DNA of 64,000 nucleotides from Spirochaetota bacterium (GTDB lineage Bacteria > Spirochaetota > UBA4802 > JAFGDQ01): the NCBI GenBank assembly GCA_034190085.1, contig JAXHTS010000019.1, positions 1 through 64,000 on the forward strand, given 5' to 3'. The notes beneath the pieces were generated by a model that did not search any database, had not been told where the DNA came from, and was given only the letters and a program-made list of their open reading frames with translations. The translations under genes and the position numbers were made by a program. Every line of letters starts with the position of its first letter. The first letter of the stretch is position 1. Shown piece after piece: positions 1 through 64,000 of this stretch.

Positions 1-100
1 AATCAGGTAAATGCCATCCATCAGATTTTGATATTAAACCCATAACGATATCCTCCAGTAATATTATGCCTCTTAATGAAAGTATCGGCAAATATTACTC

Positions 101-322
101 CCTACTGGAATAGACTCTAAGGCGGTAGTAGTTGACTCGACTAATCCGATTGAGAGTCTTAATAGTACTCTTGAGGGCTTTACCCATCGTATAAAATGAC
201 GTGGGGGAGAAATGAAGGAACGCTGGCTTGCAGTTGCTATCTTGAAAGCATAGAAGTGGACACATCGTGTTAGGGGAGCATTGGGTATCGTTGATCTAGT
301 AAAAAATGAAATCAATTATTGA
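101..322 (+). pseudogene. IS256/mutator-type transposase, C-terminal relic
   Basis: Reading frame 101-322 gives about 73 residues matching the C-terminal end of IS256-class transposases: the TNPIESLN motif followed by RGGEMKERWLAVAILKA and a THRVRG segment. Two in-frame stops interrupt it: TGA where a tryptophan is expected (before RGGEM) and TAG where a glutamate is expected (after ILKA). Upstream in the same frame there are further stops, and the rest of the transposase is outside the window or gone. It is a dead insertion-sequence remnant. The family call rests on motif recall, not a database search. Confidence 0.7.
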
Positions 323-566
323 TAAATGGAAAATTGGTTATTATCAGGAAAGAGGTTAGATGTTTAGTAATGAACAACACCGCTAATGAATTTCCATTAA
401 AAGCGGGACAACCCTATGGGGCTCCTGTAATTATGCAGGGTTGTATGATGAATTTCTTACCAGCAATGACCACTTTGCTGATCTTTTACAAGAGAAGACA
501 GAAGAGAATTAAATATGATTCCTCAACCTCAATCTTAGCTAGGGGTCTGTTATTTATTTTCCTGTA

Positions 567-1787
567 TCAGTGTTTATGTTTAATACTAGTACCGCGGCTT
601 TTATAGAGCAATATGTTAATCATGAAAATTATCATCATCAGTAAGGATGAGAGTAAGATTATTACTGAATCCAGACCATAATTAGCCTTAACAAAGCTGA
701 CCAGGTGAACACCTACAGAACCTGCGCCAAATATAATAGTGAATTTGATGCTATAACTTAAAGATCTCCACTGTGGTGGTGTTAAAATTGCAACAAGGCT
801 GTTCTCAATTGGCTGCATACCCAATGCAAAGAGTATAAAAAAACCTATTAATATTATTAAGACAGGCCCTTCAAAAAAAAGTAATGATATAAGAAACGGT
901 AGTGCGCATGAGAAGAACAGCAAATATGACATGCGTAAATCAAAACGATCTGCAACTCTTCCCCCAATCAATTGACCAATCATGCCAAGGAGATATACAC
1001 TGCTGCTGATGATAGCAGCCGTTAATGTGCCTGCAGCGGGTGTTAAATAACTGCTTCCCACAATGCCGGATATAAAAGAACTGAGATCGGTAAGCTTGCT
1101 CTCAAAAAAAGTTGGAAGGATTACAGTATAACTTCTGTACATGATGCCTGAAAAGAGCATAGCAGCGCATAATATAATGAACAGCGTTATCGCATCCCTT
1201 TTATCAACTGAAGTGCTTTTTTGAAGATCGCCTCTGCCAACTGATAAAGGGGCTAAAAGACAGACAGCGCCTATTATTATGCCTGTAATGCCGAAAACAA
1301 TCAAAGCTCTCTGCCAGTCCATCCAATAGGCAAGAACTCCTGCAAGAAAAGGAGCGCTTGCTATTCCAAAATTTCCCCATAGGCCATTTATTCCCATTGC
1401 CCTGCCACGAACACTCATCCCCCTGGAGAGGAGCGCAAGGCCTGAAGGATGATAAGCAGAACAACCAAAGCCAATTATGCTAAGGAAGACCATTAATTGA
1501 TTTATTGATTGAGCTATGGCAGCAGCAATAAAACCAAATCCTGCGATAAGAATACCAACTCCCATTATCTGCCGTGGGCCGAACCGATCACTTAAATATC
1601 CCCATGGAACTGCAAGAATGCCATAGCATAAATACATTGGAAAGCTGATAGAGATTGCTTCTGATGGCGATATCGCAAGGTCTCTGCTGATTGGCATTAC
1701 CAGAGCAGGGAAAACAAGGATGAAAAGATGCGTAAGATAATGAGCAGCGCTTGTAAATATCAAAATTTTTTTCTCGTTAGTATCCAT
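567..1787 (-). CDS. MFS transporter
   Basis: About 406 residues with roughly twelve hydrophobic segments, the layout of a major facilitator superfamily permease. The loop after the second membrane segment reads GYLSDRFGPR, the signature MFS motif A; a degenerate copy, GGRVADRFDLR, lies in the second half at the equivalent loop, as expected from internal duplication. I place the start at 1787 (MDTNEKK) because GGAGA lies about nine bases upstream; an ATG five codons earlier is less well placed. It lies 42 bases behind the ketol-acid reductoisomerase gene on the same strand, so it is probably co-transcribed and could move a branched-chain metabolite. The substrate cannot be read from the sequence. 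Confidence 0.85.
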   Translation of the reverse strand: MDTNEKKILIFTSAAHYLTHLFILVFPALVMPISRDLAISPSEAISISFPMYLCYGILAVPWGYLSDRFGPRQIMGVGILIAGFGFIAAAIAQSINQLMVFLSIIGFGCSAYHPSGLALLSRGMSVRGRAMGINGLWGNFGIASAPFLAGVLAYWMDWQRALIVFGITGIIIGAVCLLAPLSVGRGDLQKSTSVDKRDAITLFIILCAAMLFSGIMYRSYTVILPTFFESKLTDLSSFISGIVGSSYLTPAAGTLTAAIISSSVYLLGMIGQLIGGRVADRFDLRMSYLLFFSCALPFLISLLFFEGPVLIILIGFFILFALGMQPIENSLVAILTPPQWRSLSYSIKFTIIFGAGSVGVHLVSFVKANYGLDSVIILLSSLLMMIIFMINILLYKSRGTSIKHKH

Positions 1788-1829
1788 TATTGAATTCTCC
1801 ATTTTTAAAAATTATAGCTTTCACAAGCA

Positions 1830-3305
1830 TTATTTTTCAACATAGATGTCAACACTGGGGCGCAGTTTTGCGCAGGTATCCAAAACACCATGTATCGGAT
1901 GATCTGTAAAGTATTGAATAAGTTCTTGGTTGATTTTGTATATATAGTCAATCTGCGGATAAACCTGTTCTTCTAACATGTAATGGAATCGAGGGGCCCA
2001 TTTGCGAGCGCCAAATCTGGCTGTAATAGAGCAGTTGTCGATCATATAGGATAAACCCCTTGCATGCATATATGGGTTTAGCGAATCAACCGCTTCAATA
2101 ACTGATTCATTGGCTATCTCTGAGTAAGCATGTCCCTTTTCTTTTAAAATATCAATCTGAGCTGTAATTATTGCCAGGTATACTCCTGCAGTAAAGGGAT
2201 GCAATTGGATATTGTCATTCATTCGATGCTCGCGTACTTTATTTCCAACCTGCCACATCTTAGTATTTTCGATTTTTGTCATTGGATAGAGTTCTGTCCT
2301 TTTAACAGCCATCAGAATTGATCGAATCTCATTGCCTGTATCTACTTCGTCATAAATTTCATATAATAGCCCCAGGGCCGGGTTGTATGTAGCGCAAAAT
2401 GCTTTTTCAAATATTTTTTTTTCATTACCGTGAAAAAATTCGTAAACAGCCAAAAGTCCTTTTTTTGATATTAACCTGGATATAGGACCAACGATCGATT
2501 CAACAGTTGATAGATAGGCATGCTTCGAGTTCATTCCATGCGATATATAACGCATGAATAAACTCTCAACAACTCCGTAAACTGCGCCCAGCAGTATCCC
2601 TCTTTCTCCGAAGATATCTGACTTATATTCATTTTCCAGGGTCGTGATAAAAGAGAAGGGCGCTCCAATTGCAATCGACCAACCCAGGGCATAATCAACT
2701 GCATTGCCTGTAACATCCCGGTGAATGGCAAAGCTTGTGTTGATTCCTGCTCCACCAATTTCTTTCCCCTGTTCATATAAACGTCGAACAGATAGCCCCA
2801 TGCCTTTGGGGCATACTCCAATTATATTTATATTATCCGGAAAACTTATCCCTTCTGTATTTATATAGCCCAATAAAAAACCGTGTGAAAATCCTAGAGT
2901 AGCGCCCGGTTTAATATTTTTGATGATTTCCGGATAAAGCTCCACCTGGGCTGCGTCTGAGATCAATATTATTACTAAATCCGATTCCGCCACAACCTGT
3001 AACAATTCGCCAATTCCATTAGTGTTAGCTGAAAATCCGGCCTTTTCTGCACTGGATATGGAAGCGGAGCCTTTGCGCAAACCTACCTTTACATTTATTC
3101 CTGTTCCCTTCAGGGAATCACGCAGGTTCTGTGACTGGGCAAAACCTTGAGACCCCCAGCCTATGACTCCAATTTGATTAATACCCATAAAGGCCTGCTT
3201 TAATTTTGAAAATAATTGTCTTCCACCTTTGACAATATACTCTTTCTCTTTTCCCAGATATACTGCTTCCTTCTTGAAAATCCGACTTTCAAAATCTAAT
3301 CCCAT
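1830..3305 (-). CDS. ilvC: Ketol-acid reductoisomerase, plant-like class II
   Basis: Converts 2-acetolactate or 2-aceto-2-hydroxybutyrate to the dihydroxy acid with NADPH and Mg2+ in valine, leucine and isoleucine synthesis. At 491 residues it is the long (class II) form. The Rossmann loop is IGWGSQGFAQSQNLRDS, then VGLRKGS, whose Arg/Lys/Ser fit NADPH phosphate binding; FSHGFLLGY, CPKGMG, the metal-binding DIFGERGILLG, the C-terminal NESVIEAVDSLNP and NCSITARFGARKWAPRF follow. These blocks resemble the plant enzyme more than the short bacterial class I form. The start is well supported by GGAGG just upstream. It is divergent from the ilvY-type regulator, and a transporter follows. No other branched-chain gene is in the window. 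Confidence 0.95.
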   Translation of the reverse strand: MGLDFESRIFKKEAVYLGKEKEYIVKGGRQLFSKLKQAFMGINQIGVIGWGSQGFAQSQNLRDSLKGTGINVKVGLRKGSASISSAEKAGFSANTNGIGELLQVVAESDLVIILISDAAQVELYPEIIKNIKPGATLGFSHGFLLGYINTEGISFPDNINIIGVCPKGMGLSVRRLYEQGKEIGGAGINTSFAIHRDVTGNAVDYALGWSIAIGAPFSFITTLENEYKSDIFGERGILLGAVYGVVESLFMRYISHGMNSKHAYLSTVESIVGPISRLISKKGLLAVYEFFHGNEKKIFEKAFCATYNPALGLLYEIYDEVDTGNEIRSILMAVKRTELYPMTKIENTKMWQVGNKVREHRMNDNIQLHPFTAGVYLAIITAQIDILKEKGHAYSEIANESVIEAVDSLNPYMHARGLSYMIDNCSITARFGARKWAPRFHYMLEEQVYPQIDYIYKINQELIQYFTDHPIHGVLDTCAKLRPSVDIYVEK

Positions 3306-3405
3306 AATGGCCTCCTTTGTTATATGAGGTTATTTGCTATTAAATGACAGATATATAATAATCAAAAAATGTGATTGTGTAAAATGAAATAATATGAATA
3401 TAATG

Positions 3406-3420
3406 TTTCAAATTTTGCAA
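3406..3420. promoter_or_regulatory. Probable LysR-type operator in the ilvC-ilvY gap
   Basis: A 15-base near-perfect dyad, TTTCAAATTTTGCAA, sits in the 132-base divergent gap, 17 bases before the regulator start. Only one base pair in the two arms mismatches. It has the T-N11-A form of LysR-family sites and resembles the TTGCAA half-sites known for IlvY. Inferred to be the regulator's binding site for autoregulation and ilvC control. Confidence 0.5.
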
Positions 3421-3437
3421 TATGGGAGAATGAATCT

Positions 3438-4328
3438 ATGGATTACGATTCACTTAAACTATTTTTACATTTAACAGAGACTCTTCATTTCGCAAAGACA
3501 AGCAGGGCCTGTTTTGTCAGTCCTTCCGGACTCAGCCGCGCGATTCAGCGTCTGGAAAAAGAGGTTGGGGAAAGTCTTTTTGTTCGGGACAATCGATCAG
3601 TATCCATTACTAAGGCAGGCTTGCTTTTGAAAGAGTATGCCCGGGAAACCATAGAACGCTGGCAGATTTTTAAGGAAAATGTTGCGGGGGACAGGGGTGA
3701 GCTTCATGGAGAGATAAGCATCTATTGTTCTGTCACAGCCTCATACAGCATCTTGCAGAATATTTTAAGCTCCTTTAGAAAGCTTCATCCTCATGTTCAC
3801 ATAAAATTACAAACTGGCGATCCAGCTAGGGCTATACAAATGGTGCAAAACGGCAGTGCTGATATATCTATTGCCGCGAAACCTGATAATCTGCCTGGCA
3901 ATATAGATTTTAAAACAGTCGCTATCACACAGCTAATCTTTATTGCCCCTAAGGGTTTATGTCAGATTACTAATCAGCTTAAAAATGACTTTGACAATTG
4001 GTGGGACATCCCAATGATACTGCCTGAACATGGTCTGGCTCGAAAACGTATTCATGAATTATTTAAGGTCAATGGAAAAATTCCGAATATTTATGCTGAA
4101 GTATCTGGGAATGAAGCTATAATTGCTATGGTGAGTTTAGGGTGCGGTATTGGTGTTGTGCCTGAACTTGTGTTAAGTCAGAGTTCATTTAAGACAAAAG
4201 TACAAATGCTTGATATTAAGAATAAACTCAAACAATATGAGGTAGGCTTTTGTTTAAAAAAAAATGCCCTTTCTTCTTTAATAATCATGGCTTTTTGGGG
4301 TATTATTAAAAATACCAGGATTGATTAG
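3438..4328 (+). CDS. ilvY: LysR-family regulator, IlvY type
   Basis: A 296-residue LysR-type transcription regulator. The N-terminal winged helix reads LKLFLHLTETLHFAKTS, then VSPSGLSRAIQRLEKEVG and LFVRDNRSVSITKAG, very close to Escherichia coli IlvY (about the same length). The C-terminal two-thirds is a periplasmic-binding-protein-like effector domain, including GCGIGVVPELVL. IlvY activates ilvC in response to acetolactate or acetohydroxybutyrate; the divergent position beside a ketol-acid reductoisomerase supports the same role here. GGGAG lies about ten bases upstream of the ATG. A near-palindromic site in the gap suggests autoregulation. Confidence 0.9.
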   Translation: MDYDSLKLFLHLTETLHFAKTSRACFVSPSGLSRAIQRLEKEVGESLFVRDNRSVSITKAGLLLKEYARETIERWQIFKENVAGDRGELHGEISIYCSVTASYSILQNILSSFRKLHPHVHIKLQTGDPARAIQMVQNGSADISIAAKPDNLPGNIDFKTVAITQLIFIAPKGLCQITNQLKNDFDNWWDIPMILPEHGLARKRIHELFKVNGKIPNIYAEVSGNEAIIAMVSLGCGIGVVPELVLSQSSFKTKVQMLDIKNKLKQYEVGFCLKKNALSSLIIMAFWGIIKNTRID

Positions 4329-4453
4329 AAATTCAAATTTATAAATGAAGTATTAAATACAATAATTCATTACAAGCGGAAATCATAGCCAAATATGTGG
4401 CTTTTGAGGTTGGGAGAACCTAAGGTTTTATGATAAAAAAGAGAATCGCACTT

Positions 4454-4531
4454 TTAACTAGTCCTTTTCTGTTCCTTTATGATTCCTTGAACTAATTCTA
4501 CTATAGCATTTTTGATTTGATCATATATCAT
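4454..4531 (-). CDS. Possible 25-residue peptide
   Basis: A short frame encodes 25 residues beginning MIYDQIKNAIVEL and ending in Arg-Thr-Ser. A strong GGAGG lies seven bases upstream of its ATG. It could be a real small protein or the truncated 5' end of a lost gene. No homology is recognised. The rest of the 4329-4897 gap shows no other gene. Confidence 0.25.
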   Translation of the reverse strand: MIYDQIKNAIVELVQGIIKEQKRTS

Positions 4532-4897
4532 TTCAATTCCTCCACGATTCATGTGATAGAATATCATGAATAAAAGCTTGACTCATTAGCAGGTAGTAAA
4601 ATCTTGACCTTTCTTGATCTTGAAGAGAATTACTCATCTCTGGATGAATACTACTTATAACCCCCTCAAAACAATATGATAAAACTTGACATAAGGTTTA
4701 TGTTTATTATTATTTAGCAATAACCAATTTGGATGGTCTTTGACGAACCTTATTGAGTTATTCTGCTAAAGATTCGAAGTGAGTAGCGAAGATTGCAAAT
4801 TGTTTGATACAACTAGCGAATCACGTTCTCGATAGCTCCTTAAGATGATCTAAGAATTACGATTGTTTTAAAACAATATGAATATTTGAGGTATGAT

Positions 4898-7800
4898 TTG
4901 CATCAGAGAATCCAAATATTAAACTCCAAACTTCTTCTTCCACACTTATCTGATACCATACAAAGAGAGAGATTACACCCCTTATTAGCAAAAATTCCCA
5001 GGAAGCGACTTACAACTGTAACAGCAGGCGCTGGTTTCGGAAAGACTACTCTGGTTGCTGAAGCCTGCAATCTCTTAGGATTGAATTCAGTATGGTATCG
5101 TCTGGATAAATCTGACAGTGACTTTATAACCTTCATCAGTTATTTAATTGCAGGGATTCAGAAGCATATCCGCGAATTTGGAATAGAAACGCACCAAAGA
5201 ATAGGTGATGCTCAAATCTTGAGCCGGGAACGTAAGGCTGTTCTTACTGTTTTCTTAAGCGAGATTGAGAAACTCGTCAAAGGTGACCTTATTATTGTAA
5301 TTGATGATTATCATTTTATACAAGATAGTCAGGAAATAAATGAGTTAATAGAATATTTTCTTGAGAATATACCTCCTCAGGTTCACCTGATTATTATCAG
5401 TCGCGCTGATTCCGGGTTGTCCATATCTTTATTGAGAGCCAGGAGGCAGGTACTGGAGATCAAAGAAGATGACCTTGTCTTGTCTATCCCTGAAATTGAG
5501 CGACTCTATTCACAATTATTTAATATTGCCTTGGAGACACAGAGCCTTGAAATCCTTCACCGGAAGACAGAGGGCTGGGTCTCGGGATTGATACTCTTCT
5601 ATCACTCCCTGCATAGTAGAAATCCTACGGATGTTGAAATACTATTATCCAGACTACAAGGCTCTCATAAGATTATATCAGACTATCTCGAAGAAAATGT
5701 ATATGAATTGCAGTCTGATGAAATAAAAAGCTTTCTTATAAAGACCTCAATCCTTTCATATATTGATGTCGATTTTTGTAATCAGCTTTTGGGAATAGAG
5801 AATTCAGGTGGCATTCTGCGGGAGCTGGAAGAAAAACATCTTTTCACCTTCCCCCTGGATGAGGAGAGAGAGTGGTATTATTATCACCACCTCTTTAGTG
5901 AGTTTTTGCAGAAGAAGCTTGCCTCAGAGCTTGGCCGGAAAGCTATACTGAATCTCCATAAGCATGCGGCAATAGCCATGGAAAAGCTTGGTAAAGATGA
6001 AGAGGCCATGAGGCATTACTTTATGGCAGAACAATTAGATGAGGCTGGCATACTTTTTAAGAAAGTTGGAGATCGATTGCTCAAGGAGAAGCGTCTGCAA
6101 GTGATCGAATCTTATTTCAATAAAATTCCTAAGAGTTTATTAAATAGTGATCCCTGGATTCAATTTATGCAGGCAGAGTCGCTAGCGCTTGCCGGTAAGC
6201 CGAAGGATGCGATCAATGCATATAAAATATCCCGCAAAATGTTTTATAGAGATGCAAACCTGGATGGTGTTGTTTCATCTCTGCATCAACTAGGTTCAAA
6301 CTATTTCATTGACGGCGATTTGGTAGGCGCTGAGAGTGCATTCCTGGAGTTACTGACTTTACAGAAGAGTAATAGCGGAATGTATATTGATGTTCTGACA
6401 AATTTGGTGATGATAACTACCAGCCTGGGAAAATTTGATTTAGCTGATAAATACTTTGATGAGGCCATGTTATTACTCTCATCAACTGATGGAATAGATA
6501 ATAAAAGAATTCTTGCGCGACTCTATTTCAATCATGGTCATAGGTATATTTTATCAGGTGATAATATTAAAGCTATGAGGACAGTTGAAAAAATGAAAGA
6601 GATATGCGAAAATCTGAAACTTCCCCTCTATTCTTGCCTAAGTTATTATTTAATATCAGTGTTATACTATTCTCTTGGTGATTTTTCAAAGAGTCTTGAT
6701 AACGCGAAAAAGGGCCTGGACTTGGCTATAAAAAATCGGATTCGCGAAACTTGTTGGCTATTCGGTTTATCAGCTTTTAATCACGCTAAATTGGGAAATA
6801 TTAGCGAAGCGATTATTGATGGTAAGGAGAGTCTTAGAATTTCTCAGCATGAGGAAAGCCGATATGGCCAGGGTTATGCTTACCTTGCATTATATCATGC
6901 CTATGTTAAATCAAGCAATCCTATAGAAGCAGAGGAAAGCCTTAACTCAGGAGTAAATGTAATACATGGACGCAATCTCCCACTTTTAGAGGGCGAGCTA
7001 AAGGCACGTCTGGCAGAATTTCAAATTGGAAGAGGGCGATGGGAAGAGGCTCGACATCTTTTGGAGGATGCAGAAAAATTATTGATAGGCGCAAAATTGC
7101 AAATCAGCATGGTATATCTTATTTTTGCGCGTTTGTATTGGGAGCAAAACCAGAGGGATGAAGCCTTAAGCAAACTTATGTCCGGCCTTCAACTCAGTGA
7201 AGCTAATCAATATGATGCATGGATTATTTCTGAAAAACAGTGGATAGTTCCCCTGCTTGTTGAGCTATTCATCGAAGGTAAAATGCAGGATTATCTTCAG
7301 GGGATATTCAAAGGAATGGGTTTATCTGCCCCGGAGGAACTTGCACATTTACAAAATAATAAAAATCATGAAAGGGAAAATGCTGGTTCGAAAATATTAG
7401 ATGCGGCAAAGGAAGTGCGCATCCCGAACCTCAGGGTTTACTGTCTGGGGAAATTTAGGGTGTATCGGGGAGATGAAGAGATCACGGCCGAGAGTTGGAA
7501 GAGTAAAAAAAGGGCTAAGATGTTATTGATATTTTTTGTTCATAATCGATCCCGGGGCTATTTGCCCAGGGATTTATTGATGGAATTTTTATGGCCTGAG
7601 GAAGACCCCCGAAAGACGATTTATAGAATACATGATACACTTGCATCACTCCGCAAAACTCTTGAACCCGGGAGGAAAAGGGGGACGCCTTCTTCATATA
7701 TATTAAGAGCAGAAGAAGGTTACAAAGTAGACCTCGGGGAAAATGACTGCGTGGATGTTGATGAATTCAGAGATATTATGAAGCTGGCTGAAGATGAAAA

Positions 7801-8191
7801 TAATTCTGAGAAAAAAATTGCTCATTACCTGAAGGCTGAGGAAGTTTATAGCGGTGATTATCTGGAGGAATATCTTTATATTGATTGGTGTTTAGAAGAG
7901 AGGGAGAGGCTTAGACAAGAATATTTAAATTTACTAATTAAAATAATAGAACATTTCGAGAAGAGTCATGATTATTTTAGGTGTGTTGAATTTGCGAGAC
8001 GGTATTTAAATAAAGATAAATTCGCTGAAAAGGTCTATCAGAGATTGATGAGATATTATTCCTATCTTGACAATAGGGCAATGCTGACGAAGACCTATGA
8101 GAGATGTAAAGACAATATAATTAAAGAGTTGAAAATGCCATTAAGCAAAGAAACTGAAATGATATTTAATGAATTATTATTAAAAAAATAG
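4898..8191 (+). CDS. MalT-like STAND ATPase with C-terminal SARP/BTAD domain
   Basis: A giant cytoplasmic signalling regulator of about 1,097 residues. The N-terminus matches MalT (KLLLPHLSDTIQRERL), followed by a Walker A loop AGAGFGKTT near residue 45, a Walker B-like LIIVIDDYHFI near residue 130, and a winged-helix/arm segment with YYYHHLFSEFLQ. A long middle section of helical repeats looks like TPRs. The last 260 residues begin LRVYCLGKFRVYRGDEEI and contain FLWPEEDPRKTIYRIHDTLASLRK and a tail of the bacterial transcriptional activator (BTAD) type, as in AfsR/SARP proteins. So DNA binding is by a SARP-type winged helix, not LuxR. I prefer the TTG at 4898 because GAGG lies six bases upstream; a TTG at 4886 is also open. 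No target gene is adjacent. Confidence 0.85.
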   Translation: MHQRIQILNSKLLLPHLSDTIQRERLHPLLAKIPRKRLTTVTAGAGFGKTTLVAEACNLLGLNSVWYRLDKSDSDFITFISYLIAGIQKHIREFGIETHQRIGDAQILSRERKAVLTVFLSEIEKLVKGDLIIVIDDYHFIQDSQEINELIEYFLENIPPQVHLIIISRADSGLSISLLRARRQVLEIKEDDLVLSIPEIERLYSQLFNIALETQSLEILHRKTEGWVSGLILFYHSLHSRNPTDVEILLSRLQGSHKIISDYLEENVYELQSDEIKSFLIKTSILSYIDVDFCNQLLGIENSGGILRELEEKHLFTFPLDEEREWYYYHHLFSEFLQKKLASELGRKAILNLHKHAAIAMEKLGKDEEAMRHYFMAEQLDEAGILFKKVGDRLLKEKRLQVIESYFNKIPKSLLNSDPWIQFMQAESLALAGKPKDAINAYKISRKMFYRDANLDGVVSSLHQLGSNYFIDGDLVGAESAFLELLTLQKSNSGMYIDVLTNLVMITTSLGKFDLADKYFDEAMLLLSSTDGIDNKRILARLYFNHGHRYILSGDNIKAMRTVEKMKEICENLKLPLYSCLSYYLISVLYYSLGDFSKSLDNAKKGLDLAIKNRIRETCWLFGLSAFNHAKLGNISEAIIDGKESLRISQHEESRYGQGYAYLALYHAYVKSSNPIEAEESLNSGVNVIHGRNLPLLEGELKARLAEFQIGRGRWEEARHLLEDAEKLLIGAKLQISMVYLIFARLYWEQNQRDEALSKLMSGLQLSEANQYDAWIISEKQWIVPLLVELFIEGKMQDYLQGIFKGMGLSAPEELAHLQNNKNHERENAGSKILDAAKEVRIPNLRVYCLGKFRVYRGDEEITAESWKSKKRAKMLLIFFVHNRSRGYLPRDLLMEFLWPEEDPRKTIYRIHDTLASLRKTLEPGRKRGTPSSYILRAEEGYKVDLGENDCVDVDEFRDIMKLAEDENNSEKKIAHYLKAEEVYSGDYLEEYLYIDWCLEERERLRQEYLNLLIKIIEHFEKSHDYFRCVEFARRYLNKDKFAEKVYQRLMRYYSYLDNRAMLTKTYERCKDNIIKELKMPLSKETEMIFNELLLKK

Positions 8192-8433
8192 AAAAATATA
8201 TCGAAGCCCTTGCTCATACGCCATAATTGCTGCTGTTAAAACACTCTTCCTTATAAAAATTTACAATTTTACTCGACAAGCTTTTCTTTAATAATACTTG
8301 TTTACTTCATTATTTGTTTTTCAGTTATTCTCCCAATCTCTTTTATAATACGTAACTACTCAGGTGTTTTTTCAATATATGCTATTAGATTAAATAGTAT
8401 ATATTGAATTGAGTTGGGGCTGTGTAAAAGTAT

Positions 8434-8551
8434 GTCATTCCGTCTGTAGCGTAGCGGAATGCCGGAAGCTAAAGCATTTTTTTAGTAAGGTTTTGTAAAC
8501 ATTTGAGATTCCTGCATTCGCAGAGCCTGCACCTGTGCATACAGGTGAATG
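8434..8551. repeat. Intergenic palindromic repeat unit
   Basis: The 8192-8781 gap has no gene but carries two hairpins in tandem. The first pairs CATTCCG with CGGAATG (8436-8461, 12-base loop). The second pairs CACCTGT with ACAGGTG around a GCAT loop (8530-8547), within an outer CATTC/GAATG. The text between them (TTGAGATTCCTGCATTCG) resembles the widespread repetitive extragenic palindromes of bacteria. No second copy was seen in this window. Confidence 0.45.
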
Positions 8552-8781
8552 AAATTATAACCAACCTCAAGTCATTCTACCTGTATTCAAATAAATTAAA
8601 AATTATTATATTCATAGCTGAGTAGTAACTATTATTTTTTAATTTATCAATTTTATGTGGATATAATCCCATATTATTGGCATTCAAAGCGGTTTAATTT
8701 CACATAGGCAACTATATGTCGATAAAAAGCTTTTGCTGACAAAAGGGATCACAACAACACCCTCTATTTTTCAGAATATTC

Positions 8782-9084
8782 CTAACTCTTCTTTTCAGCA
8801 TCTGAGGATGGAGATTCCTTTACATTAGAAAAAGGACACTTCTTTATATTCCTTTCACATTTTTTCAATTTTAGGTTCATTCCACACTTAGAGCACTTCC
8901 CAGCTTTACTCTCTTTTATATCCGCATGTTCAACACATGTATAATAATCTGCTTTATCACAGTCTTTAGACAGACTACAGCTGGGATCAGTACGACATGA
9001 TCTATTACATCCGCTTGATGAAAGGAATACTGTTGTTAGCATAAACATCAAGGGTACTATCCATATAAATTTTTGTTTTTTCAT
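8782..9084 (-). CDS. Small lipoprotein with heavy-metal-binding (HMBD-like) domain
   Basis: A 100-residue exported lipoprotein. A basic start and hydrophobic stretch end in the lipobox LSSSGC near residue 26. The middle carries YYTCVEHADIKESKAGKC and then SKCGMNLKL, the pattern of the heavy-metal-binding domain found at the start of copper and other cation efflux proteins (YTCPMHPEV...GKCPKCGM). The protein has ten cysteines after the lipobox cysteine. It is likely a periplasmic metal-binding or sequestering protein. It stands alone, so its partner is unknown. AGG lies upstream of the ATG. Confidence 0.7.
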   Translation of the reverse strand: MKKQKFIWIVPLMFMLTTVFLSSSGCNRSCRTDPSCSLSKDCDKADYYTCVEHADIKESKAGKCSKCGMNLKLKKCERNIKKCPFSNVKESPSSDAEKKS

Positions 9085-9660
9085 ATACCTGCACCTTTTA
9101 ATTTTATTATAAATAATATTGACCTTATAAAATTATAAGGTCGATTCTTATCAGAGCAGGACTTTTATTAAAAGTCAACAATAATTCGGCAATTTCACCG
9201 TGTAAAAGTAAGTACACTTGTCCTAACCCCTTTAAAAATTCGAAAATTTCTGATTTTTTTTGAAATCTATAAAAAATCTATAAAAAAACGATTCTGCCTT
9301 TATTGGTCATCTTTATACTTAATGTGGAACATTTACTTTTCAATAATTGCAAAATGTGATTACTGAAAAAATCCTGAAACCCAGGCTTGGTAATTGATCA
9401 TGTTTTAATTTGTATAAGATGAGGTTCAATATGGACAACAGAATAGAAAGGATAAAGAACATAGATTAGGAAATATAATCTCGATATACAGGACAGCAGA
9501 TGCTAAACTGCTAGAAATGCACGAAAAGAATAATGTATTCCGATCTACTCCTTCCATATATTAACATGGAATTATAGTTGTCGATTTGCAGAAGGAATGC
9601 AAATCAGGGTAGCCATGAGGTTTGTTGAAAAAATAAATAAATACAATATATGAAAATCAT
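9085..9660. other. Intergenic stretch without a recognised gene
   Basis: No frame of convincing length or content was found on either strand. The last part, near 9640-9660, reads like the tail of an exporter repeat unit (compare the segment before the second exporter), so an older, lost copy may have stood here. Confidence 0.4.
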
Positions 9661-9753
9661 GATACATGGATCATGTGATTCTGGGTTGGGCATTTGGTTT
9701 TGTTCATAAAAATTTTCCTAAATAGGAAAAAATAGATTTGGATGGTGAAGGTT
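9661..9753 (+). repeat. Exporter leader repeat, copy 1
   Basis: Upstream region of the first HAE3 exporter. It shares a roughly 90-base sequence with 12173-12264 and 14689-14776, including the core TTGGGCATTYGGTTTTG and a following TTTTTCCTAAATAG-like tract. The hairpin arms here are TGGGCA (9687-9692) and TGTTCA (9701-9706); two G-U pairs replace the G-C pairs of the other copies, so the stem is still possible. Confidence 0.7.
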
Positions 9754-12165
9754 TTGAACAGAAAGGATAATTACATTGTAAAAGCTAACAATCTATTCGC
9801 AATATTCGCAGAATGGATAATTGATCATCGCTGGTTAGTAATCGTTGGATGTCTCATAATGAGTATAGGGGGCGCTATTCTAGCCCTTCAGCTTCGGATA
9901 GATAATTCAACAGAGGTTTATTTTCAGGAAAATGATCCCTATTATGTCGATTATCAGAATATTTTGGAAGAATATGGAAATGATGAATTTCTATATATTG
10001 TCTACAAAGCCAAACAGGGAATATTTAACCTGGAAACACTACAGAAAATTAAAGAGCTAGTGAAGGAATTAGAGGGAATTCCGTACGTGGAAAAGGCAAA
10101 AGCTGTCACAAATATTGAGATTCTGGAAGGCAGTTCAAAAGGCGATTTAAAAATTTATAACCTCAATGATAATTTTCCATCTACAAAGGTTAAAGCACAG
10201 CTACTTATGCGAAAGTTATTAGATAAGCCATTGTATTTGAACGGTTATATCTCTGAGGATGGCAATTTTGCTGCAATACTTTGTGAGATGGAGGATAGAC
10301 CTGAAGGTGACCCAAATTACCACATGATGATAGTTGAAAAATTAAAAGATATAATATCAAAATCGGATTACCAGGAGTTTGAATTTTGGACTGCAGGTTT
10401 TCCTGTTGTCAACTTTGAATTTAATAAACAGACAGAGAAAAGCAGCGCCATATTTTCTATAATAACATTTATTTTAATAACATCTCTCCTTATTTATTTA
10501 TTTCGCCAGATTAAAGGTGTTGTAGGCCCCTATTCTGTTATACTATTCGCCTTGCTGCTAACGCTTGGATTTATGGGGATAAATAAATTTCCTGTAACCG
10601 CCATGTTTTCGATGCTTCCATCACTATTGATGGCAATTGGAGTGGCAATCTCGATTCATATAATTAACGAATATCAATCACATCTTAAAGCCGGATATGA
10701 TAATAGAACATCTATTCTTGGAGCAATAAAACTATTGGGCATTCCCTGTTTATTTACAACCATCACGACCGCAATTGGTTTTGCTTCTTTGACTATCTCA
10801 CATGTTCGCGCTAATCATGAGTTTGGATGTTATGTGATATTTGGCGTCCTGGCTGTCTTTATCTTTTCCTTCACAAGTCTTATAGCGCTTCTGTCTATTG
10901 GCAGTAGAAAAGCTGAAGATAAATTTAGAAATGAGAACAAAATAAAATATAATAAATTTTTAAATGAGATGATGTTGAGCATAGCCAACATAAATAAAAG
11001 ATATAAGGGAAGAATTTTAACAGTTACCGTTTTAATCAGCATTGCAGCCATATATGGCATAACAAAACTACAAGTTAACTCATCTTACTATAAGTTATTT
11101 GACGAGAAAATGAAGGTAGTCAGGGATTTCAGATTTATTGATAAAAAGATGGCCGGGACTGGGAATTTTGAAGTATTGCTCGATTCAAAAAAAGCTGATG
11201 GAGTCAAGTCATTGAAATTTATTCAAACACTGGAGAAAATCCAGGACTTTGCTAATGATCAGGATTATATCGTCAACAAGACAAGTTCAGTAGTAGATAT
11301 TGTTAAAGATGTTAACATGTCCTTGCATAACAACAAGAAAGCTTTTTACAGGCTGCCCTCTTCGAATGAAGAGGTTTCGCAGTATATTTTACTGTACGAA
11401 GTTTCCGGGGGTGAGGAATTGGAGAAACTTGTATCAGCCGATATTGCCGCAGCTAAGCTTACAATTTATTTAAAAACTACAGATACACAAACTTCCAGCC
11501 GTTTTTATGAGGATCTGGCAAAGTTTATTAATTCAACAAAACCGGATAGCTATTCTTTCAAGATATCCGGAGCGACATTTATGTTTAATCAAATGTTAAC
11601 TTATATACGTGAAAACCAGGCATCTTCCATTTTATTGGCGTTGGCCATTATATCAATAATGATGATAGTTGTTTTCCGTTCATTAAAAGTTGGACTCACC
11701 TCGATGGTTCCAAATATATTCCCTATTTTAATTACCCTGGGCATCATGGGATTAACTGGAATCTGGTTAGACCATGTTAACGCAATGCTTGCTTGCATAG
11801 CCATCGGGCTCGCTGTTGACGACACTATACATTTTGTATCCCGCTATAAGTTGGAATTCGATCGGTCAGGCAATTATGAGAATGCCTTGAATATCGCTAT
11901 GAGTGAAGCGGGTCGCGCTATGACAATGACTACTATTGTCCTGGTTATTGGTTTTGGTGTAATGGTAACTGCTGAACTGAATATCCTTCAATATTTTGGA
12001 TTATTATCTTCAATGTGCATTTTTATTGCCCTGCTATCCGATTACTTTATAGCGCCGAGTTTAATACTGCTATTCAAGCCTTTCGGAAAAGAATTCGACC
12101 CAACAGAAAAGACAGCAATAGGCACACCAGACAAAGAGTATGATTTGACCGCAGGAAAAGTATGA
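9754..12165 (+). CDS. HAE3/MMPL-type RND-superfamily exporter, copy 1
   Basis: About 803 residues with the duplicated RND layout: one membrane helix near residue 25, a periplasmic loop with RIDNSTEVYF and EEYGNDEFLYIVYKAKQG, a block of helices, a second loop, and a second block. The signature IGLAVDDTIHFVSRYKLEF lies in the second membrane block, where RND proteins carry proton-relay acidic residues. At one polypeptide of this size without an adaptor gene nearby, it fits the HAE3/hopanoid-exporter-like branch that moves lipids or hydrophobes from the inner membrane. I choose the TTG at 9754 because it aligns exactly with the ATG starts of the two paralogues (MNRKDN); an ATG four codons earlier is possible. 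Confidence 0.88.
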   Translation: MNRKDNYIVKANNLFAIFAEWIIDHRWLVIVGCLIMSIGGAILALQLRIDNSTEVYFQENDPYYVDYQNILEEYGNDEFLYIVYKAKQGIFNLETLQKIKELVKELEGIPYVEKAKAVTNIEILEGSSKGDLKIYNLNDNFPSTKVKAQLLMRKLLDKPLYLNGYISEDGNFAAILCEMEDRPEGDPNYHMMIVEKLKDIISKSDYQEFEFWTAGFPVVNFEFNKQTEKSSAIFSIITFILITSLLIYLFRQIKGVVGPYSVILFALLLTLGFMGINKFPVTAMFSMLPSLLMAIGVAISIHIINEYQSHLKAGYDNRTSILGAIKLLGIPCLFTTITTAIGFASLTISHVRANHEFGCYVIFGVLAVFIFSFTSLIALLSIGSRKAEDKFRNENKIKYNKFLNEMMLSIANINKRYKGRILTVTVLISIAAIYGITKLQVNSSYYKLFDEKMKVVRDFRFIDKKMAGTGNFEVLLDSKKADGVKSLKFIQTLEKIQDFANDQDYIVNKTSSVVDIVKDVNMSLHNNKKAFYRLPSSNEEVSQYILLYEVSGGEELEKLVSADIAAAKLTIYLKTTDTQTSSRFYEDLAKFINSTKPDSYSFKISGATFMFNQMLTYIRENQASSILLALAIISIMMIVVFRSLKVGLTSMVPNIFPILITLGIMGLTGIWLDHVNAMLACIAIGLAVDDTIHFVSRYKLEFDRSGNYENALNIAMSEAGRAMTMTTIVLVIGFGVMVTAELNILQYFGLLSSMCIFIALLSDYFIAPSLILLFKPFGKEFDPTEKTAIGTPDKEYDLTAGKV

Positions 12166-12172
12166 AAGCCCT

Positions 12173-12264
12173 GATACATGGATCATATGGATCTGGGTTG
12201 GGCATTCGGTTTTGCCCATAAATTTTTCCTAAATAGAAAAAAATTGATTTGGAGGGTGGAGGTT
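12173..12264 (+). repeat. Exporter leader repeat, copy 2
   Basis: Begins GATACATGGATCAT as copy 1 does and runs to the second exporter's start. A perfect 6-base stem TGGGCA (12199-12204) and TGCCCA (12213-12218) surrounds an 8-base loop, followed by an AT tract and the ribosome binding site GGAGG. Confidence 0.7.
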
Positions 12265-14643
12265 ATGAATAATACAAATAATTATTTTTCACGAGTAAAT
12301 GATCTATTCGCCGGATTAGCAGAATGGATAATTGATCATCGCAAGTTCGTAATCATTGTATGTGGCATTATAGGTGTGATGGGTATCGTATTATCGCTTC
12401 GTATTAAGATAGACAATTCCATGGATGTTTATTTCCGGCAAAATGATCCAACTTATGTAGATTATCAAAATTTTATAGAAGAGTATGGCAATGACCAATT
12501 CATATATATAGTATATAGAGTCAAACAGGGAATCTTTGACCTGGATGCATTACATAAAACTAAAATGTTAGTAAAGGATCTTGAGAAAGTTCCATTTGTA
12601 GAAAAAGTAAATGCAGTCACAAATATTGAAATTATTGAAGGCAATAAAAATGGCGCTATAAATGTTTATGGCCTCATGGATGATTTCCCTTCAAACCAGA
12701 GTGAGGCACATCCTCTTATGCAGAAGCTTCTTGATAAACCGTTGTATGTGAATGGATATATTTCTGATGATGCGAGTTATGCGGCTATACTATGTGAGGT
12801 GAAGGATAAACCAAAGGATGACCAAAATTACCAGATGAAGATATTTTCCGGTTTAAAAAATGTGCTATCAAAACAGGAATACAAGGAATTCGAATTCTGG
12901 CCGGTTGGGGAGCCTATTGTTGCCTCTGAGTGGAATGTTATACGGGAAAAAGATACTTTAGTACTATCTGTGCTTGTCTTTGTAGCAATTGCTATACTCC
13001 TTATTCTATTCTTCCGTCAGGCCAAGGGTGTTATTGGACCTCTTGCTGTAGTGTCATTTTCAACGGTTTTGGTTTTTGGTTTTATGGGTATAAACAGTTT
13101 CTCTTTCACAGGTGTAAGTGTTGTAATATCACCTTTATTGCTTTCTATTGGAGTGGCAACCACTGTTCATTTTATCAATAAATATCAGTTTCATCTTCGT
13201 TCAGGATTGAGCAATCGAACATCAATTATTGAAGCAGTAAGAATGGTAGCGATTCCTTGCTTTTTTACCTCCATAACAACAGCCATAGGATTCGGTTCAA
13301 TGATCATCTCTCCAATCCCTGCTATTAGTGAGTATGGATCTTATCTTGTATTTGGGCTGTTAGTAATATTTTTTCTTTCTGTTACAATTCTATTAGTGAT
13401 TCTCTCCTTTTCAGGGGAGAAGACTGAGATGAAATATATAAATTATAATGTAAAAACAAAAAGCAATGGTTTTATTGATTCTCTGCTAAAGCGAATCGGG
13501 TATTTGAACAGAAGTTATTCACGTTTAATTTTAATAATAGCGTCAATAATAGGTGTTATTTCTATATACGGGATAACCAGACTTCAGATAAACGCATCTA
13601 TGCTTGAGCAATTAGGCGACAGCTTGCAAGTAACTCACGACTATGAGTTTGTAGACAAAACAATGGCTGGGACAGGTAGTTTTGAAATTGTGCTGGATTC
13701 AAATAAGCTGGATGGTGTAAAGACACAAAAATTTGTTCAAATCCTTGAGAGTATCCAAAAATTTGCCCTTACTCAGGATTATCTTGTGAGGAAGACTAGT
13801 TCAGTAGTTGACATCATAAAAGAAGTTAATAGCTCTTTGCACAATAATGATAAGGCATTTTACAGGATTCCCTCTTCAGATGATGAGGTTTCTCAGTACA
13901 TTTTGCTCTATGAGATTTCAGGAGGGGAGGAATTGGAGAAACTTGTATCAGCAGATTTAGCTGCAGCAAGGCTGACTATTTATGTAAAATCTACTGACTC
14001 CATTATCGCCAAGCGTTTTTATGATGAGATAGTAAACTATATTGAGTCAGTAAAACCAGATGATTATTCCTACAGAATAACTGGATTCTCATATCTGATG
14101 GTTGAAATGATGGATTATGTAGGAAGGTCCCAAAGACAGTCCCTTTTGCTTGCTCTGATAATCATCTCAGCACTGATGATATTAATTTTTCGTTCAGTAA
14201 AGATGGGACTTATATCCATGATTCCGAATATATTCCCAACTTTTTTTATTCTGGGTTTCATGGGAGCATCTGGCATAATACTAGATCATGCCAGATCAAT
14301 GCTTGCCCCTATAGCCATTGGGCTTGCGGTTGATGATACAATACATTTAATATATCGTTATCAGCTTGAATTCAAGCGTCTTGGTCGTTATGAGAAGGCG
14401 CTTGATGCTGCATTAAGTAGTGTTGGTCGTGCTATATTGATAACTACTATTATTTTAGTTTTAGGCTTTTTTATAATGATGGTTTCTGAAATGAATAATA
14501 TCTCTTATTTCGGCATGTTATCAGGAATATGCATCTTCATTGCTTTACTTTCAGACTACTTCATAGCTCCATCACTAATACTACTCTTCAAACCCTTCGG
14601 AAAAGAATTCGACCCAGAAGAAAAAACAGCTATAGGCACATAA
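12265..14643 (+). CDS. HAE3/MMPL-type RND-superfamily exporter, copy 2
   Basis: A 792-residue paralogue of its upstream neighbour, with the same motifs in the same places: KIDNSMDVYF, EEYGNDQFIYIVYR, SSVVDIIKEVNSSLHNN, EISGGEELEKLVSADLA, and IGLAVDDTIHLIYRYQLEF in the last membrane block. The ATG at 12265 has GGAGG five bases away; the longer open frame upstream only reads the leader repeat. Its coding region stops early: the bases after the stop (14644-14676) still match the coding end of copy 1 (PDKEYDLTAG), so a point change has shortened the tail by about a dozen residues. Likely inner-membrane export, same module as the LolA-like and barrel proteins downstream. Confidence 0.88.
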   Translation: MNNTNNYFSRVNDLFAGLAEWIIDHRKFVIIVCGIIGVMGIVLSLRIKIDNSMDVYFRQNDPTYVDYQNFIEEYGNDQFIYIVYRVKQGIFDLDALHKTKMLVKDLEKVPFVEKVNAVTNIEIIEGNKNGAINVYGLMDDFPSNQSEAHPLMQKLLDKPLYVNGYISDDASYAAILCEVKDKPKDDQNYQMKIFSGLKNVLSKQEYKEFEFWPVGEPIVASEWNVIREKDTLVLSVLVFVAIAILLILFFRQAKGVIGPLAVVSFSTVLVFGFMGINSFSFTGVSVVISPLLLSIGVATTVHFINKYQFHLRSGLSNRTSIIEAVRMVAIPCFFTSITTAIGFGSMIISPIPAISEYGSYLVFGLLVIFFLSVTILLVILSFSGEKTEMKYINYNVKTKSNGFIDSLLKRIGYLNRSYSRLILIIASIIGVISIYGITRLQINASMLEQLGDSLQVTHDYEFVDKTMAGTGSFEIVLDSNKLDGVKTQKFVQILESIQKFALTQDYLVRKTSSVVDIIKEVNSSLHNNDKAFYRIPSSDDEVSQYILLYEISGGEELEKLVSADLAAARLTIYVKSTDSIIAKRFYDEIVNYIESVKPDDYSYRITGFSYLMVEMMDYVGRSQRQSLLLALIIISALMILIFRSVKMGLISMIPNIFPTFFILGFMGASGIILDHARSMLAPIAIGLAVDDTIHLIYRYQLEFKRLGRYEKALDAALSSVGRAILITTIILVLGFFIMMVSEMNNISYFGMLSGICIFIALLSDYFIAPSLILLFKPFGKEFDPEEKTAIGT

Positions 14644-14688
14644 GACAAAGAGTATGATTTGACCGCAGGATAAATATGAAACTCATGA

Positions 14689-14776
14689 GATATGAATTTG
14701 TGATTCTTGGTTGGGCATTCGGTTTTGCCCATAAATTTTTTCTAAATAGAAAAAATTGATTTAAAGGGTGGAGGTG
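14689..14776 (+). repeat. Exporter leader repeat, copy 3
   Basis: Third copy of the leader, with stem TGGGCA (14712-14717) and TGCCCA (14726-14731), the same loop, the AT tract and GGTGGAGGTG before the ATG. Together the three copies show that the duplicated unit comprised leader plus gene. Confidence 0.7.
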
Positions 14777-17186
14777 ATGAATAGAAAGGATAACTTCGTA
14801 ACGAAAATTAACGACAGGTTCGCTGATTTAGCAGAAAGGGTAATTGATCATCGCTGGGTAGTATTCTTTATATGTCTCACCTTATTCATTGGACTAACTG
14901 TTTTATCCTTAAAGCAACGGATAGATACCTCCATGGAGGTATGGTTCCTGGATGGTGACCCATCCTTTAATTATTATCATAACTTTGTGAGAGAATTCGG
15001 CAATGACGAATTTATATATATAGTGTATAGAACAAAACAAGGAATATTTAATCTCGACTCTTTAAGCAAAACGAAAAGGTTAGTGGAAGATCTTGAGGAA
15101 ATCCCATACGTGGAAAAGGTAAATGCTATCACCAATATAGAACTAACAGAAGGTAGCGTGAATGGGGATTTAAATGTTTACAGCTTAATGAATGAGTTCC
15201 CTTCCAGTCAAGTGGAGGCAAATTCACTTATGCACAAGATTATGGATAAACCGTTGTATGTGAATTCCTATATCTCTGAAGATTCAAACTTTGCGGCTAT
15301 CCTTTGTGAGTTGGAGAATAAAGCAAAGGATGATCCTACTTACAACGTGAATATTGCAACCAGTTTGGAGAGGATACTATCGAAACTGGATTATGAAGAT
15401 TTTAGATTCTGGCCAGTGGGTGAGCCTATTAGCAATTTTGAATTTTATAAAATTGTAATAAAGGATGGGATTATTATTAATACTATTGCCTATTTCTTGA
15501 TTTTTTTACTCCTCGTTCTTTTTTTTCGCCAGGCGAAGGTGATTGGAGGCATATTCTTAGTTACGATATTTTCGCTAGTTTTTGTTGTTGGTATCATGAA
15601 AATAATAGATTTTCCAATAACGGCTTTGTCTGTTATAACTCCATCTCTTATACTTGCGATTGGAGTGGCAACTAGTATTCATTTAATAACTGAGTATCAT
15701 TCACATGTTAAATCTGGATATACAAATCGAACATCTATCATAAAAGCGGTAAGTATGGTTGGATTTCCCTGTTTGTTTACTTCACTAACAACCGCAGTAG
15801 GCTTCGCTTCTGTAACTATCTCTCCTATAAGTATCCTTCGCGAGTATGGGTGGTCTATTGTAGTTGGTGTTTTAGTTGTCTTTGTTTTTTCCTTCTCAAT
15901 TCTATTGGTGATTTTAACATTTAAAAAGGAAAAAACTGGAAGAAAGTTTAATGGAGGGAAGGTAAACAAAGGAAATGGATTAATAGATTGGATGCTGCCG
16001 AGAATAGCCTCCCTTAATAAAAGATACTACATTAGAATATTAATAATTAGTGCTATTGTAAGTATTATTTGCAGTTATGGCATAACTAAGCTTCAGGTAA
16101 ACTCATCCTGGCTGGGAAAATTTGGAGACAGGACGAAGGTGTATCACGACTTCAAATTTGTAGATAAAACAATGGCTGTATCGGCTAGTTTCGAAATTTC
16201 ACTCGACTCAAAAAAGGCTGATGGCGTTAGGACTTATCAATTTGTTAAAACACTTGAGCAGATTCAGAACTTTGCAGAATCTAAGGACTATTTAGTAAAG
16301 AAGACTGTCTCAGTAGTAGACATAATTAGAGATGTAAACCGCTCTTTGCATAATAATGACATTGAATATTATAGATTGCCCTCTTCGGATAGGGAGGTTT
16401 CTCAGTACATATTGCTCTACGAGATATCAGGTGGGGAGGAACTGGAGAAACTTGTTTCAGCAGATTTAGCCACAGCAAGACTTACAATTTACATAAAATC
16501 TACTGATTCAATAACCTCCCGAGGCTTCTATGATGAGCTGGTTAATTTTATTGAGTCAGTTAAGCCGGCTGATTACGATTATAGAATAACCGGATTATCT
16601 TTTTTATTACTAGAAGCTATGCGATATATTGCAGATAATCAAATAAAATCCATTATGCTGGCATTTGTCATTATCTCATTAATGATGGTAATTGTATTCC
16701 GTTCAATAAAAGTAGGTCTAATCTCTATGCTACCAAACTTGTTCCCAATTGTTATTACCCTGGGATTCATGGGTTTATCTGGGATATGGTTAGACTTCGG
16801 GAGGTCATTGCTCGCTCCAATTGCCATTGGGCTTGCAGTTGATGATACTATCCATGTTATATCCCGGTATCGTCTTGAATTCTTTCGTATAGGGAATTAT
16901 GAAAAAGCGCTGGATGTGGCGATGAATGAAGTAGGCCGCGCTATCACCATTACTACTTATTCTATTTGTTGCCTTTATCTCTAATATGCTATCTGATATG
17001 AATGATCTATACTACTTCGGCATGTTAATATCAATGTGCATTTCTCTTGCCCTGCTTGCGGACTACTTCATAGCGCCATCATTGATTCTGCTCTTCAAGC
17101 CCTTTGGAAAAGAATTTAACCCGAACGAAAAGGTGGAAATAGATTCTCCAGATAAAAGAAATGGGTTAGCCATAGAAAGATTGTAA
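14777..17186 (+). pseudogene. HAE3/MMPL-type exporter, copy 3, frameshifted
   Basis: Third tandem paralogue, starting MNRKDNF at 14777 behind GGAGG. It is homologous to the other two throughout, including IGLAVDDTIHVISRYRLEF. Near 16951-16962, after GRAITIT, the frame breaks and ends at 16984. The true continuation lies in another frame and includes the SDMNDLYYFGML and LILLFKPFGKEF blocks, ending at 17186. Compared with copy 2 the change equals a net loss of two bases. The last two membrane helices are therefore uncoupled, and the protein would probably not fold fully. A sequencing error cannot be excluded, since the remainder is well preserved. Confidence 0.75.
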
Positions 17187-17200
17187 CTGCTCAGGTAGAT

Positions 17201-17627
17201 AGGCTGTAGGCATTTAGGCTATAGGTAGAGAATCATGCGTGATCATACAAAACTCAGAGCCTTTGAATTGGCCGATGAAGTGGCGCTTTTGATCTATCGA
17301 ACAACCATGGAATTCCCCAAGGAGGAAACATACGGGTTGACTTCCCAAATGAGAAGGGTGCCGGTTTCAGTTCCATCAAACATCGTTGAAGGGTGTGCAC
17401 GTGAGAGTCAGACCGAACATCTTCGCTTTCTTGAAATCGCGTTCGCTTCTTTAAGGGAGTTGCACTACCAGCTTGGCCTGTCCAAACGCCTGAGATATTT
17501 TGATGAACTTGACATTTCTGGCTGTGAAATAATAATTGTGGAGAACGGGAAGGTTTTGGGTGCCCTGCTTCGATCAATGCACAGATAGCGCAGACTTTGA
17601 AAACTAATAGCCTTTAGCCTACAGTCT
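17201..17627. mobile_element. Inverted-repeat-bounded element carrying a four-helix-bundle gene
   Basis: Imperfect inverted repeats frame the small gene inside. The left arm (17201-17225) holds GCTGTAGGC and AGGCTAT; the right arm (17604-17627), reversed, reads GACTGTAGGCTAAAGGCTAT. The arms share both words in the same order. The unit lies between the exporters and their likely partner genes and its gene is visibly richer in G+C than its neighbours, which suggests it arrived separately. Confidence 0.5.
17235..17588 (+). CDS. Four-helix-bundle protein (S23/IVP family)
   Basis: A 117-residue protein of the 23S rRNA intervening-sequence / four-helix-bundle family. Family marks are visible: a start with FELADEVALLIYRTT, then EETYGLTSQMRRVPVSVPSNIVEGCAR, then HLRFLEIAFASLRELHYQLGLSKRL. 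The family forms pentameric helical bundles. Its members occur inside 23S rRNA insertions, beside diversity-generating retroelements, and as free genes; their job is unclear. Here it lies in protein-coding context, with no rRNA or reverse transcriptase nearby, inside flanking inverted repeats. No clear ribosome binding site precedes the ATG. Confidence 0.85.
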   Translation: MRDHTKLRAFELADEVALLIYRTTMEFPKEETYGLTSQMRRVPVSVPSNIVEGCARESQTEHLRFLEIAFASLRELHYQLGLSKRLRYFDELDISGCEIIIVENGKVLGALLRSMHR

Positions 17628-17660
17628 AAACAACCTTAATAACAGGAAATGGAGGGAAGT

Positions 17661-18464
17661 ATGAAAAAAAATCTTATATTATGCATGCTGATAACTGCAA
17701 TCTTTTTATGGATAGTCCCATTAGCGTACAGTGAGGACGGCCATCAGATCATGCTCAAAAACTACAATCTGGACGAGGGCAGGGATCAGAAAGCAGACCT
17801 TACTATGGAACTCATCAAGAAGAACGGTAAAAAGAGGGTACGAGAGGTAACTTACTGGAAGTTAGAACGTGGGGATGAAGACAAAAGCCTCATGTACTTT
17901 CGTAAACCTGTATCAGATAAAGGAACTGCCTTCCTCACCTGGGAGCACAAGGATAAGGACGATGACCAATGGCTGTATCTGCCTGCATTAAAGAGAATAA
18001 GGAGAATATCTGCTGCGGAAAAACATAAATCCTTTATGGGTACAGACTTCTCTTATAATGATATGGCGCCTCCACATCCGGATGAATTTGTACATAGACT
18101 TTTAGGTGAAGAAAGGGTGGATGAGAAAGAGTGCTATTTAGTAGAGAGCATACACAAGACCTATACAGGTGACGCAGCCTATAAGAATAAAAAGAAATAT
18201 CAATACTCCCAAATGATATCCTACATTCGCAAGGATAACTATATGCTCATAAAGGCCAGATTTTTCGACAAAAAGGGGCGTGAATCCAAAGAGTTCCACG
18301 CACAGGATATAAAACAGATAGATGGAATATGGACAAGTCTGGTAATGGAGATGAAGAAGCTTAAAACCGGTCATCGAACTGTGCTGACAACAACAGACAT
18401 CAAATATAATACAGGCATAGGTGATAAGTTTTTCAGCCAGAGAGAATTGAAGAAAAGACGTTAG
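17661..18464 (+). CDS. LolA-like outer-membrane lipoprotein-sorting family protein (PF17131-like)
   Basis: About 267 residues with a signal peptide (MKKNLILCMLI... cleaved near AYSED). The body has the LolA/LolB-like fold signature of PF17131 proteins: TYWKLERGDEDKSLMYFRKP, DDQWLYLPALKRIRRIS and the hallmark FMGTDFSYNDM. These proteins are thought to bind a lipid or lipid anchor in the periplasm. The family is commonly encoded next to HAE3/MMPL exporters and a DUF1302-type barrel, the same arrangement as here, so I infer it shuttles the exported hydrophobe. The start at 17661 follows GGAGGG; an ATG four codons earlier lies inside that site. Confidence 0.85.
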   Translation: MKKNLILCMLITAIFLWIVPLAYSEDGHQIMLKNYNLDEGRDQKADLTMELIKKNGKKRVREVTYWKLERGDEDKSLMYFRKPVSDKGTAFLTWEHKDKDDDQWLYLPALKRIRRISAAEKHKSFMGTDFSYNDMAPPHPDEFVHRLLGEERVDEKECYLVESIHKTYTGDAAYKNKKKYQYSQMISYIRKDNYMLIKARFFDKKGRESKEFHAQDIKQIDGIWTSLVMEMKKLKTGHRTVLTTTDIKYNTGIGDKFFSQRELKKRR

Positions 18465-18480
18465 AAATACGGAGGGTAGG

Positions 18481-19809
18481 ATGTTAAAGAGAATATTAGT
18501 TTTTATCTTCAGCCTATGCATATGCCTTGTAATCAGATATTCATATGCTGAATATAACCTATCGGGCAGGGTTCTTCATGACTCTCGTATTCTGAAAGGC
18601 AGGGGCATATATGCTGAAAACAGCAGGGGTGAGTTCACCAAGTCTATATCACGTATGGAGTTTAGAATAAACAGGACTGATGAGAGCGGGTTCAGCCTTA
18701 TGGGGGAGTTATGGGCAACATACGATCATCTCGACTCATATGCTGATCAGTTTACCGAGAGGGAAGATGATACCCAGAGGATTGATTATGATGAGTTCTA
18801 TATAAGGGAGGCATACATAAGCGCAAATATTGGTCCTGCGGAGTTAAAGATTGGCAAGATGCTCATTAACTGGGGAAGGGTGGATGAGATAAATCCAATT
18901 GATATAGTAAACCCGGAAGATTTTAGTGAGTTTTACACTATTGAAAAGGAAGAGAGGGGAATACCGATATTGCTTGCTGATGGTCTTCTTTACATTGGCA
19001 ACTTTACACTTGAGGCCGTGTGGATACCTTTTTTCGAGCCCGCAAGAATGCCGACCACCGGCCCGTGGGCGCTAAAGACATTCATTGACTTACAGGCCTT
19101 ATTGACGCCTCAACAGTACGCCTCGCTCGATTTCAGCGCGAAGGAGAATGAAGGCAAGCGGGATATTCTCAATTCCGAGACAGCGGCCCGCTTCTCCGGT
19201 CTATTGGGCTCGCTGGATTTCGGGCTGGTATTCTTCTATGGATTCAACGATCTCCCTGGTTTAAAAACAGAGGTAGACGATCTTGGCCAGCCTGCGTTAG
19301 TAGTTACATATCGTCGCTTTCATGGATATGGTTTTGACTTTGCCTACTCTATTGCGGGTTATGGGTTCAGAGGTGAGGCTCTTTATCGGGACAAGGTATT
19401 ATACCCGCTGTCAGTTTCGATTGTTGGTTTCACCAACCACACCTCTTCGGATATTCAGAGCGTTCTTGGCATAGATAAGACCTTTGGGGATAATTTTTAT
19501 GTGAATGTACAGTTGATATATAATCGAATTTTGGATCATACCGAAGATGTGTTAGCAGATGAGGATCTATTCATGGGCATGGGAACGCTGGAAGATTTAT
19601 TCTTTAACGATGAGCTAAAGCTGGGAGTCGGGTTCTTCTATGGTTTTAATGAAGCAGACTGGTTGATTTTTCCGTATGCGGAATATCGTCTGACTGATAA
19701 TCTGAAGGCAGAATCGGGTGTATATATCATATGCGGGCCGGATGATTCTGACATAGGCCAGTTTGATGAGAATGATATGGTCTATTTGAGGGCTAGTTAT
19801 TCTTATTAG
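18481..19809 (+). CDS. DUF1302-like outer-membrane beta-barrel protein
   Basis: A 442-residue exported protein: signal peptide (cleavage near YSYAEY), then alternating short strands throughout. The block ELKIGKMLINWGRVDEINPIDIVNPED matches the GKQ..WG..D..NP.D core of DUF1302-type barrels. It ends in MVYLRASYSY, aromatic at the last residue as outer-membrane barrels usually are. Sixteen bases separate it from the LolA-like gene and GGAGGG precedes the ATG, so the two are one operon. Inferred to be the outer-membrane component receiving or inserting the exporter substrate. Confidence 0.8.
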   Translation: MLKRILVFIFSLCICLVIRYSYAEYNLSGRVLHDSRILKGRGIYAENSRGEFTKSISRMEFRINRTDESGFSLMGELWATYDHLDSYADQFTEREDDTQRIDYDEFYIREAYISANIGPAELKIGKMLINWGRVDEINPIDIVNPEDFSEFYTIEKEERGIPILLADGLLYIGNFTLEAVWIPFFEPARMPTTGPWALKTFIDLQALLTPQQYASLDFSAKENEGKRDILNSETAARFSGLLGSLDFGLVFFYGFNDLPGLKTEVDDLGQPALVVTYRRFHGYGFDFAYSIAGYGFRGEALYRDKVLYPLSVSIVGFTNHTSSDIQSVLGIDKTFGDNFYVNVQLIYNRILDHTEDVLADEDLFMGMGTLEDLFFNDELKLGVGFFYGFNEADWLIFPYAEYRLTDNLKAESGVYIICGPDDSDIGQFDENDMVYLRASYSY

Positions 19810-20085
19810 TAGACTGATTCCTATTTCTACAATCGTAAAATATATTTCATGTTTCTTCATAATGAGATAGTATCAATGTAGCTTATCTAATAGTTCAGAT
19901 GAGTAATCTGAATTCATACAAAACCTTTAACCTTCCAATTCTCTATTATAAATAACTAGATGGCGATCTTATTTATCAATCACAACACAAACTGAGATGA
20001 CAACATAGAGTGATATTTATCCCTTGAACTTGTCTCGATATTATGATATAAAGTAAGGTAAGAGATGTAACAATTCACTCTATGG
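19810..20085. other. Intergenic stretch without a recognised gene
   Basis: No supported gene lies between the barrel gene and the structured leader of the next gene. No T-rich terminator hairpin was spotted. Confidence 0.4.
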
Positions 20086-20163
20086 GAGCTTATTTCAGTA
20101 GGCATTCTGAAATACTGAAATGCCGGGATACTATAGAAGTTTTTTTCTTTCCTACTGGAATAG
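20086..20163 (+). promoter_or_regulatory. Bipartite leader element (CAGTAGG/CCTACTG), copy 1
   Basis: The sequence GAGCTTATTTCAGTAGG (20086-20102) is followed 48 bases later by CCTACTGGAATAG (20151-20163), whose first seven bases are the reverse complement of CAGTAGG. The left part can instead pair locally: TTTCAGTA (20093-20100) with TACTGAAA (20113-20120), or GGCATT with AATGCC. These pairings exclude each other, as in attenuators and riboswitches. It lies 37 bases before a lipoprotein gene. A second copy is at 35746-35827. Confidence 0.4.
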
Positions 20164-20199
20164 GCTCTAAGTTTGTTTTTACAAAGGATTGGTCTAATA

Positions 20200-21423
20200 A
20201 TGATAATGAGAAAGAACTATATCCAAGGATGGTTGGTGACACCTTTTCTTATTATTTCTGTCTTTTTTTCACAAGGGTGCAATCCAGATGAAGAAATATT
20301 AGATAACACTATTTACCCCCTTCCCATTTATCATTCACCAGAAACACTGGAAGAGTATTTACTTGAAACGAATCAAAAATATCCGGATATTACATATTTA
20401 GAACCTATAGGAACAAGTATTGAAGGAAGGACCATATGGGGATTTGTGATATCTGACAAGCCACTGGATCATGAATTAGAGCCAAAGATTAGATTAACAG
20501 GTTCAATACATGGGGATGAGAATATTACTACAGAGGTGCTTATTCATATGATAGAGCATATTACTAATGGCTATTATAATAACGATCAACGAATAAGGGC
20601 GATTGTTGATAACAGATATACAGTTTTTATACCTATGATGAATCCAGATGGAGTTGCCAATGAATCTAGATACAATGCTAACAACGTTGATTTAAACCGA
20701 AATTTTGAGGTAAAATGGCAAAACTGGAATAGACACGGCCAGTTCCCTTTTTCTGAGTCAGAGTCAAAATCTTTAAAGGATTACTCTCTTTATATGGTGT
20801 TCCAACTATCTTTATCATTTCATTCCGGCGCTGTGCTAGTTAATATGCCTTTTGACTATGCAAGTGAGCATGATGGTGGGGATATACCACAGGAATATGA
20901 TCTAATATGCTACCTAGCCAAGGTATACACAACTTCAGGAAGATTTCTTGAAACCGAGGGAATGCTGAATTCGCCTAATATGGATGAAGGCACCATCAAT
21001 GGTGGAGATTGGTTTATTGCATATGGTACTTTACAGGATTGGAGCTATATTGATACTGGGGCAATCGATTTTACAGTGGAGATAACCAAAAACAATCCCA
21101 CAAACATTGAGGAGATAAATGATATCTTTGAATTGAACAGGGATTCAATCCTATCCTATATAGAATCCGCAGGAATTGGCATCCATGGCAGGGTCGTTGA
21201 TGTCTCAGAGGGTGAGGTTCCTGTTTCTGCTACAATCACAATTGATGCAGGGGATATAAATACATATTCTGATGCCTTTGGCTATTACCACCGAATCCTG
21301 CTTCCAGGCAACTATATAATCACATTTACCGCTGATGGATATGAGGAATATTCAAAGGAGATAGAGATTACAGAGTCTTCACCATTAATAGAAATGGATG
21401 TTGTTATGGAGAAGAATATATAG
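20200..21423 (+). CDS. M14 zinc carboxypeptidase lipoprotein with C-terminal CarboxypepD-reg-like domain
   Basis: About 407 residues. A signal sequence ends in a lipobox (FFSQGC), so it is likely membrane-anchored outside the cytoplasm. The M14 residues are all visible: zinc ligands in SIHGDE, NPDGV plus NVDLNRNF for substrate carboxylate binding, the third zinc ligand in SFHSG and the catalytic glutamate in DFTVEITK. Residues from about 330 (IHGRVVDVSEGEVPVSATI) form a beta-sandwich like those of carboxypeptidase D/M. It would trim C-terminal residues from peptides or proteins at the envelope. An ATG two codons later is equally possible. It stands alone, behind a structured leader. Confidence 0.88.
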   Translation: MIMRKNYIQGWLVTPFLIISVFFSQGCNPDEEILDNTIYPLPIYHSPETLEEYLLETNQKYPDITYLEPIGTSIEGRTIWGFVISDKPLDHELEPKIRLTGSIHGDENITTEVLIHMIEHITNGYYNNDQRIRAIVDNRYTVFIPMMNPDGVANESRYNANNVDLNRNFEVKWQNWNRHGQFPFSESESKSLKDYSLYMVFQLSLSFHSGAVLVNMPFDYASEHDGGDIPQEYDLICYLAKVYTTSGRFLETEGMLNSPNMDEGTINGGDWFIAYGTLQDWSYIDTGAIDFTVEITKNNPTNIEEINDIFELNRDSILSYIESAGIGIHGRVVDVSEGEVPVSATITIDAGDINTYSDAFGYYHRILLPGNYIITFTADGYEEYSKEIEITESSPLIEMDVVMEKNI

Positions 21424-21536
21424 GCGTGAAAATATAGAGAAATATTTTGAATCTAATAATTTGTACACATCATGATAGGCATTACAAGATAAAATAATGT
21501 AAAATCAATAGTCCATCAAGGTAGTATGGCTTTCAC

Positions 21537-24356
21537 TTACTCCACTTTAATACTATACAAATGGCTCTCCATTACAAGCTCAAACCTGTTTTTTTCAGCA
21601 AAGCTAAAGGAAGTGGCTTTCTTATAGATTTCCAGATCAAGAGCTGTAAGATCAACATCTGTGACATAATAATTATAGCCCTTTACACTATCCATATAAA
21701 CCAACATGTCTTTAGCAACTTTACTAGTATCTGATCTTTTGAATGGACTAGTCTCTCCCCCATAGGGTAGGGAGAAGCGATATCCAATCTCTCGGTCGTC
21801 CAATATCTCCAAAGATATCCTAAAGGGCATAATCATTTTTTCAAGTTCAAAGATATTCTTTTCAAGTTCTGGCTTTTTCTCAGTTATGCTACATTTATTT
21901 CTCACATCCCTTACAAGTTCATAGATCTCAATGTTTTTATCCACCCTGCCTAGCGAAGAATTAGGATTATTTTTTACTACCTGAGATATAACATTTTTGG
22001 AAAAAATATATAATCGAGTCAGATAGTCAATAAAACGATCTGAGTTCTCTCTATAAAAAATTATTGAACCCTGTTCATCTGAGACAAAGAAATAGCAATA
22101 TTTTCTCTCCTTTTGGTAATATATTTGAATGGTATCTTCTTTATAATTATCAATAATTAACCTTAAGTAGTTCAATTCTGGATGTCTGGGATCAATATGT
22201 ATTATATTTTTTCTTCCAATAATATTGGAAAGGCTGTAAAGCATCTTTAGCTCAGAATCATATACATTGCTGATAATCTTATCCTTGCCCTTTAATTTTC
22301 TAAAGGAGAATACAGTATAATTGTTGCCAAGTATTGTAATATATCTCTTTTCAGGCCACTCTTCAAATTTACGACTAATAAAAAGATCATAGGTTTCTTT
22401 AAAAAGGGATTTGATCCCCTTGAATGATTTGCTTGATTTATACGGAGATGGTGAGGTAAGCCATACACATCTTTCAAAATCATCCCTGTTATTCAGAGCA
22501 CCGTTTAATAATTTTACAAGAATATTCGAAATATCTATCTCATTATTATATTTTTCATAAATCGTTTCACCCCAGCTATTATGATATAGATAAAAAATAT
22601 CATCTATTCCTTTAGGATATTTTGAGTATAGATTTATTATTATAAAATTCAACAGGGGAAAGGGATCATCAAAAAAATACTTGTTCTGTATATTCAGCCT
22701 TTTGATTGAAAAATGCAGTGTTAACTCATTCATAAGCTCCCTTACGAAACCTGAATCAAGTAAATGATACCTGGACTTTATATCCACCCTTGAATAGTCT
22801 TTTTGAAACATACGATTCATGCTTATCCAAGCAAGAAGTGCAATAAGGGCCGGCTCCTTGTGAATAATTAACCTCTCAGAACCTCCCTTGCCTGACTTGA
22901 ATCCCTTGGATAACAACCAACTTACCTCGCCACCCTCCTTATTAATGGATTCGATTATGAGATTCTTCTCAATTGGATTATCCTTAAAGCTAACAGCCTG
23001 TCTGATCTTATTGCCAGATAATGAAAAACTGGAATGTATCTTTCTGGTAATAAATTTTATTTCTTCGTTTGAAAACTTTTGGGATAGCTTCTGGCTCTCT
23101 ATATTGCTTAGTATCCTTTTGTAGCTATTGAGAATCTGTTTTGTTATATTATTCCAGAATTTATTAATAGGCGTTATGTCCCAGTTCCTGAAGTTATCCA
23201 TCTGTTCAATTTTCGATTTTGACCACTGCCAACTTCTAACATATTCTGACATCTTTATTATCTTTTGCGATTTTTTATCATGAGGATTCGATGAAGAATA
23301 TTTTGAAAGATAAGGATCAATCTTAATATAAAAACACATTCTTAAAATCTCTGAAGACATCATTAAGTTATTATCATTAATATTTTTTGTATAATAATCA
23401 TGTACTTGGTTGAACATGAGTATGTATGGGTCAATATGATTCATATCAAGTTTAACATTCTGTACATTTTGCTTAATGATGTTACATAGCAAGGGATTTT
23501 CACCATCCTCATCAGAGAGATATCTTTCCATAATGCCAATTTTTATTATTGATTTAAAGGGATTCCCCAATGATTTAAGTATCTGGAAAATACCACCCCC
23601 AAGGAAATCCCCTTTATCTATATGATATAGATTTCCAAAATCAACATAATCCTTATTGAATTCCAATTCATCTAATACTTTGAGGTATTTATAATAGACT
23701 TTATCGTCAATTCCACTAGGCACTACCCACCAGAATGGTATCTTCCCACTAAGAAGGATTGAGCTTCTATAAAACTCGTCCTTTAACAATTTACCATTGG
23801 CTTTTCCGGAAAAACTATCTTCACTGGTATCAAACAAATCACTCCTAATTTTTGTAATATCATTCAAATAAAAATGGGTTTCAATATTAAAGTTCTCAGT
23901 TATCCATAGTTCAATTTCCCTTAACTTATTCATCAAGGAATTGATGTTTTGCAAACCAACCCTGTTTTCATCCAGGCAAATCCAGAAATCGATATCTGAT
24001 TCTTCGTTATACGCAATGCTGCCGGCGCTTCCCATGATTGCAAAAACCTCAATAAGTGGATTATTATTATCAGCGTTTGTGATGTGGACAGTTGGAAACC
24101 ATGTTCTAATAAAATGTAAGGCCCTTTCAGTAGGCGTATATCCATAAATACCAAGTGGTTCGAAGTTATTCACATACCCTGGTAGTCCTAATTGATTATC
24201 TCCTATTAGAATAGGCAAGGCATCTATTAGGTCTATTATACTTTTGTTTGAAATAGAGGAGGTGAACTTTTGCAGTCTAGTAATGTTATATTTCTGAAAG
24301 TTTTTCTTATTTTTCGATATTTCATTTTTATACTTGAGTATATCTTCCTGGTTCAT
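21537..24356 (-). CDS. cyaA: Class I adenylate cyclase
   Basis: A 939-residue protein making cyclic AMP from ATP, longer than the enterobacterial enzyme (about 850). The N-terminal half aligns with CyaA: GYTPTERALHFIRTWFP, then the nucleotidyltransferase core MGSAGSIAYNEESDIDFW (residues about 108-125) with the metal-binding Asp pair, LREIELWITENFNIETHFYL, DEFYRSSILLSGKIPFW, DFGNLYHI, ILKSLGNPFKSIIKI, DPYILMFNQV and SWQWSKSKIEQMDNFRNW. The C-terminal 450 residues match less clearly and probably regulate it. No Crp-type regulator is in the window. No good ribosome binding site precedes the ATG. Confidence 0.9.
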   Translation of the reverse strand: MNQEDILKYKNEISKNKKNFQKYNITRLQKFTSSISNKSIIDLIDALPILIGDNQLGLPGYVNNFEPLGIYGYTPTERALHFIRTWFPTVHITNADNNNPLIEVFAIMGSAGSIAYNEESDIDFWICLDENRVGLQNINSLMNKLREIELWITENFNIETHFYLNDITKIRSDLFDTSEDSFSGKANGKLLKDEFYRSSILLSGKIPFWWVVPSGIDDKVYYKYLKVLDELEFNKDYVDFGNLYHIDKGDFLGGGIFQILKSLGNPFKSIIKIGIMERYLSDEDGENPLLCNIIKQNVQNVKLDMNHIDPYILMFNQVHDYYTKNINDNNLMMSSEILRMCFYIKIDPYLSKYSSSNPHDKKSQKIIKMSEYVRSWQWSKSKIEQMDNFRNWDITPINKFWNNITKQILNSYKRILSNIESQKLSQKFSNEEIKFITRKIHSSFSLSGNKIRQAVSFKDNPIEKNLIIESINKEGGEVSWLLSKGFKSGKGGSERLIIHKEPALIALLAWISMNRMFQKDYSRVDIKSRYHLLDSGFVRELMNELTLHFSIKRLNIQNKYFFDDPFPLLNFIIINLYSKYPKGIDDIFYLYHNSWGETIYEKYNNEIDISNILVKLLNGALNNRDDFERCVWLTSPSPYKSSKSFKGIKSLFKETYDLFISRKFEEWPEKRYITILGNNYTVFSFRKLKGKDKIISNVYDSELKMLYSLSNIIGRKNIIHIDPRHPELNYLRLIIDNYKEDTIQIYYQKERKYCYFFVSDEQGSIIFYRENSDRFIDYLTRLYIFSKNVISQVVKNNPNSSLGRVDKNIEIYELVRDVRNKCSITEKKPELEKNIFELEKMIMPFRISLEILDDREIGYRFSLPYGGETSPFKRSDTSKVAKDMLVYMDSVKGYNYYVTDVDLTALDLEIYKKATSFSFAEKNRFELVMESHLYSIKVE

Positions 24357-24475
24357 AATATACCATTAGCTAAATTATTATACTTTTTATGATGGATAAT
24401 ATTTTCGAAACAGAATCCCAGATATTACAAGGATATAATTTTAATATTAACCATTCTTATAGAGAAAGGTATTCC

Positions 24476-24589
24476 ATGAATTGTTTATTTTTACTCTTAA
24501 TAATATACATAACATCTTGTAACTGCAAACACAATTTAACTTTTTTGGGGAATGTCCAAGTCAATGATATAAGCAGTTGTGAATATTGA
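24476..24589 (+). CDS. Possible tiny lipoprotein
   Basis: A 37-residue frame starting MNCLFLLLIIYITSC: hydrophobic core and lipobox-like ITSC, then a short polar tail. GAAAGG lies six bases before the ATG. It may be a genuine small lipoprotein or the remains of a larger one. No homologue is recognised. Confidence 0.3.
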   Translation: MNCLFLLLIIYITSCNCKHNLTFLGNVQVNDISSCEY

Positions 24590-24769
24590 TCATTCTTATA
24601 TGAAAGCTAAAATCCACAATCAAATAGCATTTGTGAAAGATTTCAAAAACAGTATTGAATTTAAATAGTTAAGATAATAGCTTACACTCCGATAATAAAG
24701 GTGATACTTATTCCTTCAGGGGAGAACAAGTGTCACCTTTCGCAAAATATACTTTCAGGAGGAGTGTTT

Positions 24770-25307
24770 ATGAAGCAGGAAAATAAAATAATCAAACAAA
24801 AAGTTGGCATGATAAAACTTGCTAGAGAATTAGGAAACGTATCACAAGCATGCAAGGTTTTTGGATATTCAAGAGATAGCTTCTACAGATTTAAAAAACT
24901 TTATGAGGAAGGTGGTGAAGAGGCTCTAAAAGAGATTAGCAGAAAGAAACCTAATATCAAAAATAGGATTAACCCAGTAATAGAAGAGGCAGTTTTAAAG
25001 ATGACCTTTGATCGACCAGCTTATGGACAATTGCGAGTTTCAAACGAGTTAAGGAAAGAAGGTTTATTCGTTTCTCCAGGGGGGGTGAGGAGTATTTGGC
25101 AAAGGCATGATCTGGAGACATTTAAGAAGAGAATCAAGGCATTAGAGGCTAGGGTAGCTAAGGATAATCTGGTATTTACTGGGGCTTAAGCTAATAGCTT
25201 TAGAGAAGTCTAAGATCGTAAAAGAGGTATATGGGGATTTTAAAACGGAACATTCTGGCAAGTATTGTTATAGGAAAACGCTCATACAAATATTTTTTGA
25301 TTCGTAA
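24770..25307 (+). pseudogene. IS481-type transposase, truncated and frameshifted
   Basis: Begins MKQENK behind a strong AGGAGGAG. The first 139 residues carry the helix-turn-helix part of IS481-class transposases: ELGNVSQACKVFGYSRDSFYRFK, EISRKKPNIKNRI, RPAYGQLRVSNELRKEGLFVSPGGVRSIWQRH. The frame ends at 25189 just where homologues continue; the continuation, LIALEKSKIVKEVYGDFKTEH, appears in another frame and stops at 25307. The whole DDE catalytic domain is missing. A hairpin (AAGGTGATACTT and AAGTGTCACCTT, about 24701-24741) stands before it. No intact terminal repeats were found. Confidence 0.8.
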
Positions 25308-25458
25308 AGTATTAATTTATAAAAAAATTGGGTAATAATGTACAGACAGCACAAGTAAAAGAGTATGTAAAATTAAATGCTGGCTAGTTGTAGTATTGTT
25401 AAGGGATATTCTATATCTCACCTAGTTACTTGATTATCTTCAAGAAACGATGATATTA

Positions 25459-25519
25459 GGGGGATAAAATATTTGAAACCCTGATAATGCATTTAGAAAA
25501 TTTCAAACTTTTATCCCCC
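25459..25519. repeat. Long inverted repeat after the tRNA genes
   Basis: GGGGGATAAAA...TTTGAAA (25459-25478) faces TTTCAAAC-TTTTATCCCCC (25501-25519) across a 22-base loop, giving a stem of about eighteen pairs with a small internal mismatch. It lies six bases past the 3' end of the tRNA-Glu gene on the minus strand, so it may terminate or help process the tRNA transcript. There is no clear T-run behind it. Confidence 0.5.
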
Positions 25520-25524
25520 TGATG

Positions 25525-25597
<73 letters not shown>

Positions 25598-25675
25598 ATT
25601 CTCCTGAATAAACAGGTTCGGCAACTTAGTTGCTAACAAAGAAAACTGTAAAATAAAATTGAATCCTATATTAAT

Positions 25676-25748
25676 TGAGCCGCCGGAGAATCGAACTCCG
25701 GACCCACTGCTTAAAAGGCAGTTGCTCTACCGACTGAGCTAGCGGCTC
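25676..25748 (-). tRNA. tRNA-Lys (TTT)
   Basis: The minus strand gives a 73-base cloverleaf: acceptor GAGCCGC with GCGGCTC, D-arm AGCTCAGTCGGTAGAGC, anticodon stem ACTGC/GCAGT with loop CTTTTAA (anticodon TTT), T-arm CCGGAGTTCGATTCTCCGG, discriminator A. CCA is not encoded. It lies 78 bases upstream of tRNA-Glu, probably in one transcript. Confidence 0.95.
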
Positions 25749-25898
25749 AAAATATAATGGATCACAATTATATATTGCTCTATTCATGTCAAACAAAAAA
25801 AATGAATATAAATTTAATGAAATTCAATATTCATCTTCCAAGTGAATTAAACCTGAATAATGTGGATACATCTTGAATGCAGGTTTGATGATGACTTA

Positions 25899-25928
25899 AA
25901 AGAAAAAAATAGAGGGATATATCCCCTC
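25899..25928 (-). terminator. Rho-independent terminator after the diaphorase genes
   Basis: On the minus strand GAGGG and CCCTC (25912-25928) form a hairpin with a short AT loop, followed directly by a run of Ts (complement of 25900-25909). It lies about 260 bases beyond the end of the last diaphorase gene; the interval holds no recognised gene. Confidence 0.65.
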
Positions 25929-26189
25929 ACTTATTTGAATTGAAAAATAATAGTATTTACTTATGTTGTCTGATCTTTTTATTACTGAATTATTGGCAGT
26001 TGTCAAGCATTTATTCATATTTAGGATTCACAATGTAACAAATATATACAAAAATCATAATATCATTTTCTTCGGTGTATGCATAGCTTCAATAGCATTT
26101 ATATCAGTAAAATTATTACTGTTGGGTTTATAATGAAAAGGATTTAAAAAAATGGGATACAAGTTAGAAATGTGACGATGAATGTTTGA

Positions 26190-26831
26190 TTATATATCGC
26201 TTCTCTTGGTAAGTGCGGCCACAGGACAGATATCAACGCATTTGTAACATTTTCCGCATGGGATGCTATCTGGATCAGTTTCACCGTAAAAGCTTATTAA
26301 CATATCAAGGCCACGTTTTGCAAAGGTTAAATAGGGATGTTTATGCAATTTTGTGCATATATAGATGCATTTGCCGCATAAGACGCATTTGTGAGGGTGG
26401 TATTCCAGGAAGGGGTGGTCTGCTTCTGGTTTGATCTTTCTATCCAGTAACTCAATCCTCTTCTGTTTAAGTGGAACATGCAGAAATTTTGCTATCCTCT
26501 GTAATTCGCATCTCTTATTGGCTGGGCATACCCTGCATTCGATATTGTGTGAAGAGAGGAGTAGTTCGAATGCTGTTCTCTGCAGTCGCCTTACCTGTGG
26601 TGTGTCTGTTTTAACTATCATGCCATCTTTTACCCTGATAGAACAAGATGTCACAGGCTCTCTCTCGCCTTCAACCTCAACAAAGCACAATCTGCATGAG
26701 GCTGGGGGATTATCCATCTCCTTTAGGTTGCAGAGGTTGGGGATATATATCCCATTATCCAGACATGTCCATAAGAGGCTTGAGCCCTCATCCGCCTCTA
26801 TCTCCATGTTGTCAACTTGAAGCTTGATCAT
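26190..26831 (-). CDS. HoxU/NuoG-N-terminus-like iron-sulfur subunit
   Basis: A 213-residue electron-transfer subunit equivalent to HoxU or the first quarter of NuoG. In order: a plant-ferredoxin-type [2Fe-2S] domain (cysteines at PNLC, ASCRLC and TSC), the NuoG-type cluster HNIECRVCPANKRC (HX3CX2CX5C), and two [4Fe-4S] motifs (KCVLCGKCIYIC and PCGKCYKCVDICP). It lacks the large molybdopterin-like part of NuoG. Its start overlaps the end of the NuoF-like gene, so the two are translationally coupled. It would pass electrons between the flavin subunit and an unknown partner. Confidence 0.9.
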   Translation of the reverse strand: MIKLQVDNMEIEADEGSSLLWTCLDNGIYIPNLCNLKEMDNPPASCRLCFVEVEGEREPVTSCSIRVKDGMIVKTDTPQVRRLQRTAFELLLSSHNIECRVCPANKRCELQRIAKFLHVPLKQKRIELLDRKIKPEADHPFLEYHPHKCVLCGKCIYICTKLHKHPYLTFAKRGLDMLISFYGETDPDSIPCGKCYKCVDICPVAALTKRSDI

Positions 26832-28774
26832 TATTCGTTCCCTTTTGTCGCTTCCTCTGGTCTCTCTATTATTGGAGCGAGTTCTGGTGGAGAGACCTTC
26901 TTAACAGCATTATATTCATCAGGGCAAGCGGTTACGCATTCCCCGCATTTGACGCAGAGGGTTTGATCAATAGCCTTCTTTCTGCTTTTAGTCGTAAATA
27001 TTGCCTCAACCGGACAGCTTCCGACGCATGCATCACAGCCTCTTGCGCATTTGTCTAAATCTATATAGAATGCTATCAATGCTCTGCATTTTAATGCCGG
27101 GCATCGCTTCTCCTTTAGATGAGCCTCATATTCATCAAAAAAGTATTTTAGGGATGTCAATACAGGATTGGGAGCAGTTTTACCTAAGCCACAGATAGAG
27201 CCCTTCTTTATATCCATGCTAAGAGACTCTAATAATTCAATATCTCCATCCTTGCCCTCGCCCTTAGTTAGGCGTTCTAAAATATTCAGGAGATGTTTTG
27301 TGCCTATTCTGCAGAAGGTGCATTTCCCGCATGACTCATTCTGGGTAAACTCGAGAAAGTACTTGGAAATATCTACCACGCATGAATCCTCATCCATTAC
27401 AACCATGCCGCCGGATCCCATCATAGCGCCAGCTTCTGTCAGGGAATCAAAATCGATAGGTGTATCGAGGAAACCCTCTGGCAGACACCCCCCCGAGGGC
27501 CCGCCGATCTGCACAGCCTTAAAGCCCTTTTTCCCCGGGATGCCGCCGCATGTGTCGAATATAAGTGACCTGATAGTGACCCCCATAGGGATTTCAACCA
27601 GACCCGGATGTGTAACATTCCCAACAATGGAGAATATCGCTGTACCTGAACTATTATCAGTGCCAATCCTACTGTGCCATTTCCCGCCGTTCTTCAAGAT
27701 GTGTGGTATAGTGGCGAGAGTTTTAACATTGTTTATAACCGTAGGCAGGCCCCATAGCCCTCTTGTGACAGGGTAGGGTGGGCGATGATGAGGCATCCCC
27801 CTTTTCCCTTCAATTGATTGGATAAGGGCTGTCTCTTCTCCACATACAAAGGCTCCTGAGCCCTGAAAGACTGAAATATCCAGACTAAATCCTGTGCCAA
27901 GGATTTGCCTTCCCAATAGATTAATCTCCTCCGCTTGACTGATCGCTCTTTTAATCATCTCCACAGCCAGGGGATATTCTGTTCTGACATAGACAAATGC
28001 CTCTTCTGCCTCAATGGCATAGGCGCAGATTGCGATGCCTTCAAGTACCTGATGGGGATTGCTTTCCAGGATCGTTCTATCCATATATGCCCCGGGATCA
28101 CCCTCGTCAGCATTACAGATTACCACCCTTTTATCTCCCTTTGCATTTTTGGCCAATTCCCACTTTCGACCCGCAGGGAAGCCTGCACCACCCCTTCCCC
28201 TAAGGCCTGATACCTTTACCTCATCGATTATCTCCTCTGGTCTCATTGATAGGGCCTTTTCAAGGGAGGAGTAGCCTTCCCTTGATATATAATCATAGAT
28301 ATCCTCAGGATTGATGATGCCGCAATCCTGCATCACAATCCTCTTTTCCATATTAAAGCGGGGTGAATCCATAACCGATGGTATCATTTCATCTTCTTCC
28401 ATTGCGCCGAGGACATACTCAAAGAGCGGATCACCCTTCTCCAAAAAGGACTTTACCAGAAGCTTGGCTTTTCCTGGGGTAACCTCATAATAGCATATGG
28501 GTGGAAATCCAGGGTTATGAATAATAACAAGCGGCTCAGCATAGCAGTGCCCTATGCATCCCACTGGGATGATGAGGGCGTTGATCCCCCTCTCCTTTAG
28601 CGTCTCTTCAAAGGCTGTTTTTGTCTCCAATGAACCCGATGCCCTTCCGCATGTGGCGGTGCCTATATAGATGCGAGGAATGTCTTTACTCTCTATATCA
28701 TTTAAGCGCTTTACTGCTAGAGTTTTTATTGAAGCGAAATTACTCTCTGCATTTCCCTTATCAATCTGGGTCAC
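26831..28774 (-). CDS. NuoF/HydB-like NADH-binding flavoprotein subunit
   Basis: About 647 residues oxidising NADH or reducing NAD+ with FMN. Domains: a thioredoxin-like [2Fe-2S] domain (TCGRASGS, then VGCIGHC); the NuoF core with the FMN/NADH glycine loop GLRGRGGAGFPAGRKW, NADEGDPGAYMDR and CGEETALIQSIEG; a [4Fe-4S] site ESCGKCTFCRIG; and a C-terminal ferredoxin domain with CARGCDACVGSCP and CVKCGECVTACP. The added N- and C-terminal iron-sulfur domains are typical of HydB, NADP-reducing hydrogenase and NAD-dependent formate dehydrogenase subunits, not of respiratory complex I. The start is uncertain: I take a GTG with AGAAGG eight bases upstream; earlier starts at 28783 and 28831 are open. 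It overlaps the NuoE-like gene. Confidence 0.9.
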   Translation of the reverse strand: MTQIDKGNAESNFASIKTLAVKRLNDIESKDIPRIYIGTATCGRASGSLETKTAFEETLKERGINALIIPVGCIGHCYAEPLVIIHNPGFPPICYYEVTPGKAKLLVKSFLEKGDPLFEYVLGAMEEDEMIPSVMDSPRFNMEKRIVMQDCGIINPEDIYDYISREGYSSLEKALSMRPEEIIDEVKVSGLRGRGGAGFPAGRKWELAKNAKGDKRVVICNADEGDPGAYMDRTILESNPHQVLEGIAICAYAIEAEEAFVYVRTEYPLAVEMIKRAISQAEEINLLGRQILGTGFSLDISVFQGSGAFVCGEETALIQSIEGKRGMPHHRPPYPVTRGLWGLPTVINNVKTLATIPHILKNGGKWHSRIGTDNSSGTAIFSIVGNVTHPGLVEIPMGVTIRSLIFDTCGGIPGKKGFKAVQIGGPSGGCLPEGFLDTPIDFDSLTEAGAMMGSGGMVVMDEDSCVVDISKYFLEFTQNESCGKCTFCRIGTKHLLNILERLTKGEGKDGDIELLESLSMDIKKGSICGLGKTAPNPVLTSLKYFFDEYEAHLKEKRCPALKCRALIAFYIDLDKCARGCDACVGSCPVEAIFTTKSRKKAIDQTLCVKCGECVTACPDEYNAVKKVSPPELAPIIERPEEATKGNE

Positions 28775-29306
28775 TTTGCTCACCTTCTCTCTTCTTCCTT
28801 TCTCTCTCCTCCCGTTCCCTCTCAATCTCATATCCTAGGATAATCCCCTCCACCTTGCTTGGAGAGATGTTGCCCTGAACCTTCTCGTCAACTACAGCCA
28901 CTGGAGCTAGGGCGCAGCATCCCACGCAGGCTACCTTCTCAACACTGAATTCTCTATCAGGTGTGGTCTCGCCTGCCTGGATTTCAAGCTTCCTCTCGAA
29001 ATTTTCCAGTATAATATCCCCGCCCCGCACATGACAAGCTGTTCCGAGGCAGACCTTGATCTGATGTCTGCCCGGGGGATTAAAGCGAAATTGATTATAG
29101 AACGTGGCTACACCATAGACCTCACAGGTCGAAATTCCTATATGCTTTGCCACCATCTCAATGGACTTTGGCGATAGGTATGAGTATTTCTCCTGGATCA
29201 TCTGCAGAATAGCTATAAGATTGCTCCTCTGGGATTTATAGGAGGCAAGCCTAGCTGCTATATCATTAAGCATCGCCTCGTCTTCGATATTAGGCAGCTC
29301 TTTCAT
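28761..29306 (-). CDS. NuoE/HydC-like [2Fe-2S] subunit
   Basis: A 181-residue thioredoxin-like ferredoxin subunit, the small partner of NuoF. The four cluster cysteines are in CLGTACHVRGG and VACVGCCALAP; the helical front end has LIAILQMIQEKYSYLS and VYGVATFYNQFRF, as in NuoE. The last 25 residues are a highly charged Glu/Arg/Lys tail not usual for the family. First gene of the three-gene diaphorase set, overlapping the next by a few codons. No promoter was identified in the upstream gap. Confidence 0.9.
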   Translation of the reverse strand: MKELPNIEDEAMLNDIAARLASYKSQRSNLIAILQMIQEKYSYLSPKSIEMVAKHIGISTCEVYGVATFYNQFRFNPPGRHQIKVCLGTACHVRGGDIILENFERKLEIQAGETTPDREFSVEKVACVGCCALAPVAVVDEKVQGNISPSKVEGIILGYEIEREREERERKKREGEQSDPD

Positions 29307-29804
29307 AATACAATCCCCATTACATGTATTATCACTATCATTTTGCTATTAAAGGATCGTTAATTCGGATTCATTATCACCTAAACCATGCAGTCAGTAT
29401 TTGATCAGGCTGGCCTGAGTCTTAATCCGGAATCCCCATAATGGCGCTTCATTCCTCCAATATAGGGATTGGGGGATATTATTTCTCCTCACTTTGAGGG
29501 GTGGGGCTGATTGCAAATAGCATAGTATTTTTTGATGAATCGGTTGTGTTGGATAGTATTATATCATATTTATTGATCATATGTCTATCCATTATTATTA
29601 AAATTTCTGGTTTGGAATTAGTCTTTGTCAAGTAAAAAAACTGAAGCCCTTTCCTCTTATTGAGAATGTATAATTTTAAGATAATCCTAATCAAAATGAT
29701 TGAAGAAAATCAATTCCTATGTAATTGTTGATTCTAATCTTTCTTTGAACTGAGATTTCATTGCATTTATATGTAAATTCTAGAAAAATAGGATTTTGGT
29801 TGAT
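29307..29804. other. Divergent intergenic stretch without a recognised gene
   Basis: Separates the minus-strand diaphorase genes from the plus-strand glycosylation genes and so must hold promoters in both directions. A weak hairpin (CCTCCAAT with ATTGGGGG near 29454-29474) was seen. A 71-residue minus-strand frame starting at a TTG (29479-29694) has no recognisable content and is not called. Confidence 0.35.
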
Positions 29805-31274
29805 ATGATTAACTCAATTAATATTATTGTGAAGGATAATTTTGTAAAATGTTTAATAATTGTATATTTTTTATTGCATATACCTCATTTCATTTTACCA
29901 CTATCCGGCGGTCATCGCTGGCGTCAGACAACAACAGCGTCAGTATCAAGGAATTATGTAAACGAATCGTTATATTTTTTCCATCCTAGAATCGATGTAA
30001 GGGGTGATAAAACGGGTATAGCTGGGATGGAATTCCCCTTTTATAATTATTTAGTGAGCATAATATACCAACTTTTAGGCTCTACATGGGTTGGTTTTGG
30101 GAAATCGCTCTCATTTGTTTTTGCAATTCTATCATTATTATTGTTATCAAAGATTGTCGGTTATCATGAGAATAATTCTTATGTAGATAGAACTAGTCTA
30201 AATATATTTTTTGTCATAATTTCTGGTCTTTTATCCCCCTATCTCTTTCGATTCAGTTCAAGGTTTATGCCGGAGACCCTTGCCTTGTTCTTTTCACTGC
30301 TAGGTTTTTACTACTATTATCTTTATATAAATGATAAAAGTCTTAGATATTATATTGTATGCTGGTTCTGTTTAACCCTAGGAACTCTAATTCGTCCATA
30401 TTTTATCTTCTTTGGACTTCCAATACTAAGCAGGTTTCTATTTTTCAAGGGAGATCCAATCAGAATACGATTGTTGATAGGTCTTCTAGGATTCTTAATA
30501 TTAATTCCCTTCTATATATGGTATTATCAATATGTGCCATATTTGAATAATAGATACGGTATAGTATACTTTAATTTAGGTGTGTATAATTATAGGGATA
30601 ACCTATTACTATATCTTAATCCCTTTATGTGGATGGGATTGTTGAATACTATTATGAAGTATTATACTGAATATGTACTTTTTCCCTTTGCAATTATTGG
30701 AATATATAAATACTTTCGAGCTAGTTATTCATCAGTAAATAAGAAATTAGAATTTTTCTTGAAGCCGGTCTCGCAACTTCTTTTTGTTGGTATTCTTACC
30801 CTGTTACTCTTGCCATCAATCATAGGAGAGTACTACATTCTACATTATTATTACCTAGCAGCCATCTTTCCCATATTCACTATAGGTATAGGTTATAGCT
30901 TACAACTTATAAATATTCGATATCCTATAGGTTATAGAGTAATACTATCGGTTATATCTGTGATTATATTTGTAAGCTTTTTTCATACATTCAGATTGGA
31001 TAAGGATTTAATACTATTAAAAAGGATCCTTCCTGAGATAGAGCAAAATAGCAAAGAAAGCGATCTTTTTGTTGTAGATGATGCTGGAAGCTCCACCTAT
31101 CTATTTTTTATTAATAGAAAAGGATGGTCAGTTGACTTTACAAGTATAAAATCAGAAAGTCTATTACTCGAAGAGCTTATTAAATATAGGGATAAGGGCG
31201 CAAAATTCGCAGTAATTAAGGATCTGGATCCAGGCGAAAATCTATGCGGATTTAGAATGTTAAGACTGGAGTAA
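29805..31274 (+). CDS. GT39-like membrane glycosyltransferase
   Basis: About 489 residues, roughly ten or more membrane helices. The first extracytoplasmic loop reads GGHRWRQTTTASVSRNYVNES, then HPRIDVRG and EFPFYNYLVSIIYQLLG. This matches the HSWRQADTAAIARN pattern of bacterial glycosyltransferase family 39/ArnT-like proteins, which transfer a sugar from a polyprenyl-phosphate donor on the outer face of the inner membrane. I use the ATG at 29805 (AGGAT about ten bases upstream); a TTG three codons earlier is open. The next gene starts four bases after its stop. Acceptor unknown. Confidence 0.75.
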   Translation: MINSINIIVKDNFVKCLIIVYFLLHIPHFILPLSGGHRWRQTTTASVSRNYVNESLYFFHPRIDVRGDKTGIAGMEFPFYNYLVSIIYQLLGSTWVGFGKSLSFVFAILSLLLLSKIVGYHENNSYVDRTSLNIFFVIISGLLSPYLFRFSSRFMPETLALFFSLLGFYYYYLYINDKSLRYYIVCWFCLTLGTLIRPYFIFFGLPILSRFLFFKGDPIRIRLLIGLLGFLILIPFYIWYYQYVPYLNNRYGIVYFNLGVYNYRDNLLLYLNPFMWMGLLNTIMKYYTEYVLFPFAIIGIYKYFRASYSSVNKKLEFFLKPVSQLLFVGILTLLLLPSIIGEYYILHYYYLAAIFPIFTIGIGYSLQLINIRYPIGYRVILSVISVIIFVSFFHTFRLDKDLILLKRILPEIEQNSKESDLFVVDDAGSSTYLFFINRKGWSVDFTSIKSESLLLEELIKYRDKGAKFAVIKDLDPGENLCGFRMLRLE

Positions 31275-31277
31275 AAA

Positions 31278-32954
31278 GTGTTAATTAGATCGAAACTAAA
31301 AACAGTATTAGTAAAGCTGTTGGATATCATTTCTTTCACATACATCCTTATTATTATGGCAATTATTATTACCGGGGGATATAAGGGAAGCCTATTGGGG
31401 ATATATGTAAGCGCCAGGTCATTGCTTAATCCAATAATTATCTTACTCTCCTCCATTGCCTTGAGATATCTTTTATCAAGGGATGATTTATCATCGTCAA
31501 TATCAGTCAAGTTTCTAATTAATATTAGATCCTATCTACTAAATGCCTCCTTTAGGAATCTATTCATTGCTGTTACATTATTTCTCATAATTTTTAAACT
31601 ATTACAGCATTATAGTTATCACACCTATGCCTGTGACCTTTCTTTGTTTGATTATCCTATCCATTACACACTGAAGGGGCAGTTCATGTATTCCCCATGG
31701 TGGAGCTCATTGAAGAATTTTTTTGGAATTCACTTCTGGCCTATACTCACATTTATTGTTCCCTTCTACCTAATCTATGATTCTCCAATAATCCTTTTAA
31801 TCCTTCAGGGAATCTTCACATCCCTCGCCTTGATACCCATTACAGCTATTGCAAAGGAAAACGGATTTGACAGGGAGGATAGAATATATATTGGGATCTT
31901 TTATATCTTTAATCTCTTTTTATGGAGAGGTTTTGAATATAATTTTCACATTGAAATACTTTATCCACTATTTCTATTTTTTGCCTTTTATACAGCCTTT
32001 AAACAAAGATTTCTTCTCCATACTATATTTATTCTCTTAACACTCAGCATAAAAGAAGACGCATTTTTCCATTGTATTATGTTAGAAGCATTTTTTTTCG
32101 TATTTAATGGGAATAGAAGGATTGCATTACTAAATATAATGCTTTCTTTAATTTGGGGATTTTTTACATTGAAGTTTGCTCTTCCATATCTTCGGCCTGA
32201 AGAATTCGCAAATATCTTTCTGATTGATAGATATGGACACCTTGGCAGCAATTACACAGAGATCATCCTCTATGTTATTTCACATCCTCTAGAGATGTGC
32301 AGAATGATATTCAGGGTATCACTCCTTCGATTCATCCTATCATTTGGCTTTCTTCCCCTTCTGCATCTTAAACTATCAATATTTGGATTTCCATCTCTAC
32401 TAATTCATCTATTCACTAATTTTCCACCTCAATTCAATTTAAAATTTTATCATGCATTACCTGCAATTCCATTCTTTGTCATTTCATCCATATTTGTGCT
32501 GAAAAAGGTTGATATAAAATGGAGAAAGAGGCTGCTCTTGCTTCTTGTCATAATTAGTCTCTCAAGTTTTAGGACTCCTGGATGGTTAATCCCCACTCCT
32601 GCTGATATTAGGGCTCATTTTATATTTGCAAATTTTAATACAGAAGAAGTCATCTCAGCGCAGGCTAACATATTTCCACATCTTCCAAGATCTGCTAACA
32701 TATCGATTTATCCTAATAGAATCAATGATGCAAAGTATATAATGTTAAAGTTAAATCGCAGGCATGCCACTATTGAAATGACTAAAGAAGAATATTACAA
32801 AAAAATTATTGAACTAATTGATGAGGGTAACTATCGGATTGAGAGATATTTTTATCCCTATGTCATATTAAGAAGGGAGAAACGCGATTCAAGATTGGAT
32901 GACAAGATGAAACAATTGAGAGAGGACGTATTGAAGATTATTAAAAATAGATAA
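31278..32954 (+). CDS. DUF2079 membrane protein
   Basis: A 558-residue polytopic membrane protein. The centre matches DUF2079: CDLSLFDYPIHYTLKG, FFGIHFWPILTFIVPFYLIYDSPIILLILQG, FHIEILYPLFLFFAFYTAFKQRF and SIKEDAFFH. DUF2079 proteins look like distant relatives of the GT39/GT83 polyprenyl-sugar glycosyltransferases, but their reaction is not established. The GTG start follows the preceding stop by four bases and its ribosome binding site (GGAG) overlaps the end of that gene, so the pair is translationally coupled. The last 100 residues are soluble. Confidence 0.8.
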   Translation: MLIRSKLKTVLVKLLDIISFTYILIIMAIIITGGYKGSLLGIYVSARSLLNPIIILLSSIALRYLLSRDDLSSSISVKFLINIRSYLLNASFRNLFIAVTLFLIIFKLLQHYSYHTYACDLSLFDYPIHYTLKGQFMYSPWWSSLKNFFGIHFWPILTFIVPFYLIYDSPIILLILQGIFTSLALIPITAIAKENGFDREDRIYIGIFYIFNLFLWRGFEYNFHIEILYPLFLFFAFYTAFKQRFLLHTIFILLTLSIKEDAFFHCIMLEAFFFVFNGNRRIALLNIMLSLIWGFFTLKFALPYLRPEEFANIFLIDRYGHLGSNYTEIILYVISHPLEMCRMIFRVSLLRFILSFGFLPLLHLKLSIFGFPSLLIHLFTNFPPQFNLKFYHALPAIPFFVISSIFVLKKVDIKWRKRLLLLLVIISLSSFRTPGWLIPTPADIRAHFIFANFNTEEVISAQANIFPHLPRSANISIYPNRINDAKYIMLKLNRRHATIEMTKEEYYKKIIELIDEGNYRIERYFYPYVILRREKRDSRLDDKMKQLREDVLKIIKNR

Positions 32955-33200
32955 TAAACATAAGTAATGAACGATTTATTGTTGACCATTGATGCCTTTC
33001 AAAATAATATTCTCATCTCATATCAATTGTTAGTTGAATGTTGTATGATGATGTATAGAGCTTCACCGTAATAAAAAGTCTAATTCTGGTTTCTTAGCAA
33101 CACGGTCACTTATTTTTATATAAATCATCATTATTTGCTGTAAAACGATCTAGTCGGTTATCCACTTATAATAATTATTGATATTAAGAGCGTAAATAAA

Positions 33201-34637
33201 ATGATCAAGACAGCGCTTATACCAGCTGGTGGGAAAGGGATAAGGGCCTATCCCCTGACCACATTTATTCCAAAAGCAATGCTTGAGGTTGCCGGCAAGC
33301 CGCTAATCCTTCACAATATTGAAATATTACGAGATCAATTAAACATTAAGGATATTTATATAATAGTCGGACATCTGCGTAGTCAGATAACCGGATTTTT
33401 GGGTGATGGTTCCAAATATGGAGTTAATGTTAGTTACATCCATTGTGAAGATCCATCAATAGGCCTTGCTCGGGGAATTTTTCTTGCAAAGGATTATATT
33501 CACGAGCCCTTTATTACTATTCTTGCGGATGAACTCTATATTGATTCTAATCATGCTGAGATTAAGAATCTACCTAATAGAGATTTTTCAGCAATCTGTG
33601 GCGTTAACGTTACACGTAATCCTTTGAATATAAAGAGGAATTATTCTGTTTATTTGGAGGATGGTAGAATATCTAATCTTGAGGAAAAACCAGAGGTTAT
33701 AAAAAATAATCTTCTTGGTTGCGGCACATACATCTTCAACTCGAGTATATTTGAGGCTATAGATAAGGCTTCTCCATCGCCAAAGTCCGGACAAGTGGAA
33801 TTGACTGATATTATAAACTCCCTTGCAATGGCAAATTTTCATGTTTTCCCCTTCTTTCTCAAGGGAGAATATTTTAATATCAACTCCATAGAGGACTACA
33901 ACGCTGCTAATTATGAGGTAAGGTCACGAAATTTTGATAAATACAAGGTTAGTATGGTTGTTCCAGCATTCAATGAAGAGGAATCAATTGGTTATGTAAT
34001 AAATGATTTTATTGAACATGTTGATGAATTATTTGTTGTTGATAATAGCTCATCCGATAATACAGCAAGGATTGCATTAGAATTGGGCGCTCGTGTAGAA
34101 ACTGTGAATTTGAAAGGGTATGGGGATACCATTAAATACGGCCTGGATAATGCCATAGGCGATATATTGATAGTAATGGAGGCTGATTATTCATTCAGAT
34201 CAAAAGATTTGTATAAAATTCTTGAGTATTTAAAGGATGCTGATATGGTTCTGGGCACCCGCACAACCTGTGAGATGATAGAGCAGGGAGCCAATATGTC
34301 TGGGATTCAGCAATGGGCAAATATATTTGTTGCAAAGATACTCGAATTGCTCTGGTGGGGACAGCGACCCAGGTTTACTGATGTTGGATGTACATATCGT
34401 GGAGTATGGCGGGATTCCTATTATAAATTTAGGGATTATCTTACAGGCACTGGGCCAGAATTCTCACCTGAGATGATGATTGAGGCTATAAGATCGAGAA
34501 AGAGGGTAATCGAGGTTCCCATCTCCTATTTCCCCAGGATAGGAGGGGAATCCAAGCACTCTGCTAATTATTGGAATCTATCCAAAACTGCACTTAGGAT
34601 GCTTAAGTTGATTTTTAAGAAGAAATTTTTCCATTAG
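33201..34637 (+). CDS. Fusion of sugar nucleotidyltransferase and GT2 glycosyltransferase
   Basis: A 478-residue two-domain protein. Residues 1-235 are a sugar-1-phosphate nucleotidyltransferase: PAGGKGIRAYPLTTFIPKAML, the metal-site region LADELY, and EEKPEV. Residues 247-478 are a GT-A glycosyltransferase of the dolichyl-phosphate-mannose-synthase-like GT2 type: SMVVPAFNEEESIGYVI, VDNSSSDNTARIA and a catalytic loop with VMEADYSF in place of the usual DxD-type D-A-D. It could make a nucleotide sugar and pass it to a polyprenyl phosphate, providing donors for the membrane glycosyltransferases upstream. That coupling is inferred from the fusion. No strong ribosome binding site was seen. Confidence 0.85.
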   Translation: MIKTALIPAGGKGIRAYPLTTFIPKAMLEVAGKPLILHNIEILRDQLNIKDIYIIVGHLRSQITGFLGDGSKYGVNVSYIHCEDPSIGLARGIFLAKDYIHEPFITILADELYIDSNHAEIKNLPNRDFSAICGVNVTRNPLNIKRNYSVYLEDGRISNLEEKPEVIKNNLLGCGTYIFNSSIFEAIDKASPSPKSGQVELTDIINSLAMANFHVFPFFLKGEYFNINSIEDYNAANYEVRSRNFDKYKVSMVVPAFNEEESIGYVINDFIEHVDELFVVDNSSSDNTARIALELGARVETVNLKGYGDTIKYGLDNAIGDILIVMEADYSFRSKDLYKILEYLKDADMVLGTRTTCEMIEQGANMSGIQQWANIFVAKILELLWWGQRPRFTDVGCTYRGVWRDSYYKFRDYLTGTGPEFSPEMMIEAIRSRKRVIEVPISYFPRIGGESKHSANYWNLSKTALRMLKLIFKKKFFH

Positions 34638-34734
34638 GATATATTTTCACAATGTTTTGCCTTTCTGATCATTAATGCATAAAGGTTAACGGTTAATTAT
34701 GGGCTTACAATACATTTAAGAGGAGTGGCACAAG

Positions 34735-35481
34735 TTGGAGCAGACACTGTATGATGAGTTTAATAGCATTGAGAGTAGACATTGGTGGTTTTTGGCTCGT
34801 CAGAGGATTTTTATTACTCTGATTGAATCTTTTTTTCATCATCCCAAGGACTCTAAAATCTTGGATATAGGTTGCGGTACAGGAATGAACATGAAGAATC
34901 TTGCCAAATTCGGCAGTGTTATTGGGATGGATCTATCCATGGATGCAATACGCTATTGCCAACAGATTGGAAATCCCCTATGCCAGGGTGATATGTCAAA
35001 TCTGCCATTCCAATCAAATTCATTTGATATAATTACTATACTTGATGTGGTTGAGCATTTAGAAGATGATCTAGGCGCGTTAAAAGAGGTTTACCGGATC
35101 TGTAATAACAAAGGTATCCTTTTGGTAGCAGTTCCGGCTTTCCAGTTTCTATGGGGAGAGCATGACGAATTAGCCCATCATATAAGGCGTTATACCTTAG
35201 GCGAATTAAGGAAATTAGTTGAAGAGAGCGGATTTGAGATTTTGAAGATCTCATATAACAACTTTTTTTTCTTTCCCATAGGATTAGTATTTAGATATTT
35301 AAAGCGGTTTTTTCGAAGGTTAAATAATAAGAGAGAGCTAACGTCAGATTTTGCCAACACTGCACCACCAATACTGAATGAAATACTGAGAGAGATCTAT
35401 GCATTTGAGGGTAAGTTGTTAAAACACTTCAACCTTCCCTTAGGATTAAGCATACTCTGTATTTGCCGTAAAAGTATTTAA
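34735..35481 (+). CDS. Class I SAM-dependent methyltransferase
   Basis: A 248-residue methyltransferase with motif I ILDIGCGTGMNMKNL, the acidic residue after strand 2 in IGMDLS, QGDMSNLPF and DIITILDVVEHLEDD. HIRRYTLGELRKLVEESGF is typical of the type 11 family methyltransferases in surface-polysaccharide clusters. It starts at a TTG with AGGAG nine bases upstream. A hydrophobic patch near residues 176-195 may touch the membrane. Likely modifies a sugar or polyprenyl-linked intermediate made by the preceding genes. Confidence 0.85.
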   Translation: MEQTLYDEFNSIESRHWWFLARQRIFITLIESFFHHPKDSKILDIGCGTGMNMKNLAKFGSVIGMDLSMDAIRYCQQIGNPLCQGDMSNLPFQSNSFDIITILDVVEHLEDDLGALKEVYRICNNKGILLVAVPAFQFLWGEHDELAHHIRRYTLGELRKLVEESGFEILKISYNNFFFFPIGLVFRYLKRFFRRLNNKRELTSDFANTAPPILNEILREIYAFEGKLLKHFNLPLGLSILCICRKSI

Positions 35482-35745
35482 TATCTGTATAACTATTCAT
35501 ATACTTGAAATTCTAATAAAAGAATTAATGAGTCGATAAGGTAAATTGTGGTAAATTATAATTAAATTGGATAGGATTAATTTTAATAAAGTATCATAAT
35601 TAAAAAAAATCTTGACTACTCTTTCATAATAAACGATTCATGACATAATTACTCGGAAATATTCTTTTGAATACATTTTGTAAATATTGAACGATGCTTC
35701 AAACAGATTACAAGATGATGAAAATTTGTTATGTTATTTTTCAAT

Positions 35746-35827
35746 GAGCATATTTCAGTAGGGTAGGGGGATAAAGTAAATACCTTTAATTCAATATTTT
35801 CAGTGTTTTATATACCTACTGTAATAG
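35746..35827 (+). promoter_or_regulatory. Bipartite leader element (CAGTAGG/CCTACTG), copy 2
   Basis: GAGCATATTTCAGTAGG (35746-35762) differs from copy 1 at one base of seventeen; 52 bases later CCTACTGTAATAG (35815-35827) differs at one base of thirteen. The CAGTAGG and CCTACTG arms are complementary in both copies, while the bases between differ. It lies 48 bases before the outer-membrane barrel gene. The rest of 35482-35875 holds no gene. Confidence 0.4.
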
Positions 35828-35875
35828 CCACCTATAAATCAACAATTGGAATAATCCGCTATTAGGAAAATAAAT

Positions 35876-37264
35876 ATGAGTAAAAAACATTCATTTGCTT
35901 TAGTATTATTAATAGGATTCCTGTTTTATTGGACATTTTCGTCTTATACAGTGAAGAGATGCTTAGCAGATAGCCTGATCTCACTGTCGAGTCACACCCA
36001 GGTCCGTTATGATTCCAAATATCTTTCAGATGATGAGGGTGAGGATCATAAACTACACCAGACAGCTGATTTAAATATTGTTGAAAAAAAATGGGGCCAT
36101 TTACGATTTGCATTCTCAGGAGATATGGTTGAAGATATTGATGATATTGATGATAGTACAATTGATAGAACTAGATCTATTCACGATACATGGAGCTGCT
36201 CTAATCATGGTTACCTATATCTTTGTCAAGCTGAGATATACAGATTGGGACATCTGAATTATGCCAGATTTGGGAGACAGTATGTATCTCATGAACTGAC
36301 AACACATATTGACGGGATGAATCTATTACTGAATCTTAGTATATCTGATATAGAGATCAATCCCTTTGTCTATGGTGGAATTCCTGTTAGATTATATCAA
36401 GAAGCAGAATATTGGGACGCTTCTGAGGCCGGGGGTGGTGCTCATATTGTCTTAAATAAATCGACAAAATTAACACTCGAACATCAGTATATAAAAGAAA
36501 CCCCGGATATTGACATAATTGGAACATATAGTGAGAGTGGAGAAAGCGAATATCATCAGTCCGCTGTTGCATTGAGAAGATCATTATTTGACAATGGCTA
36601 TGGTTATGCAACCTTTGTGATGCTTGACAACTGCCCCAAATATGTTAATTCAAGGTTTTCTTTTTTATTCGATAAGATGGACCTTGAGATAGATGCTTCT
36701 TACTTCTATCAGTTCAGTAAATTAAGCGATAATATTCCAACAACAATTTCACCTTTTTCAGGTTTAATAGGGGAGATTAAACCCTATCATAATGCTACAA
36801 TAGATATAATGAAGGGGATATATAAGGATAATATTTTCATCTCCTGTGGTACGGAGATTAGATTGCTCGATTATGATGAGGATGAGACTGACTTTAATCA
36901 TTCATACAATCACGAATATTTAGCTGTAATAATTGATAATCTGCCTATAAAGGGTATGCATCTCTCAACACAGGCTGATTTCTGGAAGGTTATGGATAAC
37001 AATGATCAGGATACAATTATTAGTTGCAGTCTGGAAGTTGGATATACAAAACCTCGTTCTTTAGATTTTTTAGTCGGTTCCTACTATTCACTTTATAAAT
37101 ATGATTATTTTTCAAATTTGGATGAGAAGACTGATGTTTATACTGTTTATTCAAAGGCTCGTTATTATATTGTAGACGGATTATACTTTGATGCGAGTTA
37201 TGAATTAGAGAGTTACGATATATACGAGCATAGATTTACTGCAATCCTTGGACACGAAATTTAG
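35876..37264 (+). CDS. Outer-membrane beta-barrel protein, partner of the multihaem cytochrome
   Basis: A 462-residue exported protein: signal peptide with cleavage probably near residue 31 (RCLADS), then repeated amphipathic strands with aromatic girdle residues and acidic loops (for example SDDEGEDHK and VEDIDDIDD), ending EHRFTAILGHEI. It has no haem motifs. I recognise no named family, but length and strand pattern fit a barrel of around twenty strands. The cytochrome gene starts ten bases after its stop. By analogy with porin-cytochrome conduits, the barrel could sheath the cytochrome across the outer membrane. Confidence 0.65.
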   Translation: MSKKHSFALVLLIGFLFYWTFSSYTVKRCLADSLISLSSHTQVRYDSKYLSDDEGEDHKLHQTADLNIVEKKWGHLRFAFSGDMVEDIDDIDDSTIDRTRSIHDTWSCSNHGYLYLCQAEIYRLGHLNYARFGRQYVSHELTTHIDGMNLLLNLSISDIEINPFVYGGIPVRLYQEAEYWDASEAGGGAHIVLNKSTKLTLEHQYIKETPDIDIIGTYSESGESEYHQSAVALRRSLFDNGYGYATFVMLDNCPKYVNSRFSFLFDKMDLEIDASYFYQFSKLSDNIPTTISPFSGLIGEIKPYHNATIDIMKGIYKDNIFISCGTEIRLLDYDEDETDFNHSYNHEYLAVIIDNLPIKGMHLSTQADFWKVMDNNDQDTIISCSLEVGYTKPRSLDFLVGSYYSLYKYDYFSNLDEKTDVYTVYSKARYYIVDGLYFDASYELESYDIYEHRFTAILGHEI

Positions 37265-37274
37265 GAGGGGATAG

Positions 37275-38114
37275 ATGTCAAGATCAGGTCATATAGCACT
37301 TATTATTGGAATTCCAACGCTCTTATCTATCATATTGTTTTTTTCGATTTCCTCTTATGGTGGTAGCGGAACTGACTTCCCTCATGATGCCCACTTAGAG
37401 GATATTGAATGTATTGGTTGTCATAAGACTGCCCAGGAAGAGGATAAACCCGGTTTTCCAGATAAAGAGGTCTGTACCGACTGTCATGATGATACAGAGG
37501 GCGTTGATCTATCAGGTCTTCCAACACGTCCGCTATATCTTAACGCCCGATTTCCTCATGGATCCCACTCAGACGTAGAGTGTAAGGAATGCCATGGGGA
37601 TCTCGCAGAGGAGGAGCCAAAGATTATGGGTGTGGATGAATGCCTTAAGTGTCATGAAGAGAATGAATTGGAATTATCGTGCAAGGATTGCCATGGACAG
37701 GACAGATTCTTCCCTTCATATCACAAGCTTGCTGGGAAATGGAAGAAGCGGCATGGACTCAGGGTTAAGACAATTATGAAAAGTGATCATGCATATGACT
37801 GTGGCGTATGTCATACTGATGATGCCTGTAGAAAATGTCATCAATTTAGTCGTCCACAGGATCATACAGGCTTTTGGAAAATCCGAGGACATGGTATAAG
37901 GGCTTTGGCTAAGCGGGAGTCCTGTTCCAATTGTCATAATGAGGTTTTTTGTATCAGATGTCATAAGAATAAAAAGCCATTGAACCATCGAGGTAATTGG
38001 GTAAATCTTCATGGGAAAACAATACCAGGTGGACATGCTGGAAATACAAACAGATGTAATGTATGCCACCTTCCTGAGCCTTATTGTGGAATTCGCTGTC
38101 ATACGACAAAATAG
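37275..38114 (+). CDS. Eleven-haem c-type cytochrome
   Basis: A 279-residue exported multihaem cytochrome. After an N-terminal membrane/signal segment there are ten CXXCH sites: CIGCH, CTDCH, CKECH, CLKCH, CKDCH, CGVCH, CRKCH, CSNCH, CIRCH, CNVCH. An eleventh near the C-terminus is the unusual CGIRCH (CX3CH). Further histidines (FPHDAH, FPHGSH, HGIRAL, NLHGK) can serve as distal ligands. Haem density is about one per 25 residues, as in wire-like cytochromes. AGGAGGGG precedes the ATG. Cotranscribed with the barrel protein, it is a candidate periplasm-to-surface electron carrier. No CXXCH cytochrome or quinol oxidase lies nearby. Confidence 0.92.
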   Translation: MSRSGHIALIIGIPTLLSIILFFSISSYGGSGTDFPHDAHLEDIECIGCHKTAQEEDKPGFPDKEVCTDCHDDTEGVDLSGLPTRPLYLNARFPHGSHSDVECKECHGDLAEEEPKIMGVDECLKCHEENELELSCKDCHGQDRFFPSYHKLAGKWKKRHGLRVKTIMKSDHAYDCGVCHTDDACRKCHQFSRPQDHTGFWKIRGHGIRALAKRESCSNCHNEVFCIRCHKNKKPLNHRGNWVNLHGKTIPGGHAGNTNRCNVCHLPEPYCGIRCHTTK

Positions 38115-38255
38115 AGCTTGAAGATATTAGATTTTTGAGCGATTGGACGGATGATCGCATAGTCCTATCCATTAGCCCTAGTTATAATACATACCACTAT
38201 ATTTATTTTGTTAATGATACGAAAGTGCGAATGGTTGAATTGAAGAATTATAATT

Positions 38256-38276
38256 TTTCCCGCCTTTGGCGGGAAA
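38256..38276 (+). terminator. Hairpin terminator after the cytochrome
   Basis: TTTCCCGCC and GGCGGGAAA form a perfect nine-pair stem with a TTT loop, between the converging cytochrome gene and the B12-binding gene. T-rich sequence (TTGTTTATTT) follows on the plus strand; the symmetric stem could serve both directions. Confidence 0.7.
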
Positions 38277-38319
38277 TTGTTTATTTCGAAGTTACTTGAA
38301 TTGTCTCCAATAGCCTTTA

Positions 38320-38718
38320 CTATTGGGTATGTTGCTCTATGTATTCTGCAATTTCTTTAATCAGTGTGCCAGGCCCAAAGACTTCAGATATTCCCTTCTC
38401 CTTTAAGGCAGGGATGTCTTCATCAGGGATGATTCCGCCACCGATAACTAGTATATTACCAGCATTTTTTTCTTTCAGTAGTTTTATCACTTTAGGAAAA
38501 AATGTCATATGTGCGCCTGATAAGATACTTAAACCAATAACATCAACATCCTCCTGAATAGCTGCATTAACAATCTTTTCTGCTGATTGTCGTCGTCCCG
38601 TATATATTACCTCCATCCCCTGATTCCTAAGACCATAAGCAATTACCTTTGCACCCCTGTCATGACCATCGAGGCCAGGTTTTGCAACTAAAACCTTAAT
38701 TTTTTTATCCTGTGACAT
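38320..38718 (-). CDS. Cobalamin-binding domain protein (methylmalonyl-CoA mutase small-domain type)
   Basis: A 132-residue stand-alone B12-binding domain. The family marks are KVLVAKPGLDGHDRGAKVIA, containing DGHDRG whose histidine ligates cobalt from below, then GLSILSGAHM and VIGGGIIPDEDIPALKEKG. It equals the C-terminal B12 domain of methylmalonyl-CoA mutase and its relatives. The catalytic TIM-barrel subunit is not in the window. The ATG at 38718 is chosen because GGAGGT lies just upstream; an ATG four codons earlier would overlap that site. It follows a radical SAM gene by 23 bases, so it may serve that enzyme. Confidence 0.9.
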   Translation of the reverse strand: MSQDKKIKVLVAKPGLDGHDRGAKVIAYGLRNQGMEVIYTGRRQSAEKIVNAAIQEDVDVIGLSILSGAHMTFFPKVIKLLKEKNAGNILVIGGGIIPDEDIPALKEKGISEVFGPGTLIKEIAEYIEQHTQ

Positions 38719-38741
38719 AGCACCTCCCATAAAAAATTATT

Positions 38742-40670
38742 TTAATCATATATGGTGTAACATTCCACAATCTCAACTGGAATGCCAGTTCTTCTTTCGA
38801 TATCTAAGTAAACCCTACCAGTAAGGTCTCTTCCCCAACCGCTTAGATTAAAGGGTGAGGATGGAATAATGATTAAATCAGGCGATCTGTTGTGTGAATT
38901 ACAATATTCTTTAATATAATCTATATAGTCTTGCACAACAAGTAGATCACCAAGGCAGATGTTGCCTCCAAATAAGTTGTTATTTGGAATTCCAATCTCA
39001 ATATTCAGGTCAACCCCTTTAAAAAAGGGTGATTCCCTGATGTTTTGTTCAAGTAAAGGTTTGACGAGGGTAGAGGAGAGTATTAATATATTCTTCGCTC
39101 CTCTAAGTCCAATAATTCTACTTATTGATTCCAAATAACCTTTTCTGAACCCAGTACCCATAAATACTATACCAAGGTGTGTGTCAACATATTTTGAAAA
39201 AGGGTATGAAAAATTCTTCAAATCAATTGGTATCTCTAATTTCTGTCCATCTCTAGTGATTTCAAAGGGGATAGAAGCAATGTTTCCCCTTTGTAAAATC
39301 GAAAGAAGTTCTCGAGCCTGAGGTCTATTATGTATCGCATTGCTGCCAATTTTATTTATTATATCACCCCTTTCCAATCCGCTGTTGAATGAGGGAGAAC
39401 CCTTTACAATTCCAATTATTTCAGGTATGTTTGTTTTACTATAATAGAGTCCCTCTTCATACATTGTAGGTCTTGTTACAATGGGTACATCGAAGGTGTT
39501 TCGTATCTCCCTTACCTTTTGTGTTATCAGTTCCCATATTTGATGATGGTCAAAGGGAGCCTTCTCTGAAAAGTATTGTGAAAATCCTGGCAGGCTTATC
39601 TGAACAAGGTGAACATCATGCTTTGCAGAATAGTCTATGGTTTTAATCATGTCATCAATCATTTCATCAATGGATTCCATTGGCCAGGGAACGATAACAA
39701 TATCATAAACGATACCAGCCTTCTTTAGGAATGGTAGGGATTCAATGGCTATTTCGGATGTATTATCCTGCATCAACATTTTTCTTCTCCTAGGATTTGA
39801 GCTATGAAGAGCTATATCCAGATGCAGGGGTTTCATCTGGATGAGGAATGCGATCATTTCATCTGTTAAGGTTGAACCATTTGTGCAGATCCTAATTAGA
39901 TTATTTGTGCTTTTGCGAAGATTTCCCAAAACCTCCCTAAAATGAGGATGAATGAATGGCTCAAAGCATAATCCTAGTGTGGGAAATAAATTTGTTTTTT
40001 GTTTAGGAGAATAATACTTCAATCGAGTCCTGATCTCTCTATGTTCCTCCTCTGATGCTCGAGAAGGACTGTTGAGCGCAAGGGCCGGGGGCTTCCCCTT
40101 ATTATAGCAGAACACGCAGTTGCAGTTACACCTGGTTGCCAAATATCCAATCATATCAGCGGGATCACAGGATGATTCTTCAAGCCAATGTGATAATTTT
40201 TTTAGCCTAAAACCGTCAATATTGACCACATTGCCTTCTGATTCAAGCTCGATGTGTTCTAATATATTTTCAAGCTGCTTCTTAATGAATTCTATAGTTG
40301 GCTCATATAATGCTGCGTTCTCTGGTAGTTGATAACTGTAGTGTATAGATTCTTCATCAGTGAAGGATATATTATTCTTGGGTATATCGTTTGTGTTTTG
40401 CACAGTCCCGTCATCTTTTTTATCCTCTGCTCTTGAATCTTCATCACAAAATAGATTATGTTGTTGGTGTTTGTTGTTTAATAATCTAAATCCATCAATT
40501 GTAACATCTTTACCCCTACTACAAAGGATTACCATATCAAGGATATTTTCTATACTCCTTCTTAGCAAATCCTTCCTTAGGGAGCCTTGATGATGAGCCT
40601 TTTTATCATTAGATATTTTATATCGAAAAATATAATCATCACTTGTTGATGAAGCTTGTTCTTTATCCAT
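38742..40670 (-). CDS. Radical SAM protein with PDZ and DUF512-like domains
   Basis: About 642 residues. The N-terminal 160 hold two copies of a 26-residue motif (positions about 38-63 and 132-157), both of the form ENIL...(V/I)..IDGFRL. A radical SAM core follows: CNCNCVFC supplies the CX3CX2C cysteines near residue 181, with later CTNGS and the usual strand pattern. Residues about 415-484 form a PDZ domain (IIGIVKGSPSFNSGLERGDIINKIG). The last 145 contain FGGNICLGDLLVVQDYI, resembling the C-terminal domain of DUF512 proteins. Substrate unknown. First gene of a pair with the B12-binding protein. I start at the fourth codon of the open frame for better ribosome-site spacing. Confidence 0.8.
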   Translation of the reverse strand: MDKEQASSTSDDYIFRYKISNDKKAHHQGSLRKDLLRRSIENILDMVILCSRGKDVTIDGFRLLNNKHQQHNLFCDEDSRAEDKKDDGTVQNTNDIPKNNISFTDEESIHYSYQLPENAALYEPTIEFIKKQLENILEHIELESEGNVVNIDGFRLKKLSHWLEESSCDPADMIGYLATRCNCNCVFCYNKGKPPALALNSPSRASEEEHREIRTRLKYYSPKQKTNLFPTLGLCFEPFIHPHFREVLGNLRKSTNNLIRICTNGSTLTDEMIAFLIQMKPLHLDIALHSSNPRRRKMLMQDNTSEIAIESLPFLKKAGIVYDIVIVPWPMESIDEMIDDMIKTIDYSAKHDVHLVQISLPGFSQYFSEKAPFDHHQIWELITQKVREIRNTFDVPIVTRPTMYEEGLYYSKTNIPEIIGIVKGSPSFNSGLERGDIINKIGSNAIHNRPQARELLSILQRGNIASIPFEITRDGQKLEIPIDLKNFSYPFSKYVDTHLGIVFMGTGFRKGYLESISRIIGLRGAKNILILSSTLVKPLLEQNIRESPFFKGVDLNIEIGIPNNNLFGGNICLGDLLVVQDYIDYIKEYCNSHNRSPDLIIIPSSPFNLSGWGRDLTGRVYLDIERRTGIPVEIVECYTIYD

Positions 40671-40768
40671 AATAATCATTACCTAGACAATAACTAAATT
40701 TAAGAGATTAATGCAGTTAGTAATAGCCATATTTTACAGCTAATATAGAGGAGTAAACCAGACTATTT

Positions 40769-40783
40769 ATCACATTTTGTGAT
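40769..40783. promoter_or_regulatory. Palindromic operator-like site before the radical SAM gene
   Basis: ATCACA-TTT-TGTGAT is a perfect 6-base inverted repeat about 100 bases upstream of the radical SAM start. Its half-site order is the reverse of a Crp site (TGTGA-N6-TCACA), so it is not called as Crp. A regulator site or hairpin are both possible. Confidence 0.3.
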
Positions 40784-40971
40784 CATAATTAGTGAAAAAT
40801 AAAGGGACGCTGTAATAATAACTGATGGGATTTTTGCTTTTCCTGATCATCGATGAACAATTGTGATTGTATCCCATCAGCATTGATATGATGTGAATTG
40901 GCAATTTGCAGGAACCTCGGGGATAGAAATTTATTATCCACTTTTATAGATTTTGTATCATTTTAATGTGT

Positions 40972-41772
40972 TCAATTTGTTACTCTATTTTCTTTTATAG
41001 CGGATACCAGCTTTGGCAGCATCTCTCCTGCTGACCCCTTTATGAATATGTCGCATAGGGATGTTAGTTCGCTCTCTTTTGGGTTCACCTCTATCACAAA
41101 AGCACCGTTGTTCTTAGCCCTCATGGGAAGGGATGCTGCTGGATACACTACACCTGATGTACCTACAATTAACATAAAATCACAGGATGTTGATGCTTTA
41201 GTTGCCTCAATCAGATCTTGCACCTCTTCGCCAAAACTTACAATATCAGGTCTCATGTTTCCCCCGCAGTCGCATCGAGGGAAAAATTTACCCATCTCCT
41301 GAAGACCATGTTCTTTTAGTTTCTGAATAATGTCTCCCATGGATTTTGAAAGTTCATCCCTTTTTTGAAAGTTTTTCTTGCCACATTGCATACAGCGCTG
41401 TCGAAAGATGTTTCCATGTAGCTCATAGACTACTGAACTGCCGGCTTCTCTATGGAGATTGTCAACATTTTGTGTAATTATGCTTTGAATATATCCCATC
41501 CCCTCTATGTCTGATAAGGCTAAATGTCCAGGATTAGGTTTGGCCTTGAGCAATTTTTCGAAGAATCCACCCAAAATTTCGGGGGCCTCTTCAGGATGGT
41601 TGGATAATACTGCCAGCATCCCACCAGATGACCCCTCTTTATATCTGTCCCAAATCCCCCCAGCATCTCGATAAGTTGATATGCCACTTTCCGCAGAGAT
41701 ACCAGAACCAGTAAAGGCAACGCCATTATTACATGTTAATATCTTTTCAATAGCTTTATTCATATCAACCAT
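40972..41772 (-). CDS. Sirtuin (SIR2-family NAD-dependent protein deacylase)
   Basis: A 266-residue NAD+-dependent deacylase. Visible: NAD-binding VAFTGSGISAESGISTYRDAGGIW, TQNVDNLH, the catalytic histidine in YELHGN, four zinc cysteines (RCMQCG and PRCDCGG), DIVSFGE and LIVGTSGVVYPAASLP. The usual GAGIS is GSGIS here. GAGGAG lies seven bases before the ATG. It removes acyl groups from lysines in the cytoplasm, and may balance acetyl- or other acyl-protein marks. It stands alone; the following gene is on the other strand. Confidence 0.93.
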   Translation of the reverse strand: MVDMNKAIEKILTCNNGVAFTGSGISAESGISTYRDAGGIWDRYKEGSSGGMLAVLSNHPEEAPEILGGFFEKLLKAKPNPGHLALSDIEGMGYIQSIITQNVDNLHREAGSSVVYELHGNIFRQRCMQCGKKNFQKRDELSKSMGDIIQKLKEHGLQEMGKFFPRCDCGGNMRPDIVSFGEEVQDLIEATKASTSCDFMLIVGTSGVVYPAASLPMRAKNNGAFVIEVNPKESELTSLCDIFIKGSAGEMLPKLVSAIKENRVTN

Positions 41773-42048
41773 AGATTATCTCCTCTATATGTTTATTATA
41801 ACGATGAAAGTATACAGAACCTCCCCTGACTCAGTATAATTGCATTACAATGATATACTGAATTTAGTCAATAAAATTTTTGTGTTCAAGTGTCATTGAT
41901 ATAAGATAAATGCAGTATTATGCATATGATAAGGGAATCTGTATTATATATTTTTCTTGAAAATAATCATACTATCTAAAAGAGGTTAAACCTAGAGACT
42001 TAAGTACATGTATAAAAGAGATCACTATGCCATTGAAATCCTTAATAC

Positions 42049-42975
42049 ATGGTCAATTTAAAGTTAAAACCTTTTCTCCTCAAAATCATTGCTCGAAACA
42101 TCATTTTTTATGATTTATGGATATTGCAGATGAGAAGACACAGGAGTTATTTAGAGGCGATAGAATGTAGAATAATTGATGAGGGTCTCTTGTCGTCGAG
42201 TTATATCAATTTTTATAAATCAATATATGATCACCAGTTTGAAATATATCTTTACTATAAGGAGATTGATTATTATCCAAATTTTATAAATTTTAAAGGA
42301 TTGCCGCTTATTGATATAGAAGGGATTTCCCTTCCGAATACAATAAAGATAGGATTAAGAGATAGTTTATATTCAATTATAAAGGTAATAAAGGAATATC
42401 ATTTTTTGAAATTCGACCAATCATTGGATCTTAATTTATTCAGTGATCACCAGTACGAGGAATATGTTAGGTTTATTTTATTAAAGGATTTTGATAAACT
42501 TGCTGCTATTGCAATGGTAAAAGGGATTGGATGCGAAGAATTAATATTTATTCTTATCAATTGGTTAAAGCCGCTATTTATATGCATAGTAGAAAAGAAT
42601 AGTGATCTAATCAGGGGTAATGATTGGATAATGCCAAGCTGTCCATTTTGTGGGTACTATCCGGATATGTCCAAGATTATGGAATCAACAGGAGGCAGGA
42701 GATATCTTCATTGTTCTCTGTGTGAGTATGAATGGCCCTTTAAAAGGATTTCCTGCGCAATATGTGATAATGTTGATATAACTATGTTAGGATATTTTGA
42801 AACAGACGAGAAGAGCCCCTATAGGGTTGATTATTGCGATAGATGTAGGGGATATATAAAGACCGTGAGGATATCTAAACTCAGGGACGAAAATAGATTT
42901 GATCTGTCTGTTGAGAATGTTGTTACCCCTTATCTTGATTACCTTGCTATGGAGAGAGGTTATTCAAGACCTTAA
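42049..42975 (+). CDS. fdhE: FdhE-like formate dehydrogenase accessory protein
   Basis: A 308-residue protein with four CXXC pairs in the C-terminal third: SCPFCG, HCSLCEYEW, SCAICDN and YCDRCRGYIKT, plus GRRYLHC between the first two. This is the FdhE rubredoxin-like layout. FdhE assists maturation of molybdenum formate dehydrogenase in the cytoplasm. The N-terminal helical part is poorly conserved, as usual. No formate dehydrogenase structural gene is in the window; the diaphorase 13 kb upstream could belong to one. The ribosome binding site is weak. Confidence 0.85.
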   Translation: MVNLKLKPFLLKIIARNIIFYDLWILQMRRHRSYLEAIECRIIDEGLLSSSYINFYKSIYDHQFEIYLYYKEIDYYPNFINFKGLPLIDIEGISLPNTIKIGLRDSLYSIIKVIKEYHFLKFDQSLDLNLFSDHQYEEYVRFILLKDFDKLAAIAMVKGIGCEELIFILINWLKPLFICIVEKNSDLIRGNDWIMPSCPFCGYYPDMSKIMESTGGRRYLHCSLCEYEWPFKRISCAICDNVDITMLGYFETDEKSPYRVDYCDRCRGYIKTVRISKLRDENRFDLSVENVVTPYLDYLAMERGYSRP

Positions 42976-43021
42976 GCTGGTGTACGAGTAATCGGTACGC
43001 TAAATCATGAAGCTTGATGGT

Positions 43022-43207
43022 CTTTTGTTTGACAAAAGGATTTATTGACGATGAATAGGGTGATCCCTTTGTGAGTAGAAACGTTTTTGTAATTGTAATT
43101 TTGTTTATTTTTAAAAATTATAATAATTGCAAGCAGCTTTGTTGACTGCTCCTCCTGATTAATGTATTTAAATGATTACGCTCATTCATCTACAAAGGGT
43201 ATTGCCC
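43022..43207. repeat. Inverted-repeat structures in the gap after fdhE
   Basis: A tight hairpin, CTTTTGT-TTG-ACAAAAG (43022-43038), 47 bases after the stop may terminate fdhE. Beyond it, GGGTGATCCCTTTGTGAGTAGA (43058-43079) faces its imperfect reverse complement at 43189-43207 (TCTACAAAGGGTATTGCCC) across 109 bases, resembling the ends of a small non-coding element. No gene lies in 42976-43435. Confidence 0.35.
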
Positions 43208-43435
43208 ATCTCTCATTCTCAAGACTTGTGTCATGTTTTCTCAAAATATATATTATTTAATAGTTGAATATACTCAGTTTTTATGATAGTAATAATATTT
43301 TAATAGCGATGAGTATTATCCCTCCCTACTGGTGAGTTATTAAGTATTCTTCATTTTAATTAACTCATAAAAGCAGTAAAAACAATTATAGTATTCATAT
43401 CTAATTTAATTACTTATGAGGAGGAATGCACAGCA

Positions 43436-44437
43436 ATGAATAAAGGATCACTTTACATTTCGTTTCTATTTGTATTTCAGTTATTTATTTCAATACCCAG
43501 TTATTCAAATGATAGAATGAGAATTGTAATTATGAACCTAAAGGCTGATGGAGTTTCTGAGCGAATGGCAAGGACTGCATCAAATATGCTTAGGAGTGAG
43601 TTCATTAACATAGGGACATTTACAATAGTTGAGAGAGCACAGATGGATATGATCCTTAAGGAACAGGGATTACAACAAACAGGATGCACTGATCAGGAGT
43701 GTGCTGTTCAAATGGGAAGATTAATGTCTGCAAGAAAGATTTTGGTTGGAGAAGTGAGTCCAATGGGAAAATCGATAATTATGACTGTGCGTATTGTTGA
43801 CGTTGAAAAGGGTGTGTCTGAGTTTGCAGCCACGCAAAAGGCTACATCAGAGGATGTTCTAGATCAATCAGTTTCGAGAATTGCCCAAAAGATTTCATTA
43901 AGAATTAATAGAAAAGCCAAATATACCCTAACTCCTATGCTGGAAGAACAGGAAGAACCTGAAGGGCCGAAGGAAAAGGGGGGGATCACATCAAGTGGAT
44001 ATTATCTCAGGGGTATTATTCCAGGTTGGGGACAGTTTTATGCTGGCAGAACAGTTAAGGGCTTTGTTTATGGCGGGCTCTTTGTGGCTTCTGGATTGTT
44101 TGCTGCTGCTACAATCGGTAATTATCAAGATAAAAAGAAGGAGTATGATGACCTTAGACCAATAGATACAGAATCTGATATACAGGAAAGAGATAGGTTT
44201 GATACCGTTTATAAGGAATACGATGATGCTGCCAAGGGTGCCAAGTTTATGACTGGTTTATTTTGGATAGTATATTTAGCAAACTGGGTTGATATTCTGT
44301 TTTTTTCCAAGCCTGATTTCAACAGAAGTATGGGCATGTCAGAAAATAGCAACAGTTCCTTTCACCTCAATATCTGCAATAGATCATACCTCTCCCAAGA
44401 AAGAAATATTGAACTCACATATGTTATGAGGTTCTGA
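43436..44437 (+). CDS. CsgG/LpoB-like protein with DUF5683 membrane domain
   Basis: A 333-residue exported protein. After the signal peptide (PSYSND), residues about 25-155 form a CsgG/TolB-N-like domain (RIVIMNLKADGVSERMARTASNML, FTIVERAQMDMILKEQGLQQTG, ARKILVGEVSPMG). Residues about 185-290 contain RGIIPGWGQFYAGRTVKGFVYGG and two further hydrophobic stretches, the mark of DUF5683. The combination is frequent in spirochaetes and Bacteroidetes, with no assigned function. AGGAGG lies about ten bases before the ATG. It is monocistronic. Confidence 0.8.
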   Translation: MNKGSLYISFLFVFQLFISIPSYSNDRMRIVIMNLKADGVSERMARTASNMLRSEFINIGTFTIVERAQMDMILKEQGLQQTGCTDQECAVQMGRLMSARKILVGEVSPMGKSIIMTVRIVDVEKGVSEFAATQKATSEDVLDQSVSRIAQKISLRINRKAKYTLTPMLEEQEEPEGPKEKGGITSSGYYLRGIIPGWGQFYAGRTVKGFVYGGLFVASGLFAAATIGNYQDKKKEYDDLRPIDTESDIQERDRFDTVYKEYDDAAKGAKFMTGLFWIVYLANWVDILFFSKPDFNRSMGMSENSNSSFHLNICNRSYLSQERNIELTYVMRF

Positions 44438-44611
44438 TACACTTAATCAATAAGCTATAATTTACTATAATTATCCAGTAGGTTATTCAGTGGTTCAGAG
44501 AGACAAAGGGGTATTGGTTCTCTCCAAGGTTACACACTCTCATTAAACAGTGGGTCAATAACAAATTCTAGTCCAAAAGCGAGAATCTCCCCCTCATTGT
44601 AAAAATAATTG

Positions 44612-46408
44612 CTATTCATATCTAACAGTAAATATGTTATATCTTGTATTATAGAATTGCCTCCATAAAACAGTTCCGTTGCCGTTTGAATCCATAGCAA
44701 TTATTGGGCTCATTGCACCTCCATCCAAATTATCTATCTCCTGCGCATCCTGCCATTGGTCACTGGAAACATTATATCGTCTGGCATAAATGCTATTTGT
44801 TGCAGCAAGCTTCTCTTCGCACCAAACGGCAATTGCATTGCCCTCGCCATCCATTGCCACATGCGGATCACTCGCCTGCTCTGGTGAAGAGAATTGGCCT
44901 GTATCAATAATTTGAGCAGATCCCCAGCTACTGTTGGAAAATGTATAGCGATTCGTATAGATTCTAAAGGTTGATCCGTCATATTGCTTCCATACAGCAA
45001 TGGCATTCCCTGATTGATCTATTGCTACCTTTGGATATAAATTTGCTGTATGATCATATCCCGAATCTATAGTATACATATTAGACCAGCTACTATTATA
45101 TATTTTAGCTCCCACGTTATAGTTAGTTTCATCTTCATAATCCCATACCGCTACAGCAATTCCATTATCATTCATCGCTATTTGGGCATTGTATGATTTA
45201 TAACCCTCTCCTATCCCAACTGCAGAGTTCCAATCTCCGGTTGATCCAATATATCTACAGGAATACAGGGGAGAAGTAGCGCCTTGGTCATCATTCCAAA
45301 CAGCGATAGCATTGCTGTCAGCATCTATTGCCACCTTCATTGATACTGAAGAGGTACCATTACAGATCAACTCTCCAATTTCTACTTGCTGCCATGAACC
45401 AGCTCTGTAGTCATTAGCATAAACATTACCTGAAGCTCTCCAGACAGCGACAGCATAGCCGCTATTATTCATTGAGACCTGAGAATCATAGGATTCAACA
45501 GAGCTATCACTTATAACATTAGGTATTGAAAGCCAACTGTCACCTGTATGGAGGTAATGATTAACGAATATTCGTTCTCTATTGACTGAGCTATCCTCTT
45601 GATACCAAGCTGCTATTGCGTTCCCATCTGAATTTATAGTAATTTGAAGTTTGTAAGCGCTATAATTTTGATTATCAAGACGAATGCTCCCACTCCAGCT
45701 TGAGCCATCGTATCGTTTAGCAAATACTCTCCTCGGAGCTTGATCCTCACACCAGATTGCTATGGCATTACCGTTATTATCCATATCAACTTGCGGTTCG
45801 TGGGCTTCATAGCTTCCGGAACTTATCATCTCTGGTGAACCCCACGACTTTGAAGCTGTTCCTGTACCTGTAACCGAAAAATTATAAGCGCCCTCATCGG
45901 GATCATTATTCACAATGCTAAGTATTGCAGACTTATCCCCAGCGCTAGCAGGGCTGTATGTAATAGTAAAAGAGGTCTCATTGCCAGGAGTCAGCGTATA
46001 AGATATAGAATCTATATTAAGAATAAACTCAGTAATATTCTCTTCAGTCCATGTTATACTTTCAATACTTAAATCCCCTTCACCATCATTTCTGATTGTA
46101 AAAGCAACTGCTGGGCTGGATTCACCAACACTCAAATTACCAAAATCATAAACACCATCATTTATGAGGATTTCTTCTGTATCCTGCATAACAGTAATAT
46201 CAGCTGATGTAAGGACGAGGTCATACCCAATATAATTTGGGCTTCCTGGATCCCATAAGTTATTCCTATCAGCCTCAAAAGGGCAGGATGAAAATGTTAT
46301 AATAGGAATCAGGAAAAAAAAGAGAAACAATACCGGAGACCTTCTATAATTTAAAAAACTATGAGCATAAGGCATTTTCGATGCTGTAAATCTAATTATA
46401 TTGTACAT
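44612..46408 (-). CDS. Lipoprotein with choice-of-anchor-D-like domain and propeller-like repeats
   Basis: About 598 residues. A hydrophobic stretch ends in lipobox FSSC near residue 42, so it is lipid-anchored. Residues about 85-185 (DGVYDFGNLSVGESS, IRNDGEGDLSIESI, LSIVNNDPDEGAYNFSVTGTG) form an immunoglobulin-like choice-of-anchor-D/ASPM-like domain. The rest consists of about eight 45-residue repeats of the form (M)D-x-(N/D)GNAIAVW, each a likely beta-propeller blade. Probably a surface binding protein; ligand unknown. AGAGG lies nine bases before the chosen ATG; an ATG at 46375 gives a more usual signal length. Confidence 0.7.
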   Translation of the reverse strand: MYNIIRFTASKMPYAHSFLNYRRSPVLFLFFFLIPIITFSSCPFEADRNNLWDPGSPNYIGYDLVLTSADITVMQDTEEILINDGVYDFGNLSVGESSPAVAFTIRNDGEGDLSIESITWTEENITEFILNIDSISYTLTPGNETSFTITYSPASAGDKSAILSIVNNDPDEGAYNFSVTGTGTASKSWGSPEMISSGSYEAHEPQVDMDNNGNAIAIWCEDQAPRRVFAKRYDGSSWSGSIRLDNQNYSAYKLQITINSDGNAIAAWYQEDSSVNRERIFVNHYLHTGDSWLSIPNVISDSSVESYDSQVSMNNSGYAVAVWRASGNVYANDYRAGSWQQVEIGELICNGTSSVSMKVAIDADSNAIAVWNDDQGATSPLYSCRYIGSTGDWNSAVGIGEGYKSYNAQIAMNDNGIAVAVWDYEDETNYNVGAKIYNSSWSNMYTIDSGYDHTANLYPKVAIDQSGNAIAVWKQYDGSTFRIYTNRYTFSNSSWGSAQIIDTGQFSSPEQASDPHVAMDGEGNAIAVWCEEKLAATNSIYARRYNVSSDQWQDAQEIDNLDGGAMSPIIAMDSNGNGTVLWRQFYNTRYNIFTVRYE

Positions 46409-46784
46409 TAATATCAACCTCTTCAGCTTACTAAATTATGTTTAATTGGTATAAATGATAATGGATTTTTCCATCATATGCAAGAAAATTAACTTTCATC
46501 TATATTAGGATATTAGTTTTTGTAAGTTACATTAATTATCGCCTATCTAAAATAATATCATGGAGAAGATATATTCTTATGAAAGTTATTCTAAAATCGA
46601 GTAAGCATTTTTTATAATAATTAAGAAAAAAATTAATTTTTTTATTGACTTTTACCTTCCACTATAATAGCTTTATAAGATTTACAATATTATAATATCT
46701 CAATAGTAATAAACATAATATTATAATTATATAATTGTTAATTAGAAATTGGAATATTATTATAAAGTAGATCAGCTTCAAGGA

Positions 46785-46860
46785 GAGGAGTAAATGATCG
46801 ACTCCTCAATGAAGTAAGGGTTTGGGGTATAGCCTTGAATTGATATACAGAGTGATACAT
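46785..46860 (+). ncRNA. Structured leader of beta-helix gene 1
   Basis: GAGGAGT (46785-46791) pairs perfectly with ACTCCTC (46801-46807) across nine bases. A conserved stretch follows: GGGTTTGGGGTATAGCC, then TTGATATACAGAGTGAT. The leader of beta-helix gene 2 has a different-sequence but equally paired hairpin before a matching conserved stretch. The rest of the 46409-47015 gap is very AT-rich and has no gene. Confidence 0.4.
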
Positions 46861-47015
46861 TAAAGATATAAATTGTTTCAGTTCAAGATGACTTTTAGGA
46901 AATTCCAAGAGCTTGAATATGCAATCTTGCGGTTCCTCCATTCCTATAAAAATATAGGATCATCAATTCCAAACCCCCTTATTTTAATAAAAAAAATATT
47001 AAAGGGAGATCTATT

Positions 47016-49460
47016 ATGTTAGGATTAAAACAATATATTGATGATAGTATATTTAGAAGACTTGAAAAAAAGAGGATATATTCATTATTAGTAATTGTTT
47101 TATTTAGTCTTTTATCAATAGGATGGAAATGTGGCAGCAATGGTGGTTTTGGTGATATTGAATTAATTCCACCTGCACCACCAAGCAATCCTCAGGCCAT
47201 ATCAAAATCTTCAACTCAGATAGATGTTAATTGGTCTGATAATTCTGATAATGAGGATGGATTTACCATTGAGAAGGCATTAGATGTAGGCGGTATTCCT
47301 GGAACATTCGTAGAGATCGCTTCTGTCTCGGCAGGCATGGATGTCTACTCGGATGATAATTTAAATCCTGTAACAACTTACTATTATCGTGTTAGAGCAT
47401 ACAATAATGTTGGCAAATCAGATTGCTCTGATGAAGTATGTGCAACAACTTCTGATACACCTCCAGATACACCTCCAGATACACCTCCAGATACACCTCC
47501 AGATACACCTCCAATAACTGAAGCTGACTACTATGTGAATCAAAATCATCCTCAAGCTAATGACAGTAATCCAGGTACTGAGGAGCTTCCTTTTAAAACA
47601 ATTTCAGCAGCGCTATCGCAAGCAACTGCAGGGAATATGGTATTGGTAAGAGCAGGTACATACCGAGAAAGTATTACTCTGCCCTCCGGCAATAGCGAAA
47701 ATCCCTTCACCCTTGTGGGTGCTCCAGGAGAGAGAGTGATTGTCTCTGGTATGGAAAAAGTATCAGGATGGACTCAATATTCAGGAAATATATGGAGTGC
47801 ACCATTTAGTGGAGATGTTGAATATATTTATGTTGATGGAAATAGACAGGAAATTGCGCGTGAACCCAATGATGGCTGGTGGACTATTGAAAATAAAGAA
47901 GGTAATGATATTCTTGATTCTGTTAATCTTGATGGCTCTTTCCCTGATGTTGCTGGGGGAGAGGTTATGATTAAAATATATCAAAATAATGAAGAGGATA
48001 GGGTTGGTATTGTTTCCTCAAGTTTAGGTAGGTTGAATTTAGGGAGTTCTAGTAGTTTTAGCTCTGATGATAAATATTGGGTGCAGGATGATTTTGATTT
48101 GATTGATAGGGAAGGTGAATGGGTAAGTCAAGGGGGAGATATCTATTTTTGGCCTGGAACCGGGGTTGATCTTGAAAATGATGTTGAGGCTTCCGGGGGA
48201 ACTGGTTCTGTGATAACTGTCAGCGGTGTCAGCAATGTTATAATTGATGGGATTGAGGTTAGAGGAGGAGTAGTAAGCGGAGGGATAATTATTTCATCTT
48301 CAAACGATGTGACAGTTAGGAATTGTGTTATTCATAATAATGTTATGAGACTCGGTTCTCCTCACTCCACTGGAATTGAAGTTGTTTCGTCCGAACAAAT
48401 ATATATTCTTAATAATTTTATTACACAAAATTGGTTTGGAATCTTATTTGATAATGTCAAGGATAGTATAATAAGAGAAAATGAAATTGCTTATAATGAT
48501 GATGATGGAATTAGGTTAACTTATATGTCTGATAATATTATTGTTGAGCGAAATTATATTCACCATCACATGATGTGGGGGCATCCTGATAACATACAGG
48601 TTTATAGTGGTAATGATAATAATACAGAGATTTTTACACATAATCTTTTAATTATTGATAATTTAATATTAGGAGGAGCGCAAAATGTATTTACGGAGGA
48701 TACCTCTGAGAATTCGTTAAATGGAAATATGATTATTGGAAGTAGTTCATATTCTGTAGTGTTTGGACATGACAATGTTCATGATTTTAATGTTTTGGGA
48801 AATACAATAGCATTTTCCAGGTATGGTTGCCTGCGTTTTACTTATGAAGATTACGATGCATATGAAAATGTGCTTATGAGAGGAGGTTCAGGCCCGCCAT
48901 GTGCTTTAGAATCTGATGCTGACTATTTAGCTGATAGAAATTTGTTTTATAATAGTGAAGGTTCTTATCCAGGTGTTTATAATTGGAGCCAGACTCTAGC
49001 AGAGTTCCAAGCTAGCACTGGTCAGGATATGAATTCAGTTTTTGCAGATCCAGTATTTATAAACGCGCCTATTTATTTTGGTGTCGTTGATCATGTTGAC
49101 ATAGCAAGATGCACAAAAAGTATTATTTATATTGCAGATGATCGAATAAGTGGATTTAATCAAGGGGATTTGATTGAAATAGATTTTGATGGGATTCCAA
49201 GGACTATTATAGATATATCCGGGGATGCGCTAGAATTTGAACCTGCGCTTGATAAAAAACCTGTTGTGTATCTTTTAGTCGCAAATTGGGGAGGTAATAA
49301 CAATTTTCAGTGGGATTTGAGATTACAGGGCAGCAGTCCAGGAGCGGCTTTAGCATCAGACGGTGGTCCAGTGGGTTCTACAATAGATATTCAGGAATAT
49401 AAGGCTGGTGACTTTAATGGTGATGGGCAAAGAGATATTCCTTTATCCCCATTTAATTGA
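47016..49460 (+). CDS. Fibronectin III plus right-handed beta-helix surface protein 1
   Basis: An 814-residue exported protein, possibly a lipoprotein (hydrophobic segment ending at Cys near residue 40). Residues about 55-150 form a fibronectin type III domain; a DTPP linker follows; residues 175-245 are DUF1565-like (NPGTEELPFKTISAALSQA, VRAGTYRESI). A long parallel beta-helix spans about 400-690, with many N-x-I/V turns and the motif HHHMMWGHPDNIQV. The end has DFNGDGQRDIP, a dockerin/EF-hand-like calcium loop. The helix could bind, cleave or epimerise a polysaccharide, as in pectate lyase or AlgG-like folds; the reaction is unknown. GGGAG precedes the ATG. Confidence 0.75.
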   Translation: MLGLKQYIDDSIFRRLEKKRIYSLLVIVLFSLLSIGWKCGSNGGFGDIELIPPAPPSNPQAISKSSTQIDVNWSDNSDNEDGFTIEKALDVGGIPGTFVEIASVSAGMDVYSDDNLNPVTTYYYRVRAYNNVGKSDCSDEVCATTSDTPPDTPPDTPPDTPPDTPPITEADYYVNQNHPQANDSNPGTEELPFKTISAALSQATAGNMVLVRAGTYRESITLPSGNSENPFTLVGAPGERVIVSGMEKVSGWTQYSGNIWSAPFSGDVEYIYVDGNRQEIAREPNDGWWTIENKEGNDILDSVNLDGSFPDVAGGEVMIKIYQNNEEDRVGIVSSSLGRLNLGSSSSFSSDDKYWVQDDFDLIDREGEWVSQGGDIYFWPGTGVDLENDVEASGGTGSVITVSGVSNVIIDGIEVRGGVVSGGIIISSSNDVTVRNCVIHNNVMRLGSPHSTGIEVVSSEQIYILNNFITQNWFGILFDNVKDSIIRENEIAYNDDDGIRLTYMSDNIIVERNYIHHHMMWGHPDNIQVYSGNDNNTEIFTHNLLIIDNLILGGAQNVFTEDTSENSLNGNMIIGSSSYSVVFGHDNVHDFNVLGNTIAFSRYGCLRFTYEDYDAYENVLMRGGSGPPCALESDADYLADRNLFYNSEGSYPGVYNWSQTLAEFQASTGQDMNSVFADPVFINAPIYFGVVDHVDIARCTKSIIYIADDRISGFNQGDLIEIDFDGIPRTIIDISGDALEFEPALDKKPVVYLLVANWGGNNNFQWDLRLQGSSPGAALASDGGPVGSTIDIQEYKAGDFNGDGQRDIPLSPFN
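47454..47513 (+). repeat. Five in-frame copies of a 12-base unit
   Basis: GATACACCTCCA is repeated five times without error, encoding five DTPP units that link the fibronectin domain to the beta-helix. The paralogue carries two copies at 50139-50162. Perfect 12-base units can change number by slippage without breaking the frame. Confidence 0.9.
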
Positions 49461-49577
49461 TATTAAATTGGTATATTAAGGTATTGTTTTTGGAGGAAAG
49501 TATAAGTTATATATTGATCATCATTTACTCCTGATAAAAAGATTTGATAAATAGATGATTATATATAATAGAAGAAA

Positions 49578-49640
49578 CTCAAGCTGCTACTTGAGGACGG
49601 GGTTTAGGGTTAGCCCAAATTGATATTCAGAGTCATTGTT
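49578..49640 (+). ncRNA. Structured leader of beta-helix gene 2
   Basis: CTCAAG (49578-49583) pairs with CTTGAG (49590-49595), then GGGGTTTAGGGTTAGCCC and TTGATATTCAGAGTCAT follow. The conserved part matches the leader of gene 1, while the hairpin has a different sequence with the pairing kept. Confidence 0.4.
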
Positions 49641-49703
49641 CAGTATAATGTTATATGTCAATTATTAAAACCCTTTTAAAATTTCTTAAAAGGGAGAAGA
49701 AGT

Positions 49704-51674
49704 ATGAGAAATAGAATAGAGGAGAAGATTAGTTTATCTTATGATATATTAAAAAGAAAGAGTATTCATTTACTTCTCATTATTATATTTAGTCTTTCAT
49801 CAATAGGTTGGATATGTAGCGGCAATAGCGGTTCTGGTGATATTGAATTATATCCTCCTGAGCCGCCAAGTAATCCACAAGCATTATCAATTTCTTCAAG
49901 TAGGGTAGATATTACTTGGAATGATAATTCAAATAATGAGGTTGGGTTTACACTTGAGAGGGCTTTGGATAATGGAGGTAATCCTGGAATTTTTAGTGAT
50001 ATTGCTAATGTATCAGCTAATATCGATTTTTACTCTGATATAAATCTATCTGCTGAAGCAACATACTATTATCGTGTAAAAGCATACAATAATGCAGGAA
50101 TATCAGTCTGTTATGATATTGCAAGTGCAACAACTTCTGATACACCTCCAGATACACCTCCAGTGCCTGAAGTTGATTACTATGTGAACCAGAATCATCC
50201 TGAAGCCGATGACAGTAATCCAGGTACTGAAGATTTACCATTTCGTACAATTTCAGCTGCCCTATCTCAGTCAACTGCTGGAGATTTGGTATTAGTTAAA
50301 GCTGGCACATATGATGAAGCTCTCACCATACCATCTGGAGATTCAGGAAACGATTTTACACTAATGGGAGCACCTGACGAGAGAATCATTGTATCAATAG
50401 CTCAAAATCCTATTATTAACTGTAATAATGTAAAGAATGTATGCATTGAAGGCTTTGAGATTTCAGGAGCTTCAGGAAATGGAATCAATATTTCTGACTC
50501 TGATAATATAGTCATAAAAAAATGTGCAATATACGACAACAGTGGTGATTTGAGGGCAGGGATCAATATAAATAGTTCTACAAATGTAACTATTTCACAA
50601 AATTTTATATGCCGAAATTGGTATGGTATATCAATGAGTTATGCTACTGGTGTGACAATAGAGAAGAATGATATTGGTTATAATATAGATGACGGCATGA
50701 GGATAACATGGAATTCAAACGATATCACTGTTAAGCAGAATTATATACATCATCATATGATATGGGATGAAGATAATTCTTATGACATTCATCCTGATAA
50801 TATTCAGATATTTCGATACGTTAATAACATTTCTTTTATAGAAAATTTGCTCATTGGAGCTGGACAAAACATAATGATGGAACAGATATGGGATGGAGAA
50901 ATAATAAGAAATACTATTATTGGCAGTATTTCATATTCTGTAGTCTTTGGCCATAGTTATGCTCGTGATTTTATTATTAGTGAAAATACTATAACCTTTT
51001 CCCGTTATGGTTCTTTCCTTATCACGGATAATGGTTATGATGTTTATGAGAATGTTCTTATGAATGGACACCAGGATACAGCAATCAAATTTGAGAGTAA
51101 TCTTGATGGATACAACGCTGATCGAAATCTCTTCTATAATTATGAGAATCCTATTTCAGATGATATTATGTGGTTGAGTGCAGGTGGTGGATGGATGACT
51201 CTTGCGGAATTTCAAGATAACACTGCCCAGGATCTATCTTCGATTTATACTGATCCTGAATTCATAAATGCACCTGTTTATTATACTATAGTTGATATAA
51301 GCCAAGTGCGTAATTGCACACGAAGCACATTATACATATTGGATTTTGATACTCCAATGTTTAATGTGGGGGATATCATAGAGGTAAATTTTGATGGTAT
51401 ACCACGAACAGTAACTAATATTACATCTAATACTATTAATACTATTACATTTGAGCCTGAACTCGATGAACCTCCAATGTGGAATGCATTTATTATGAAT
51501 TGGAAGGATAATAGTAATCTTGTATGGGATTTGAGGTTACGAAATGGAAGTCCTGGCGAGAATTTAGCATCAGATGACGGACCTGTAGGTTCTACAATCA
51601 ATATCAATGAGTATATGAATGGTGATTTCGATGGTGATGGCATAAGGGATATTCCTATATCGCCATTCGATTAA
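49704..51674 (+). CDS. Fibronectin III plus right-handed beta-helix surface protein 2
   Basis: A 656-residue paralogue of its neighbour, with the same signal segment (SSIGWIC), fibronectin domain (PPSNPQALSISSSRVDITW), DTPP linker (two units), DUF1565-like part and beta-helix. It lacks about 130 residues between the DUF1565 part and the helix, including the AREPNDGWWT block kept by proteins 1 and 3. HHHMIW and HPDNIQI are split by an eight-residue insert. It ends DFDGDGIRDIPISPFD, again a calcium-loop pattern. GGGAG lies ten bases before the ATG. Confidence 0.75.
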   Translation: MRNRIEEKISLSYDILKRKSIHLLLIIIFSLSSIGWICSGNSGSGDIELYPPEPPSNPQALSISSSRVDITWNDNSNNEVGFTLERALDNGGNPGIFSDIANVSANIDFYSDINLSAEATYYYRVKAYNNAGISVCYDIASATTSDTPPDTPPVPEVDYYVNQNHPEADDSNPGTEDLPFRTISAALSQSTAGDLVLVKAGTYDEALTIPSGDSGNDFTLMGAPDERIIVSIAQNPIINCNNVKNVCIEGFEISGASGNGINISDSDNIVIKKCAIYDNSGDLRAGININSSTNVTISQNFICRNWYGISMSYATGVTIEKNDIGYNIDDGMRITWNSNDITVKQNYIHHHMIWDEDNSYDIHPDNIQIFRYVNNISFIENLLIGAGQNIMMEQIWDGEIIRNTIIGSISYSVVFGHSYARDFIISENTITFSRYGSFLITDNGYDVYENVLMNGHQDTAIKFESNLDGYNADRNLFYNYENPISDDIMWLSAGGGWMTLAEFQDNTAQDLSSIYTDPEFINAPVYYTIVDISQVRNCTRSTLYILDFDTPMFNVGDIIEVNFDGIPRTVTNITSNTINTITFEPELDEPPMWNAFIMNWKDNSNLVWDLRLRNGSPGENLASDDGPVGSTININEYMNGDFDGDGIRDIPISPFD

Positions 51675-51709
51675 TTTTAAGCATGAAGTATAAAGAAGAA
51701 TTACTTGGA

Positions 51710-51775
51710 ACTCCGGAATGTATATGCATATACTGGAGTACCACTAATTATCTAAAAGTTGGTTTAGGATTATAC
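51710..51775 (+). ncRNA. Possible third leader-like structure, or terminator
   Basis: Thirty-five bases after the second beta-helix gene, ACTCC (51710-51714) and an inner GTATAT pair with ATATAC and GGAGT (51735-51739), and GGTTTAGGATTATA follows, resembling the conserved leader stretch. No gene starts behind it in this orientation; 51776-51963 is empty. It may be a relic leader whose gene was lost, or simply a terminator. Confidence 0.25.
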
Positions 51776-51963
51776 TTTATGCAATAATGAATCTCTTGAA
51801 GTGATAAGCATCCATGGCGCTCCTGTAGATAAGTTGATTTCTATAATACTTGATGCTGATTACAGCCAATTACAGGCGATTATAGCAAGATATGGAAAAT
51901 AAAATATCATCAGAAGTAGTATTTGCAGTATTTGCAGTAGCGCCATCCAAAGGATTTTAATTG

Positions 51964-54048
51964 TTAACGGTGTAATTCTTTTGGAATTACGGGTACATCC
52001 CTCTTCCTGTCTCCATTGAAGTCTCTTCTCGTAAATGCCTGAATGTCAAGTGTGGATCCTATAGATCTTCCATTCCTACCGAGTTTAAAGGCAGGACTAT
52101 CTTTTCGTAGCCGTAAATCAAGTTTATAATTAGTATTATTCCCCCAATTCGCAACTAACCAACCCTTTGTCGGTTTTTGGGGCAAACCTGGATCTATTGT
52201 AATTGTATTTCTGTCAATTGAAATTATCCTACGGATGTTTCCATCAAAGTTTATTTCAACATTGTCACCCTTTTTAAATCCGGTAGTACCTTTACGTAAA
52301 TAGAACTTATTTCGTGAGCAGAGATGTAGCCTGTCCCCATCCAATACTCTAAAGGCTGCTGGAGCATTAATAAATTTTGGATCAGAATAAACTGAATTTT
52401 TATCCTGCCCCGTTACCTTTTGCAGTACCTTTAATGTCTTATCCCTTCTCCTACTAGAGATGAGAACGGATTTTTGCTTCAGTCCTTTTGCATTCCAGAA
52501 TAGATTTCTGTCAGCCTTATAGTCCTCGATTCCCAATACTGAGTACATAGGCCCTATGTGTCCTGTAACGAATATATTCTCACGTACATCATACCCTTTC
52601 CATGTCATATTCATGCAACCATAACCAGTAAAAGCTAGTGTGTTCTTGTGAATTTTATAGTCACCTGCATTATTGTGACCAAAAATTAACATATTAGCAT
52701 TAGAACCAATGATCATGTTGCCTCGCAGTTCTCCATTTGTAGTCTCTTCAAGCATTATAGATTGACCACCAGTAAGGATTAGATTCTTAATGAACTTTAT
52801 ATTCCTTACACCTCGAAAGACTTGAATGTTGTCCGGATGGCCCCATAGAAGATGATCATGCATGTAGTTATGTTTAACTATAATATTTTCTGATTTCCAG
52901 GATACACGCAAACCATCGTCAGAATTAAAACCAATATCATTCATTTCTATAACCACATCATTTGCGTAAGTTATTGAAATTCCAAATCGATTCCACCAGG
53001 ATACATTATTCATAATACAGATATTATTTGATTCTCGCACAAAGATACCCCTAAAGCCATTGTTGTGGAAGATGCACGATTTTATTTCCACATCCTTGGC
53101 ATTACTTATCTCAAGACCATTCCCAACACCTCCGCATATCTCAAGGCCCCAAAGGCGAAGATGATTTGCCTTATATATACTTACAACCTGGCCGGTTATT
53201 TTGGGGGCTTCAACTGCACTAAGGTCTTTTTTATTCTGTGGCCAGAAGTAGATATGGTATTTCCCATTTTTTTCTTTCGCAGACCATTCACCAGGTCTAT
53301 CTATGAGTGAAAAGTGATTTTTAAGGAAATACTTATCCCCTTTATTCATATTCATCCATTCACTTTTGCGAATAACCTTTAACCTTCCCTTAGCTTTGTC
53401 AAACTCTGTAATCGGTACTGAAAAGAATGCATTACCATGTCGAGTCCATATATAGACTTCGCCGCCAATAATATTTTTTTTCAGATTCGATAGGTGCTCA
53501 GGATCAAATAGTTCCATGCCTTTTACAGAGGCTGCTGTCCACCACCCTTCGTTTGGTTCACGAGCAATTGATTGTGGTTTATAATTAACATAAAGTCTTT
53601 CCGGTCGCCAATTAATAGAGGTTACATAGATGTTGCCCTTATACCTTTTCCATCCCTTTAGCTTTTTCATTCCACTTATTATAACCCGATCACCTGGAGC
53701 ACTCATAAGGGTTATAAGTTGCTTCGGTCTGCCTGAGGGTAGTCTGATCGCTTCTCTATATATACCTGAGGTCACAACAATTGTGTTTCCGGGATTTGCT
53801 GCCTTTAGTGCAGCTCCAATTGTTGGGAATGGCCTCTTCTTGGTGCCATTAGGCCAATTTACATTCGAAATAGCCTTTACCCAGATAGCATTTGAGGGAA
53901 TCTTAGGTGTTAAGGATGTTTGTGATCGAGCTATATCTTTTGCTGAGACAAGACTTGGTGATAAGACTTTTGGGATGGGAGATATAGGATTTGAAATAAG
54001 ACACATACATAATACTAACATGTAAAATATATTATTCAGCCTCATCAT
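51964..54048 (-). CDS. Right-handed beta-helix exported protein 3
   Basis: About 694 residues, convergent with its two paralogues. A signal peptide is followed directly by the DUF1565-like part (KKRPFPTIGAALKAANPGN, VTSGIYREAI); there is no fibronectin domain. It keeps the AREPNEGWWT block, the beta-helix, HLLWGHPDNIQV and the C-terminal region (GSTLDIQAFTRRDFNGD, with RKRD closing the loop). It is much more basic than proteins 1 and 2, many acidic positions being Lys or Arg. GGAG lies six bases before the chosen ATG. Probable polysaccharide-active or binding protein; reaction unknown. Confidence 0.75.
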   Translation of the reverse strand: MMRLNNIFYMLVLCMCLISNPISPIPKVLSPSLVSAKDIARSQTSLTPKIPSNAIWVKAISNVNWPNGTKKRPFPTIGAALKAANPGNTIVVTSGIYREAIRLPSGRPKQLITLMSAPGDRVIISGMKKLKGWKRYKGNIYVTSINWRPERLYVNYKPQSIAREPNEGWWTAASVKGMELFDPEHLSNLKKNIIGGEVYIWTRHGNAFFSVPITEFDKAKGRLKVIRKSEWMNMNKGDKYFLKNHFSLIDRPGEWSAKEKNGKYHIYFWPQNKKDLSAVEAPKITGQVVSIYKANHLRLWGLEICGGVGNGLEISNAKDVEIKSCIFHNNGFRGIFVRESNNICIMNNVSWWNRFGISITYANDVVIEMNDIGFNSDDGLRVSWKSENIIVKHNYMHDHLLWGHPDNIQVFRGVRNIKFIKNLILTGGQSIMLEETTNGELRGNMIIGSNANMLIFGHNNAGDYKIHKNTLAFTGYGCMNMTWKGYDVRENIFVTGHIGPMYSVLGIEDYKADRNLFWNAKGLKQKSVLISSRRRDKTLKVLQKVTGQDKNSVYSDPKFINAPAAFRVLDGDRLHLCSRNKFYLRKGTTGFKKGDNVEINFDGNIRRIISIDRNTITIDPGLPQKPTKGWLVANWGNNTNYKLDLRLRKDSPAFKLGRNGRSIGSTLDIQAFTRRDFNGDRKRDVPVIPKELHR

Positions 54049-54317
54049 TATTATCTCCATATATTTTTTATATTAAGAAAGCAAATAATAATTTGCATAT
54101 ACATTTGGTAATGAAAAAGGTCAATTGTTTTTTATTTGTAGAGGATTGAGATTCGAATGGGAGATGATAAGATTATCGATAATAACATCGATTATATAAC
54201 AGATGAAAAGAGTAGTATATTTTGTTTCATGCAAAATAGTAATTAAATGTTGACATGATTATGTAGAAAGGGGATAATAATATCCATTCATTACAATTAT
54301 TAGTAAAAGAGGTAGGA

Positions 54318-55424
54318 ATGAAAGGTATAGTAATTATCACAATTATTATGTCTATATTTTTATTTCATAGCTGTAGCTGTGGGATTTCTACAAAAAATAC
54401 AAACAATATAAATGATACTAATAATACGAGTAGTAACGATAATAGTAATGACACGGAACATCATGATAACTCAAATAGTCAAAGCGAAGCGATCATAATA
54501 AATCATACCTGTACAAAACTAACTGACATACCCGCTGAATATGTAGCGAAGGTGAAAGAAGTGCTTTCAGTACATTATTGCGGTAGATCTCATGCATGTC
54601 AAATATATTGGCCAGGATTGCGAGAAGTAGACAGTAATGGCGGAGGCAATTGGGATTATTATTACCCAAGCAACGATACACCCCTCTCAAATAATTCAAG
54701 ATTGGATCTTGTTCACTATATAGGATCTGATCCAGCTATCGAGCCTCATGAGTATTTCGGCGGATCTTCAGATCATCCAGCCTGGGATTCCCGTCCTTAC
54801 CCAATTGAAATTTATCTTGATGCGCATACTGATATCAATGTTGCCGGTATTGAATGGTGTGGTGAATTACATCTCACTAATCAAGGCGCTAATTGCAATT
54901 ATGTGGATGGCTACATAAGAGCGATGAGCAATCTTGAGGAAAGATATAATGGAGCGAATGATAGAAAAATTACTTTTGTCTATTTTACAACAAATACTCA
55001 ATATAGAGATGATGATACTGATATGGGTGGCAGCAATTTGGATGAAAAACAAGCGCGGGCACATCTAAACAATGAGAGAATACGCGCTCATTGCTATGAG
55101 AATAATTGTGTACTATACGACTTTGCAGATCTGGATATTTATTGTCCTGTTGATGGAAATGGCGATTTTGATCCCAATAGTGATAATTGGGTAAAGGAGC
55201 CAAATAGAAGCGCAGAAATCAGTTATAGTGATGAGACACATGACAATGAACTAAGAAATATATCATTTCCAGTATCCTATATGGGAGGTCCTGGAAATGT
55301 AAATCCTATTGGTTGGGGAAATTATAATATTGAATATTATCATACAACCTTAGCCCATGCTGAAATAAAAGGACAGGCATTTTGGTATTTACTTGCCAGG
55401 ATTGCTGGATGGGATGGCCAATAA
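54318..55424 (+). CDS. SGNH-hydrolase-like lipoprotein
   Basis: A 368-residue lipoprotein: signal segment ending in FHSCSC, then a low-complexity Asn/Asp/Ser linker (residues 25-60). The folded part starts near VKEVLSVHYCGRSHACQI, a position where SGNH/GDSL-like proteins carry their first block, continues with ITFVYFTTNTQY and ends HAEIKGQAFWYLLARIAGWDGQ, an ending I associate with SGNH-like proteins from polysaccharide loci. No clear catalytic GDS motif is visible, so activity is uncertain. Possible role: removing or moving acyl groups on an exopolysaccharide. GAGGTAGGA precedes the ATG. Confidence 0.55.
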   Translation: MKGIVIITIIMSIFLFHSCSCGISTKNTNNINDTNNTSSNDNSNDTEHHDNSNSQSEAIIINHTCTKLTDIPAEYVAKVKEVLSVHYCGRSHACQIYWPGLREVDSNGGGNWDYYYPSNDTPLSNNSRLDLVHYIGSDPAIEPHEYFGGSSDHPAWDSRPYPIEIYLDAHTDINVAGIEWCGELHLTNQGANCNYVDGYIRAMSNLEERYNGANDRKITFVYFTTNTQYRDDDTDMGGSNLDEKQARAHLNNERIRAHCYENNCVLYDFADLDIYCPVDGNGDFDPNSDNWVKEPNRSAEISYSDETHDNELRNISFPVSYMGGPGNVNPIGWGNYNIEYYHTTLAHAEIKGQAFWYLLARIAGWDGQ

Positions 55425-55637
55425 TATTAATATAATTATTATTGACCTACAAAGTTTATTAAACCAGAAATGGCAAGTTTATCGCTAATTTCATTTAATA
55501 CTATTGGGATTAAAGTATCTTCTATAAACTTCATTAGTTTATATCAATATTTATCACACTTCAACTTCCATCCTTACTTTACTATAGTATTTATTTGTTA
55601 AAACTACCTTGATAATTGCACTGATTTGTTATGTGCT

Positions 55638-55662
55638 CTACCAATCAAGAATTGATTGGTAG
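55638..55662 (+). terminator. Perfect hairpin after the SGNH-like gene
   Basis: CTACCAATCAA and TTGATTGGTAG pair over eleven bases with a GAA loop, followed by TTGTTGTATAATT. It lies about 210 bases past the stop of the lipoprotein and 70 before the next gene. The T-run is broken, so termination is likely but not certain; an operator is the alternative. The rest of 55425-55733 is empty. Confidence 0.5.
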
Positions 55663-55733
55663 TTGTTGTATAATTCATAAGACTAATAATTCGACATCTG
55701 AATATAAGATTTATTTGTAAATATTTTCTTGAA

Positions 55734-57254
55734 ATGATAATTTGTAGAAAGTTTACTAATTTTCAATGGTCAATATTTCTATTCATAGGTGCGCTATGCA
55801 TTCGATTGTATCATCTTGATAGGATGAGTATTTGGCAGGATGAGGGTGCAACTGCGCTTGAGATTAATCATACTTCACTACAAGAAACTTTTAATTCGAT
55901 AATGAGTGAAGGATTTATTGCTCCCTTGAGTCTTCTCCTGACATATCTATTTAGCAAAATAGTCGGATTAAGTGAATGGGCGCTTAGATTCCCTTCTGCT
56001 TTATACGGATTTCTTTCTGTTGTTGTGCTTTATAATATAGGGATTATACTATTTAATAGACGAAGCGCTGTTATAGGTGCTATACTTTTACTTTTTTCAC
56101 CCCTTCATATCTGCTATTCCCAAGAAGCAAGGATGTATTCATTATGGGTGTTGTTAACACTTCTCTCTTTTTTACTTTTTATCTTGATATTAAAACAAGA
56201 CTCACTGCGTCTCTGGATTCTTTTTACATTTGTAGCTGTTTCAATGCTGTGGACACATCTAAATTCAATTTTATGCTGCAATGGGAATCTATTTTCTTCT
56301 TTTTATAAAGAAGCATACAAGAGAATTCATCAGTTTTTGTGCTTGTATGATTGTCGTTGCCATAAGCTATATTCCTGGAATATTAGCCTTCTTTAATGCA
56401 GAATTTTCTAATATTGGAGGAGTGCATAAAACTAGAATAATTGATTTATTATATGCAATTTTTACTTTCGATGTAGGAATGAGTTTTGGCCCTCCTTTCA
56501 CGGAAATTAGGTCACTCTATGCTCAACATGGAGTAGTATCCTTAATAATAATTCTTCAAGAATATGGTTTGATTGTTATTCCTTCAGCACTATTTCTTGT
56601 GTGGTTGGTTCTCTTTACTTTCATCAATTTTTTAGAGATCAAAATCATGAGAACAAGCCAGCGTTTTTAACGCTTCTCTTGATACCATCTCTTCTTATCT
56701 TTTTTAACAGCCTTTTTCTCTAATAGTGTGCCTTTTAATATTAGATATATTCTATGTGCTCTGCCATTATACTTGCTTCTAATCGAATATGGCATTGATA
56801 AGATGAGTAATCATACTATATACATAACAATTGTATTATTATTACTTTTGACAGGATTTTCTTTGTACAATCATTATTTTAATCCTAGATATAGCAAAGT
56901 CGATTTAAGGAGAGCCATTAAGTTTCTTGATCAAAATGTTAAAGAAAATGACACAGCTCTTATCTTTCACGAAAGTGTCCTACGCGTTGCTCAATATTAT
57001 GTTTCTTCTGGAAATTAAATGTCTTCTGTATGCCCTTTGATATAACTGTTGAAAGGGCTCTTGGAAATAAATCTTTACAATATAGGATGTTCTTTGTAAA
57101 ATCGATTAGAATTCAAAAGTATAGAGATGGAGTTGTAGATAAAACCTATAGATACTTTTTTGAAAAGTATGAGATTGAAAAGAAGGTCAATTTTAATAAG
57201 ATTGAGATAACTGTTTTTCGAAATCCTAATCCTAATGAAAGCAATAGCATATGA
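55734..57254 (+). pseudogene. GT39-like membrane glycosyltransferase, multiply frameshifted
   Basis: Four successive frames together spell one membrane glycosyltransferase of about 500 residues. The front has IWQDEGATALEINH, the Asp-Glu loop of GT39/PMT-type enzymes, and ALRFPSALYGFLSV, SPLHICYSQEARMYSLW. The frame breaks near 56280, 56640, 56715 and 57015; each next piece continues sensibly (ISYIPGILAFFN; PAFLTLLLIPSLLIFFNSLF; VPFNIRYILCALPLYLL; MPFDITVERALG). Four breaks in one gene and few elsewhere point to decay rather than sequencing error. The gene would have added a sugar to a lipid-linked or protein acceptor at the inner membrane. Confidence 0.8.
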
Positions 57255-57295
57255 ATATATCAATTTTAGTACACTAAACATATTAGAAGGTTATT

Positions 57296-58396
57296 ATGAT
57301 TAAATTTTTAGATTTACAGAAATTGAACCAGTACTATAAAAATGAAATTCTCAATGCGATTGAGAATGCAATTGATTCGGGGATGTATATTCTTGGAGAG
57401 GAGGTCGACAGATTTGAAAATGAATTCGCAAACTACTGTAATGTAAAGCATTGTATCGGCGTTGGGAATGGATTGGATGCTTTAATACTGATTCTTAGAG
57501 CCTACATTGAGCTTGGTGTTATCAATGAGAGGGATGAAGTCATTGTGCCAGCAAATACTTTTATTGCCACTATACTTGCAATATCAAAGAATAATTTAAA
57601 GCCGATTTTGGTTGAACCTGATCTCAAGACCTATAATATAAATCCATTACGTATTGAAGAGAAAATAACTGATAAGACAAAGGCTATAATGTTGGTGCAT
57701 CTTTATGGTCAACCTTCAGATATGGCCCCAATAGTAGAAATTGCTAAGAAATATAATCTTAAGATTATTGAAGATGTAGCTCAAGCTCCTGGAGCGATGT
57801 ATAATGAAAAAAAGACTGGCAGCTTTGGTGATGCTGCAGCATTCAGTTTTTATCCTGGCAAAAATCTTGGCGCACTAGGTGATGGTGGATCCATTATTAC
57901 AGATAATGATCATCTGATGGATATTGTAAGAGCCTTAAGAAATTATGGCTCTCATAAAAAATATGAAAATAATTATAAAGGAATAAATTCACGACTTGAC
58001 GAGTTACAGGCTGCTATATTAAGAGTGAAGTTAAAATTTCTTGATGAAGACAATACTAAAAGGGATTATATTGCTAAATATTATTTAGAGAATATAAAAA
58101 ATCCAGCAGTGACACTCCCTTATGTAGCTGAATATGCTAAACATGTTTGGCATTTATTTGTAATCAGACATGCTGAGCGTGATAGATTAAAGGAATATTT
58201 TTTAGAGAAAAAAATTCAAACATTAATTCATTATCCAATACCACCTCATAAGCAGAAGGCCTATCGGGAATGGAATAGCATGAGTTTACCCATTACTGAG
58301 CAGATTCATAATGAAGTAATCAGTTTACCTATTAGCCCTGTTTTGGAACAAGACGAGGTTGAGAGGGTAGTCAGTGTAGTGAATGATTTTAAGTAA
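57296..58396 (+). CDS. DegT/DnrJ/EryC1/StrS-family sugar aminotransferase
   Basis: A 366-residue PLP enzyme that adds an amino group to a keto nucleotide sugar. Landmarks: [51 protein letters not shown] and the PLP-binding lysine in [16 protein letters not shown], then NYGSHKKY and [15 protein letters not shown]. The form is close to QdtB/FdtB-type enzymes making dTDP-3-amino-3,6-dideoxyhexoses, though the exact sugar cannot be read. The companion ketoisomerase is not in the window. AAGG lies before the ATG. Part of the polysaccharide region. Confidence 0.92.
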
Positions 58397-58968
58397 TTCA
58401 CATTCAGCTTCTTTTGATTGTGAACAAACAATCTTATATTTCAGGTGAAGTTAGCATGAGACTTACAACTACAATTTTTATATAGCAGTGAGTGAGATAG
58501 ATGATCAGAGGTTGAATTATCATGATTTTAATCCTTCCAGTTATGTCTCTTGCTTCCAATAATGAATTCTTCAGCCTTCATGGAATTTTTAGAATTTTAG
58601 TTAAATACTTGAAAATTTGTTGTTTTTTTCAATACACTTTATTATTTTATATGAAATTATATATCAATATATTTAATACTTCTTATTTGCCTTAATCCAA
58701 TCTATCAAATGATTATATAATAGTTTCACTGTGAAAATCTATCTGAAAGGGTTTGGATTTATGTGATTACAATTGAAATAACTACCATTTAGTTCTTTTA
58801 TATATCATATCATACTGGTTTATTATCACAGAGAAATAAATAGATAAGTTTATTGAATCACTATTTAACATTATTAGTGATCCTAAATATCAATACAACA
58901 ATTCGATATTGCTTTAGGTTTATATTATTCATAACGCAAGATGAGTTTTCGATTTAGGAGGGCATTGA
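58397..58968. other. Intergenic stretch without a recognised gene
   Basis: Very AT-rich. No frame, tRNA or clear hairpin was found on either strand. Its length inside a biosynthetic cluster is large, so the acetyltransferase gene probably has its own promoter. Confidence 0.35.
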
Positions 58969-59568
58969 ATGACCGATTCAAGTAATGATCATAAGAGAGT
59001 AAGACTATCATTTATTTCGAATAATTTCATAAGGGGAATTATTAAGAAAAGTCATTTTAGAATTACTCGTAGATATTATAGGTTACGATATTTGAAGTGT
59101 GGCAAATATGTTGATTTTGGATATCGTTTCAGGTTTTCAATTAAAAAACCATATAAGGCAGTTATTGGAGATAATATATTTATTGAGGAGTTCAATGTAT
59201 GGAATGCGCAACTAGGCGATATTATTGTAGGAAGTAACTGTTTATTTGGACTTCATAATATTATTATGGGCCCTGTGACAATAGGAGATAGGCTTAACAC
59301 TGGCCCTAATGTAAGCATTTTAGGACCAAGACATGCTGTATATGGATATGATCTAATTGATGACAAAAGAACAATTATTGGAAATAATGTTTGGATAAGC
59401 ACAGGATCAATAATTTTTCCAGGTATAACTATTGGAGATAATGTTATAATTGGTCCTGGATCCGTTGTTACAAAAGATGTACCAAAGGATGCATTTTTTC
59501 TAGGAAATCCTGCTCGTGATATGTCAAAGGCATTCAAATTTGATTCAGAACAATCTCAACAAAATTGA
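58969..59568 (+). CDS. Hexapeptide-repeat (left-handed beta-helix) acyltransferase
   Basis: A 199-residue O- or N-acyltransferase. After a basic 50-residue front end come hexapeptide turns: AVIGDNIFIEEFN, DIIVGSNCLFGLHNIIMG, VTIGDRLNTGPNVSI, then IIGNNVWISTGSIIFPGITIGDNVIIGPGSVVTKDVP and FLGNPARDM. The end block is typical of the maltose-O-acetyltransferase/WbbJ group. It may act on the amino sugar from the preceding enzyme. AGGAGG lies eight bases before the ATG. Confidence 0.9.
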   Translation: MTDSSNDHKRVRLSFISNNFIRGIIKKSHFRITRRYYRLRYLKCGKYVDFGYRFRFSIKKPYKAVIGDNIFIEEFNVWNAQLGDIIVGSNCLFGLHNIIMGPVTIGDRLNTGPNVSILGPRHAVYGYDLIDDKRTIIGNNVWISTGSIIFPGITIGDNVIIGPGSVVTKDVPKDAFFLGNPARDMSKAFKFDSEQSQQN

Positions 59569-60131
59569 TTATTTTATTCCAGTGAACATATAATTAAGTT
59601 ATTAATATACTGATATAAATTCCATGTTGCTAAAGGTTTATATCATTATACACATTATGATAGTAATTATTGATTGTTGGTGTAAAAATAGACATATATA
59701 CAGGTTGTTATATTGCTTTCTGTATTGAAGAATCACAATTCTATGTTGTTTCGAAATTGATTTTTAGAGGTTAAAATAAACTTGAATTAATTAGAGATAG
59801 AGTTGACATCATAGTGCCAATTGATATATATATTACCACACTATTGTCCATTTTGAATAACACACTACCAATTATATTTAATTCAGATATTACTACTAAA
59901 CATATTATTCTTACAAAAAATATATATCCTTTAAAGTTGAAGTAATAATGTGTCAGAGGATAGAGGGGAAAATAACAAATTTATAACACTAACAGAGAGT
60001 AAACACTAATTATTTTTTTTTGTTCGTCATCTGAATTAATCAAAATGATATATAATATACAAATATATAATATACAAAAAGTATAAAAAATAATATTGAA
60101 GTAGAAGATTATTGTAATGGAGTTATTATAA
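59569..60131. other. Intergenic stretch without a recognised gene
   Basis: AT-rich, with no supported gene. Near its end ATATATAATATACAA occurs twice head to tail (about 60048-60077). A minus-strand frame overlapping the next gene has no recognisable content. Confidence 0.35.
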
Positions 60132-61709
60132 ATGGATACTAATATTAAAGAACTCACAATTCGAGATGTAGCGAATATTATTTTCAGGCATAAGTTTGTA
60201 ATTATTCTTACCTTTTGCATTATAATGTCTGGTGTTTTTATAGGCATGCAAACCCAAACACCTGTTTATGAAGCGAGGGTAAAGATGCTTATTAAAGGAC
60301 AGAGTCAAACTTTAGCTGATACCTATCGTGGAATTGGGGCATTTCGTATACATTTAACACAGACTGAGATTGTAAAGTCAAATCCTGTAATAAAACGTGC
60401 AGTAAAGGCCTTGAAGATTGATGAACGTCCATTAGATTATGAATTGAATTTTTGTTCTCGATTTAAAAAGCCTCTAATAAGGCATAGAGTTCAATCTATC
60501 AAGAGGGAGTTTGAACAATTAAGCCCTAAGGAGCAAAAGGAATTTTTTTTTAAAAGAGCTGTTGGGTATTTAAAACAAAATTTACAAACAGAGTATATTG
60601 CAAATACAGATATTTTTATAATCATTGTTAGGGACTTAAGTCCAGAGGGAGCTGTAGCTATAGCAAATGTGATCAGCCGTTCTTATTCAATTTTTGATCA
60701 AATGCAACAACTGGCAGAACTTAAACATAGATATGGAAATTTACATCCTTCTGTGATTCAATTAAAGAATAATATTCAAAGAATGAATGATATGCTTTCA
60801 GGAGAACCTATTGATGATTTAGAGGCCATAGGTACAGCAAGTGTAAAAATAATTGAACAAGCAACAACGAACTCTTTACCAATTGGAAGGCCTAAAAGAC
60901 TCGTGTTAATGATTGGTTTATTTATTAGTACCATATTAGGAGTAGCATCTGCTATAGTATTTGACTATATTGATCAGACCTTTAGATCACCTAATGACAT
61001 TGTCACCTTTCTTCGGTTACCCTTGTTGGGGTCTATTCCTGCAAGACGATTTAGAGAGGATGCATTATTAAAAAAAGAAAAAGCATCAACTCGTTATGCT
61101 TATTTTTATGAGGAACTAACTGATCAGATATATATTTTCATGAAAGTACAGAATTTGAAAACTCTTATAATAACCTCACCAGTTCATAATTTAGTGAATA
61201 CTACTATTGTGCCAAACCTTGGTTATTGTTTTTCTCAGATGATGCAACACAAAACCCTTATAGTTGATGCCAATTTGAGATGTCCAATATTACATACTGT
61301 ACTAGGTCTTGCTGAAAGTCCAGGATTGAGTGAAGTAATTAATAACAATGATCCAACAAAACACATTGAGGAAATAGATATAAATCTTAATGTTTTACAG
61401 GCAGGTGATAATACACTAGAATCTGTTACCATAAGGAATAAATTAAATTTGAATGAGGTTTTTCAAAAAATTAAAGATAAATATGAAGCGATACTGATAG
61501 ATTGTTCAAATACAAAGTATTTCAATGATATTAATATTTTATCTCAAAATGTTGATGGAGTTTTAATCGTTGTAAACGAAAAAAAAGATCGTCGCCAAGT
61601 AGCACAAAGCTTTATCAATCGTTTGCGAAATAATAATGTTAATGTAATTGGAGTGATAATGAATAATCGTAGATTTAAAATTCCAGAAATTATTTATAAA
61701 AGACTATAA
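60132..61709 (+). CDS. Wzz-type chain-length protein with degenerate BY-kinase domain
   Basis: A 525-residue polysaccharide co-polymerase. Membrane segments near residues 22-39 and 256-277 enclose a periplasmic Wzz domain; HPSVIQLKNNIQRMND and PIGRPKRL mark its end. The cytoplasmic part has the order of a bacterial tyrosine kinase (CpsD/Wzc) but its motifs are damaged: the Walker A site reads TSPVHNLVNTT (no GxGKST), Walker A' is LIVDANLR instead of DADxR, and only ILID remains of Walker B. The C-terminal tyrosine cluster is missing. It may regulate chain length without ATP, or be activated by another protein. GGAG precedes the ATG. Confidence 0.85.
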   Translation: MDTNIKELTIRDVANIIFRHKFVIILTFCIIMSGVFIGMQTQTPVYEARVKMLIKGQSQTLADTYRGIGAFRIHLTQTEIVKSNPVIKRAVKALKIDERPLDYELNFCSRFKKPLIRHRVQSIKREFEQLSPKEQKEFFFKRAVGYLKQNLQTEYIANTDIFIIIVRDLSPEGAVAIANVISRSYSIFDQMQQLAELKHRYGNLHPSVIQLKNNIQRMNDMLSGEPIDDLEAIGTASVKIIEQATTNSLPIGRPKRLVLMIGLFISTILGVASAIVFDYIDQTFRSPNDIVTFLRLPLLGSIPARRFREDALLKKEKASTRYAYFYEELTDQIYIFMKVQNLKTLIITSPVHNLVNTTIVPNLGYCFSQMMQHKTLIVDANLRCPILHTVLGLAESPGLSEVINNNDPTKHIEEIDINLNVLQAGDNTLESVTIRNKLNLNEVFQKIKDKYEAILIDCSNTKYFNDINILSQNVDGVLIVVNEKKDRRQVAQSFINRLRNNNVNVIGVIMNNRRFKIPEIIYKRL

Positions 61710-61823
61710 ACAAGAAATATATAAAATTTCGTAGATCATTTATTTAATTATAAGACAGACTGATTATTATTTTATTATAATTATGAGATAAATTAATAGA
61801 AAAATAAAGATAACTTATATGAA

Positions 61824-62873
61824 ATGAAAAATATTGATCGTTATAAACATATGGATTTAATGAAGGCATTGGGTATCATATATGTCGTGATTGGTCACAC
61901 TCAGCCTCCAATTAGAACATTTATATATTTATTTCATATGGCTCTGTTTTTTTTTGTATCAGGCTATTTTTACAGTGATAAATATACATCTAATCCAATA
62001 GTATTAATTAAAAAGAGAATAAAGACACTATATTTCCCTTTTTTAAGATATGAATTATTATTTTTATTATTACATAATATCTTATATAAATTGAATTTGT
62101 ATGATATTAATACTGGTTATAGAGTTTCGGTTACTCAATATACTAAATCAAATATATTTGAAGAAATATTTAGCATAGCTACTTTTTGGAACAGAGAACA
62201 GCTTTTGGGAGTTTTTTGGTTCTTTACAGTCCTATTTTTAGTTAATATTATTTTTTGTTTTACTAGATATGTTATACTGAATCTTTTTAGAGTAAAGAAT
62301 GAATATATTATTTTTGTTATAATATTATGTTTTTTTATTGTTGGCAATCTCCTAACATTTCATTCCGTTTATTTACCTAGAGGTTTAAATAACGCATTTG
62401 TAGCATTATTGATATATTATTTTGGTTTTCTCTATAAAAAAATTGAGCACTCAATACCATTTAATTTTTATCTTTCTATTAGTTGTATACTTATGTTATT
62501 TCTGAATACTCTTTATGGTAAAGTGAGTTTGGGGCAAAATACTTATTTGAGTCCAGTTTTCTTTATTACAAATAGCATACTGGGAATTTATTTCAATCTT
62601 CATCTAGCAAAGATATTGAGTTCAAAAGATATGAAATTGTTATATTATATTGGTGAAAATACAATTATCATAATGGCTCTTCATTTTCTTTGCTTTAAAT
62701 TAATCAATTTATTGCAAATATATATATATAATCATCCTATTGAGATGATAGCTAAATTTCCTGTTTTGGATGGAAGTAATGGATGGTGGATTTTATATAC
62801 TATTGTTGGGATATTTATTCCAGTATCTATGAAATATTTGAGTTATAGAATATTTAGCTCTTCTAAAAAATGA
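61824..62873 (+). CDS. Acyltransferase family 3 membrane protein
   Basis: A 349-residue protein with about ten membrane helices. The front reads RYKHMDLMKALGIIYVVIGHTQPP, whose histidine fits the acyltransferase-3 (OafA/WecH-like) active site, then FHMALFFFVSGYF. Such proteins move acetyl or other acyl groups onto sugars during polysaccharide export. Only a weak ribosome binding site is visible. It follows the Wzz-like gene by 114 bases on the same strand. Confidence 0.85.
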   Translation: MKNIDRYKHMDLMKALGIIYVVIGHTQPPIRTFIYLFHMALFFFVSGYFYSDKYTSNPIVLIKKRIKTLYFPFLRYELLFLLLHNILYKLNLYDINTGYRVSVTQYTKSNIFEEIFSIATFWNREQLLGVFWFFTVLFLVNIIFCFTRYVILNLFRVKNEYIIFVIILCFFIVGNLLTFHSVYLPRGLNNAFVALLIYYFGFLYKKIEHSIPFNFYLSISCILMLFLNTLYGKVSLGQNTYLSPVFFITNSILGIYFNLHLAKILSSKDMKLLYYIGENTIIIMALHFLCFKLINLLQIYIYNHPIEMIAKFPVLDGSNGWWILYTIVGIFIPVSMKYLSYRIFSSSKK

Positions 62874-63123
62874 ATATATTTGTTGTTGCTCTCATAGAGA
62901 TTCTATCTTTACTCCCAAGTGTAATGCATTTATGTTAGCATACCTTTGAGTGTAATATCCCATTTGCACAAATAAATACCAACCTTTAACAGATACTATA
63001 GATACTAAAGAGAAAAATTAAGTATTTATAATAATAAGTCTTTGATATTATTAGAGATTTATGGTTATAAATTATTCATATTAACTGTAAATTCAAGTAA
63101 TGTATATTGGAGATTATCAAATT

Positions 63124-64000
63124 ATGTTAATAAAGAAAGTGGTTTTAACAGGAGCATCGTTATCAAACGAGAATAAGGGTATAAATGCATTAACCTTAGG
63201 TTCAATAATTGCCTTAATCGAGAATAATCCTGGAATAGAGATAGAATTGATAAATCAGAATTATATACATGATAAAATTATTAAACATAAGATAAATATT
63301 AAAGGAAATGAAATTGAAATTATTGAAAATTTTATATGGACATCTAAATTTATCTTATGCGCTTTTTTACATATGTTATTCCCTTTTCTTCCATTAAAAC
63401 TTAAACAGTTTTTGTTTATAGATAACCTGTTTATCTTTTATTATTTTTTTATGAAATTAAAGAGAAAAACTCTTATGATGAACAATCCAACAATTAAAAA
63501 ATTAATTACTGCTGATTATGTCATCAGCTTAGCTGAGGGTGATAGCTTTAGCGATATTTATGGAATATATGTATTTCTAAGGCAGTCATTGGATAAAGTA
63601 TTGGCATTAATTTATAAACGCCCTGTTATCATATTCCCACAAACTATTGGTCCTTTTAATTCTTTTATCTCAAATCGAATAACTAAAAAAATAGTCAAGG
63701 GAACAAAAAAGATTTATGTAAGAGAAAATCAATCGAAAAATCACTTAATTAATTTGTTTGGCGATCTTCCTAATATGGAGGAAGCAAATGATATGGCATT
63801 TTTAATGCAACCTGATGATGTGAAAAACGAAGAGTTTGAATCATTTATTCAAATAGGGATACCTGTTGGTATAAATGTGAGTGGTTTTTTATATAATAAT
63901 CCAATAGGCATGGATAAAATTAAAAGAGAGGATTTTGATTATGCCTATATTACTGAAAGAATAATTGATACATTATTAAATATTGATTCTAAAATAAAAA
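63124..64000 (+). CDS. Polysaccharide pyruvyl transferase family protein, cut by window end
   Basis: An open frame of 292 codons runs off the window. It starts MLIKKVVLTGASLSNENKGINAL, as family members start (TGxxxxxNxG), then ISLAEGDSFSDIYG, IIFPQTIGPF, IYVRENQS, EANDMAFLM and VGINVSG. These are the CsaB/WcaK polysaccharide pyruvyl transferase blocks; the family adds pyruvyl ketals to sugars or plays related roles. GGAG lies eleven bases before the ATG. The last quarter of the protein is missing here. Confidence 0.85.
   Translation, partial: MLIKKVVLTGASLSNENKGINALTLGSIIALIENNPGIEIELINQNYIHDKIIKHKINIKGNEIEIIENFIWTSKFILCAFLHMLFPFLPLKLKQFLFIDNLFIFYYFFMKLKRKTLMMNNPTIKKLITADYVISLAEGDSFSDIYGIYVFLRQSLDKVLALIYKRPVIIFPQTIGPFNSFISNRITKKIVKGTKKIYVRENQSKNHLINLFGDLPNMEEANDMAFLMQPDDVKNEEFESFIQIGIPVGINVSGFLYNNPIGMDKIKREDFDYAYITERIIDTLLNIDSKIK

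Follow-up and report, generated by a model that had tools for sequence, protein, structure and literature searches.

Two adjacent genes in a 64-kb stretch of spirochaete DNA (the window, i.e., the whole stretch analysed) raise the question of whether they form a path for electrons across the outer membrane and, if so, whether this path is of a new kind. A first-pass annotation had described them as an exported barrel-type protein with an 11-haem cytochrome ten bases behind it, closed by a strong terminator. It had proposed an outer-membrane electron conduit outside the named conduit families, perhaps of a new two-part type with no third extracellular cytochrome, and had named gene pairing in other genomes as a check. 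The features of the locus are collected in Table 1.

Table 1. Features of the barrel–cytochrome locus, in window coordinates.
Feature	Position	Strand	Details and basis
Predicted outer-membrane beta-barrel (porin-like) component	35876..37264	+	462 aa, Sec-type signal sequence; ORF call
Barrel stop, AGGAGGGG ribosome-binding site and cytochrome start	37257..37277	+	sequence
11-haem c-type cytochrome, proposed barrel plug	37275..38114	+	279 aa; N-terminal signal/anchor without lipobox
N-terminal tetrahaem c7/c3-like part	37374..37673	+	motifs at residues 46, 67, 103 and 123; alignment
C-terminal heptahaem part, conserved core of the plug family	37674..38111	+	motifs at residues 136–271; alignment, invariant columns
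Hairpin terminator-like sequence	38256..38276	.	9-bp stem, usable from both strands

The first protein exhibits the strand pattern of a barrel. Alternating-hydrophobicity peaks number 19 in its family, against 8.3 ± 2.3 in shuffled sequences, a count equalled by none of 300 shuffles, and the count of amphipathic-strand peaks, approximately 18–23, is well over that of shuffles. In five soluble proteins of the window, the same test gave no consistent excess. Several homologues end in a C-terminal aromatic residue, typical of outer-membrane proteins. The open reading frame and its excess of beta-amphipathicity thus bear out the exported barrel-type protein of the first-pass annotation. AlphaFold2 models of the barrel (three sequences) reached a mean pLDDT of 29 and were unusable; for this reason, we only infer its insertion in the outer membrane, where it would span some 18–22 strands.

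The cytochrome gene follows after a 10-bp gap, and its AGGAGG-like ribosome-binding site overlaps the barrel stop. The protein contains 10 CxxCH motifs and one CxxxCH motif (CGIRCH), which use exactly its 22 cysteines and leave 13 further histidines free as possible distal ligands, whereas shuffled versions hold 0.15 CxxCH motifs on average and two at most (2000 shuffles). The spacing and haem count first described are therefore both accurate. No other open reading frame of the 64-kb window holds at least two CxxCH motifs. As in the case of the barrel, AlphaFold2 (three sequences, mean pLDDT 35) yielded an unusable model.

Standard searches place neither protein in a named conduit family, as the first-pass annotation had anticipated: no conduit model of Pfam or NCBIfam was matched. 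The barrel has no relevant match in Pfam (searched to E 10; best E 0.07, unrelated), and none in NCBIfam or in the PDB (phmmer, E up to 10). The cytochrome matches only general Pfam families (cytochrome C7/c3), with a partial match to an MtrC/F domain; in NCBIfam, it scores 21 bits against TIGR03508 (DmsE-type decahaem), whose cut-off is 192, and among solved structures phmmer finds only short c7/c3-like cytochromes. Rfam gave no match around the pair, and no barrel relatives were found in a scan of viral contigs. Since the family is missed by standard models, surveys based on such profiles would overlook conduits of this sort.

The strong terminator said to close the pair is real as a sequence feature. 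The 9-bp hairpin lies approximately 140 bp past the cytochrome stop, between the pair and convergent B12-binding/radical-SAM genes, and could act in both directions. The flanking radical-SAM gene is absent from the relatives, and its synteny is uninformative. Elsewhere, the window encodes three MMPL/RND-like transporters in tandem (9742–16984), the third of which (14768–16984) is shorter and seems curtailed at its C-terminal end, a class I adenylate cyclase on the minus strand (21537–24356; Pfam PF01295), and three big exported proteins of the right-handed beta-helix type, apparently mutually related (47016–54060).

Homologues of the barrel are concentrated outside the phylum of the host. Among 393 genomes of that phylum, only one other holds the barrel (G055, 21–25% identity). 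A search of a genome collection found it at approximately 60% identity in two cold-seep Desulfobacterales genomes, and it is present in 8 of 146 genomes around one cold-seep Desulfobacterales genome. The close homologues come from Desulfobacterales-type genomes (57–61% identity), and three further ones share 27–31%. Besides the window, a multihaem cytochrome directly follows the barrel at all eight family loci (L006, L007, and L040–L045), so the gene pairing holds at every homologous family locus checked; the same applies to the distant locus of G055 (L003). Behind each of the close barrel homologues, the three at 27–31% included, the adjoining gene encodes a homologue of the window cytochrome.

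The genes around this pair vary. In L043 and L045, the order is barrel, 11-haem cytochrome, and lipoprotein cytochrome, and in L044, barrel, 7-haem cytochrome, and lipoprotein cytochrome. In L006, L007, and L041, an outer-type cytochrome immediately precedes the barrel; it begins like a lipoprotein in L007 and L041, and in L006 the contig breaks off within it. Behind the barrel comes a short, 7-haem cytochrome without the N-terminal tetrahaem part, and this gene is incomplete at the edge of the contig in L007. The loci L040 and L042, both at contig ends, hold the barrel and a 7-haem cytochrome alone, and in G055 a small cytochrome, the barrel, a 7-haem lipoprotein, and another cytochrome follow each other. 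This variation suggests that what is conserved is the barrel–plug pair, and that its outer cytochromes can be exchanged, moved to another position, or encoded at unlinked sites. A truncated duplicate of the N-terminal part of the barrel, a decayed duplication, lies 5' of the outer cytochrome in L007 (161–559).

The plug itself exists in two forms. The 11-haem form is common to the window, L043, and L045, and the tetrahaem part is missing from the homologues of L006, L007, and L040–L042. In the tree, the window cytochrome is sister to the 7-haem group, and the tetrahaem part was thus probably lost in that group.

A wider search with a nine-member barrel profile retrieved 13 more Desulfobacterota genomes (E 8e-4 to 2e-11), with multihaem cytochromes beside all matches. 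Two arrangements stand out. Type A comprises the barrel, a 12-haem cytochrome, a 1-haem protein, and a 7-haem protein of 1000–1200 residues; this cluster, for which we know of no name, recurs in Desulfobacterota (L063, L064, L065, L067, L068, L069, L070, and L075). Type B (L072, L073, and L074) comprises the barrel, an 8-haem cytochrome of approximately 230 residues, and a lipoprotein with 9–12 haems; L073 has two barrel genes whose sequences start identically. The type B layout is that of the published ombB-omaB-omcB/ombC-omaC-omcC arrangement (PMC4245776; PMC6148476), and its OmbB-like identity is based on gene order and haem counts, with no named reference sequence. The barrel in the OmbB position and the cytochrome in the OmaB position of L074 matched nothing among solved structures (phmmer).

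Profile comparison with HHalign connects the family barrel to type A at 97.5% and to type B at 96.3% (the latter over 282 columns), whereas four unrelated controls, all outer-membrane or exported proteins, reach no more than 3%. When the narrow family of five sequences was used alone, the values for the distant barrels were 51% and 25%; because the signal falls without more diverse members, we count this link as remote. The cytochromes align at 99.9% with type A (254 columns) and at 98% with type B, scores inflated by the CxxCH repeats; cytochrome similarity by itself is weak evidence, as CxxCH-rich proteins align easily. In the tree, which carries long-branch warnings, types A and B group together, apart from the present family. 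The remote relationship to OmbB-type barrels speaks for shared ancestry among several Pcc groups.

These comparisons bear on whether any electrons would cross the membrane here. An ordinary porin could be co-expressed with a soluble periplasmic multihaem carrier, with no transmembrane electron transfer, a reading to which the similarity of the tetrahaem part to periplasmic c7/c3 carriers and the unusable structural models of insertion lend something. The strict pairing in all the homologues found, the outer lipoprotein cytochromes adjoining most of them, and the distant relationship of barrel and cytochrome to their Pcc counterparts nevertheless make this very unlikely. The same lines of evidence, i.e., invariable pairing, remote homology of both proteins, and adjacent outer lipoprotein cytochromes in relatives, make the outer-membrane conduit proposed in the first-pass annotation a well-supported prediction.

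As the closest homologues belong to Desulfobacterales-type genomes and none was found in spirochaetes of the same order, the contig might be suspected of being mis-binned Desulfobacterota DNA. FlaA, the family of the outer layer of the flagellar filament, is regarded as specific to spirochaetes. It has three matches in the genome of the window and is present in 18 of 18 related genomes, compared to none of 14 control genomes, which identifies the host as a spirochaete. The tetranucleotide composition of the window and the pair correlates at 0.92–0.98 with contigs of their own genome (0.98 for the contig carrying FlaA), but at only 0.34–0.68 with the Desulfobacterota loci, and mis-binning is for this reason extremely unlikely. 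Since hardly any relatives of this spirochaete have the pair, it was probably acquired from Desulfobacterota. A limited literature search found no porin–cytochrome conduit reported for spirochaetes, and the present pair points to a spirochaete lineage that may exchange electrons with its surroundings. Genome-wide, approximately 550 CxxCH-coding sites are present, compared to approximately 95 for the reversed control pattern.

Within the window, as the first-pass annotation stated, no third extracellular cytochrome is encoded; the genome, however, holds on contig C55 a homologue 69% identical to the upstream outer cytochrome of L007. C55, C17, and C23 encode more lipoprotein cytochromes, in which the N-terminal repeat of that protein recurs. 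Five predicted outer lipoprotein-type cytochromes with 12–20 CxxCH motifs lie on these contigs (L021 6639–10515 on C55, L022 6345–10441 on C17, and L023 5386–7981 on C23); they carry tandem NPxxCxACHGxDLxGGxxxxSCxxCHH units and could be the outer partners of the conduit. Naming the family after the Ext type was weighed and set aside: the only match, of an unlinked outer cytochrome to ExtN, was sub-threshold. The C55-type cytochrome is matched by one of 44 relatives of the same order, and weakly, a distribution nearly equal to that of the barrel, which was not found in the genomes of the order searched. Core pair and outer cytochrome may thus have been acquired jointly and then separated, or acquired at separate sites, and the cytochromes of C55, C17, and C23 would be the partners of the pair.

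Alternatively, the 11-haem plug could itself reach the surface, making a self-sufficient two-part conduit with no need of an outer cytochrome. The same has been proposed for PioAB/MtoAB and for the Pcc of Anaeromyxobacter and Kuenenia, the window lacks any other multihaem gene, and its plug exceeds in length the 7-haem ones of relatives with a linked outer cytochrome. According to Shi et al., additional haems offset an absent outer cytochrome (PMC4245776). However, L043 and L045 combine the same 11-haem plug with a linked outer lipoprotein cytochrome, and the C55 homologue in the same genome has a distribution near that of the barrel; we regard a self-sufficient plug as unlikely. The claim of a new two-part type is not supported, given that most homologous loci hold an outer cytochrome, that this genome encodes the C55 homologue, and that Pcc clusters without one, including the two-gene clusters of Anaeromyxobacter and Kuenenia, are already published (PMC4245776).

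Most likely, then, the pair makes up the membrane-spanning core of a Pcc-like electron conduit, whose outer partners would be unlinked cytochromes. The 462-aa protein would form an outer-membrane barrel into which the heptahaem C-terminal part of the exported cytochrome would insert, while its tetrahaem N-terminal part would reach into the periplasm, and the haem chain would thus cross the membrane. Electrons flowing through the pair would pass to or from lipoprotein cytochromes on the outer surface, which are linked in the relatives and encoded on C55, C17, and C23 here. Both the division of the plug into two domains and its placement inside the barrel are proposed by analogy with Pcc and Mtr systems.

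As for the direction of flow, electrons would most simply move outward, in the respiration of an extracellular acceptor. This option appears to fit best, because DsrA was not found in this 96%-complete genome, while an OmcS-like protein is encoded along with numerous outer multihaem cytochromes. The OmcS-like multihaem cytochrome is encoded on contig C40 (L024 713–1858) among several paired-CxxCH cytochromes, and its match to OmcS, a nanowire protein, is weak (E 1.3e-5). Sulfate reduction as the physiological setting is disfavoured, as no DsrA was found. The genome also holds a QrcABCD-like menaquinone reductase operon on contig C7 (L025 315–4999), identified by best matches that fall below the curated cut-offs. 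That the conduit chiefly takes up electrons from a partner or mineral, or serves a dedicated reductase, e.g., of selenite or tellurite, seems rather doubtful. The Qrc-like reductase would suit such a use, porin–cytochrome systems can be bidirectional (PMC8258643), and L006 and L007 belong to cold-seep Desulfobacterales, a group in which electron uptake is presumed for the partners of methane oxidisers (PMC10553843), but the missing DsrA, the many outer cytochromes, and the OmcS-like protein suggest export. The complete scenario, in which a distinct 4+7 Pcc lineage passed from Desulfobacterota to a spirochaete and works there with unlinked outer cytochromes in electron exchange with minerals or partner cells, is a tentative one, to which we give somewhat less than even credence.

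Among known systems, the closest are the Geobacter Pcc clusters of the OmbB-OmaB-OmcB type, where a porin-like outer-membrane protein is likewise followed by a multihaem plug cytochrome (PMC4245776; PMC6148476). Published Pcc clusters comprise two to nine genes, with barrels of 18–22 strands and plugs of 5–14 haems (PMC4245776), and both the 11 haems and the estimated strands of the window pair fall within these ranges. Both proteins show remote similarity to clusters that are Geobacter-like by gene order and haem count, and an outer lipoprotein cytochrome is present at most homologous loci. On the other hand, the barrel is strongly diverged (E of just 7e-4 to 5e-5 in profile searches), the plug carries 4+7 haems rather than eight, and no outer-cytochrome gene neighbours the pair, unlike in L006, L007, L041, L043, L044, and L045. 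The type A clusters (L063, L064, L065, L067, L069, L075, and others) share a barrel of approximately 470 residues and a 12-haem cytochrome, which is the nearest distant relative of the window plug; this cytochrome, however, usually has a lipobox, and the 1-haem and 7-haem (1000–1200 aa) proteins follow it.

In MtrCAB, PioAB, and MtoAB, a decahaem plug works similarly within a barrel, and two-part versions exist. NCBIfam includes an MtrB/PioB model; the window barrel has no match there, and its cytochrome lies far under the DmsE-type cut-off, which separates the pair from MtrAB, PioAB, and MtoAB. Barrels of the MtrB class are also larger, with 28 strands (PMC4245776). The ExtABCD and ExtEFG conduits of Geobacter sulfurreducens also join a barrel to periplasmic and lipoprotein multihaem cytochromes, and their reported haem layouts (12 + 5 + 12, or 5 + 12) differ from the 11 or 7 plus an outer cytochrome of the present family (PMC6148476). 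OetABI, OmcKL, and a third Seep-SRB1g conduit (LWX52_07950-07960), compared by description only, share the three-part logic and come from syntrophic seep sulfate reducers, related cold-seep Desulfobacterales (PMC10553843). Geobacter homologues of the third could not be identified (PMC10553843); it may belong to the barrel family of the window, in which case the family has already been noticed. By its predicted mechanism, the window pair fits the Pcc class, and by sequence it fits a separate, divergent lineage of it. The novelty lies in this lineage: its plug carries 11 haems (4+7), its outer cytochromes seem exchangeable, and it is present in a spirochaete.
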